Shown here: positions 1-43,793 of the stretch, one piece after another
Layout of the letters: each line of letters opens with the position of its first letter
Numbering within the stretch: the stretch's first letter is position 1
Origin: Chloroflexi bacterium TSY
GTDB lineage: Bacteria; Chloroflexota; Anaerolineae; Caldilineales; Caldilineaceae
NCBI GenBank assembly: GCA_019217005.1
Contig: JAHBNG010000129.1
Coordinates: 1 to 43,793 of the forward strand
DNA length: 43,793 bases
Direction: 5' to 3'
Notes under the pieces: model-generated
Databases searched by the model: none
Told to the model about the DNA's origin: nothing
Seen by the model: the letters and a program-made list of their open reading frames with translations, nothing else
Made by a program: the position numbers and the translations under genes

Positions 1-305
1 TCCTAGGGCTATTTTACTTGCCGCCCTACTGCGTGTAGAGAATGCTGCACCATGCGACTCCGCGTTGCGGTCTACTGATTATAGTCTTTGGTCAAACTTG
101 TGGCAAGTACCGAGGCGATCTCGGGTGCATTTCACTTTGGGGGCGAGATTAGCTCCATACAACAAGAATTGTTTGTTGCAACCGAAAAGCCTCGAACACG
201 TCATTCTGAGACAGGGTGGTTGAATCGATTTAGTTCGGCGCACAAGCGTGCTTGGCCCTATTGATTCGATGTAGTCGGCTGCTTAAATGCACCCGGCGAT
301 CCCCT
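1..305. other. gene-free left edge with repeat and unoccupied IS110 target
   Basis: I see no gene here. Bases 27-78 are related to the left flank of the second IS110 copy (6386-6438). They end with TTGCGGTCTACTGA at 65-78, which is the uninterrupted form of the IS110 target (left halves TGCGGT at 2439 and 6430; right halves CTACTGA at 4029 and 8016). The rest (about 180-300) contains partly palindromic intergenic sequence with no recognisable product. Confidence 0.6.
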
Positions 306-2351
306 TTACTTCTCGATGCACAATATCCCCTCCTTTGTCACCAAAAGCTGTCTCCCTGCGGACAGAACGACCGTTGAATCCTCCTCCTCCACAATGGCTG
401 GTCCATGAATGATTGCATCGGCGAACAGATCCTCTCTGCGATAAATCGGACATTCTATGAATCCAGAACCCTGAAAATAGACCTGACGGACCATACGAGG
501 TCGTACGTCCTCACTTGAGCATACGTCAAGACGCGGCAGCGTCACCTTGGGCGTTTCACCGATCACGCTGACGTTAAAGTGGATCAGCTCCATGATTTCG
601 CTGGGAATGCTGTAACCGTAAAATGACTCATGTTGATCGTGGAAGCGCTGCAGGATCTCGTCTATGGTCGCGTCCGTAATCGGTCCAGGTGAGACAGATA
701 CATCCTGCTCATAATTCTGGCCCAGATAGCGCATGCTGATCGATCGCAGAATCGTCGGCGTTCCCGTAAACCCCTCAGCCCGCAAGTCCGCCAGCGCAGA
801 CTCCGTCAATTCCTTGAATCGCTCTTCGATGCGCGCCACATCCATCTGGTTGGAGCGATAGGCATGGGTCCACGAGCGATCCACGCGTAGATCGGCGAGC
901 AGGGTCCCGAATGCGGACGCCAAACCGGCATGCGGCGGCACAATCACACGTCGCACTCCCACCGACTCGGCAAGCGCCACCGCATGCAATGCACCAGCAC
1001 CCCCAAATGCCACCAGGTCGAACTCCCGCGGATCGATCCCCCGCTCCACTGTGATCAGCCTGATGGCATTGGCCATGTTTTCGTTCGCCAACTCAGTAAT
1101 GGCCAGGGCGGTCTCTTCCAACCCCATACCCAATTTCTGACCAATTTCGGCGACCGCCGCAGCCGCTTTTTCCCGCTTGAGCGACATGCGTCCGCCGAGG
1201 AAATAATCGGGATTGAGCCGACCCAGCACGATGTTGGCATCTGTCACCGTCGCCTCCAAACCACCCGCGTCGTAACAAGCTGGTCCTGGATCCGCGCCAG
1301 CGCTCTGCGAACCCACCTTGAGAAATCCCCCTTTGTCGATCCACGCAATGGAGCCACCGCCAGCTCCAATGGTGGTCAAATCGATGAGCGGCGCTGCAAC
1401 CGGAATACCCCACTCGACTTGGTACTCCGTCGTGTAACCATACTCGCCATCGATTACGATGCCGACGTCGGTGCTCGTTCCTCCCATATCGAGGGTGATC
1501 ACGTTTCGACTACCGACCAGTTCACCAAAGGTGCGACCAGCAATAATGCCGCCAGCCAGCCCCGACAGCAGCAGCTGAACCGGCTGTTCCGCTGCCGCTT
1601 CGGCAACCATATTGCCGCCGTTCGATTTCATCAGTGCCCAGGTGCAGTTCACTCCTCGTTCGCGGAAGCCTTTATCCAGATTGGTGGCGAAGTTGGCCAC
1701 CAACGGCTTGATGTAGGCGTCGGCTGTTGTTGTGCTGCCGCGTTCATATTCACGCCAGATGGGTGCCACGCGGTGCGATAGAGAAACCGGTATACCTGGA
1801 AACTCGTAGCGCAAAAAGTCTCCAATTTGTTCTTCGTGTATTGGATTGGCGTAGCCAAATAAAAAGTTGACGGCGATGGCCGTCGCACCATCACTCTCTG
1901 CCAGCCGCTCCGCAACAACAGACCGCAGTTGAGTTAATTCCTCATCGTCCAAGGCTGTGAGTACTTGACCATCCTTGTTGATGCGTTCTTTGACACCGAT
2001 GCAATTGCGGCGTTCGACAAAGGGTGCTGGCTTCACCCAATCCAGGTCGTAGTGGAACTTGCGATTGATGCGCTGGATGAAAAGCACGTCCTCAAAGCCT
2101 TGGGTTGTGAGGTAGAGTACACGCGCACCGGCTCGTTGGTGAAGCGTATTGATGGCGATCGTACTACCGAGAATCAAGAAAGAGATGTCCTCGATCTCCA
2201 CACCAGAGCGAGTCAAGCTATCAAAGACACCTTGTTCGGGGTGCTGCGGAGTTGAGGGACATTTGCTGACAATGATTTGATCCGTGGCTTCGTCAATCGC
2301 AATCAGATCAGTAAACGTGCCGCCAGTATCGATGCCTATGCGTGTGCTCAT
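306..2351 (-). CDS. hyuA: hydantoinase/oxoprolinase subunit A (HyuA family)
   Basis: This 681-residue protein belongs to the HyuA/oxoprolinase A family, which provides the ATP-dependent half of N-methylhydantoinase, 5-oxoprolinase or acetone carboxylase-like enzymes. The N-terminal phosphate-binding motif GIDTGGTFTDL lies at residues 6-16 (Hydant_A_N). A second ASKHA-type motif, DMGGTSTDVG, lies at 288-297, followed by GAGGGSIAW near 332, and the C-terminal oxoprolinase domain is full length. The ATG at 2351 starts right at the family motif; the ribosome site is weak (GAGAAC). Its natural partner HyuB is at 8211-9983 on the opposite strand, with 5.9 kb of mobile DNA between them, whereas the two are usually co-directional. 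The exact substrate (hydantoin, oxoproline or other cyclic amide) cannot be read from sequence. Confidence 0.93.
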   Translation of the reverse strand: MSTRIGIDTGGTFTDLIAIDEATDQIIVSKCPSTPQHPEQGVFDSLTRSGVEIEDISFLILGSTIAINTLHQRAGARVLYLTTQGFEDVLFIQRINRKFHYDLDWVKPAPFVERRNCIGVKERINKDGQVLTALDDEELTQLRSVVAERLAESDGATAIAVNFLFGYANPIHEEQIGDFLRYEFPGIPVSLSHRVAPIWREYERGSTTTADAYIKPLVANFATNLDKGFRERGVNCTWALMKSNGGNMVAEAAAEQPVQLLLSGLAGGIIAGRTFGELVGSRNVITLDMGGTSTDVGIVIDGEYGYTTEYQVEWGIPVAAPLIDLTTIGAGGGSIAWIDKGGFLKVGSQSAGADPGPACYDAGGLEATVTDANIVLGRLNPDYFLGGRMSLKREKAAAAVAEIGQKLGMGLEETALAITELANENMANAIRLITVERGIDPREFDLVAFGGAGALHAVALAESVGVRRVIVPPHAGLASAFGTLLADLRVDRSWTHAYRSNQMDVARIEERFKELTESALADLRAEGFTGTPTILRSISMRYLGQNYEQDVSVSPGPITDATIDEILQRFHDQHESFYGYSIPSEIMELIHFNVSVIGETPKVTLPRLDVCSSEDVRPRMVRQVYFQGSGFIECPIYRREDLFADAIIHGPAIVEEEDSTVVLSAGRQLLVTKEGILCIEK

Positions 2352-2587
2352 TCGTTTGTTCTCGTATAGGAAAGTATCAGTAGTCCGCAGTCGTCAGTCC
2401 AAAGTCCAGAGTCACAGTTGACTGGTAAAATTGTGTATTGCGGTCTGCCCTGAAAAAAAGGGCAGCAAGAGAAGAGAGAGAGGGGTTAAAGGCCGCGTTG
2501 AATAAGAAGCGGGTCCAAGTTGACCCGCCAGAGTGGGTGGCGTCGTTGCCTGTGCCCAACGCAAATCAGTTGTAGTGAGCACCGTAC

Positions 2588-3794
2588 TTAGGCGGTCGGT
2601 GCCAAGAAAACCTTGAAGCCGAGGGACTCGAGGGTTTTGAGTGCGCCGGCTTGTGCATGCTCCTTGCGTCGTTTGAGAAAGAAGTCGCCGCCGAGTTCTT
2701 CAAAGACGGCATCGGGCTTGTCGATGAGATGATAGACGATGGTCAAGATGGAATGGGCCACGGCAATAGCTGCCCGCTTGGCTCCGCGTCGTGCCTTGAG
2801 ACGGTGGAACTGTGCGGCGAGATAGGTGTCCTTGGTGCGAGAGGAGGGCGGTGACTAACCATTTCTGGCCCTTTCGTCGGCGACCACTCTTGCGTTTGCC
2901 CGCCGATTCGTTGTTGCCAGGACAGACACAAGCCCAGGAGGCCAGTTTCTTAGCTGAGGGCCAGCTTTCGACCGAGGGACCGATCTCCGCCAGAATTATC
3001 TCGGCGACGACTCGCCCCACACCGGGAATGGCATCTAGGCGTGCGATGAGGTCAGCATGCGGAGCCATGAGGACCCCAATCTGTTGATTGAGGGCATCAA
3101 TGCGTACATTCAGGTGATCGAGATGATGCAGAACTTCTTGCAGCATAAAACGATGATGAGGACGGACCAGTCCCGTCAACGCATCAACCAACTGGGGAAT
3201 CTTGGCCCGCAGCCGCTTTTGTGCCAAGTCAGCCATGGCTTCTGGGTCCATCTCATCTGCAATCAGGGCCTCGATCATCTGGCGTGCCGATACACCTTGG
3301 ATGCTCGTGACCACCGATCCCAACTTGACGTTGGCATCTTCCAACACCTTATGCAGGCGATTGACTGCCGCACTCTTCTCTTGCAAGAGACGCGTCCGAT
3401 AGCGCGTCAGGTCTCGCAAGTCCCTTTGCTCCACATCTGGAATGAAACTGCGCTCCAGCAGTCCATAACTCATCAGTTTCGTGATCCAGGCCGCATCGCT
3501 CTCATCCGTCTTGCGACCAGGCACCTGTGCCAGATGGCGGGCATTCACAATCCAGACCTCAAAATGCTCATGCAACACATTGTAGATCGGTTTCCAATAC
3601 ACTCCCGTACTCTCCATCGCCACATGCGTGATCCCATACGACGACAGCCACGACCTCAACCCCTCCAACTCGACCGTCGTTGTCCCAAATCGCTTGCGCA
3701 CCTGCTCCATCCTCCCTGATTCATCTACCACACACGCCACTACCATCCGCTTGTGAACATCCAGGCCGCTGCACTTCGGAAACATCACTTCCAT
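2588..3794 (-). pseudogene. IS110-family recombinase, frameshifted
   Basis: The N-terminal RuvC-like DEDD domain is intact: GLDVHKR (Asp12), MESTGVYW near residue 60 and KTDESDA near 100. It is followed by the Tnp_IS116/IS110 C-domain with IPGVGRVVAE and the NNESAGKRKSGR segment that carries the catalytic serine. After WLVTALLS near residue 325 the frame slips. The open frame runs on as unrelated sequence to 2700, while the conserved tail (SRTKDTYLAAQFHRLK to a stop at 2588) continues in another frame. The same lesion is in the second copy, so it predates the duplication or reflects a short deletion in an ancestral copy. The protein is probably inactive unless ribosomes slip here. Confidence 0.85.
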
Positions 3795-4029
3795 CTTCCT
3801 TTCCTTTCGCAGCCGCTTATGTGTACCCGATTGTGAGCACAGTCTGCCCTGCGTGTTTCGTCCCGAGGAACGTCCACATCCCGTGGTGCGTCGGTGTACA
3901 CCAATCTAGCTACTGAGCGTTCTTTACTTGACCACGGACCTTTCCCGATTTCTGTTCGGCGGCTGCCACCACACTTTAACACATTTTTCATCCCCTGTTG
4001 TGTTGGCTCACCGCATGTTTATCTACTGA
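3795..4029 (-). ncRNA. candidate IS110 bridge RNA region, copy 1
   Basis: This is the non-coding leader between the element end and the recombinase start. On the + strand, TAGCTACTGAGC at 3907-3918 repeats the right half of the insertion target (CTACTGA), and CTGCCCTG at 3844-3851 repeats the element's other terminus. Read in the recombinase direction, the target-like block comes first and the donor-like block second, the order described for IS110 bridge RNAs (target loop, then donor loop). A GGTGTACACC palindrome lies next to the target-like block. Exact RNA ends and folding were not computed. Confidence 0.5.
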
Positions 4030-4103
4030 GTATAAAAATCAGCCACGAAACATGGCCAGATTCTGGCTGAAAGCTGACGGCTGATTAGCTGAAAGCTTTT
4101 TTA
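4030..4103. repeat. intergenic palindromic repeat, copy 1
   Basis: This roughly 74-bp AT-rich block contains GTATAAAAATCAGC and GACGGCTGAT-TAGCTGAAAG. It matches 16305-16371 in inverted orientation (both ends conserved, middle variable). It abuts the IS110 right flank and holds no gene. Confidence 0.55.
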
Positions 4104-4124
4104 TCAAGCATGGCGATGAGAAGT

Positions 4125-5702
4125 CTACACTGTAACACCGACCAGATAGACGCGCAAGGTTTTTCCGTCCACGCTCACCTCAAACACAGCGTCTTCTGCC
4201 TCTAGCAATGGATTGCTCTCGATCTGCTCATCAAATATGACCATGTAGCCCTTTGATAGGCCAGCCGCCTTCAGATAACCCACCAATTGGATCTTCCCTT
4301 CTTCATATTTTGATTGACTGTACCAGATCTTTGTCTCCACAATGAACCGCTGATCTTGGTAAAATGCCAAGATGTCCATTTCGCCCGCGCTCGACAGGGA
4401 CTCAATGGTCACATATCCGCCGCTGCTTTGCAATGCAGCCGTCAGGTAGCTCAACAACAGATACTGTCCGCTAATCTCCAGAGGACGATTTGTCGCTTCG
4501 CTCTTGAGCAGACGGACTCCATGTTCTTCCATGAATGCCTTAAAACTATCCATCAACATATCAAAATGCAAGCGCCCTTCGACCGTAAATCGGTGGTAGA
4601 TTGCGCCATTTGTCGCGTGCTGTGTAATGAGCATATGCGTAGGTGCAAACGCCTTGACGAGCATCTTGCCATAGATGGGATTCGCGATGCGCGCATACTC
4701 CACCGCGCGTTCATCGATTATCACCCGCAGAACGCCGTACATGAGCAGTTCCTTGGTCACTTCATCGCGAAAGTCATAGAAGCGTGCTGGGCTAAACAAA
4801 GTTCTGATGACCACAGAGCGATGTTGGGCAGCTTTAGATTGGATCGAAGCGAAGTGGGTGTTGTTTTCGTTGACCAGTTTTGCAAGCGCGATGCTGAAGT
4901 GGGCTTTGGTGATGGGTTGGCTGCGATCTGGAACCATATCTTCGGTCAGCAATTGTCCCAGTCGATTGACAAGAAAAGGCTGCCCCTCTGTTTCATTGAT
5001 AACGCCTTGAATGGCATCTGGTTCGAACACTTGGCCAGTTTCAGTTGTGTGCTGTGTGAGTAGGTCGGTGACTTCATCGGGCGTAAAATAGGGAACGGTA
5101 AATTGATCGGCAATGTTAAATGGTGATTGGGTACCGCCAAGCAAGGATGGGATCGTGCGGACGCCGACGAGGATAATGCTATGGATGCTAAACGCGTTGG
5201 GTTTGTGTCGCCTAAGATACATTCCTCGAAATAAGGAGAGAATCGGCTCAATAATCTCTATCGGAATTGTTTCAAACTCGTCGATGATCAACACGCCCCG
5301 TTTTTTCGTCTGTTGCGCAGTTTGTCGCAACCATCTGATGAAGTCCCCATGATCACGCATGGGACTGGGTTCGGGAGCAGATGAGGGATAGTTTTGGCGC
5401 CACTCCACAAGCATATTGCTCAGCTCTTCATAAAAACGGGACCCTTCAAAGCCTCTCAGTAATTCAAAGTCGATCAAGATGCCAAAATAGTGTCCAGTCG
5501 CTTCCAACTCGGTAATGATTTCTTCAAAGATCGTGGTTTTGCCAGTTTGCCGGGCCGCGTTGAGAGTAAAATAGCGTCCCTTTTCGATCTTTTCGCGCAT
5601 GGCTGCTTTGACCGCCACGCGGTTGACGTGATAGTGAAATTCCGGGTAGACTGGACCAAAGATGTTAAATTCCCGCACAGTATGCTCTACTCCATCTATC
5701 AT
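4125..5702 (-). CDS. AAA-like ATPase with C-terminal PD-(D/E)XK nuclease-like domain
   Basis: This protein of about 525 residues begins with the REFNIFGPV segment typical of AAA-like ATPases encoded near mobile DNA. It has Walker A ARQTGKTT (residues 50-57 from this start) and Walker B GVLIIDEFE. The middle is helical. The C-terminal third contains GEMDILAFY and FIVETKIW, the D...ExK core of PD-(D/E)XK domains (PDDEXK_9/DUF1703-like). The frame is open up to 5795, but the ATG at 5702 lies ten residues before the conserved start of the domain and is preferred; no strong ribosome site supports either. It is divergent from the DUF2442-like gene at 5815. Such proteins are common and poorly characterised; DNA binding or cleavage is inferred from the fold only. 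Confidence 0.8.
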   Translation of the reverse strand: MIDGVEHTVREFNIFGPVYPEFHYHVNRVAVKAAMREKIEKGRYFTLNAARQTGKTTIFEEIITELEATGHYFGILIDFELLRGFEGSRFYEELSNMLVEWRQNYPSSAPEPSPMRDHGDFIRWLRQTAQQTKKRGVLIIDEFETIPIEIIEPILSLFRGMYLRRHKPNAFSIHSIILVGVRTIPSLLGGTQSPFNIADQFTVPYFTPDEVTDLLTQHTTETGQVFEPDAIQGVINETEGQPFLVNRLGQLLTEDMVPDRSQPITKAHFSIALAKLVNENNTHFASIQSKAAQHRSVVIRTLFSPARFYDFRDEVTKELLMYGVLRVIIDERAVEYARIANPIYGKMLVKAFAPTHMLITQHATNGAIYHRFTVEGRLHFDMLMDSFKAFMEEHGVRLLKSEATNRPLEISGQYLLLSYLTAALQSSGGYVTIESLSSAGEMDILAFYQDQRFIVETKIWYSQSKYEEGKIQLVGYLKAAGLSKGYMVIFDEQIESNPLLEAEDAVFEVSVDGKTLRVYLVGVTV

Positions 5703-5814
5703 AAATTGGGTGTCTGACGACAGGTAGCATATGGTGGAGTTACGATTCCACAATAGACATGCATGAATTATACCACTGATTCGTACGGTTTGCATTCAGT
5801 GTGGAGATGAAGAA

Positions 5815-6087
5815 ATGGATATGTCAATTTATGAGTTGGATTTGCGGCCACTATTTGTTGAAAACAACCCTGGTGGTGTATTTGAATCGTTGCGTGATCC
5901 AGAGCGTTTTCGGCTCGTTGAAGGGGATTACTCTCTCATCTGGCTCAATCCTGAGACAGGGAAGTATGATGAGGAAGTGATTGATATTGCGCCTGAAAGT
6001 ATTCGCTTTTTCTGTGAAAAGTATGGACGTAAGTTAAAGACAGCGAGTAAACAAGAAAGCTCTGTTACAGAGGGCGTTGTTTGGTAG
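5815..6087 (+). CDS. DUF2442-like small protein
   Basis: This 90-residue protein has the pattern F-x-x-L-R-D-P-E-R-F-x-L-V-E with a following I-x-W-x-N-P-E-T segment and D-I-A-P-E-S-I near residue 60. These resemble DUF2442 proteins, often found in toxin-antitoxin-like pairs. A GGAG lies about ten bases before the ATG. No DUF4160-type partner is visible; the only neighbour is the divergent ATPase gene. The assignment to DUF2442 rests on motif spacing and is moderate. Confidence 0.6.
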   Translation: MDMSIYELDLRPLFVENNPGGVFESLRDPERFRLVEGDYSLIWLNPETGKYDEEVIDIAPESIRFFCEKYGRKLKTASKQESSVTEGVVW

Positions 6088-6429
6088 CTCGCCCATTTAT
6101 GCTTAGCATTACCCACAAATGTAATGCTTTTGGTTTGAGCCGTTCCGGTGACAGTCACGGACGCAAATGGATGGTGGATTGCGCAAATTTTATCCCCGCA
6201 CCAACTCACGTGACAGTCACCTTCCACTCATCCTGCTAGTGCGAAAGGTGACTGTCATTTGACGACCGAAGCGTAGACATAATCCTGCACTTCTCAGTCA
6301 AAACAGACTCGAGCGTGCCAAATGGTCCGAGATTCTCTACTGCGTCTTTTTTCGCCATTTGAACGCTCTACCTCTGAGAAATCCTACTGCGTGTAATAGA
6401 GAACGCTGCGCCATGCATGGCGACTCCGC
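6088..6429. repeat. gene-free stretch with three GTGACAGTCAC palindromes
   Basis: I find no gene here. The palindrome GTGACAGTCAC occurs at 6148-6158 and 6210-6220, and a near copy GTGACTGTCA at 6248-6257, each near a CTT/AAG motif. From 6386 the sequence is the repeat also present at 27-73, which contains the left half of the IS110 target. Confidence 0.55.
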
Positions 6430-6578
6430 TGCGGTCTGCCCTGAAAAAAAGGGCAGCAAGAGAAGAGAGAGAGGGGTTAAAGGCCGCGTTGAATAAGAAG
6501 CGGGTCCAAGTTGACCCGCCAGAGTGGGTGGCGTCGTTGCCTGTGCCCAACGCAAATCAGTTGTAGTGAGCACCGTAC

Positions 6579-7781
6579 TTAGGCGGTCGGTGCCAAGAAA
6601 ACCTGAAGCCGAGGGACTCGAGGGTTTTGAGTGCGCCGGTTTGCATGCTCCTTGCGTCGTTTGAGAAAGAAGTCGCCGCCGAGTTCTTCAAAGACGGCAT
6701 CGGGCTTGTCGATGAGATGATAGACGATGGTCAAGATGGAATGGGCCACGGCAATAGCTGCCCGCTTGGCTCCGCGTCGTGCCTTGAGACGGTGGAACTG
6801 TGCGGCGAGATAGGTGTCCTTGGTGCGAGAGGAGGGCGGTGACTAACCATTTCTGGCCTTTCGTCGGCGACCACTCTTGCGTTTGCCCGCCGATTCGTTG
6901 TTGCCAGGACAGACACAAGCCCAGGAGGCCAGTTTCTTAGCTGAGGGCCAGCTTTCGACCGAGGGACCGATCTCCGCCAGAATTATCTCGGCGACGACTC
7001 GCCCCACACCGGGAATGGCATCTAGGCGTGCGATGAGGTCAGCATGCGGAGCCATGAGGACCCCAATCTGTTGATTGAGGGCATCAATGCGTACATTCAG
7101 GTGATCGAGATGATGCAGAACTTCTTGCAGCATAAAACGATGATGAGGACGGACCAGTCCCGTCAACGCATCAACCAACTGGGGAATCTTGGCCCGCAGC
7201 CGCTTTTGTGCCAAGTCAGCCATGGCTTCTGGGTCCATCTCATCTGCAATCAGGGCCTCGATCATCTGGCGTGCCGATACACCTTGGATGCTCGTGACCA
7301 CCGATCCCAACTTGACGTTGGCATCTTCCAACACCTTATGCAGGCGATTGACTGCCGCACTCTTCTCTTGCAAGAGACGCGTCCGATAGCGCGTCAGGTC
7401 TCGCAAGTCCCTTTGCTCCACATCTGGAATGAAACTGCGCTCCAGCAGTCCATAACTCATCAGTTTCGTGATCCAGGCCGCATCGCTCTCATCCGTCTTG
7501 CGACCAGGCACCTGTGCCAGATGGCGGGCATTCACAATCCAGACCTCAAAATGCTCATGCAACACATTGTAGATCGGTTTCCAATACACTCCCGTACTCT
7601 CCATCGCCACATGCGTGATCCCATACGACGACAGCCACGACCTCAACCCCTCCAACTCGACCGTCGTTGTCCCAAATCGCTTGCGCACCTGCTCCATCCT
7701 CCCTGATTCATCTACCACACACGCCACTACCATCCGCTTGTGAACATCCAGGCCGCTGCACTTCGGAAACATCACTTCCAT
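6579..7781 (-). pseudogene. IS110-family recombinase, copy 2, doubly frameshifted
   Basis: The first 300 or so residues are identical to the copy at 2588-3794, including the DEDD motifs and NNESAGKRKSGR. A one-base loss in a C run ends the frame early, after GRRRKARNG at 6843. The conserved tail is still readable in two other frames down to a stop at 6579. This copy therefore carries the shared C-terminal lesion plus at least three private indels. Confidence 0.85.
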
Positions 7782-8016
7782 CTTCCTTTCCTTTCGCAGC
7801 CGCTTATGTGTACCCGATTGTGAGCACAGTCTGCCCTGCGTGTTTCGTCCCGAGGAACGTCCACATCCCGTGGTGCGTCGGTGTACACCAATCTAGCTAC
7901 TGAGTGTTCTTTACTTGACCACGGACCTTTCCCGATTTCTGTTCGGCGGCTGCCACCACACTTTAACACATTTTTCATCCCCTGTTGTGTTGGCTCACCG
8001 CATGTTTATCTACTGA
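7782..8016 (-). ncRNA. candidate IS110 bridge RNA region, copy 2
   Basis: Same organisation as 3795-4029: a target-like CTACTGAG at 7898-7905 region and a donor-like CTGCCCTG at 7831-7838. It differs from copy 1 only at 7905. Confidence 0.45.
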
Positions 8017-8040
8017 TAATTGTTATCGACGTGATTCAAT

Positions 8041-8157
8041 ATGAGCAATAAACCAGACTGGTTAATCGAAAGCGAAATCTCTCTAGAAGGCCAAACGATT
8101 ACGTACAGCTATGATAAAGAAGGTGACATTACAGCAACCGAACGGTTTGCTTCTTGA
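8041..8157 (+). CDS. small ORF, unknown
   Basis: A 38-residue frame runs from an ATG directly after the IS110 right end to a TGA. The product is acidic (WLIESEISLEGQ, then YSYDKEGDI). It may be a free-standing small gene or the tail of a gene displaced by the insertion. No ribosome site is clear and I do not recognise the family. Confidence 0.3.
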   Translation: MSNKPDWLIESEISLEGQTITYSYDKEGDITATERFAS

Positions 8158-8210
8158 TCACGTCATGGCATGATACCCAAAGGTAAGCGCAAAGAAACAA
8201 AAGATATCTT

Positions 8211-9983
8211 ATGCCAAACAACGACAAAATCGAACTCGTCACCCTCAGCGTTATCCACAATCACCTCGTCAACATCTGCCGCGAGATGGGAATCGCGATG
8301 ATGAAGACTTCCTACTCCCCCATCTTCAATGAAGGGCTTGACTTTTCCTGCGTGATCTTCAATCGCAACGGTGAGATGATCGCCCAAGCTGAGTTCTGTC
8401 CGGCGCAACTGGGAGCCATTCTCTTCACCGTTAAGTGGGCAATTGCTGAGATTGGCCTGGAGAATTTTGAGCCAGGTGATGTGATCATCCACAACGATCC
8501 CTACCGCGGTGGCTGTCACATGCCGGAACATATGGTGATCAAGCCGGTCTATTACAACGATGAGCTGTTCGGCTTTGTCGCCAATATTGGTCACGTGGCC
8601 GAGATTGGGGGGATGGCCCCTGGCTCGTTCGCGGCGACAGCGACGGAGGTTTATCAGGAGGGATTGCGCTTGCCGCCAGTGAAGATTATGCGGCGGGGTG
8701 AGTATGTCCAGGATATCTGGAAAATTGTGCTGGCGAATCACCGCACACCGGGCAACACCTGGGGAGACTTCCATGCCATGATCGGCTCGCTCCACATTGC
8801 AGAGCGCCGGCTGCACAAGCTGCTGGACAAATACAGCCCGGATTTCATCAATCAGGCCTGCCTCGATCTGATGGACCATGCGGAACGCTGGATGCGCGAG
8901 GAAATTCGACAGATGCCCAACGGCGAGTATTCCTTTGAAGATTGCATGGAGGACGATGGCGTCACCACCGAGCCGACCTGGTTCCGCGTCACAATGGTGA
9001 TCCGCAACGACGAGATTATCGCCGATTTCAGCGCGTCGGATCCTCAGGCCAAAGGGTGCGTCAACGCCACGTACGGAGTGACGGCATCGGCGACTTATAA
9101 CGCGATCATGCATGTGACCGACAAAGAGATTCCACACAATTCTGGTTGCTATAAGCCGATCAAACTTATTGCCCCACCTGGCTCGTGCGTGGACGTTCAA
9201 CACCCCGCTCCGTCCGTGGCAGGCAATACAGAAACACATCCACGCATTGTGGATCTGATCTTGGGTGCATTGAGCCAGGCGTTTCCCGAACGAGTGGCAG
9301 CCTCCTGTGGCGGCACATCGTGTAACTTCCTCTTTGGTGGCGTTCACCCGGAGTCTGGCCAATATTATGTGAACTACAACTTCGAGGGGGGTGGCTGGGG
9401 CGCTCGCCACTACAAGGACGGCAACAACGCCGTCGTGGTGCCCAACGGCAATTGTCGCAACACGCCGGTCGAGGTCTTCGAAACGCGTTATCCCTGGCTG
9501 ACCCACTCCTACACATTGGTGCAAGACTCAGCTGGGCCAGGCAAACACCGAGGGGGATTGGGCATCCGGCGTATTCTGGAAGTGGTGGCACCAGCAGAGA
9601 TCAACATCAGTGCCGTCTTCGACCGCACACGTTTCCATCCGTGGGGTTTGTTCGGCGGCGGCGACGCCACCAACGCAGCGATCCTCATCAAGAAAAAGGG
9701 CGATGATCGATTCCGTACCTTCTCCGAAGCGTACGGCACGGTCTCTTCGGCTAAGTTTGTCAATTGCATTGCGGAGCCTGGCGATCAGGTACTATTGCAG
9801 TCTCCCGGCGGTGGTGGCTATGGAGACGCTTCACGGCGTGATCTTGAACTCGTCCTGGAGGACGTAGTGCAGGGTCTCATCTCTGAACAAGCAGCACGCG
9901 AGCTCTACCGTGTGGCTGTGGAACGCACCAATGGTCGCTATGCAGTCAACGAGACAGAATCGGCCCAGCTTCGAGCACAGTAA
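8211..9983 (+). CDS. hyuB: hydantoinase/oxoprolinase subunit B (HyuB family)
   Basis: This 590-residue protein is the full length of Hydantoinase_B. Recognisable blocks are the early TLSVIHNHLVNICREMG, the metal/active-site segment VIIHNDPYRGGCHMPEH (residues about 94-110), GFVANIGHVAEIGG and the C-terminal QSPGGGGYGD. With a HyuA subunit the family performs ATP-dependent or independent cleavage of cyclic amides such as hydantoins and oxoproline. The ATG at 8211 is at the family's usual N terminus. The gene is co-directional with the small Cys-rich genes just downstream (18-bp gap), which probably form its operon. HyuA is on the other strand at 306-2351. Confidence 0.93.
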   Translation: MPNNDKIELVTLSVIHNHLVNICREMGIAMMKTSYSPIFNEGLDFSCVIFNRNGEMIAQAEFCPAQLGAILFTVKWAIAEIGLENFEPGDVIIHNDPYRGGCHMPEHMVIKPVYYNDELFGFVANIGHVAEIGGMAPGSFAATATEVYQEGLRLPPVKIMRRGEYVQDIWKIVLANHRTPGNTWGDFHAMIGSLHIAERRLHKLLDKYSPDFINQACLDLMDHAERWMREEIRQMPNGEYSFEDCMEDDGVTTEPTWFRVTMVIRNDEIIADFSASDPQAKGCVNATYGVTASATYNAIMHVTDKEIPHNSGCYKPIKLIAPPGSCVDVQHPAPSVAGNTETHPRIVDLILGALSQAFPERVAASCGGTSCNFLFGGVHPESGQYYVNYNFEGGGWGARHYKDGNNAVVVPNGNCRNTPVEVFETRYPWLTHSYTLVQDSAGPGKHRGGLGIRRILEVVAPAEINISAVFDRTRFHPWGLFGGGDATNAAILIKKKGDDRFRTFSEAYGTVSSAKFVNCIAEPGDQVLLQSPGGGGYGDASRRDLELVLEDVVQGLISEQAARELYRVAVERTNGRYAVNETESAQLRAQ

Positions 9984-10000
9984 GAAAAAGACTAAAGACA

Positions 10001-10207
10001 ATGGGACAGTGGGAAACGCTGGAAACAACATGGTGGGAAACGAACGTCGTCAACTGCTCGTTTTGTGGTGAAATGATTCCGCGCCGGGAATGGGTCTCCG
10101 AGATCGAGGGACAACGCCGTGTCTTCTGTCAACCAGAATGTGAGCAGTTGTATTTGGACTATTGGGTGCCGAAGCATGGCTATACGATTCCCGCGCAGAA
10201 AGGGTGA
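10001..10207 (+). CDS. small Cys-rich putative zinc-binding protein, copy 1
   Basis: This 68-residue protein has a CSFCGE pair and a second CQPECE pair about 25 residues later, giving a CxxC...CxxxC arrangement expected to bind one zinc ion (TRASH/MYM-like layout), and a conserved-looking C-terminal YLDYWVPKHG. It starts 18 bp after hyuB and is probably co-transcribed, suggesting a third, accessory component of the hydantoinase-like enzyme; that role is inferred from position only. Confidence 0.7.
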   Translation: MGQWETLETTWWETNVVNCSFCGEMIPRREWVSEIEGQRRVFCQPECEQLYLDYWVPKHGYTIPAQKG

Positions 10208-10280
10208 ATGCTTTAAATTGCAATTCGACCATTTCCTAAGAGAGTGTTTTAAAAGTGAAAGCAAAAGGCTAGCAAACGCC

Positions 10281-10363
10281 GGTTGAGTCACGAAGTGGTA
10301 TCGAAACCAGCGTTTGTGGGTCGACCCGTTTGGTTACGATACGCCTTCGGCTACTCAACCGGC
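10281..10363. repeat. REP-like palindrome (first unit)
   Basis: The arms GCCGGTTGAGT and ACTCAACCGGC flank a segment containing TATCGAAACC and GGTTACGATACGCC, a second inverted pair. A related block is at 40441-40510. It may act as a transcription end for the hyuB operon. The same sequence recurs at 10651-10733. Confidence 0.6.
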
Positions 10364-10370
10364 AAAGACA

Positions 10371-10577
10371 ATGGGACAGTGGGAAACGCTGGAAACAACA
10401 TGGTGGGAAACGAACGTCGTCAACTGCTCGTTTTGTGGTGAAATGATTCCGCGCCGGGAATGGGTCTCCGAGATCGAGGGACAACGCCGTGTCTTCTGTC
10501 AACCAGAATGTGAGCAGTTGTATTTGGACTATTGGGTGCCGAAGCATGGCTATACGATTCCCGCGCAGAAAGGGTGA
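10371..10577 (+). CDS. small Cys-rich putative zinc-binding protein, copy 2
   Basis: Identical in protein sequence to the gene at 10001-10207, as the second half of the 370-bp tandem duplication. The frame is also open upstream to 10314 through the palindrome, but the ATG at 10371 matches copy 1 and is the likely start. Confidence 0.65.
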   Translation: MGQWETLETTWWETNVVNCSFCGEMIPRREWVSEIEGQRRVFCQPECEQLYLDYWVPKHGYTIPAQKG

Positions 10578-10874
10578 ATGCTTTAAATTGCAATTCGACC
10601 ATTTCCTAAGAGAGTGTTTTAAAAGTGAAAGCAAAAGGCTAGCAAACGCCGGTTGAGTCACGAAGTGGTATCGAAACCAGCGTTTGTGGGTCGACCCGTT
10701 TGGTTACGATACGCCTTCGGCTACTCAACCGGCACTGATCGCACCTTTTGAAACACCCTCTAAACAAATCAAGCTCGGTTGTCCAACAAACCAAGCAAAA
10801 CGGCCAACAACGCATCCAATCCAGTCGGTGCGACAAAGCTGTTTGAATCCCGGGTAATTCTAAAGACGATAGTG

Positions 10875-11267
10875 TCAATAATCAGGATAGGGCGTATCGT
10901 CATCGATAAACATATCCCGATCGAGGGACAATAGAAATTCGATGAGATCCGCCGCCTCATTGTCCGTAAATGACCGTTGGTGCGTCCCCCGATCAAATAC
11001 TTCACTGAGCGTTTCTGCACTGCCATCATGGAAGTAGGGAGCCGTTTCCCAAAGTTCGATGAGCGTGGGTGTACGAATACCGCTTAATTCTCCGGACAGA
11101 CGATTCCCTGAATCTGCCGTAATGGTCCCCACATCGTGATTTTGCCCATCTCGAAATGCCCGGCCGGCATGACAACGAGCACAACCCTGCGCCACGAAGA
11201 CTTGCTGCCCACGCAAGGCGGCTTGGGTGAGTTCACCGGAATAGGTTCGATAGGGCGAGCGCATCAA
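10875..11267 (-). CDS. C-terminal cytochrome c domain, split from upstream frame
   Basis: This is the last 130 residues of a di-haem cytochrome c peroxidase/MauG-like region. CARCH at residues 29-33 is the haem-binding CxxCH; TPTLIELWETAPYFHDGS is the segment after which these proteins supply a distal ligand; FTDNEAADLIEFLLSLD ends the domain. It overlaps the upstream gene (11233-14994) by 35 bp in another frame, and the homology runs from GRSAELDALA in that frame to YSGELTQAALRG here. It is therefore the 3' part of one gene broken by a frameshift near 11255. Confidence 0.75.
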   Translation of the reverse strand: MMRSPYRTYSGELTQAALRGQQVFVAQGCARCHAGRAFRDGQNHDVGTITADSGNRLSGELSGIRTPTLIELWETAPYFHDGSAETLSEVFDRGTHQRSFTDNEAADLIEFLLSLDRDMFIDDDTPYPDY

Positions 11268-14200
11268 GCTCTGCCGAACGACCCGTCATCACCATATCCA
11301 GTGGTGATTCGCCATTGAATGTTTGATCTGGCACCAAGCCATCACCGCCATTTAATGCTTCGATCTGAAGTTCAAAATCCTGCACTTCATCAAAATTTGA
11401 GGACCAGTGCAGATTGCCAAAGCGCGTTCCGCTGGTGCCGTTGAGGGAGATCGTATTGCGCAACCCTTCGCCAAAGTTGGTCATGTCCCAGACTTGCCCA
11501 TCTTGTCCGCCATCTTGGTGGCAACTGGCGCAACTCATGTAACCCTCTGCTCCCATCTCCGGCTTGCTCGAATGGTAGAACTGCCTCAGTCCTTCAAGTT
11601 CTTGACTGGTGAGGAGTTCATCGCTGACTGTGTTGATGGTCAGTATGTTGGGGTTTCTGTTGCCGTTGACCATGTAACCAGATAGATCAAGGGCACTCAC
11701 TGTGCGTCCCGTAAAGTTTTTGACATATAAGGCTCGCAAAGTTGTACACATGCTTTGGGGGGCAAAGCCGCCGGAAAAGTGTGTGAATGTGTTCAATCGT
11801 TCATTGTGGGCCATGACCACATTGTTGCCTTGAAAGGTAACTATGCGCGTTTCGCCGTCAACCAAAAAGGTAACGCCAGCGGGGTCGGCGGCATTGTCAA
11901 AATCGAAGGTTCCAGCAGGTGAATTTGGTTCGACATTGGCGTCTCGGTTGTTTACGAGATCGAGGCGAACCATCATTGGTCGCACCGTGTTATCGTCGTC
12001 GAGCGCCACGCCCGAACGTTGCGAACTGGTTCCTCGATCAATATTGGCTTTGATAGCAGTCACAAATGCCTCGGTGCCTTCTCGGTTGATCACGATGCTA
12101 GAGAGGAAGTTCGGAATGCCAGAGCCATGATCCAGTCCATCATTGACCAAGACTTTATTGACTACGATGGTGCGCGTCAACGACAGACCGGATGCGGTGT
12201 CAACATCATAGACTTCACCGTGAGATGACGTTGAGATAAAGCGCGTGACGAGCAATCGATTCCCCGAAAGAGCCATTGCTCTTGGCATCGGACCCACGGT
12301 GAGCCGACGGAGCATCATGCGCTGATCTGGGGCAATCTCGATGACTTCGCCACTGCCGAACAAGGAAACAAAGAGCGAACGCCCATTGGTGATCGATGCA
12401 ATTGGCTGCGTACCGTGACCGGTATCGATGGAGAAGACAGGGTGAGCAGTTTCGGCATCATGGAAGACAACCTTGTCATCGTCTCGGTAGGTCACGGCGT
12501 AGTGATTGCCGATGCGGGTAACAGACGTTGGTGTCCGATAATTCAGGAACACTTCGCGCTGTCTGTTGAGGGCAACGTATCGCGAACCCGGTTCGAGAAA
12601 GGTGTCGATGATCGTCACGCTGTGATTGTCTGGATTCACGACCCACACGTTGTCTGTTTCAAACTCTGGCTGGCAGCTTATCTGGCTCGATTGATTGGGA
12701 TAGTATGGAGTGCCTGCATAATCTGGGGCGGGCGTTCCTGACCAATAGGAGCACGTTTTTTCGATGCCGCGGATAGGGTCACCAAAAAGATCATTTGTAC
12801 AAGCGATGGATCCCGTTATGTTTTCTTGATAGGCATATGAGTTCGCTGCACCATAACGGACGACCGTGGTGCTGGGTACAATGCAAGTCTCCCCTTCAAT
12901 TGCGCATGAAATCCAACCCATTTCTGTTGGCTCTTGTGTTGGTGTTGCTGTCGCTGTGGGAATCGATGTTGAGGTTGGTGTGTGCGTTGCTACTGAATCG
13001 AGCGTGGGTGTTGGTGTTGCTGTCGCTTCCGAACTTGGTGTGGATGTGGGAGTTGCTCTTGGCTCTGGTGCGGGGGTCACCAATGTTTCTCCGGTGGTAA
13101 AGCTAAATCGATAGGGAAGCATCGTATTGCCCATGTAGTCTTGGATTCCAGATACATCAACTTGATAGGTGACATCTGATTCCAAATCCTCGGTTGGCCA
13201 GAGCGTGACTGTTCCAGTGTGCGATAAGCGATGTTGGAAATCGACTGATTCACCTGTATCCGCACGCGTCAGTTGAAAAGCGTTCACCAACGTTTCGCTG
13301 CGCATGGTTTCGGGGATATGTAGGCTGATAAATGTATCAACCGCAACATTGGTTTGATTCGCCAATGGTCGATGGCCCGCTATATAAGGACGGTTTTCGT
13401 CGGCATCGTCGCTGGTGACAAAAAAGCAGATGCCTTGATAGTTGACACGCTCGTCTATTTCTACATTGGTGATGGTTCGGCCTCCACCCAAGATATCGCC
13501 GACTTCAACATCGCTTTCACCAATTAATGATCGGTTCGGTCCAAAATTGTGCGCCACATAAACGCCGGAGCTGTATGACCCTTCCAGCAAAGTAGGGCCT
13601 TCATAGGTAATGATCGCTTCTGACCCATATCGATCGATCCCACCAAAGACACCAATCTGCCCAAGTGGCCGAAAATATTGCGAACCATCACAGTAATTCT
13701 GGTGGGTTGCAAATTTATAGGCAACCTGCTTCATATCGCTGTCGCTTATCATGTAATTTGGGTCAATCGCTTTGCCTGCCTGATATAGGGTTTCGCAGGC
13801 CTTAATATCAACCTTCATGTGGTCAACATATGCATATTGATCCTGAAAATTGACGTACATTGGCATGGTCATGTTGTCGCCATCGCTTGGATCGCTTTCA
13901 TCTTGGTTAAAATAGAGCTCACAAGTGAGCCTGGGATTTGTTGGATCGGTGAAATCGACCACGTACAATGCAGGGTAATCTCGACCCACCGAATTGCTCT
14001 GACGTGCGGCCCAAACCATCTTATTGGCCCCGTATGGCTCTGCCCAATAACCGCCAATGCCAATGGGTGTGCCATCTGGTTCATGCAAAGTTGGCTGATA
14101 AACGGAGAGGAGTTGGGGCGTAAAGTTGTCCGATGTGATACCTTCTTTCCAACCATTCATGCGATAGATCGCAATGCCGGTGGAAGCCTGGTCCGACGCA

Positions 14201-14994
14201 ACCACCATTAGATCACCGAGAAAGGAGAAAAACCCGGTTACACCCGTCGTTCCAAGATGATCCCAGGTCGAAACGGGCCGTCCACGCCAGTCGTCCCCCG
14301 GTTCTCTGGCACCGGGGTAATAGATAGTTTGCATCTCATCAAATGGTGTATTGTATCCCCATAGGTCATTAATAATAAATGGAGAATACAATCGTCCAGC
14401 CGTAATGTACCAAGGTGGGCTTTGCGCTTCAGTATCACCCGTAACAGGGTTATAGGTATGTGAATTTCCCATCTCCCAATAGTTATTGGTCCAGAGGTAG
14501 GCTTCTCCTTCCCAAAAGGTAGTAAAGGTGGCGTGTGCATGGATCGCTTGGCCGTTGCGACAGACACCTTCAAAACAATTGACATAACGCACAAACTGGG
14601 GGTCGAGTGGATTCGATATATCCCAAGAGCTATCCCAATTTTGTAGAGTGACGTGCGCGTCTGAACTGCCTGGACTCTCTGGCAATAGGAGCAGTGCTGG
14701 ACCAATCGTACTGATAATCGCCGAGCGTCCTGCATCAACAGCACGCTTCGCAATAAATTCGCCCTGCTGGCCGTAGTCCTGGTTTGTCGGATAATCCATC
14801 AACAGATCATCACTCTGAGAATAGACAGCTGAAAATTCGAGATTCACAAAACCAGTTACGGTAAGTGCGACGAACATCGTTCCCCAGAAAAGTTGTACAC
14901 CACGCCTCGCCTCACCAAATTTTGATAAGCACTGGTCGCACAAAAGCTTTCTCAGGGAGGCCAGTATGAAAACTGCTACCTTGAAGTTTCTCAT
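11233..14994 (-). CDS. large exported beta-propeller/Ig-like/cytochrome c protein (frameshifted C terminus)
   Basis: This 1253-residue protein starts at the ATGA overlap with the preceding gene. A hydrophobic segment at residues 34-55 should direct export. Residues about 60-520 form an LVIVD-like propeller region (YVVDFTDPTNPRL). A bacterial Ig-like domain (SbsA-type, near 530-635) follows, then a Thr/Pro-rich linker at about 640-690, a second propeller starting VWVVNPDNHSVTIID, and a cytochrome c domain with CASCH near residue 1155. The second haem domain lies in another frame at 10875-11267. The whole resembles exported di-haem cytochrome/propeller fusions of unknown substrate. Intact, it would be near 1370 residues. 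Confidence 0.8.
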   Translation of the reverse strand: MRNFKVAVFILASLRKLLCDQCLSKFGEARRGVQLFWGTMFVALTVTGFVNLEFSAVYSQSDDLLMDYPTNQDYGQQGEFIAKRAVDAGRSAIISTIGPALLLLPESPGSSDAHVTLQNWDSSWDISNPLDPQFVRYVNCFEGVCRNGQAIHAHATFTTFWEGEAYLWTNNYWEMGNSHTYNPVTGDTEAQSPPWYITAGRLYSPFIINDLWGYNTPFDEMQTIYYPGAREPGDDWRGRPVSTWDHLGTTGVTGFFSFLGDLMVVASDQASTGIAIYRMNGWKEGITSDNFTPQLLSVYQPTLHEPDGTPIGIGGYWAEPYGANKMVWAARQSNSVGRDYPALYVVDFTDPTNPRLTCELYFNQDESDPSDGDNMTMPMYVNFQDQYAYVDHMKVDIKACETLYQAGKAIDPNYMISDSDMKQVAYKFATHQNYCDGSQYFRPLGQIGVFGGIDRYGSEAIITYEGPTLLEGSYSSGVYVAHNFGPNRSLIGESDVEVGDILGGGRTITNVEIDERVNYQGICFFVTSDDADENRPYIAGHRPLANQTNVAVDTFISLHIPETMRSETLVNAFQLTRADTGESVDFQHRLSHTGTVTLWPTEDLESDVTYQVDVSGIQDYMGNTMLPYRFSFTTGETLVTPAPEPRATPTSTPSSEATATPTPTLDSVATHTPTSTSIPTATATPTQEPTEMGWISCAIEGETCIVPSTTVVRYGAANSYAYQENITGSIACTNDLFGDPIRGIEKTCSYWSGTPAPDYAGTPYYPNQSSQISCQPEFETDNVWVVNPDNHSVTIIDTFLEPGSRYVALNRQREVFLNYRTPTSVTRIGNHYAVTYRDDDKVVFHDAETAHPVFSIDTGHGTQPIASITNGRSLFVSLFGSGEVIEIAPDQRMMLRRLTVGPMPRAMALSGNRLLVTRFISTSSHGEVYDVDTASGLSLTRTIVVNKVLVNDGLDHGSGIPNFLSSIVINREGTEAFVTAIKANIDRGTSSQRSGVALDDDNTVRPMMVRLDLVNNRDANVEPNSPAGTFDFDNAADPAGVTFLVDGETRIVTFQGNNVVMAHNERLNTFTHFSGGFAPQSMCTTLRALYVKNFTGRTVSALDLSGYMVNGNRNPNILTINTVSDELLTSQELEGLRQFYHSSKPEMGAEGYMSCASCHQDGGQDGQVWDMTNFGEGLRNTISLNGTSGTRFGNLHWSSNFDEVQDFELQIEALNGGDGLVPDQTFNGESPLDMVMTGRSAELDALALSNLFR

Positions 14995-15494
14995 TCGTTG
15001 ACCTCCACCTGGTTTATCTCTACGAAGCTTGGCTGACCAAAAACGCTATTGCCTCGTTCGTCATAACATTCCACAGTGAATTGATATTTACCCGTCTCAC
15101 GGATGCTTGGGAGCACCACCGTTTTTGCCGTCGTGTGAATTTCATCTGGTCTAGCACCGCCCTGGCCGTATAAGAGGCGAAATGAAGTCGCTTCATTGCA
15201 CCCGGACCATGATACACGTAAGCCGTTTTCTCCGTGTAATAATTCAGAAATTTCAGGAGGATCAAAGACAAGGGGCTTGCTGGGGGAGTCGCCGTCGTTC
15301 TGGAGAATCAAAGGCAGTAAGATATAATGATATTCATCTTGCATCGGCGTCGGAATCTCACCCTGTGCATTGAGTGAAACAGCTGAAATAAGCAGCGTTA
15401 TACAGAGGATAAAGACCACAATCAACATGACTTTTTGGGGGTACGAATCTGGAGTCATCATAAAATCTGTCAATCCCTTTGCATGGCTTTCCAA
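14991..15494 (-). CDS. small exported protein with fibronectin-like region
   Basis: This 167-residue protein has a hydrophobic export signal at about 22-42 (VMLIVVFILCITLLISAVSL). Its mature part holds LRVSWSGCNEATSFRLLYG and YQFTVECYDERGN, a pattern like a fibronectin type III domain. Its stop overlaps the start of the 1253-residue gene as ATGA, indicating translational coupling and a shared role at the cell surface. An ATG at residue 12 or 13 (MMTPDS) could be the true start, giving a more standard signal peptide. Confidence 0.75.
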   Translation of the reverse strand: MESHAKGLTDFMMTPDSYPQKVMLIVVFILCITLLISAVSLNAQGEIPTPMQDEYHYILLPLILQNDGDSPSKPLVFDPPEISELLHGENGLRVSWSGCNEATSFRLLYGQGGARPDEIHTTAKTVVLPSIRETGKYQFTVECYDERGNSVFGQPSFVEINQVEVNE

Positions 15495-15632
15495 GGATGG
15501 CCTATTTTGTTCGATCTTTTAAGTTCTCCGTAACCTGCTGTTCATTATAATCTTGGGGAAATGTTCGATCCCTGCGTATGTTGGACGCTCGAGCGACGAT
15601 TGATCGTTTACGCCACTACTGAAGGAGGAACA

Positions 15633-16205
15633 ATGAGACGAATCGTGACTGGATATAGCAATGAAGGCAAATCAATTATTATCAAAGATGGGGAACCACC
15701 ACGGGTTCTCAAGAGGGAAGAAGCGCCTGGGGTTGAAGTTCATGAGATTTGGGCCACACATGAGCCGATTCCCTCCCACCCAATCGACAATATGGAACCG
15801 ACCATAGAAGGTTGGTCATACTGGCCCCAAGCTGGTGCGTCAATTTTTCGGATTGTTCGCTATCCACCATTGTCAGAAATCGAGAAGGCATTGGAGGCAG
15901 GAATCGATGTGGTTCCCGCCTGGCGGGAATGCTTGGCAAAATCACGTGGTCTGGAGATCCCAACAGAGCACAAAGGCGCGGGTCTACACGTCACTGCCAC
16001 CATCGATTACGCAATCGTACTGTCCGGCGAAATCTGGATGACTCTTGACGATGATGTACAAGTCCATCTCAAAGCGGGAGATTGTGTTATCCAAAACGGG
16101 ACGAGGCATTCATGGTGTAATCAGACAGATGAGCCATGTTTCATTGCATTCACGCTGATCGGAACAGGCGAAAGGCATCCAGTCAAAGTGGATGCAAGTT
16201 ATTGA
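15633..16205 (+). CDS. cupin-domain protein
   Basis: This 190-residue protein starts at an ATG preceded by GGAGGA five bases upstream, although the frame is open from 15561. The C-terminal half has a single cupin barrel: HVTATIDYAIVLSGEIWM (first cupin box, with His lacking the usual HxH), then LKAGDCVIQNGTRHSWCN with the second-box His. Close in layout to small cupin proteins encoded near aromatic or amide catabolism genes. The catalytic role is unknown. Confidence 0.82.
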   Translation: MRRIVTGYSNEGKSIIIKDGEPPRVLKREEAPGVEVHEIWATHEPIPSHPIDNMEPTIEGWSYWPQAGASIFRIVRYPPLSEIEKALEAGIDVVPAWRECLAKSRGLEIPTEHKGAGLHVTATIDYAIVLSGEIWMTLDDDVQVHLKAGDCVIQNGTRHSWCNQTDEPCFIAFTLIGTGERHPVKVDASY

Positions 16206-16304
16206 GCGCCCAAATCATTCCACTTCAAATCTCCCTGCGCAGTCTCGTTTGCTAACGCATAACGATGAGATTTCTATCAAGGTCGAGAAGGAAAAAAGAG
16301 GGAA
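16206..16304. other. short intergenic stretch
   Basis: No gene or strong signal seen downstream of the cupin gene. Confidence 0.4.
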
Positions 16305-16371
16305 TAAAAAAAGCTTTCAGCTATCAGCCGTCAGCTGGAATCGGGCCTTGTCTCGCTGCTGATTTTTATAC
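16305..16371. repeat. intergenic palindromic repeat, copy 2 (inverted)
   Basis: Inverted relative of 4030-4103: AAAAAAGCTTTCAGCTA and TCAGCCGTCAGCT at one end, GCTGATTTTTATAC at the other. Confidence 0.55.
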
Positions 16372-16390
16372 TTTCCTATAGTATAAAAAA

Positions 16391-16496
16391 ACAGTAGCAG
16401 CAAAAGTCGGGTACAAATTTTTCATGCAAACAGAGGGCTGCTCTAGGATTTCACCCCTTATGGTCATTTTTTGTACCCGACTTTTGCCGTAGCTGT
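16391..16496. repeat. MITE-like inverted repeat
   Basis: Perfect 18-bp inverted arms GCAAAAGTCGGGTACAAA at 16400-16417 and 16470-16487, extended imperfectly outward (ACAG...CTGT), enclosing 52 bp with no ORF. It lies in A/T-rich flanks, so a target duplication cannot be called. Confidence 0.5.
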
Positions 16497-16593
16497 AAAA
16501 AAAAATCCCTCTTTTAGTCCAGATGGACTAAAAAGTGAGACTTTCACTCGAGTGCAGCTTTTCCGTCTAAAGAACAAACTACACATTAGTAGG

Positions 16594-16691
16594 TCGGGGC
16601 GAGAAGATTTGCTTGCGGAGCAATCGCCTCGCGACCACCTTCGACCTCATCGTCCCGAACGATGCGCGCTACCGAGCTGCGCTACGCCCCG
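16594..16691 (-). pseudogene. degenerate tRNA-Pro(CGG) with 24-nt insertion in the T arm
   Basis: The acceptor stem, D arm and anticodon arm (loop TTCGGGA) match the intact tRNA-Pro at 35173-35246. In the T arm, a stretch of about 24 extra bases interrupts the loop, and substitutions in the stem leave one mismatch and one wobble. It is probably non-functional. It is in the same orientation as the intact gene and bounds the accessory block. Confidence 0.75.
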
Positions 16692-17558
16692 ACTCTCTGA
16701 CTATCTTCTATACTGATGAACCGCAATTTCTCCCAAGAGATGCGGTTTATGATTGCAACAAATTAAGTGCCTTTTGGCACACTAATACTGCACTATAGGT
16801 CCTAGCTCCAACTTGGAACCCCAGACCTCTACAATGTCAACTCACCGCCGAAGCCTAATTTGGGGTCAGTAGAGTAGACACTACCATATATAAACGTCTG
16901 AAACATTGAATTGATACAAACTTTGATGTTTATAGTTTAGCTATGGTCTATTCTACACTATTGAGCAATGATATGCAAGTATGATATAATCTTCAAGCTC
17001 GATAAGTTTCATGTCAGCATTTTCCCAAATTGATGATAAGAGAAGTCTTAGCATATTGGTCTGCATGAGCGGATGTGTTCGGGAAATAGACAGGGGTGCT
17101 CAATATAGGAATTGTGGCTAATCTATTGGGAATGCGAAAAATCATATCGTATGAATGAAGCCGTAAAGTTTATTTATAGCCAGTGGCATATAGTAAGGTT
17201 CGACTTAAGCTAGTGTTCGGCTCTACCATAGCGAAGATTCCCAGCATTTCCGCTTGATGGTCGTAAATCAGACCTAACAACAAAATAGAATCTTATCTCT
17301 ATCTACTTTTCCCACTCAGCAAGGCGGATTTTTATACTGTTCCCAAATTACACGAGTAAATGATTCAGATCAATTTGAACACTCGAATTAGAGGTTTGCA
17401 TTCGTCTAGATCCAAGCCCATGCGTCATAACCTATTTGTCTGATAACTTTCTTCTAACGTAGGAATAGCCTAATTAAGGAATCCTGAGCAATAGTTCATA
17501 ACTATATGACCGTTGGCGCTTCAACTGTATCGACACCTTGACCAACTGTGTACCCCTT
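16692..17558. other. gene-free stretch
   Basis: About 870 bp of AT-rich sequence with stops in all frames. I see no gene, RNA or repeat I can name. Confidence 0.5.
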
Positions 17559-17561
17559 TTA

Positions 17562-18860
17562 GGCCAATCCAAAAAATAAAATATACGCGAGAAGGTGTTA
17601 AACTAGCTCTCCAAAAGGAGCAAAAATGACAATCTCGCCAGAAATGGTTGAAGTCTTGAAAGAGACGAAGGCCATGTTAAGTGGATACGAAAGAAGGCAC
17701 TTCATGGCCCAAACGGTCAAAACGATATGCGAAGGGAGTCCGACGAAAGCAGAACGAGAGTTGGGCTGGAATCGGGCGACGATAGCCAAAGCCCTGGAAG
17801 AACTAGAAGGCGGCTTCTGTTATGTCGACCAAAGCCACCGACGTGGTCGCAAAAGCCGAAGACCATATCCCCACTTTACTGGCCGATATGGTTGAAATCG
17901 CCGATCAATTCAGCCAGACCGATCCCACCTTTCGAACCCCCCAATTGTACACTCGACTAACCGCCGCCGAAATGCGTACCCAGCTCATCGAGCAGAAAGG
18001 ATACACAGATGAGGAATTGCCTGGCGAAGAGGCCATCCGCTTGAAGCTCAATGAGTTAGGCTATGGCTCAAACCGGGTCAAAAAAAGTCAACCAGTGAAA
18101 AAGATCCCAGAGACCGATGCGATCTTTGATAGAATTCATCAGATCAATCAAGAAGCGGATGCAGACGAGACGGTTCTGCACCTCTCTTGGGATGCCAAAG
18201 CGACGATTTTACTTGACCGTTTCTCGAGAGAAGGGATAAGTCGAGTGGTTGTCAAAGCGCTCGATCATGACTTTCAAGATAAGAAGACCGAGAAAGTCAC
18301 TCCTTTTGGCATTTACCTCCCTTCAACCAAGGAACTCTTTCTTTACTTGACTCAGTCGAAAGTGACGAGTGACTGTATTGTCGACTGCCTGATTGATTTT
18401 TGGGAAAGCGTACGTGAACACTTTCCTCACGTCAAGACCCTCGTGATCAATCAGGACAATGGTCCCGAAAATCATACCCGTCGGACTCAGTTTATGTATC
18501 GTCTCACTCAGTTTGTTGAGCACTATCGTCTCTCTATTCAGCTCGCCTGCTACCCTCCTTATCACAGTAAATACAACCCCATCGAACGGGTTTGGGGCCA
18601 TCTTGAAAAACACTGGAACGGTTCTCTTCTCGATTCTCTTGAGACCGTTCTCAATTTTGCCCGTTCTTTTCGCTTTAACCAACTACAACCCTTCGTTCAC
18701 CTGAATTCCACTCTTTATGAGACCGGCGTCAAACTCACTCAGAAAGAGATGGACCGTTTGGAACAACGCTTCCAACGTTTACCTGGTTTAGAAAAATGGT
18801 TTGTCCTTATTCCCCCTCTCCATTCTCTCGTTCGCGTATAATTATTTTTTTGGTTTAGCC
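17562..18860 (+). mobile_element. ISAzo13-family insertion sequence
   Basis: A 1299-bp element whose ends are imperfect inverted repeats: left GGCCAATCCAAAAAA, right end (reverse complement) GGCTAAACCAAAAAA. It is flanked by a 3-bp duplication TTA (17559-17561 and 18861-18863). It carries one transposase gene broken into two frames. Confidence 0.8.
17626..18841 (+). pseudogene. ISAzo13-family transposase, frameshifted
   Basis: The first frame (17626-17895) gives the helix-turn-helix N terminus (ELGWNRATIAKALEELEGG). The second (17822-18841) gives the catalytic core with INQDNGPENHTRRTQF and YPPYHSKYNPIERVWGHLE, both hallmark motifs of ISAzo13 transposases. Homology passes from the first frame to the second around GCAAAAGCC near 17850. 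A +1 change would be needed, unlike the -1 slippage typical of programmed cases, so it is more likely an indel. Confidence 0.82.
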
Positions 18861-18863
18861 TTA

Positions 18864-19094
18864 GAGTAAATCAACTGTTTCAGAAGTTGCTTGACATTTG
18901 TAGCCCGTTCATTTTGGGCGGGAAAAATGATGCAGACCGCAACACTTGCTGATTCGAGGCCAGCCCATCTACTCCGAGCTACGAGCCTGAGGCTGGAATT
19001 TCACCAAAGATATTAGAAAACCCGCTCTTACCCGTGCCCCAGAAAGCATCAAACACTTTAGTAAATGTACCGCAAATTATTCAAGTTGAGATTC
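18864..19094. other. short gene-free stretch between two insertion sequences
   Basis: No gene seen. Confidence 0.4.
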
Positions 19095-19446
19095 TACCTG
19101 ACTCGATAGTTGTATTTTGAGCAGGTGCCAGATTTGACAAAGTTAAATTAAGCAGAGCAGACCTGCCGTTTGGCGAAAAGGGTAGCGAAGACCTCCGCAA
19201 TCTCCTGTCCGTCATTCAAGGCATCATGAGCTGTCAAGATGAGATCTTGAATCAGTGACTGAGTTTGCTGCCGGGTAGCCTCACCAAGGGATTTGCTGGG
19301 CGAGAATTGAGTTTTCGCCAATGATGGTCCCAAACAATCAAGGTGCAAGAGAGAATAAGCCACGAAGACCAGAGACCAATGTTTTTGAAAGGCGTGGGCA
19401 GTTCGCATGCAATATTCATCAAGACCAAGCAGTTGTTTACCATCCT

Positions 19447-19661
19447 CAGTAGATCCAAATTTGGCGTTTTTGGCGATTTTCAGTCGAGATTGCAGGGATT
19501 TTGGAGTCATTTATTCAGATTTCGGTTACAGAAAACAACCTATTTCATATCTGAAAATCGCCCAAATCTAACGCAAAAACTAGATATCGACCGGCAAATT
19601 TGTATTTATGTCAACTGTTTAGCCAGAATTCTCTCTCAAAACCTGAAATTTGGATCTACTG
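19447..19661. mobile_element. 215-bp MITE (CAGTAGATCC family, long form)
   Basis: Perfect 16-bp terminal inverted repeats CAGTAGATCCAAATTT and a 5-bp target duplication ATCCT (19442-19446, 19662-19666), proven against the uninterrupted IS701 copy near 37760. There is no ORF. A 108-bp relative lies at 33967-34074. Confidence 0.88.
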
Positions 19662-19925
19662 ATCCTGATAAAACGTCTCGATAGGCCAACGAAGCAGGTA
19701 AATCGAGAGAATGCGTTTGGCATTACAGTCGGTGCGATTGGTCACTAAAACGGCATAATTGTCTTGCAATTCAGGATTATCAAAACTAATCACGATGCGT
19801 ACCTTGCCGATAGAAGGGATACGCACAGTCATGGTAAAGGTGTAGTAAGTACGACCATCAATGGTGACAGGCTTGTAGGCATTCTGGGGGATGTAGGGGA
19901 CCAACTCTTTGACTTTAATATGTGG

Positions 19926-20080
19926 GGGGTGGTTCATTTTAGCTGGATAGATAGGTTTACACTTTTAGAAACAGAAAGAACGTTTATATTCTCTGATTTC
20001 GCCGGTTCTCAGAGAGAAAACGGTCTCATATAGATTTTTGTCTATATATCAAAAGTGTAAACCTAATTTTGAACCACCCC
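19926..20080. mobile_element. 155-bp MITE (GGGGTGGTTCA family), copy 1
   Basis: Terminal inverted repeats GGGGTGGTTCA, with a second inner inverted pair TAGGTTTACACTTTT. An 8-bp target duplication ATATGTGG (19918-19925, 20081-20088) is confirmed by the uninterrupted IS701 copy near 37500. The interior matches the copy at 27776-27930. Confidence 0.9.
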
Positions 20081-21125
20081 ATATGTGGCCCCTCGAAAGT
20101 TATCGGCTGACCATCTTCATCCCGCAAACGAAAACTATTTGTCTCCAGATTGCGATTGCACTTCAAGATGCTGATCCAATCTTTATTCAGACGATCGAGT
20201 ACAGCTAGAAAATCTGGAGCGAGATACCAACCATCGAAGAGAGCCCAACCAAAGATAAGGGTTCGTTCAACAGCTTTTTCAACCAGTTCACTGGCAATGG
20301 TTATCTTGGTCTTAAACGCTTCGTCTCGCTCTCGAAAGGCGGGGTCAGTTAATAGGTGGCTATCCACTCGTTTATGAAAAGCGGTTCGTTCTTTCTTTTC
20401 TTGGGAATCTCGGTCACTGGAAATGTTTTCCACAAATGCTTCCCAGTCGGTAAACTCTTCGTACCGTCGGTAGATACTTGCATCGACCGGAAAACGGATA
20501 GCGCCACTGACATAGTGACTTGTGACTAAGTTATGAGCCAGTGGATGCTGACCATTGCTATGATTGTAGTGGGTGTCGATATACTCGAACAGACTTCCCA
20601 CATGTTCACATAGTGTATCATCAATCGCTAATACCGATTCTGACTCTGAACGTTGGTATTGTGCTGTCTCTGACTTCATGTAACCTATACGATCATCATT
20701 GAGTTTTTCGGCTCGCCAAGGAGCTTCACTCAGATACCGTGATACATTCGTCTTATCTGCACTATCTAGAATGCAACGGGCAATATTTGCCATGCTTTTG
20801 TTGTCCAAGACCATCAGACCCGTCAGATAGTTTTCAAAGTGGCGAAACTGTTTACGATTGGCAAATACTGAACGAAAGGTTTCGCTATGCTCCTTGACCA
20901 GTGGTGCTACATTTACTATCGGCAATTGCATCTTGATGGCTCCTTTTCTGCACTTTTTTCTTGATGCAATCTATTGAGATGACTTTTGTCTCTTTTGTCA
21001 AAATTGGAAAACCTTCATTTCACAACTATCGAGTACCTGAGTAAGAGATTAGATTACCCATCTAATTAGCCTATTTGATTCGGTCCAAATTTCTTGATTG
21101 AAATTAATCTCAAGGGGGGAAAAGC

Positions 21126-21668
21126 ATGCCTGCTGAAAACAATGTCGATAATTCACTACCCAAATTGGGCATACCTTACGAAGCAAGTTTAACTAAAGCC
21201 TTCGACAAATTAACCTCGCAGGTTTTGATATTTCTATTGGCTTATGTAATTCTTCTGATAGGTTTGGCAGCATTTGGTTCAGATCTGCCTAATACTCTAC
21301 ACAGTCTACTCCATATAATTCCTGTTCTGGGGGTGGGAGCTTACGTTTGGTCACAGCAACGGAACATTGCTCAGGAAGCAGTTGCCAAGGGCTTAGACAT
21401 TAAAGGGGGGATAATAAGAGATTCGGCAAAGTTGACAGGTGCAAGGGGAGCGACTGGTCAGATACCAGAAAACATAAAGTTGGATGTAGGCTATGCTAGT
21501 GGCCATGCTGAGGTTACAGGCGTAGATTATGGCGGTTTTGAAGAGCCACGCGGGAATCTGGCTCAGGCGATGTCCGACATCTACAAAGAACTTGACCAAA
21601 GCAGTCAAGTTAAGCTGCTGGGTAACGCACAGCGTTTACTCGAAACACAAAGGCAGTTACGTCAATGA
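21126..21668 (+). CDS. two-TM membrane protein, first gene of the STAND operon
   Basis: This 180-residue protein has two hydrophobic segments, about 33-50 (VLIFLLAYVILLIGLAAF) and 60-76, separated by a short loop, then a cytoplasmic Gly-rich region and a helical C terminus. AGGGGGGA lies eight bases before the ATG. The stop overlaps the next start as ATGA, so the product is translationally coupled to the NACHT ATPase. I do not recognise the family. By position it is likely the membrane partner or effector of the ATPase. Confidence 0.75.
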   Translation: MPAENNVDNSLPKLGIPYEASLTKAFDKLTSQVLIFLLAYVILLIGLAAFGSDLPNTLHSLLHIIPVLGVGAYVWSQQRNIAQEAVAKGLDIKGGIIRDSAKLTGARGATGQIPENIKLDVGYASGHAEVTGVDYGGFEEPRGNLAQAMSDIYKELDQSSQVKLLGNAQRLLETQRQLRQ

Positions 21669-23476
21669 CCAAACCCTTCGGCACAATTACGACCAACAAC
21701 AATATTATCTATTCTCACTATGATCCAGCGAAATTTGTCGGTCGTCGTTGGTTGGTTGACGAAGTCGCCCGCTTCCGGGATAGCCGGGACGGGCGACTTC
21801 TTCTGATCATTGGCGAACCGGGCAGTGGCAAATCGACCTTTATGGCCTTTCTTGCGACTATCTGGAACTGTCCACTTCATTATATCAGAGTTGATAACAT
21901 TCGTGGCGTAGCCGGAGTAGACCCACGCTCATTTCTCGTTTCCATTGGTGACCAATTGTACCAGAAATATGGTCCCGACATATTCTTCAAAGATGAGATC
22001 GGCAGTACGGTAGTCACATCAGGTTTAACCAAAGACAAAGCCGAAGTGATCGGTCGTTTCATTGATGAATTGTATACATTACCTTTTCTCCCTCCACCGA
22101 AGAGAGATGTGTCTATCAATGCAGGAATCGCTATTGGTGAGAGTAAGGTCATCGGCGAGCGGATAGGGAAGATGGTAGATGTAACCCATGCCCTCGATGA
22201 GACAACGTTACTACACGTAGCCGTCCTCAACCCTGTGCAGAAGGTGAAGGAGCTTTACCCTGATGAGAAGGTCGTCATCCTGATCGATGCTCTGGATGAG
22301 TCATTGAAGCACCTGGGCACACAGGTTTTGGATGTGATACCGCGGGAGGCAGATAGCGATTTTCCTAGCAACTTGCGGCTGGTCATGACCAGCCGACCTG
22401 GCAACCATCTAGCGTCATTCCGGAGAAAGGATCAGTTTAGACTTGATGATGAAGAAAATGGGAATAAGACAAGGACACTGCAAGACATCCGCCAATATAT
22501 AGATAATAAACTAGCAGCAAAACCACTGGCTACCGCCATCGCCACATGGCCTGAAGCTGAAAGGAAAGCATATGTTGAAGAAATCGCTATTCGCAGTGAT
22601 GGGAACTTTCTCTACCTCCATCACTTCTTCAGTGAACTGACTGCAGCAGTCGAACAGGAAAATACAGATCTGCACCAGATTGGCGTTCCTAGGGGACTTG
22701 ATGAAATCTACCAGGTTTTTGCCGTTGAAAAAATAAGGAGGCTAGTTGATGAATTTGTTGTCGATAAGCGAAACTTTGATACTATCCGATTTTCCGTAGA
22801 AGGGATCATCACAGATGAGTTGGTAAACCAGTGGCAAAAACTTGAAGGAGTTCAACAAATCGAGGTTGACGCCCAAAACGTTACAGTGACCGTAGTAGAT
22901 AGTACAAAGGTGCAACACAAATTTCTTAGACCTGCTCTCAAGGCCGGCGTTGATATAGACGACGACAATATGGAAATACAGGAGGGAGCAACGTTAATTT
23001 ACAATTGGGACTGGGAAGAAAAATATTGTCCGATATTGGGCATATTAGCTGTATCCCATGAGCCCCTTAACCGTGAGCAACTGGCCAGGTTTGCTAAAGT
23101 AGATGTAATTTATGTTGATACAATTGTTGCTCAACTAAAGCAGTTTTTGAGAGTAGAAATAGCTGAACAAGAAGTTTCCTACCGTCTCTTTCACCAGTCA
23201 TTCAGCGAATACCTGCTAGATAGTAGTCGCAATAGTGATTATCCTCTCAATAGTAAATTCTACCATGGTATGATTGCCGACTTCTATCTTGATGAGCGCA
23301 AACATTGGAACAATGTAGACTGGACTCAAGTATTTGAAAATTATCCTTACCATCATTTGATATCTCATCTAATAGCTGGTGACAGAAAAAATGAAATCTA
23401 TTCAACTTTACTTTCTGGTAAAGGCTTGAGTGACAAAGGGCAAACCGAAAGGGGCGGAAAAAAGAATCCACCCTGA
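21665..23476 (+). CDS. NACHT/STAND ATPase segment (5' part of the interrupted gene)
   Basis: Walker A GEPGSGKST is at residues 50-58, Walker B VVILIDALDE at 203-212, and a sensor-like RLVMTSRPG at 238-246. Winged-helix-like sequence follows (PILGILAVSHEPLNREQLARF) with LFHQSFSEYLLD, the usual end of NACHT modules. STAND ATPases of this type act as ligand-triggered switches that oligomerise. Native coding ends at residue 580 (23404); the last 23 residues to 23476 are read from the inserted IS. The start overlaps the upstream stop as ATGA. Confidence 0.88.
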   Translation: MTKPFGTITTNNNIIYSHYDPAKFVGRRWLVDEVARFRDSRDGRLLLIIGEPGSGKSTFMAFLATIWNCPLHYIRVDNIRGVAGVDPRSFLVSIGDQLYQKYGPDIFFKDEIGSTVVTSGLTKDKAEVIGRFIDELYTLPFLPPPKRDVSINAGIAIGESKVIGERIGKMVDVTHALDETTLLHVAVLNPVQKVKELYPDEKVVILIDALDESLKHLGTQVLDVIPREADSDFPSNLRLVMTSRPGNHLASFRRKDQFRLDDEENGNKTRTLQDIRQYIDNKLAAKPLATAIATWPEAERKAYVEEIAIRSDGNFLYLHHFFSELTAAVEQENTDLHQIGVPRGLDEIYQVFAVEKIRRLVDEFVVDKRNFDTIRFSVEGIITDELVNQWQKLEGVQQIEVDAQNVTVTVVDSTKVQHKFLRPALKAGVDIDDDNMEIQEGATLIYNWDWEEKYCPILGILAVSHEPLNREQLARFAKVDVIYVDTIVAQLKQFLRVEIAEQEVSYRLFHQSFSEYLLDSSRNSDYPLNSKFYHGMIADFYLDERKHWNNVDWTQVFENYPYHHLISHLIAGDRKNEIYSTLLSGKGLSDKGQTERGGKKNPP

Positions 23477-24909
23477 AAAAACGGGATAAAATGTAAAAAT
23501 AGTGCTCGGCTAGTTTAAGCAGCGGCATTGAGGCGGCGATGAGCGAGAACGCCTTTAGGTAAATGGTGTGAAACCGAGGCCTTTTTCCGAAAGTCAGGGT
23601 CGAGTTGGTCGGGAGTTGGAAAAAGAGCACTCGAGAGAACGCGGCGCAGCCTGCCGGGAGTGGCTTGAGGCTCTCGATCCCAGTAGCCAGTCGGTATGGG
23701 AGGAAGAGAAGCGGCTAAATGGGAAAGAAGATTGCCAGCAAGCAGCCCCAGTTCAGGTAAGCGGAAGCAAGCCTCATCGGCATGAACAAATTGACGATGT
23801 AAGCCAATCATCTGCTTGGAAGCCAAGGGGGGATGTTCAACAGGCCAGCGCTCCAGAGAGAAAAGATAAATGGTTTCAGCTTGTAAAGCCATGACGGTCG
23901 CCAGAACCAAAGGTGTGTGATAAGCAGGATCCTGAAAGACGTAAATCGAATAGGTGCGGTTGGCTGTATCCACCTTGGTTGTCCTGGGGACGAGATTGTG
24001 CCATGCTTGATAGCGAATCAGGCGACCACTATAGACAAATTGACCAAACGAGTCTGGAGTTGTGGCCTCGAGTCGCTTTCCCCTATAGCATCGAGAGAGC
24101 GGACGCACAATATCACCATATTCGGGTGGTCTGCCTTTTTCCTTACGTTCGGGTAACTCATTGCGGCGCGCTGTGCAGTTAATCGCTTCCCGAAGGACAA
24201 ATCGGTCGACGTCGCTTTCTAGCATTTCTCTGATTGTAAACCCGGCATCGACCACCGCCACTTCGTCTGACTCCAGTGATTTCTTGGTCTCTTTCAGCAG
24301 CTTTTTCCGAAACTCACTTTCCTTTGTGCCTACCTCGCATCTCATGATTGCCTTGAGCAGTGGCACTCGTTTCCCGCCTATCTCCCCCGAGCTTATCATC
24401 ACTCCAAAGATGAGCGCGGGCAATGCCCGACGAGCCGTTGAGTTATAGAGTCGGTTCACTTTCCCTTGCAGCTTCGGTCGCCAGAACCCTGTGATATCTA
24501 TGCTTTTCACTCGGTATCCTTCTAACTTTTTTGCCTCCCATTCCCCTTTCCACTCCACTTCTTCTTGCCACGATGAGAGCAGGCTTGCAATATCCCATGA
24601 TCCATATCGAAAGCTCCACCAGCTTCGCCGGATCTCCTCATCTTCAAACCCGCTTTCACTCAATCCACTATGGATTGCTCCTCGACTTTTCAGAAACGAC
24701 CCATTCATCATCGCCCACATCAGACACATTACATTTACGTTTGTTCCCACCGGCGTTACTTGCAATACATTCATCAGTACTGCTATAGTTATTTCTGGTG
24801 CGGTTAGCATTCCTTCCTCCTTTTTGGTTTCGCTACCTTTAGGATGAAACGCTAACCGCTTTTTGTCACATTTCTCACCTCATCTCTTTTCTTTTACCAG
24901 AAAGTAAAG
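23406..24909 (-). mobile_element. IS4-like insertion sequence in the NACHT gene
   Basis: A 17-bp perfect inverted repeat CTTTACTTTCTGGTAAA marks both ends. The flanks are TTCAA (23401-23405) and TTCAT (24910-24914), a probable 5-bp target duplication with one mismatch. One transposase gene lies inside on the minus strand. Removal with one flank copy keeps the host gene in frame. Confidence 0.82.
23515..24810 (-). CDS. DDE transposase (IS4-like)
   Basis: This 431-residue protein has plausible DDE residues in SIDITGFWRP, EVAVVDAGF and SLERWPVEH. The last has the spacing and hydrophobic context of the glutamate motif in IS4/IS1634-type enzymes. It appears uninterrupted, so this element may still be active. 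The family was assigned by motif only; subgroup uncertain. Confidence 0.75.
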   Translation of the reverse strand: MLTAPEITIAVLMNVLQVTPVGTNVNVMCLMWAMMNGSFLKSRGAIHSGLSESGFEDEEIRRSWWSFRYGSWDIASLLSSWQEEVEWKGEWEAKKLEGYRVKSIDITGFWRPKLQGKVNRLYNSTARRALPALIFGVMISSGEIGGKRVPLLKAIMRCEVGTKESEFRKKLLKETKKSLESDEVAVVDAGFTIREMLESDVDRFVLREAINCTARRNELPERKEKGRPPEYGDIVRPLSRCYRGKRLEATTPDSFGQFVYSGRLIRYQAWHNLVPRTTKVDTANRTYSIYVFQDPAYHTPLVLATVMALQAETIYLFSLERWPVEHPPLASKQMIGLHRQFVHADEACFRLPELGLLAGNLLSHLAASLPPIPTGYWDREPQATPGRLRRVLSSALFPTPDQLDPDFRKKASVSHHLPKGVLAHRRLNAAA

Positions 24910-24913
24910 TTCA

Positions 24914-27883
24914 TTGATAAACATGGGTTGGATGAATGCAAAATTTGAGCGCACTAATTCACATCAGTCTTTCTCTCAGGATCTGACGACAGCTATCAAA
25001 TTAGCGGAGGGTGAGACGCCTGCGAAATTCGCACAAGTTGTCCGCGCAAGTGTGATATACATAACTTTAAGATCCGTTGTAAATGCTATGTCCCCTGAAT
25101 TGATAGGCATGTTAGCTCATACGGGCAAACCTGAACTCACGGCGACAGCGGAAGGTAGTGCAGCACTCATTTTAGAACCACTAGGGCAAACTAGGGCTTA
25201 TCAATTCATTAGTGAAGCATACATAGAAGATAACAGGTTAGAAAAAGCCAAAAGCAACATAAGAAGGGGTTTGCGAGCAGCTACAGCGATCGGCTCCACG
25301 GTGGACAAGGCAAATACATTAGTAGACCTTGCAAAGCTAATTTCACAACTAGATGGCAGTGATTGTGTTGATGAATTGCTGTCTGTTGTGAAAACACAAT
25401 CTGAAAATGATGCAATAGCGTTCACATTAGGCAAGATTGCTCGAATCTTCGCTTTTTCAGGCAAAAAGGATGTATGTTTATTGATAACTCGACAATCTAT
25501 AGCTGTTGCTAAGATGCTCAATGATGAATCAATTTTAGTATATGGCTCACATGAACCGTATGCCTTGGCGGCTGTTGCACTTAGTCGCGTAGGAGAACAA
25601 GAGAAATCCGCAGAATATGCTGCTCTGGCATTGAATGCTGCAAAAGCCAAGTCTACTAAAGCAATTTCTGTTCTGAAAGTTACGCAAATTCTGCTTGAGC
25701 TAGTTGAGAAGGAAAAGGCTATCGAAGCTGCTAACGAGGCATCAACAGCAATCGAAGCCCTTCCAGATGGAATGACCAAGTTGATTTGTTTGAGTGAGTT
25801 GGCTAAGTATCTAGCGAAACTAGGAGAAACGGATAAGGCAGTATCTGCCGCTAATGGTGTGCTTCGTACCACAAATATGATTGCATCCGGTTATAAAGCA
25901 GAGGCCCTAAGCAACATATCTCAAACATTCGCGCTGTTAGATAATCAAGAAACAGCGGTGTCGGTAGCAGAAATGGCACTAGAAGCAGCGAAGACAATTG
26001 GGAAGGCGGAGAACAAGACGGGAATTCTAGCACGAGTAGTAACCCCTGCATTAGAACTGACTGATAGTAAAAAGCTACTGCATTGCGCTCTTGAGATCAT
26101 CGATTCAACCAAAGTTCCTTTGTGGGAGAGATCAGGTTGCATTAAGATGATAGCTGAAGCTATGTGTAAGATAAATGATAGAGAAGGGCTAAGACAAGCA
26201 CTGGTTGTTGCGGATAGATGTGATAGCGAATGGGAAAGGTTAACTGCTCTTGGTAGTGTAGCTAGTTACATGATAAAACTTGGAGAAGATAGGCAAGCAA
26301 TTGCGGTAGCCAACCAAGCACTTGCTGAGGCGCGAAGTCTCTTTGGTGACGAATATGACAAATCAGCAGCACTTGGGGCAATCGCAATGGCTCAGGCCCG
26401 GGTTGGAACTCCAGAAGGGATAAAGCGTGCACTGTCTGTGGTGGATTCCCTCATACCCGTTTACAGAGCGGCTACATTGGTTGCAGTCGCTCAGTTCTTG
26501 TATGCCTCTGGTAAGAAGAGGCAAGCGAGCAAAATAATCAGCCGTGTCTCTACAATAATCGAATCATTCAGGGGATTGACTCCAAGAGATTCGTTCGCTT
26601 TAATCAGACTTGCACAGGCATTGAATTATCTAAACAGGAAACAAGAATTAAACAAGCTAGTAACAAAAGTGAAGGCTGCTCATGGCGATGACTATACCCA
26701 TAATCTCCTCACGCTCGCAATAGCTAGTCAAATGAACGGGAAGTTGCCGGGTCAGGTTCATGAGTTCATAAATGATCAAATTGAGAACATCAAAGATGTT
26801 GCTACAAATGTAGAGAGTAATTGGAGACAGGGACCTGTATTAGGCATTCTAGTCAATGGCATGCTAGAGATGGGGTATTTTGAGCAAATCGCCGATTTAA
26901 ATAGAGATGGTACTATTAATATTGACGAACTCGAAATCAAATGGAAAAAAGCAGCTCAGCATAGCATGAAAGCACAACTGTTAGCGGCGGTAGGAAATAA
27001 AAGTGAATCACTCTCCACTCTATTGACAGCTATTGCGGATTCACGCGAATGGAGCCGCAATTCATTGTTTCGCGTACTTGAGTACGGATCTGAAATATTG
27101 GCGGATATAGATCAGGGTGTAACTTTATGGGATATTTATGAGGCTATCAGGAACGTAGATAGCTGGTGGCATACTGCGAATGACAGCTATTTTATGAGTC
27201 ACAGATATCTATCGCTGAGAAATCGTATGATCGAGAATTTCGGCAAAAATGTGATTGGCAAATGTTCTGTTGTCACCCCACTTAGTGTTCAGCTAGCAAT
27301 CGATCTTTTTGTTAATTTGCAAGCTAATGGACGCAATTCACTATCAATAGAGTCTGGTAGAAACACTCTCGAAATTGTGAGTGTTTCGGAATTAGAACAC
27401 GCATCGCAGCACTACCGTGGATTATTTCTCCAAATGATTGAAAAACTTGGAAAGAGAATGGGATTGCATATTCCTAGCGTTGAGTTCCGAGTTGATGAAA
27501 GCTATAGATATCCAGGATCCTACACTATTAGTGTTAATGAAACGGTGGTAGCTCGTCAGCAATTGTCATACGAAAGACAACTGTATGCTGGTCCCGTCCA
27601 AAGATTACATGACCTAAAAGTAGTAGGTTATCGCACTTGCAATCCACGAACAGGAGAAGATGCTTATTGGATTTTAAGGCAAAATTGGGAAAAAGTAGAG
27701 GACGCAAAGGGGAGGCTGTGGAATAATCTTGAATATATCATCGGGCATTCAGAAGCCATTATCGGCAAAAACCTGGGGGTGGTTCATTTTAGCTGGATAG
27801 ATAGGTTTACACTTTTAGAAACAGAAAGAACGTTTATATTCTCTGATTTCGCCGGTTCTCAGAGAGAAAACGGTCTCATATAG
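24914..27883 (+). CDS. helical-repeat and FlhA_C N-terminal segment (middle part of the interrupted gene)
   Basis: This is the middle 954 native residues plus 35 residues read into the MITE. The first residues (WMNAKFERTNSHQSF) complete the NACHT module. Most of the rest is a long array of 35-50-residue helix pairs rich in Ala/Leu (LAKLGETDKAVSAAN, QTFALLDNQETAVSVAE), a TPR/HEAT-like sensor. DLNRDGTINIDE at 26894-26929 is a canonical EF-hand loop. From about 27430 the FlhA C-domain begins: IEKLGKRMGLHIPSVEFRVD aligns with the FlhA block that reads FAQDMGFLPPVVHIRDN in Escherichia coli. The TTG at 24914 is not a native start. Confidence 0.85.
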   Translation: MINMGWMNAKFERTNSHQSFSQDLTTAIKLAEGETPAKFAQVVRASVIYITLRSVVNAMSPELIGMLAHTGKPELTATAEGSAALILEPLGQTRAYQFISEAYIEDNRLEKAKSNIRRGLRAATAIGSTVDKANTLVDLAKLISQLDGSDCVDELLSVVKTQSENDAIAFTLGKIARIFAFSGKKDVCLLITRQSIAVAKMLNDESILVYGSHEPYALAAVALSRVGEQEKSAEYAALALNAAKAKSTKAISVLKVTQILLELVEKEKAIEAANEASTAIEALPDGMTKLICLSELAKYLAKLGETDKAVSAANGVLRTTNMIASGYKAEALSNISQTFALLDNQETAVSVAEMALEAAKTIGKAENKTGILARVVTPALELTDSKKLLHCALEIIDSTKVPLWERSGCIKMIAEAMCKINDREGLRQALVVADRCDSEWERLTALGSVASYMIKLGEDRQAIAVANQALAEARSLFGDEYDKSAALGAIAMAQARVGTPEGIKRALSVVDSLIPVYRAATLVAVAQFLYASGKKRQASKIISRVSTIIESFRGLTPRDSFALIRLAQALNYLNRKQELNKLVTKVKAAHGDDYTHNLLTLAIASQMNGKLPGQVHEFINDQIENIKDVATNVESNWRQGPVLGILVNGMLEMGYFEQIADLNRDGTINIDELEIKWKKAAQHSMKAQLLAAVGNKSESLSTLLTAIADSREWSRNSLFRVLEYGSEILADIDQGVTLWDIYEAIRNVDSWWHTANDSYFMSHRYLSLRNRMIENFGKNVIGKCSVVTPLSVQLAIDLFVNLQANGRNSLSIESGRNTLEIVSVSELEHASQHYRGLFLQMIEKLGKRMGLHIPSVEFRVDESYRYPGSYTISVNETVVARQQLSYERQLYAGPVQRLHDLKVVGYRTCNPRTGEDAYWILRQNWEKVEDAKGRLWNNLEYIIGHSEAIIGKNLGVVHFSWIDRFTLLETERTFIFSDFAGSQRENGLI
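26894..26929 (+). other. EF-hand calcium-binding loop within the helical array
   Basis: The encoded DLNRDGTINIDE has Asp1, Asn3, Asp5, Gly6, Thr7, Ile8, Asn9 and Glu12, matching the EF-hand consensus at every ligand position. It is flanked by predicted helices (MLEMGYFEQIA before, LEIKWKKAAQ after). Only one loop is seen; EF-hands usually pair. Confidence 0.6.
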
Positions 27884-27930
27884 ATTTTTGTCTATATATC
27901 AAAAGTGTAAACCTAATTTTGAACCACCCC
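27776..27930. mobile_element. 155-bp MITE (GGGGTGGTTCA family), copy 2
   Basis: Same length and interior as 19926-20080, with GGGGTGGTTCA ends and an 8-bp target duplication AAAACCTG (27768-27775, 27931-27938). It brings an in-frame TAG at 27881-27883 that truncates the host gene. Confidence 0.92.
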
Positions 27931-28508
27931 AAAACCTGGACAAACTTCTAGGATATCAACAGACTTTAGATATGCTACGAATACAATTGCCTGATCTATT
28001 TGATCGTATGAAAGATAATCCTGAAGACTTAAACTCCCTTACAATTGTTCTAAAGTCACTGCTGAAGGAACGAGTGCCAATTGTTGCGTTTGAAGAAATT
28101 GCTGATGAATTTATGCGACTTAAGAATTCGAATATTGGACTGATTCCCATTACCGAGGCAATGCGAAGTATTCCCAAGATTTGTCCCCAGCTACCCGGGA
28201 ACAATGAATCGTACCATTTCTATCAACTTGATTCCAAGTTCGAGGATGTGCTAAATTCAAATTTCAATAGAAGCGATTCCCATGCCGTCCTTGCCATAGA
28301 ACCACAGCAGTACCAACGTTTTCTTGCTTCAATGCGCAATGCGATGACTGTTCAATGGAATACTGCTCTAATTGTAAATAATGCATTTCTACGACCATTT
28401 GTCAAGCGACTCATAGCAAATGAATTCCCCGACATACCTATATTGTCTATGCGCGAGCTACGGCAAGATCTCAGCAGCCGAATAGTTGGGAAGATCGGTT
28501 TGTTATAG
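27888..28508 (+). CDS. FlhA C-domain segment (3' part of the interrupted gene)
   Basis: Native coding resumes at 27939. It carries the hallmark run of the FlhA/FHIPEP cytoplasmic domain: a SLLKERVPIVAFEEIADEF block (FlhA: NLLAEKVPIRDMRTILE), LPGNNESYHFYQLDSKFEDVL (FlhA: WFPGNEEVQVIGLDTALERLL), and FLRPFVKRLIANEFPDIPIL (FlhA: LRPLLARFLRRSLPQLVVL). These match over the whole domain, not one motif. The first 17 residues of the open frame come from the MITE. FlhA_C normally binds substrate-chaperone complexes in flagellar export; here it is fused to a NACHT ATPase. Confidence 0.85.
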   Translation: MSIYQKCKPNFEPPQNLDKLLGYQQTLDMLRIQLPDLFDRMKDNPEDLNSLTIVLKSLLKERVPIVAFEEIADEFMRLKNSNIGLIPITEAMRSIPKICPQLPGNNESYHFYQLDSKFEDVLNSNFNRSDSHAVLAIEPQQYQRFLASMRNAMTVQWNTALIVNNAFLRPFVKRLIANEFPDIPILSMRELRQDLSSRIVGKIGLL

Positions 28509-28510
28509 TC

Positions 28511-28708
28511 ATGGAAGAGTACATAAAGGTAATAGCTTTGTACTCTGTTAATGCTTTGACAAATGTGGAGCGGAGATTCTATCCAACCAGCAGCAATATG
28601 GACCATCTATCCGACAAGATATCCGCTCGAGCTTCAGCTATCGTCTCAAAGAGAAAGTGGAATGACTACAGCACATGCAAAATTAGGCCAGATCTTGGTA
28701 AATGTTGA
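28511..28708 (+). CDS. possible small coupled ORF, unknown
   Basis: A 65-residue frame starts with ATG two bases after the previous stop and overlaps the next gene's likely start by 47 bp. It could be a small protein, or the out-of-frame N terminus of the following gene after an indel. No family recognised. Confidence 0.3.
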   Translation: MEEYIKVIALYSVNALTNVERRFYPTSSNMDHLSDKISARASAIVSKRKWNDYSTCKIRPDLGKC

Positions 28709-30407
28709 GTTAGGATCCTGTTTAGCGCGTTTTGCAAACTCAGATCGAGATGAAGAAAATATCTTTAGAGATCATCTTCTTCGTAATCTAGAAATCTTAT
28801 TGGATGACTTAAAAATTCCAGCGGAGGTCTTGCTAGTTGTTGGTCTAGGTAGCCATAAGACTGACATTGTTGCCAGCGACTACCAATTAACCGTTAATTG
28901 CCAAAAGTGTAGATTGCTTCTGCCAGCAACTGTCCCTAGAGATGTAACTGCCCATGAATTAGCGAGATTAGTCGCCAGACAAATATACCACAACCGTGAG
29001 TTACTCATTGACAGGTTTCTATCCGAAGCGATTTGGAAAAGCTGGATGATAGTAATAAATGAGAACAGTCTGTCCAAACAATTTCAGCAAGAATTTCATG
29101 ATTTTCTGTCGCTGCTGATCCTCAATTACTTTAACATTGAAAGGGTTAAGAGAAGTACCGCATCAATCATAGAAGCTACACTGAACTGCACCAATGCTAA
29201 CGAGTGGCAAGTATTTGGTAGACCGGCAGAGACAATGCATGATTGTTCACAGGCGAATGAACGATGTGAACATCTCTCGAGACGGTACTTTGAGCACGCA
29301 ATTTTTGATTTGAATAACATAAGATTGTCCGTTATTCTCAGCGAGCAATCGCCTCTACAAACTTCTGCTGATACTCAATCATTGGAAGAGATGCTGGATA
29401 AAATGCGCGACGATCTTTATATTGAACTTGGTGTTCTAATTCCTAGAGTAATAGTTGATACAGATCAAAAACTGCAAAAATATAGATTTCGTATTCAAAT
29501 AAATGATGTTCGTTTCCCGTCTTTGTTTGGTTTAGAGTCAGGTAGTTTTTTTGTAAATGAGTCCCCTGCCAAGCTTGCGCAATTTAATATCACTGCCAAA
29601 TCAGCAATTAATCCAACAGATGGCAGTAGAGGTTCAATCATTCAAGATAGAGATAATACATTAGAATGGTGCAAAAGCATGGATATGCCAACTTGGACTC
29701 CATTAGAATTTATTGTGCTGAGTATATCGTCTGAAGTTCGACGCAATGCAAGTAAACTATTGACGGCTGAGACTGTAAGTTTCAGCATTGATCTCTTACG
29801 AAAAGAGTTTCCTCATTTAGTGGCTTCTGTTGTCGCACGCTTCGATATAATAAGTTTAGTTAGTATATTGAGGGACTTGCTATACGAACAGATCTCGATT
29901 CGCAATCTGCAAGGTATTCTCGAAAGTTTGTTGACTATTAATGGCATCACTCGCGTCGATCTAAGCAAATATATGGTGTTTTCACCGAATATTGAACAAT
30001 TGGTCCCCTTATGTAAGGATAAAACAATCGAGAATGTAGATATCTCTGACTACTCAAAATATGTTCGTATACCTCTAATTGAATCATATATTTCTAATAG
30101 CTATTGGGCAGAAAATAAAACCTTGGCCATATATCAGTTAGACTCATTACTAGAGGGCAGAATCAGGCGTTTGGATGCCGATCCACTGCAAGAAAAGGAG
30201 CATAATCAGTTAATCCAAATATTGTACGAATTGACATCTGTTCGGCCTGACCCATCGCAGTATCCAGCCGTTATAACTAACATAGATATAAGAAAAAGGT
30301 TCAGGCTTCTAATTGAGAAAGAATTGCCACAACTTGCTGTTCTATGCTATCAAGAATTAAAAGCCGGAATGAAACTGCAACTGATTGAAGTGATTTCTAT
30401 AACTTAA
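28662..30407 (+). CDS. soluble protein with C-terminal FlhA_C (FHIPEP cytoplasmic) domain
   Basis: This 581-residue protein has no transmembrane segment. The N-terminal 240 residues are unfamiliar, mostly helical and Leu-rich. From about 250 the FlhA C-domain is clear: IELGVLIPRVIVDTDQKLQ (FlhA: GFLPPVVHIRDNMDLQ), SEVRRNASKLLTAETVSF (FlhA helices before the QNLL block), LRDLLYEQISIRNLQGILE (FlhA: LQNLLAEKVPIRDMRTILE), and NSYWAENKTLAIYQLDSLLE. The frame opens at 28563; the ATG at 28662 follows an AG-rich stretch and is my choice, though an upstream start is possible. It lies in line between the NACHT-FlhA_C gene and the DUF1795-like gene. Confidence 0.8.
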   Translation: MTTAHAKLGQILVNVELGSCLARFANSDRDEENIFRDHLLRNLEILLDDLKIPAEVLLVVGLGSHKTDIVASDYQLTVNCQKCRLLLPATVPRDVTAHELARLVARQIYHNRELLIDRFLSEAIWKSWMIVINENSLSKQFQQEFHDFLSLLILNYFNIERVKRSTASIIEATLNCTNANEWQVFGRPAETMHDCSQANERCEHLSRRYFEHAIFDLNNIRLSVILSEQSPLQTSADTQSLEEMLDKMRDDLYIELGVLIPRVIVDTDQKLQKYRFRIQINDVRFPSLFGLESGSFFVNESPAKLAQFNITAKSAINPTDGSRGSIIQDRDNTLEWCKSMDMPTWTPLEFIVLSISSEVRRNASKLLTAETVSFSIDLLRKEFPHLVASVVARFDIISLVSILRDLLYEQISIRNLQGILESLLTINGITRVDLSKYMVFSPNIEQLVPLCKDKTIENVDISDYSKYVRIPLIESYISNSYWAENKTLAIYQLDSLLEGRIRRLDADPLQEKEHNQLIQILYELTSVRPDPSQYPAVITNIDIRKRFRLLIEKELPQLAVLCYQELKAGMKLQLIEVISIT

Positions 30408-30439
30408 CTTTGGTTCATAGCACAAATTAGGAGAAAATT

Positions 30440-30904
30440 ATGTCGCTGATGAATTTTCCAGGTTTTTCGTTAGAAGCTCAGCCCGGTTGGTCTCTTGACA
30501 CCATTATACTTAGCGGACCTCCTCAACATCAAACGGTCAGTTCTGATTCGTTAATCGGCATAGATCCACAAGAATTCCAACCTAATCTTGTTGCTACATC
30601 AGAACGTGTTTCGCCTATTGTTTCGCTGGAAAGCTACGTTGAGTCCCAGATTCAGGGATACGCATCTTCCGGGATATTTCGTCAGCAGGATGGACCAAGT
30701 GAAAAAGTGATTCTCAGCGGTGGTTTACATGGTATAGTTTGGGAGCAGGTTGTAAAAGGTCAAGATGGATCGTACGTACGACAAATTCAGCTAGTGACGA
30801 TTAAGGAAAGCGTTGCCTATACACTAATATTAAGTGGTCTTGATTGTGCAACTTTCAAGCAGAATCGAGAACAGAATCTGGGTATCTTATTGAGCTTCAA
30901 ATGA
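30440..30904 (+). CDS. DUF1795/DcrB-like protein
   Basis: This 154-residue protein starts 32 bp after the FlhA_C gene with AGGAG upstream of the ATG. It has the DUF1795/DcrB/Eag-like layout: an early PGWSLDTIIL strand, a middle SLESYVESQIQGY helix, and late strands YVRQIQLVTIKESVAYTLILSG ending in a helix and FK. Members include periplasmic DcrB and the Eag chaperones that load type VI effectors. No signal peptide is visible, so a cytoplasmic, chaperone-like role is more likely. Assignment is by pattern only. Confidence 0.6.
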   Translation: MSLMNFPGFSLEAQPGWSLDTIILSGPPQHQTVSSDSLIGIDPQEFQPNLVATSERVSPIVSLESYVESQIQGYASSGIFRQQDGPSEKVILSGGLHGIVWEQVVKGQDGSYVRQIQLVTIKESVAYTLILSGLDCATFKQNREQNLGILLSFK

Positions 30905-31158
30905 ACACTTAGCCACTACTTAGAGACCAAATATTTGTGAGAAGTCGCACAACGATGTGCATTTGCTAACGTTTCAGGGCTACAATCGCACACTTTTAAT
31001 GGTAACAGCATAGAATGGCAAATAATTACATCTGCTAGATGTCGAAGTGCTCGTCACAACATGCAAATATTCTTTGAGAAACTTGGCAGGCGGACTTCTG
31101 CCCCGTTGTTCTCCATTGGGTTCCCGATAATGACTATTCAGCTAATCCAATGCCCTAT
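30905..31158. other. short gene-free stretch
   Basis: No gene seen downstream of the STAND operon; no clear terminator hairpin either. Confidence 0.4.
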
Positions 31159-31166
31159 AACTTACG

Positions 31167-32202
31167 GGCTCATGAATGAAAATAGGTGAAATGGGAGTCA
31201 ATGAGAGAGCGAAGAAAGGAGTCATTGACGAATTTGAGATTGTGAGTCCATTCAAAGATGGCAACATATTGGGCAAGATAACGTTTATGAACACCCCGAA
31301 AGGGACGCAGAAAATTGCGTAGACCAGTCCAAATGCCTTCCATGGTGTTGCAGTGAACTTCCCGAATGCCGTCGCCATCATCATCGCGAGCCCATTCGTA
31401 CCGGGAGTGACAAACAGTGGCATGAGAGCGACCAGTCTCCGCAATGGGATTGTAGGCGTTGCACTCGTCGGTATAGAGAGTGGTGCCAGGGAGAGAGCAA
31501 GCAACAACTAAAGGAACAATGGTTGCTTGTTGTGTGTTGTCACAGACCGTGAACTGGACTTGGCCAGAGGTTCGTCCCACAACGCCCAGAATCGGTGGTC
31601 GGTCGTTCTCCATCGTCCCTCGTCCACGGCGCTTGTTGGCTCGAGGTCTGGGCGGGTCATCTGGATCGGGATGGTAATCGCCTTTCTCTCCTGCATTCTG
31701 GTACAGTTCATCGGCTTCAGCTACAGAATCGCGAAAAAGGGGGAAGCGGCTGCGGCTTGGAGCAACGCCGTATTCTGGATCCGATGGCGACGCTCCAACA
31801 ACGTACTATAGTTCAGAGACAGTTCCTCTGATAGATGCAGCGTTGGTGTCCCTTGAATGATGCCTCGCATCACTAAGACTATCGTCACACAATTGTAATG
31901 CGTTCCAGACCAGACTGTATTCGTAAAGGCATCGTATACTTTGCCGCATTCTCGGCATCTGTACTTATTCACCGGGGCTCGCTCTCGACTGTGAGGCGCT
32001 TGCCCTTCTGGCAATCTATGTCCATCTGGACATTGCATCCCTTCTGGATGCAAGATCTCTAACAATCTCTCATAACAGCCTTCTTCGCTCATCAGTTCTT
32101 GGATCGGATATCGCATTTTCATAGCTCTTTTTCTCTTTTCTTTTTTCTCATTGACCTCTTTCCCTATTTTACATACTTTTCACCTACTTTCATATATGAG
32201 CC
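31167..32202 (-). mobile_element. IS1595-family (ISXO2-like) insertion sequence
   Basis: A 1036-bp element with GGCTCAT ends continuing as imperfect inverted repeats (shared TAGGTGAAA), and an 8-bp target duplication AACTTACG (31159-31166, 32203-32210). Confidence 0.9.
31170..32122 (-). pseudogene. IS1595-family transposase, frameshifted
   Basis: The first frame (32122 to 31721) has the zinc-ribbon domain (CPDGH...YRCRECGKVY) and the helical linker. The DDE domain continues in another frame: ADELYQNAGEKGDYHPDPDD, then MENDRPPILGVVGR, TLYTDECNAYNP and the HCNTMEGIWTGLRNFLRPFRG motif. The frames meet at a CCCCCTTTTT run near 31735, so a single homopolymer indel explains the break. Confidence 0.88.
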
Positions 32203-32210
32203 AACTTACG

Positions 32211-32954
32211 CCTTCAGAAACTTATTTGTCGCGTTAATTGCCGTGATCGATACAATTTGACTTCTTATGTTCGTCGTGTCGTTATACTTATCACTCAAAA
32301 TTACATTCGCATCTGTAGCACTGTGTTTCATGCTTTTACATCATCACCATGACCTGACTTCTACTCTTTACGACACATATAGGCAAATTAATACTGAAAT
32401 CGACAGTCTTGTTTCTAATGCTCAAGTTTCGCCGAGCTAAACTTGACTCATTTGTTAAGTTTCTCTTTATGATAATTCTTAGTTGTTTCCTCCCTTTTTT
32501 GTTTTTTTTGTAGTGGGCAATAACACTTTGAACACGAGATTGAGCCATTTTCTCGCTTAAATTTGCATTTCAGACTGTTCAAACTGTCGTTGACCAGTAC
32601 ACTTTTGTTTTTTCGTGAGATTGCTTGAGGGCTTTTTTAATCAATTAGAGCGGATGTGGGTTAAGCTAAGACCATATACAGATCTCACATGCGGAATCGA
32701 ATGTCTGTTCTTGATTGGTCTCCAGCTAAACTGCCAATCACTTGAAACCGCTCTTACCAGTCGAAAGTGGCTGGTATACATGAAATACGCCATAATTGGG
32801 CATATCTTTAGCCTGATTATATCGTCAAAAAGTACAGGATAAGCAAAGTTATCGTGTACATCCGCGAGGAGAAAATCTTCGAAAGCATCTTTTCCCCAAG
32901 ACGCAAGTCGGCCATATCACCACGTTTGCTCATATTGCGTGCTAGTATAAAAGG
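32211..32954. other. gene-free stretch
   Basis: Several short open frames exist but none has recognisable content or a clear ribosome site. The sequence looks like decayed island DNA. Confidence 0.45.
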
Positions 32955-33437
32955 CTATAATTCCAGCCTGATCAAGTCCGATGGCGCTTGCTTCAAATCC
33001 AAATCCACACCAATGTAATCTTCTGTAGTCTTGATTGACGCATGGCCCAAAGACTTCTGAATCTGTTCAATCGGTGCTCCCGCCTTGTATGCCAACTTGG
33101 CAAAGGTACGGCGCAAGTCGTGAGGTACAAGCTTTTCAACAGGTGCATACTTTTCAACGATGTCCCAAACGGCTTGCGATGTCATTGGTCCTTCATAAAT
33201 TCGATTACCCTTACGCATGGGTAAGAACAAATAACCGCTTGTAGTGCGGGCAAATTGATTGACATTCACCAGATAGAGAAAGTACTCTCTCAGCTCTTCT
33301 TCGCTGATTTCATCCGGCGAGCGCATGTAGTAAGCCGCTAATTGACGCACCGCACTCACATAGGTGCGCTGGGTGTGCGGGGACTTACCGCTCAGTTGCA
33401 TGTCTTCTATCATTCTCTGACGTAGTGGGGTCATCAT
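32955..33437 (-). CDS. tyrosine recombinase with internal deletion
   Basis: This 160-residue protein joins the first 60 residues of the core-binding domain (LSGKSPHTQRTYVSAVRQLA) to the distal catalytic domain. PHDLRRTF (His, Arg), SLGHASIKTTEDY (His, catalytic Tyr) are present. The proximal catalytic Arg and the Lys region, about 130-140 residues, are missing in frame after VNVNQFARTT. The protein is therefore unlikely to recombine DNA. An SD of AGGAGGT lies six bases before the ATG. Confidence 0.8.
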   Translation of the reverse strand: MMTPLRQRMIEDMQLSGKSPHTQRTYVSAVRQLAAYYMRSPDEISEEELREYFLYLVNVNQFARTTSGYLFLPMRKGNRIYEGPMTSQAVWDIVEKYAPVEKLVPHDLRRTFAKLAYKAGAPIEQIQKSLGHASIKTTEDYIGVDLDLKQAPSDLIRLEL

Positions 33438-33438
33438 T

Positions 33439-33480
33439 ATACCTCCTGTTTAAATTGATGGATTCAACAACAGGAGGTAT
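33439..33480 (-). promoter_or_regulatory. inverted repeat able to sequester the recombinase ribosome site
   Basis: ATACCTCCTGTT (33439-33450) and AACAGGAGGTAT (33469-33480) are perfectly complementary. In the transcript of the recombinase gene the upstream arm can pair with the whole CAGGAGGTAT ribosome site next to the ATG, giving a 12-bp stem with an 18-nt loop. Confidence 0.6.
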
Positions 33481-33648
33481 CGTCTTATGGGGGTGTTCGG
33501 AGGGCAAATTTGTGGATTACCAGTCACGCCTCGCGCTGGCTTTCCTGCGCGAAGCGCTTCGTTCTAGACCTATTAGCATAAGTAATTATAGTACAAAAAC
33601 AGCCTGTTTTCGACCGTTTTCGTGTTACAGATGCCTGACAGACAAAAC

Positions 33649-33676
33649 GAAAAAGAGCCTGGCTTTGCCAGACTCT
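33649..33676 (-). terminator. probable rho-independent terminator
   Basis: On the minus strand GAGTCTGGC-AAA-GCCAGGCTC is followed by a T run. No clear gene ends here on that strand, so it may serve a lost island gene. Confidence 0.5.
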
Positions 33677-33961
33677 CTCTATGTCCTCAGTTACAAGCAT
33701 ACTCAACTATCGGCGTCAAAATCGTTACGAAACATCTCCCTAATTCCACTTTCTTAACCGCTGATGTCTATTGCAAAACTGTAACTTCAAAGTGAATACC
33801 ATAAAGTGCCCTCACATGTGGGATTAGTATGAGTTGAACAACAAACAACATGGAGTTAGGTCGCACTACTTTGCAGACAGCTCAACGAACGCAATAATGC
33901 CATCTCGTTTGAGCTATGGGATTACAATATTCGTTGAACCTGTCGTAAAGCCGGATTTTCC
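33677..33961. other. gene-free stretch
   Basis: No gene seen. If the 108-bp MITE is removed, the original 3' end of the lasso-like precursor would lie here on the minus strand, ending near 33918. Confidence 0.4.
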
Positions 33962-33966
33962 AGTCT

Positions 33967-34074
33967 CAGTAGATCCAAATCTAACGCAAAAACTAGATAT
34001 TGACCGGCAAATTTGTATTTATGTCAACTGTTTAGCCAGAATTCTCTCTCAAAACCTGAAATTTGGATCTACTG
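33967..34074. mobile_element. 108-bp MITE (CAGTAGATCC family, short form)
   Basis: Ends CAGTAGATCC/GGATCTACTG as in 19447-19661. It lacks an internal 107-bp block, the join lying at CCAAAT, which occurs at both edges of that block. Flanks AGTCT (33962-33966) and AGTAT (34075-34079) are a probable 5-bp duplication with one mismatch. Confidence 0.8.
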
Positions 34075-34212
34075 AGTATGGATTGTGCCACCAACGATGA
34101 CCAAGTCGTTGGCACTTGAAGAACCGGAAGCCTGAGTCAGTTCTTGCGCAGTTCCATAAGATTCAAGATTTGGTTTTGTATAAGTCTTGCGGATCTTTTG
34201 TTGTTTCATCAT
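34069..34212 (-). CDS. lasso-type RiPP precursor-like peptide
   Basis: This is a 47-residue peptide with GAGGAG seven bases before a double ATG (34212/34209). Its leader reads YTKPNLESYGTAQELTQ, matching the Y-x2-P-x-L-x3-G-x5-T motif that the lasso B1 protein recognises, with Thr at the -2 position. The core would begin ASGSSSAND, placing Asp at position 9, a standard ring-closing distance. The final Gln and the TAG stop are encoded by the end of the 108-bp MITE, so the C terminus is not native. No B1, B2 or C maturation genes lie in the window. Confidence 0.6.
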   Translation of the reverse strand: MMKQQKIRKTYTKPNLESYGTAQELTQASGSSSANDLVIVGGTIHTQ

Positions 34213-34746
34213 CCTGCAACTCCTCTCTGGCTCGTCATCTTGGAGAGCTATGCTTCCTGTGAGCCAATGATTTTGAAACTCAACAGGCCGCAAGCGTGTC
34301 ATTCTCGAGCGAAGCGAAGAATCCAACGATTGCGGTCTATTGAAACTAGTAACCATGTGTTTTAATTCTATTGTCCCTGCTAGCCAGTGTATAGGGCACA
34401 TATCGTCACGGCTTTTTTCTGTTTATCCAACTCTCTAAACAAAATAAGGTTACAAGACACAAGTGTAATTGTTTTTACTGGATAAAAGAATGACGAAATG
34501 CCTACGATTCCTTTACGAGACGAATCTCATCTAGCGGAGAGGCACCAACCATACATTTCCCTCGCGTCAGCTTGGCACAAATTCCCTACGTCGTTCCACT
34601 GTGGTCTTCTTGTCTGCTTTCCGTAATCAAGCATTGGCTCGAGCATAGTAACCTATCTAGCAAACCCATTTACCCTTTCCCCCACACCCTTTTTTGAAGC
34701 AAACTGAATATATTGTTGATTCTCTATGTGTACGTGATGATATGTC
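34213..34746. other. gene-free stretch
   Basis: No gene seen. It contains a common intergenic repeat motif (TTCTCGAGCGAAGCGAAGAA, near 34302) and the presumed promoter region of the precursor gene. Confidence 0.4.
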
Positions 34747-34899
34747 ATGATCAAGGCGCATCGTATTCGACTCAACCCTACCTCAAAACAAGCTGATTAT
34801 TTTTGGCAATGCGCGGGTGTCGCCAGGTTCACTTGGAACTGGGTGCTCAATTACTACGACATCATAATCCACGTTCCTTTGTGTAGATGTCTGATGTAG
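34747..34899 (+). pseudogene. truncated TnpB (IS200/IS605) N terminus
   Basis: The first 38 codons encode IKAHRIRLNPTSKQADYFWQ followed by GVARFTWNWVLNYYD, the conserved N terminus of TnpB. Homology stops at about 34860, where the sequence switches to the reverse-strand integrase fragment. Confidence 0.8.
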
Positions 34900-35123
34900 C
34901 GTTTGATATCCTGTGAAGAGATATCGTTGAGTTCAACATCGCCCACGAAGCAAAGGAATGCTGCAAATGTATACCTATATCTTTTTATAGTACTCTTGGC
35001 TAACTCTAATTCCTTGTCTAGCCAGTACCCGTCAAAGGCTGATGTGAGTTTCAAAGTTATGCGGTTTTTAGTTGCTCTTGAGAGGAAAATAGAGGAATAA
35101 AAAAAGCCCCTACTGACGTTCAT
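34861..35123 (-). pseudogene. tyrosine recombinase N-terminal fragment next to tRNA-Pro
   Basis: The core-binding (SAM-like) domain is visible: LTSAFDGYWLDKELELAKST, then IKRYRYTFAAFLCFVGD and DIKRYIRHLHK. The catalytic domain is gone, cut at the junction with the TnpB fragment. The gene reads away from the tRNA, 50 bp from its 3' end, the usual place for the integrase of a tRNA-integrated element. The start is uncertain; the ATG at 35123 lies inside the tRNA terminator. Confidence 0.7.
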
Positions 35124-35136
35124 CAGTAAGAGCTTT
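35099..35136 (-). terminator. rho-independent terminator of tRNA-Pro
   Basis: On the minus strand CTTACTGA and TCAGTAGGGGC form a hairpin flanked by AAAAGC and GCTTTTTTT, about 40 bases after the tRNA. A second, smaller hairpin (ATGCAAC-GTTGCAT) lies between them. Confidence 0.65.
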
Positions 35137-35170
35137 TCAGAGTCAATGCAACGAGAGTTGCATTTTTATA

Positions 35171-35246
<76 letters not shown>

Positions 35247-35365
35247 ATACCAAATTTCGCTTTCCCCACCCTTGGGGAGCTAGACCTCCGTGTTGGGCGG
35301 AATAGCCCCCTAAAGGCGTTTGGGTATGGTTGCTAGTATAGCCTAGACGAGGTACAATAGCAAAT

Positions 35366-36483
35366 ATGAAAATCACAAAAATTGATACTCATCTTGTCAA
35401 TGTTCGTAATCGCAATTGGCCTTTTGTTCAAGTCCATACAGATGAGGGGCTCTATGGTGTAGGTGAAGCATATTCTTGTGGGCCGGACAAGGCTACGGTT
35501 GAAGTCATCCGCGACTTTGAGGAGTGGTTAATTGGGTACGATCCGCGTGACGTGGAAGGGTTGTGGAATTTGATGTACGCTGGCTCGCGTTTTCCTGGCG
35601 GTGCTATCGTCAACTCGGCCATCAGCGGGATTGAACATGCGCTTTGGGATATTGCAGGCAAGGCGGCCGATCTACCAGTCTATCGTCTGATGGGAGGGAA
35701 ATGTCGTAATAAGATTCGTGTTTATCAATCGCCCAGTGGTTTGACACCCAAAGAGATTGCGGACAATGCCGTGGCTTTGATCGAGCAGTATGGTTACACG
35801 GCGCTCAAGATGGGACCATTGCCACCTGATTATCATCTCAAACCGTGGAATGCCGTGTTGCGCGAGACGGAAGCACGCGTGGCTGCCGTTCGAAGGGCCG
35901 TGGGTGATGATATTGATATCGGTCTAGATCCCCATGCACGCATTTTTGAGCCAGGACGCGCGCAGGAGCTTTGTGATGTCGTTGCCCCTTATCGTCCTTT
36001 TTTTGTAGAAGAGCCTTTGCGACCTGAGAATTATGACGCTTTAGCGTGCCGCTGGCTACTGGTGAAATGCTCTATACGCGCCACGAGTTTCGGGAACTGC
36101 TCAAGTTACAGGCGGTTGATATTATTCAGCCAGATGTCTGCTTGACCGGCGGTTTGTGGGAAATGAAAAAGATTGCCGCCATGGCGGATGCGCACTACGT
36201 AAGCGTGGCGCCTCACAATCCTTGCGGACCGATTGCCACCGCCGTGAATGTCCATTTTGCTGCCAGCACTCAGAACTTTCTCATTCTTGAATACAAGGCC
36301 GACGAGCCACCACGGAGTGATGTTGTGGATGAACCAATAAAACTCGTCAATGGCTATCTTGAAATACCAGAGAAGCCAGGGCTGGGTATCGATCTGAACG
36401 TAGAGGCACTCGGACAGTACCCGTTCCGTAGTTGGCATCGTCCGTTTCCATGGCGAGAAGATGGGTCGTTGGCATTTCAATAA
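35366..36483 (+). pseudogene. enolase-superfamily (mandelate racemase/galactonate dehydratase-like) gene, frameshifted
   Basis: The N-terminal cap (ITKIDTHLVNVRNRNWPFV) and barrel are recognisable. Metal ligands fall in IDIGLDPHAR and FFVEEPLRPENYDAL; the third ligand, in VPLATGE, is in another frame. VDIIQPDVCLTGG and VAPHNPCGPI follow, matching acid-sugar dehydratases. Between YDALA and VPLATGE about seven residues normally present are missing, with a frame change near 36042, so a deletion of about 20-22 bp has inactivated the gene. The downstream frame continues to 36483. Confidence 0.85.
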
Positions 36484-36550
36484 TGCCTTTAGGCTCTGTA
36501 GAGACAATGAATGGGTTCCGAGTCTCTACAACCGCAATTGATATAAATAG

Positions 36551-38105
36551 CTCGATAGTTGTGAAATGAATATTTTCCAAATTTGACAAAAGAGACAAAA
36601 GTCATCTCAATAGATTGCATCAAGAAAAAAGTGCGAAAAAGGAGCCATCAAGATGCAATTGCCGATAGTGAATGTAGCACCACTGGTCAGGGAGCATAGC
36701 GAAACCTTTCGTTCAGTATTTGCCAATCGTAAACAGTTTCGCCACTTTGAAAACTATCTGACGGGTCTGATGGTCTTGGACAACAAAAGCATGGCAAATA
36801 TTGCCCGTTGCATTCTAGATAGTGCAGATAAGACGAATATATCACGGTATTTGAGTGAAGCTCCTTGGCGAGCCGAAAAACTCAATGATGAGCGTATAGG
36901 TTACATGAAGTCAGAGACAGCACAATACCAACGTTCAGAGTCAGAATCGGTATTAGCGATTGACGATACACTATGTGAACACGTGGGAAGTCTGTTCGAG
37001 TATATCGATACACACTACAATCATAGCAATGGTCAGCATCCACTGGCTCATAACTTAGTCACAAGTCACTATGTCAGTGGCGCTGTTCGTTTTCCGGTCG
37101 ATGCAAGTATCTACCGACGGTACGAAGAGTTTACCGACTGGGAAGCATTTGTGGAAAACCATTTCCCAGTGACTGAGATTCCCAAGAAAAAAGAAAGAAC
37201 GAACCGCTTTTCATAAACGAGTGGATAGCCACCTATTAACTGACCCCGCCTTTCGAGGGCTAGACGAAGCGTTTAAGACCAAGATAACCATTGCCAGTGA
37301 ACTGGTTGAAAAAAGCTGTTGAACGAACCCTTATCTTTGGTTGGGCTCTCTTCGATGGTTGGTATCTCGCTCCAGATCTTCTAGCTGTACTCGATCGTCT
37401 GAATAAAGATTGGATCAGCATCTTGAAGTGCAATCGCAATCTGGAGACAAATAGCTTTCGTTTGCGAGATGAAGACGGTCAGCCGATAACTTTCGAGGGG
37501 CCACATATTAAAGTCAAAGAGTTGGTCCCCTACATCCCCCAGAATGCCTACAAACCTGTCACCATTGATGGTCGTACTTACTATACCTTTACCATGACTG
37601 TGCGTATCCCTTCTATCGGCAAGGTACGCATCGTGATTAGTTTTGATAATCCTGAATTGCAAGGCAATTAGGCCGTTTTAGTGACCAATCGCACTGATTG
37701 TAATGCCAAACGCATTCTCTCGATTTACCTGCTTCGTTGGCCTATCGAGACGGTTTATCAGGATGGTAAACAACTGCTTGGCCTTGATGAATATTGCATG
37801 CGAACTGCCCACGCCTTTCAAAAACATTGGTCTCTGGTCTTCGTGGCTTATTCTCTCTTGCACCTTGATTGTTTGGGACCATCATTGGCTAAAACTCAAT
37901 TCTCGCCCAGCAAATCCCTTGGTGAGGCTACTCGGCAGCAAGCTCAGTCACTAATTCAAGATCTCATCTTGACTGCACATCATGCCTTGAATGACGGACA
38001 GGAGATTGCAGAGGTCTTCGCTACCCTTTTCGCCAAACAGCAGGCCTGCTCTGCTTAATTTTGACTTTGTCAAATCCGGCACCTGCTCAAAATACAACTA
38101 TCGAG
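36551..38105 (+). mobile_element. IS701-family insertion sequence, copy 2
   Basis: CTCGATAGTTGT ends and a 7-bp target duplication TAAATAG (36544-36550, 38106-38112). It is 1555 bp, opposite in orientation to the copy at 19102-21033 and free of MITEs. Confidence 0.92.
36653..38058 (+). pseudogene. IS701-family transposase, copy 2, with several indels
   Basis: Nearly identical to the MITE-interrupted copy, but broken by its own lesions: extra bases in C and A runs at 37160-37195, another near 37305, and TAT changed to TAG at 37670. The readable pieces include LAIDDTL, FGWALFDGWYL and LLRWPIETVYQD. Confidence 0.88.
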
Positions 38106-38168
38106 TAAATAGTAGGTTTCTACCATTATTGTCTCTTGTATTCACCTAAATCGATTGGAGATTGATTC

Positions 38169-39416
38169 ATGACGTATGTCATGACAGAGAAGAAAACAAT
38201 AACCGCAGTAGATATAAAAAAGCCGCTTAACTTGAACAGACAGGATTTTATGGCGAACAAGTATGCCTACTACACATGGCTGCGCGAAGAAGCTCCGGTT
38301 TGTAAAGGGAAAATACATATCATCAATGGCTACTTTCTGTCACGGTACGATGATTGTGTAAACATGCTCAATGATTCACGTTTTGTACGCAATCGCGCAA
38401 CGGCTACAGGCGGCAGGCGTTCGATTATCCCCATGCCCAAATCAGTTTCGACGTTGATGAATAGCATGATGAGTGAGGATGAACCAGAACATCGCCGCTT
38501 GCGTAACTTGGTGCACAAGGCGTTCACCCCACGGAAGCTCGCCAACTTAGAAGGGCACATTGAGACGCTGACGCAAGAGTTGCTAGACAAAGCGGAAAAG
38601 CAGGGGCAGGTTGACCTCATGGAGACTTATGCGCGTCCGATTCCAATGACAGTGATTGCGAAAATGCTCGGCACAGATGTAGATGAAGTGCATCAATTTG
38701 CAAAATTTGTTCACATCATCACGAATGGGTTTTCCGGTTTCACCATCTTTCGCACAATTTTATGGAATATGCCCAAGATTTCTAAATTTGTGCGCCAGCT
38801 GATCGAACGCAAACGCTCTCATCCGGCGGATGATATCCTCACGGGGTTGATTCAAGCTGAAGAAGATGGAGATCGGCTCAGTGAAGACGAGTTGGTCGCA
38901 ATGGTCTTTTTACTCATCGCGGCGGGTCACTCAACAACCTATAATCTCATTATCAATTCAGTCTATACGCTGTTGATGTATCCGGAGCAACTCACGCGTT
39001 TGCGAGCAGAGCCAGCATTAATAGAATCGGCCATTGAGGAAGTCCTCCGCTTTAACGGACCACAGCACATCACAAGTCCCGAGTATGCGTCGGTAGATGT
39101 CACTCTACACGGTGTCACGATTCCAAAAGGGTCAACGGTTTTTTCATTATTGGGAGCGGCCAATCACGATCCAGAGGCTTTTGTGAATCCAGAGGATTTT
39201 GACATTACGCGCAGCCCCAATCGACACCTCAGTTTTGGCATGGGCATTCACCATTGTTTGGGTGCGTCGCTGGCTCGTATGGAGACTAAGATTGCCCTGA
39301 ACGCACTCTTGGAACGCAATCCAAATCTGCGCTTGGCTGTTGCACCAGATGAATTAGAACTTGTCGTAAGACCTGGCTGGCACCAGTACAAAAGTATGCC
39401 CGTCATATTAGGCTAA
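38169..39416 (+). CDS. cytochrome P450
   Basis: This 415-residue protein has all P450 hallmarks: I-helix AAGHSTT near residue 252, the ExxR motif EEVLR near 290, and the haem loop FGMGIHHCLG with its Cys near 362. Length and sequence fit soluble bacterial class I enzymes. Substrate unknown; no ferredoxin or reductase is adjacent. It lies directly after the IS701 copy and converges on a lipoprotein gene. Confidence 0.95.
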   Translation: MTYVMTEKKTITAVDIKKPLNLNRQDFMANKYAYYTWLREEAPVCKGKIHIINGYFLSRYDDCVNMLNDSRFVRNRATATGGRRSIIPMPKSVSTLMNSMMSEDEPEHRRLRNLVHKAFTPRKLANLEGHIETLTQELLDKAEKQGQVDLMETYARPIPMTVIAKMLGTDVDEVHQFAKFVHIITNGFSGFTIFRTILWNMPKISKFVRQLIERKRSHPADDILTGLIQAEEDGDRLSEDELVAMVFLLIAAGHSTTYNLIINSVYTLLMYPEQLTRLRAEPALIESAIEEVLRFNGPQHITSPEYASVDVTLHGVTIPKGSTVFSLLGAANHDPEAFVNPEDFDITRSPNRHLSFGMGIHHCLGASLARMETKIALNALLERNPNLRLAVAPDELELVVRPGWHQYKSMPVILG

Positions 39417-39421
39417 GTGCT

Positions 39422-39492
39422 TATCCGAAAAGTTCTGTGACTGTGTGATCTCACTCGAGAAACTGGTCGGACTCACAACCACTTTTCGGATA
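39422..39492. repeat. inverted repeat between convergent genes
   Basis: Perfect 12-bp arms TATCCGAAAAGT/ACTTTTCGGATA, with an inner TGTGA/TCACA pair. It may act as a bidirectional terminator, though no T run follows, or be a small MITE remnant. Confidence 0.5.
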
Positions 39493-39496
39493 GGTT

Positions 39497-40090
39497 CTAA
39501 GGATTCAGATTGCATCCAGCCAAACCAGCACAAAATTCCCGACAGATATCGGTTGTTGTTCCGGCATAGATGACGTAAAATAGATTGCCATCTAGTTCGA
39601 GTGTGTAGTGATGAGTACATGGTTTATATTCGACCGATTGGACGGTTGTCCGTCTTTGCAACAGAGGGATCGCAACACAGGCAAAAAGATTCACAGGGTC
39701 TAGGAGTTCATTGCGGTCACCGATCGCAACCGCACCTGCGGATAGAGGTGTTTGTTCGTTGCTATAAACCCGAGCACGCACGGCTCCTACATCCTGATAA
39801 CAGCCAACGATGCCGTCCACAACGCTTATTCCCGAAGCCAGTTCAGGATGGCCAGCCAACAACGCACCGCCCTCTGCCAGTGTCCCCACAAAATCGGTGA
39901 TAGTCTGTCCTTCGATTGTTCGATAGTGCGGTAAGTGTGGTAGCAAGCGTTCGGCTTGTGGTTGCTCTGGGGTTATTTGGACCGTACCGTCGCGATCCTC
40001 TGGGCCATCGTCATTGGTTGAGCTACATGCGGTAAAGAAAACGACTGTGCTGAGGAAAAGAATCAATCGCCAATCAAAATTCCCTGTCAT
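39497..40090 (-). CDS. putative lipoprotein
   Basis: This 197-residue protein starts with a lipoprotein signal (LILFLSTVVFFTAC, lipobox FTAC, Cys22). The mature part is acidic at first (STNDDGPEDRDG) and has several later cysteines. No known domain is recognised. Convergent with the P450 gene. Confidence 0.75.
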   Translation of the reverse strand: MTGNFDWRLILFLSTVVFFTACSSTNDDGPEDRDGTVQITPEQPQAERLLPHLPHYRTIEGQTITDFVGTLAEGGALLAGHPELASGISVVDGIVGCYQDVGAVRARVYSNEQTPLSAGAVAIGDRNELLDPVNLFACVAIPLLQRRTTVQSVEYKPCTHHYTLELDGNLFYVIYAGTTTDICREFCAGLAGCNLNP

Positions 40091-40620
40091 ATTATCCTAT
40101 TCTCATACGAAATAAATACCATTACCCTCCAGTACTTATGGCCTATTGAGATATTGGTCGTTTGCGTGCATAATGTAGTGAAAAATAATTGTATTCGCTC
40201 TCAATATTGATTCACATCTTTGGCGGTTTGTTAGCGAGAAAATATTTGTACTCAGATTATCCAAATATAGTGTTATCTTTGCATATAGAGCGTGGCTGAA
40301 TAGAGGGAACATAAGGCACTTGTAAGGTAGTTGTCACACCGATATAATCAATTTTTGATAATATATAGTAAAGTAGCCGCATCTTATGTATACAACGACT
40401 TTCTGGTTCTTCAGGGGGTTGACAGGCTCGAAAATGATTAGCGCCGGTTGAGTGGCATAGCCGTATCAAAACCAAAGCAGGTCGACCCCCTGAGATCCGG
40501 TTGAGCCAACTTTCCCGGCGGATAACACGCTGTGCCCCATTTTGTTCCCCGACATCATCACTATCCCAATGATGCAGCAGGGTTATCCCACATTGTCATT
40601 CGCTGTCCGATCACAAAAGC
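40091..40620. other. gene-free stretch with REP-like palindrome
   Basis: No gene seen. Bases 40441-40510 carry GCCGGTTGAGTGGC and ATCCGGTTGAGCC, related to the palindrome in the 370-bp duplication at 10281-10363. Confidence 0.5.
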
Positions 40621-42720
40621 GTGGCCACTTCAGAACTTGCTAAAACTCTGATCGTCAAGATGAATTCAATTATCCAAACTCTCGACTGGTTAACGGCACC
40701 CCATGTTACTATACAACAGCGCGATCAACGTCGTCAAGCGCGGTTGCTGTCTTCCATCCTGCTTTTTTTTCTGCTCTTTGGAATATTTGCTGAATTTGTA
40801 CTTGAACCATTCTTTGCAGCCGAATCTAGCTCCACAAATTGGTTGAGCTTCATTTCCATATTTGGTCTAGTATTAATTGGGTATATTCTCAGCCGCAGTC
40901 GATTTCGAGAGATTGGTGCATTGTGTGCAGTTCTCTCCTTTAGCGTTGCAGTATTTACACAATTCATTGCCCCAGATAGTTCACCAAATCCAGGCATATT
41001 GAGCTTCCTAATCGTGTCTGTGATCTTAAGTACTTTGTTTGGCTCTATGCGTACGACTATCATTGTGGGAATTGTGAATCTGGCCATTTTTATATATTCT
41101 TTCCTAGCCCCAAATGGAGTCATTCCAAGCGAGTCCCCAATCTTATTTTTCACAATTGTATGGGGAATTATGTTATTCGCGACCTATTATAATAATGTTC
41201 TCGAGCAGGATCGACAACAGGAGTTGGTTGAAAGCAGGGAGCGTTATCGAACCCTCTCCGAAACAGTTTTTGAAGGGATAATCGATGTGAAAAATGGCCT
41301 GATCGTAAAAGCGAATTTAGGGTTCTCTACGATTTTTGGCTATCCAGAGACAGAGATTTTGGGCCAACCTCTCTCGAAGTTTGTGACAGACGCGGCAAAC
41401 TTTATCAATGGGATAGATCAGAACGAAGCTACCCATGTTGTTGAAATGAGTGGATTTACGAAGCAAGGAGTCCAGCTTGAGCTTGAAGGCGTGTTTCGTC
41501 AATATAAGTTGATGGATGATGATTTGTGTGCGGTAGCAATCCGTGATGTCACACAACATAAGCAGGCAGAGGAAGCTTTGCGTGAGGCTCAAAGACTGGA
41601 CAGTTTAGGCGTGTTGACAGGAGGCATTGCGCATGACTTCAACAATATGCTGACCGGCATCTTAGCGCAAACGTCGCTGGCTGCGGCGAAGCTCCCCCAA
41701 GGAAGCCAGGCTCATGGTCATATCAATAAGGCGATGAAATCGGCCGCCAATGCAGCCGATCTAACCAAACAGCTCTTAGTCTACGCAGGAAAAGCGCAGA
41801 AAGAGATTGCCACGCTTGATCTAAACAAACTCATTCATGAAACGGCGACTCTCGTAGACGCGACATTGCCAGACACAATCGATTTGGAGTTTTCTCTCCT
41901 GGAGAAGGTGCTTTGGGTGGAGGGTGATACAGGGCAAATTCAGCAGGTTATTCTCAACCTGATATTGAACGGTGCAGAGGCGATTCAACCACTGCGTGGT
42001 CAGGTTCATTTGACCACATCGATTACCACGATCTCGCAAAATCAACGGCAAAACGTGGCCTATGGACAAAAGCCGCTCGAGCCAGGAAGATACGTCTGCT
42101 TGTCCGTTTCAGACACAGGTTCCGGCATGGATGATGAAACAAAACAACATATCTTTGACCCCTTCTTCACAACCAAGGAAAATGGACATGGGTTGGGTTT
42201 ATCGTCAATTTTAGGGATTGTTCGAACACATCATGGGTTGGTCTCAGTTGATAGTGAAGAAGAGGCCGGAACCACCTTTACCCTTCTCTTTCCTGCCGTG
42301 ACGCAGAGTCGAGAGCACCAGGAGATACCCATGCCTACGATTCGAAAATCTACGAGTCCATCCCCACTTGTTTTGATTGTTGACGACGAAGAGCCCGTAC
42401 GCGACGCCGTCGTCGAAATTTTGGATATGGCCGGAATACGTACCATCACCGCTGAAGATGGGCATGAAGGGATTCAGAAGTATAAAGAGCATCGGCAGGA
42501 TATTGGACTGACGATTCTAGATCTAAAAATGCCCGTCATGAATGGGGAAGAAACGTTTACAGCGCTTCAAGAAATTGATCCAGCAGCCAAAGTTATTTTT
42601 TCATCGGGATACGGAGAGGAAGAGATTGTCGAACGAATGATGCAGCGGGGAATCGAGCACGTCCTGCAAAAACCGTATGACATGTATACGCTGATTACGA
42701 CGGTTCGAGATGTTCTTTAG
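40621..42720 (+). CDS. membrane hybrid histidine kinase with C-terminal receiver
   Basis: This 699-residue protein has six or so hydrophobic segments in residues 35-195, then a PAS domain (about 205-320). Next come a HisKA-like box GGIAHDFNN with His near 340, an N box NLILNGAEA near 447, G1 DTGSGMDD near 498 and G2 GHGLGLSS near 522. The receiver spans 583-699, with acidic pocket VDDEE, phospho-Asp in ILDLKMPVMNG near 632, and LQKPYD Lys. The start is GTG at 40621; an ATG at 40660 is an alternative. No separate response regulator is adjacent. It converges with the prenyl synthase gene, overlapping it by 26 bp. Confidence 0.92.
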   Translation: MATSELAKTLIVKMNSIIQTLDWLTAPHVTIQQRDQRRQARLLSSILLFFLLFGIFAEFVLEPFFAAESSSTNWLSFISIFGLVLIGYILSRSRFREIGALCAVLSFSVAVFTQFIAPDSSPNPGILSFLIVSVILSTLFGSMRTTIIVGIVNLAIFIYSFLAPNGVIPSESPILFFTIVWGIMLFATYYNNVLEQDRQQELVESRERYRTLSETVFEGIIDVKNGLIVKANLGFSTIFGYPETEILGQPLSKFVTDAANFINGIDQNEATHVVEMSGFTKQGVQLELEGVFRQYKLMDDDLCAVAIRDVTQHKQAEEALREAQRLDSLGVLTGGIAHDFNNMLTGILAQTSLAAAKLPQGSQAHGHINKAMKSAANAADLTKQLLVYAGKAQKEIATLDLNKLIHETATLVDATLPDTIDLEFSLLEKVLWVEGDTGQIQQVILNLILNGAEAIQPLRGQVHLTTSITTISQNQRQNVAYGQKPLEPGRYVCLSVSDTGSGMDDETKQHIFDPFFTTKENGHGLGLSSILGIVRTHHGLVSVDSEEEAGTTFTLLFPAVTQSREHQEIPMPTIRKSTSPSPLVLIVDDEEPVRDAVVEILDMAGIRTITAEDGHEGIQKYKEHRQDIGLTILDLKMPVMNGEETFTALQEIDPAAKVIFSSGYGEEEIVERMMQRGIEHVLQKPYDMYTLITTVRDVL

Positions 42721-43693
42721 GAAGCTGGATGCCAATCAACTCTTCAAACTTTATGACATGCTTTCGGATGATTGTGAATAGGTTAAAAAGATGTTCTGGT
42801 CCGACGAGGGGCATTTCATCCAACAACTTTCTTGCCCTCTGTTCCCGCACCAGAACTTGATAGAGGCAATAGCTAACGGCACCGGATTGAGTTAATATCT
42901 GCTGCATCTCTTCCAGGGATTCTGTATCATGGATCGCAGAATCTTGTGCTCTAGAATTGAATAGTTCAACAAAACGCTCCTTCTCATCATACTCAGCTGT
43001 CAAACCATAAAGAATCGCCAAATTATTGCGTCCCTGACTCCAGTCAGGCTCTGCGGGAATCTGAAATGCGTCCTCCAAATCATCATAAATCTGAGATATT
43101 TCACCAAGATATTGACCAAATTGGGCCAATTGGTTGACGACTTCAACATTGGCACCCCCAAGTTGCGCACCCATCTTGAATGCCGTTACATAATAGGGTG
43201 TGCTTTTTGCCTGAACCAGTTTCCAATAGTTCTCTTCACCTGATAAATTTTGTGTGTCCAGATCCTGCCCAGTAGCAGTGTCAATGGCTCCTTGATTGAG
43301 CGTCATCCAGGCCAAAAGTTGTCTTTCCTTTGAGACATCACACTGCACAATCAATTGCCCAGCAGCTGCTTGCAAAATCAAAGCCAAATTGGCTGCTCGC
43401 CCAACTCCAATCGATTCATGAACTCCAAACGGATCATCATCTAGCAAATCGTCTACTAAAGCGATACTCTTACGCATACAGGCCATGACACCGACAACGG
43501 GCAATATCCTATTTGCAGGCCCACCGACTGCCTGACATGCAAGTAAAGGGAATCGCCAATCAAGGGGCACAATTTCTGTCGTGTGCTCAAACAACGTTTC
43601 GATGATAGACAAATTCGCTAATCCAGGTAAAGTCAAAATCATGGACCAAACCTGCGGAAAATAAATATTCATTTTACTAGAAGCCGTTGTCAC
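42695..43693 (-). CDS. trans-isoprenyl diphosphate synthase family protein
   Basis: Both Asp-rich motifs are present: DDLLDD near residue 81 (first) and DDLED near 204 (second), as needed to bind Mg-diphosphate. The family joins isopentenyl diphosphate units to allylic primers; the length is about 332 residues. The frame is open to 43774, but the GTG at 43693 is preceded by GAGGAGG eight bases upstream, so I prefer it. ComQ-like enzymes that prenylate peptides share this fold, but no ComX-like peptide gene is visible. Product chain length is not predictable here. Confidence 0.85.
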   Translation of the reverse strand: MTTASSKMNIYFPQVWSMILTLPGLANLSIIETLFEHTTEIVPLDWRFPLLACQAVGGPANRILPVVGVMACMRKSIALVDDLLDDDPFGVHESIGVGRAANLALILQAAAGQLIVQCDVSKERQLLAWMTLNQGAIDTATGQDLDTQNLSGEENYWKLVQAKSTPYYVTAFKMGAQLGGANVEVVNQLAQFGQYLGEISQIYDDLEDAFQIPAEPDWSQGRNNLAILYGLTAEYDEKERFVELFNSRAQDSAIHDTESLEEMQQILTQSGAVSYCLYQVLVREQRARKLLDEMPLVGPEHLFNLFTIIRKHVIKFEELIGIQLPKEHLEPS

Positions 43694-43793
43694 TTGACAG
43701 TCCTCCTCAGAGGAGTGAATATTCATTGCGGCCGACGCTCTAATACTACTGTGCAGCAATATATTGTGAAACACAAAGGAAATTCGTTATATT

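What the first reader, a model, noticed from the sequence alone, without database searches (positions are those of the whole stretch)
21126..30904. NACHT ATPase operon that has recruited the FlhA export-gate cytoplasmic domain
A STAND ATPase with long helical repeats ends in a full FlhA_C domain and sits with a two-TM protein, a second FlhA_C protein and a DUF1795-like protein. No flagellar or type III secretion gene or FlhA membrane domain is near. FlhA_C normally receives chaperone-substrate complexes at the export gate; as a module on a NACHT switch it could recognise flagellar or secretion-type ligands, or form a ring scaffold (FlhA_C is a nonamer). I know of no described system with this make-up, though I cannot search. 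Conflict/defence is an inference from the STAND context.
Basis: partly seen in the sequence, partly recalled or inferred. Interest (0 to 1): 0.9.

Follow-up and report, generated by a model that had tools for sequence, protein, structure and literature searches.

The report
Export-gate domains in signalling operons
The part of the bacterial flagellum and injection machine that receives cargo occurs, without its membrane half, in operons with molecular switches or proteases, also in an archaeon where no such machine was found; in this window the switch gene is real but broken by two mobile elements.

Summary

A and B belong to a wider family: 65 A-type homologs, nearly all TPR fusions, 32 with B on the same chain; the few source names include Acidobacteria, Deltaproteobacteria and archaea. 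One intact homolog is NB-ARC-TPR-FlhA_C, so STAND fusion probably arose twice. In a Methanomicrobiales MAG (no FliP, FlhB or third FlhA match) A and B abut a CHAT gene and a SycD/LcrH-type chaperone gene (102 bits; next best single match in 231 genomes of the order 62.5); a calpain-like gene lies downstream.

Best reading: a detached export-gate scaffold that docks chaperone-bound effectors under a STAND or CHAT trigger. Domain identity is shown; the link to signalling enzymes is supported by few loci; docking and conflict function are inferred. DUF1795 and the second TM helix were not confirmed.

The parts
21126..21668 (+). 180-aa protein with one strong and one weak hydrophobic segment; candidate membrane effector
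   Evidence: no family in Pfam, NCBIfam or PADLOC above noise
21665..23404 (+). NACHT/NPHP3_N STAND NTPase module; the listed ORF runs on to 23476 into the IS
   Evidence: relatives in two Streptomyces plasmids at 29-32% identity
23405..24909 (.). IS701-like insertion (transposase ORF 23515-24810 on - strand) between NACHT and repeats
   Evidence: inverted ends and TTCA on both flanks; weak IS701 match
24914..27235 (+). helical (TPR-type) repeats, same frame as the NACHT part
   Evidence: TPR_12 1.4e-7; frame
27236..27774 (+). first half of FlhA_C domain A
   Evidence: phmmer against A-type relatives, best domains about 1e-24
27776..27930 (.). MITE inserted in domain A
   Evidence: lies in an identical 157-bp repeat of 19925-20081; flanking AAAACCTGG copies
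27931..28508 (+). second half of FlhA_C domain A
   Evidence: FHIPEP 6.5e-21 for ORF 27888-28505; up to 46% identity to A-type relatives
28662..30407 (+). B-type FlhA_C protein, 581 aa (ORF open from 28563); FlhA_C fold at residues 217-581
   Evidence: FHIPEP 1.6e-32; model and fold matches
30440..30904 (+). 154-aa protein of unknown family, in the place where the archaeal operon has its SycD/LcrH-type gene

Best explanation
The operon is a NACHT version of a modular signalling system built round a detached type III export-gate scaffold. Shown: two distinct FlhA_C/SctV_C domains, A (fused to TPR repeats) and B (next to it or on the same chain), recur as a unit without the gate's membrane half. 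Supported by few loci: the unit is wired to signalling enzymes (NACHT here, NB-ARC in P0077, CHAT in the archaeon) and, in the archaeon, to a SycD/LcrH-type chaperone. Inferred: as in true SctV, the A/B pair docks a chaperone-effector complex in the cleft between subdomains, perhaps as a mixed ring; the STAND or CHAT trigger then clusters or releases the effector (the membrane protein here, a protease in the archaeon), most likely in conflict or cell-death signalling. The window's own copy is split by two insertions and is probably inactive.
For: FlhA_C identity by profile, PDB sequences and fold. 66 A-type hits, 64 with TPR families; 32 of 65 carry A and B on one chain; A and B form separate supported branches. 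NB-ARC-TPR-FlhA_C in P0077. Archaeal array CHAT / TPR-A / B / SycD-type with gaps of 5 bp or less, SycD score 40 bits above the next single match in 231 genomes, no FliP, FlhB or third FHIPEP match in that genome. CHAT zinc ribbon at the N-terminus of 5 of 66 A-type proteins. In YscV, a TPR chaperone with cargo docks in the SD2-SD4 cleft of a nonamer (PMC9163089, abstract and passages).
Against: Only two neighbourhoods (window, L001) could be read. NACHT-FlhA_C is seen once and broken; only 1 of 66 homologs has a STAND domain. PADLOC gave only weak partial matches: mad8 1.3e-3 and IetA 5.2e-3 for the NACHT part, SAVED_CHAT 1.6e-4 for the archaeal CHAT. No binding, ring or toxicity evidence. 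The archaeal chaperone is 2.3 bits under its family cut-off, and SycD has no counterpart of the same family in the window. Absence of FliP/FlhB rests on a MAG of unknown completeness.
Confidence: 0.45

Rival explanations
1. Integrated decoy: the FlhA_C domains on the switch sense foreign or host flagellar/T3SS chaperone-substrate complexes and trigger the STAND ATPase, like plant NLRs with integrated decoys (recalled).
For: Domain A sits at the C-terminal, sensor-side end of both STAND proteins (window, P0077); true FlhA_C/SctV_C binds such complexes.
Against: The family occurs in archaea, and in L001 the genome shows no FliP or FlhB and a SycD-type chaperone in the array itself, which points to an internal client. 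A and B are kept together in 32 of 65 single chains.
Confidence: 0.2
2. Adaptor of an unrecognised secretion or assembly apparatus: TPR-A/B proteins sort cargo for a non-canonical export machine, and the signalling genes are incidental.
For: B groups with a membrane-bound Myxococcales SctV, P0073 (99/92); 12 of 65 A-type proteins have N-terminal TM segments; a translocator-type chaperone in L001.
Against: No export-channel family in the L001 genome or among the scanned window ORFs; two different STAND fusions and a CHAT neighbour.
Confidence: 0.2
3. Accident: the NACHT-FlhA_C join in the window is a non-functional recombination product, now decaying.
For: Two insertions in the gene and repeated IS copies around it; no second NACHT-FlhA_C protein among 66 hits.
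Against: Both halves of A and all of B keep family conservation; NACHT and repeats share one frame across the IS; P0077 has a parallel intact architecture.
Confidence: 0.12

Closest known systems
FlhA / SctV export gate (FHIPEP family)
   Different: No membrane half; duplicated into A and B; fused to or beside TPR, STAND and CHAT modules
STAND/NACHT and CHAT conflict systems described by Kaur and colleagues (PMC7159879, PMC8195603)
   Same: STAND NTPase with repeats, or CHAT, beside a candidate effector gene
   Different: Neither paper's text holds the word FlhA (term finds only); the export-gate pair and SycD-type gene are extra
SctV with a TPR chaperone and substrate (YscV-YscX:YscY, PMC9163089)
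   Same: Gate domain paired with a TPR chaperone
   Different: Here without channel genes; the archaeal chaperone is of SycD/LcrH type, not SctY (SctY model only 0.0022)
TPR-CHAT protease of type III-E CRISPR (Craspase; abstract of PMC9729208 in the search listing)
   Same: CHAT protease working with TPR repeats
   Different: CHAT and TPR-FlhA_C are separate chains here, and no CRISPR component was seen in L001

Membership tests
FlhA/SctV export gate | Cytosolic FlhA_C/SctV_C domain | tested here: met
FlhA/SctV export gate | N-terminal multi-helix membrane domain | tested here: not met
   Profile matches start at position 326 or later and hydropathy shows no such run
FlhA/SctV export gate | Equivalog score (TIGR01398, TIGR01399) | tested here: not met
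   59.6-123.9 bits against 772.1 and 692.25
FlhA/SctV export gate | Cyclic ring of about nine subunits | not testable with these tools
   Only a monomer was modelled
STAND NTPase (NACHT) | P-loop NTPase with Walker A and B | tested here: met
   NPHP3_N over cut-off, NACHT 25 bits against 26.7; both Walker motifs
STAND NTPase (NACHT) | C-terminal superstructure repeats on the same chain | tested here: inconclusive
   Repeats follow in the same frame but behind an insertion
Known anti-phage NACHT/STAND system (PADLOC) | Match to a defence model along its length | tested here: not met
   Only P-loop stretches: mad8 1.3e-3, IetA 5.2e-3
SycD/LcrH class II chaperone (archaeal L001 protein) | TIGR02552 equivalog score | tested here: inconclusive
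   102.5 bits against 104.8; next single match in 231 genomes of the order 62.5 bits, at most 17 candidates scored per genome
DUF1795/DcrB (154-aa protein) | Profile or fold match | tested here: inconclusive
   No Pfam match up to E 1; model pLDDT 38

The most novel reading that the evidence does not exclude
The cargo-docking part of type III secretion (a SctV_C pair plus a TPR chaperone) exists as an autonomous cytosolic machine in bacteria and archaea that exports nothing: a mixed A/B ring that holds chaperone-bound effectors and is fired by STAND ATPases or CHAT proteases, an apoptosome-like wheel made of export-gate parts.
Probability: 0.3. Interest if true: 0.93.

Novelty: new variant of a known kind. 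Interest (0 to 1): 0.78.

Why it matters
FlhA_C/SctV_C is, to my knowledge, studied inside flagella and injectisomes. A family of soluble, duplicated gate domains joined to TPR, STAND and CHAT modules, found also in archaea together with a translocator-type chaperone, would mean that the sorting platform can work without the export channel. It would give a system of two or three proteins in which to test what the gate domain does by itself, and it adds an unexpected domain to prokaryotic STAND switches.

Tried and rejected

Carriers: phages, none for B, 5 unannotated records for A at 25-27% identity. Plasmids: 73 records for B, 123 for A, all under 60% identity; the 20 and 30 rows listed are T3SS/flagellar proteins or unannotated. 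Three viral-contig scans with the family and one with the 154-aa protein found no relative. More archaeal copies: 1 of 392 in the phylum sample, 1 of 232 in the order, 1 of 232 in the class, always G001; the order and class lists look like the same genomes.

Literature (open-licence PMC only, all ten searches used): FHIPEP+NACHT, FHIPEP+cyanobacteria, FlhA+NACHT, FHIPEP+CHAT+TPR, each 0 papers. FHIPEP alone, 16 papers, titles and abstract starts seen, none about soluble fusions. A six-term search, 17 papers, 15 listed: none of these holds FlhA or SctV together with 'CHAT domain' or 'caspase-like'. Listings only.

Full report
OBSERVATION. On the + strand, with short gaps, lie a 180-aa hydrophobic-segment protein (21126-21668), a STAND NTPase module (21665-23404), helical repeats (24914-27235), FlhA_C domain A (27236-27774 and 27931-28508), FlhA_C protein B (28662-30407) and a 154-aa protein (30440-30904). 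FHIPEP matches are 6.5e-21 and 1.6e-32. They cover the cytosolic half of the 657-position model; NCBIfam FlhA/SctV scores are 59.6-123.9 bits against cut-offs of 772.1 and 692.25. The STAND part has NPHP3_N 4e-8, NACHT 1.9e-5 (just under cut-off) and both Walker motifs.

THE GENE IS BROKEN. A 1505-bp element (23405-24909) with inverted ends and TTCA on both flanks separates NACHT from the repeats; both sides are in one frame. A MITE (27776-27930), part of an identical 157-bp repeat of 19925-20081, splits domain A between copies of AAAACCTGG.

A WIDER FAMILY. Searches with B gave 4 and then 10 proteins, with the number of scored candidates capped at 7994: P0002-P0008 are B-type, P0009-P0013 are membrane-bound secretion proteins. 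A search with the archaeal A domain gave 66 proteins: 64 have TPR families (not P0062, a fragment, and P0073, a Myxococcales SctV with TM helices). In the other 65 hydropathy shows no FlhA-type membrane half; some are partial (P0032, P0034, P0062). The few source names are Blastocatellia, Pyrinomonadaceae, Hermodarchaeota, Thorarchaeota, Deltaproteobacteria and, for P0073, Myxococcales. Of the 65, 32 carry A and B on one chain and 33 only A; 12 have one or two N-terminal TM segments. P0015/P0004 and P0016/P0002 have equal longest-contig lengths, which hints at neighbouring A and B genes. In a tree of 47 chosen rows A is one branch (100/100), and B joins P0073 (99/92) (bootstrap not fully settled).

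STAND FUSIONS. P0077, intact, 1851 aa, has NB-ARC (4e-4, 20.2 bits against 23.5), TPR and FHIPEP 5.1e-33. It is the only one of 66 with a P-loop at its N-terminal side; a loose match in P0041 lies inside its FlhA_C part. The window's A is nearest to P0020, P0014 and P0016 (35-46% by half) and far from P0077 (17% and 31%). The tree puts the window half with L001, P0014, P0016, P0020 and P0043 (99/97) and P0077 elsewhere, so two fusions are likely. In plasmids the window's NACHT has two relatives, both Streptomyces, at 29-32%; the one scanned with Pfam has no FlhA_C.

THE ARCHAEAL LOCUS. One scan of genome contigs found one locus, in a Methanomicrobiales MAG. Genes: a 351-aa unknown, CHAT (3.4e-13), TPR-A (FHIPEP 4e-37), B (4.7e-37), a 155-aa TPR protein, and, 733 bp further, a calpain-like protease (3e-20). 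CHAT, A, B and the TPR gene follow each other with gaps of 5 bp or less. The TPR protein matches SycD/LcrH at 1.5e-29, 2.3 bits under the cut-off; in the PDB its hits are PcrH, AcrH, SycD and IpgC, along with designed TPR proteins (the top hit) and eukaryotic ones. Control: 183 of 231 genomes of the order have a TIGR02552 match at 1e-10, but the next best single match is 62.5 bits against 102.2 here; one multi-repeat protein reaches 105.9 summed over its frame. The genome has no FliP or FlhB match and only these two FHIPEP matches; its completeness is not told. The neighbouring MutS is 51-60% identical over full length to others of the order, 83% to a fragment, so the contig looks archaeal. 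The trait is rare there: only this genome among 392 of the phylum and 232 of the order.

CHAT BEYOND ONE LOCUS. The zinc ribbon that ends the archaeal CHAT protein recurs at the N-terminus of P0018, P0057, P0076, P0040 and P0041 (1.1e-5 to 1.7e-3, for a set of 91 proteins; 5 of 66). This suggests that CHAT and TPR-A genes are neighbours elsewhere too. Zinc ribbons are common, so it is only a hint.

HOW IT MAY WORK. In YscV a TPR chaperone with cargo docks in the SD2-SD4 cleft, and the gate is a nonamer (PMC9163089, abstract and passages). A TPR fused to a gate domain, or a SycD-type chaperone beside it, repeats that pairing without a channel. I infer that A and B hold chaperone-bound effectors and that NACHT, NB-ARC or CHAT is the trigger. 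In the window the effector could be the 180-aa protein, and the 154-aa protein stands where the archaeon has its chaperone. None of these steps is shown. Against it: two readable neighbourhoods only, weak partial PADLOC matches, and an interrupted gene.

NOVELTY. The paper searches found no work that joins FHIPEP or FlhA with NACHT, CHAT or TPR fusions, and three comparative papers on such conflict systems do not hold the word FlhA (term finds). Some records are already named 'FHIPEP family type III secretion protein', so the sequences are known while I found no description of the system. I file it as a new variant of STAND/CHAT signalling; the bolder reading of an autonomous export-gate scaffold is not excluded.

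Noticed in passing
34069-34401 (-): Small ORF ending in a sequence that fits the lasso-peptide leader pattern YxxPxLxxxGxxxxxT (pattern recalled), with a possible A1-D9 ring; no maturation genes were looked for.
   Followed up: no
2439-4029 and 6430-8016: Two IS110-type copies, 99.6% identical, bracket an AAA_35 ATPase gene (4125-5795) between hydantoinase A and B genes.
   Followed up: no
9994-10734: Exact tandem duplication of 371 bp.
   Followed up: no
19925-20081: Copy of the MITE found in domain A, beside transposase fragments that recur at 36551-38106.
   Followed up: partly
P0014, P0019, P0020, P0021, P0043, P0054, P0060, P0065, P0067, P0068, P0071, P0072: A-type proteins with one or two N-terminal TM segments; the N-termini of P0014, P0021 and P0060 look alike: a gate domain anchored again by a foreign membrane segment.
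   Followed up: partly
L004 6404-6934; L005 5979-6935: Streptomyces NACHT genes have a small gene upstream; the two proteins share a glycine- and valine-rich C-terminal stretch (0 of 500 shuffles as good).
   Followed up: partly
phage records OR848566, OR847022, OR848565, OR846892, OR851025: Short records named as Listeria or Salmonella phages hold FlhA-like DNA; probably host DNA.
   Followed up: no
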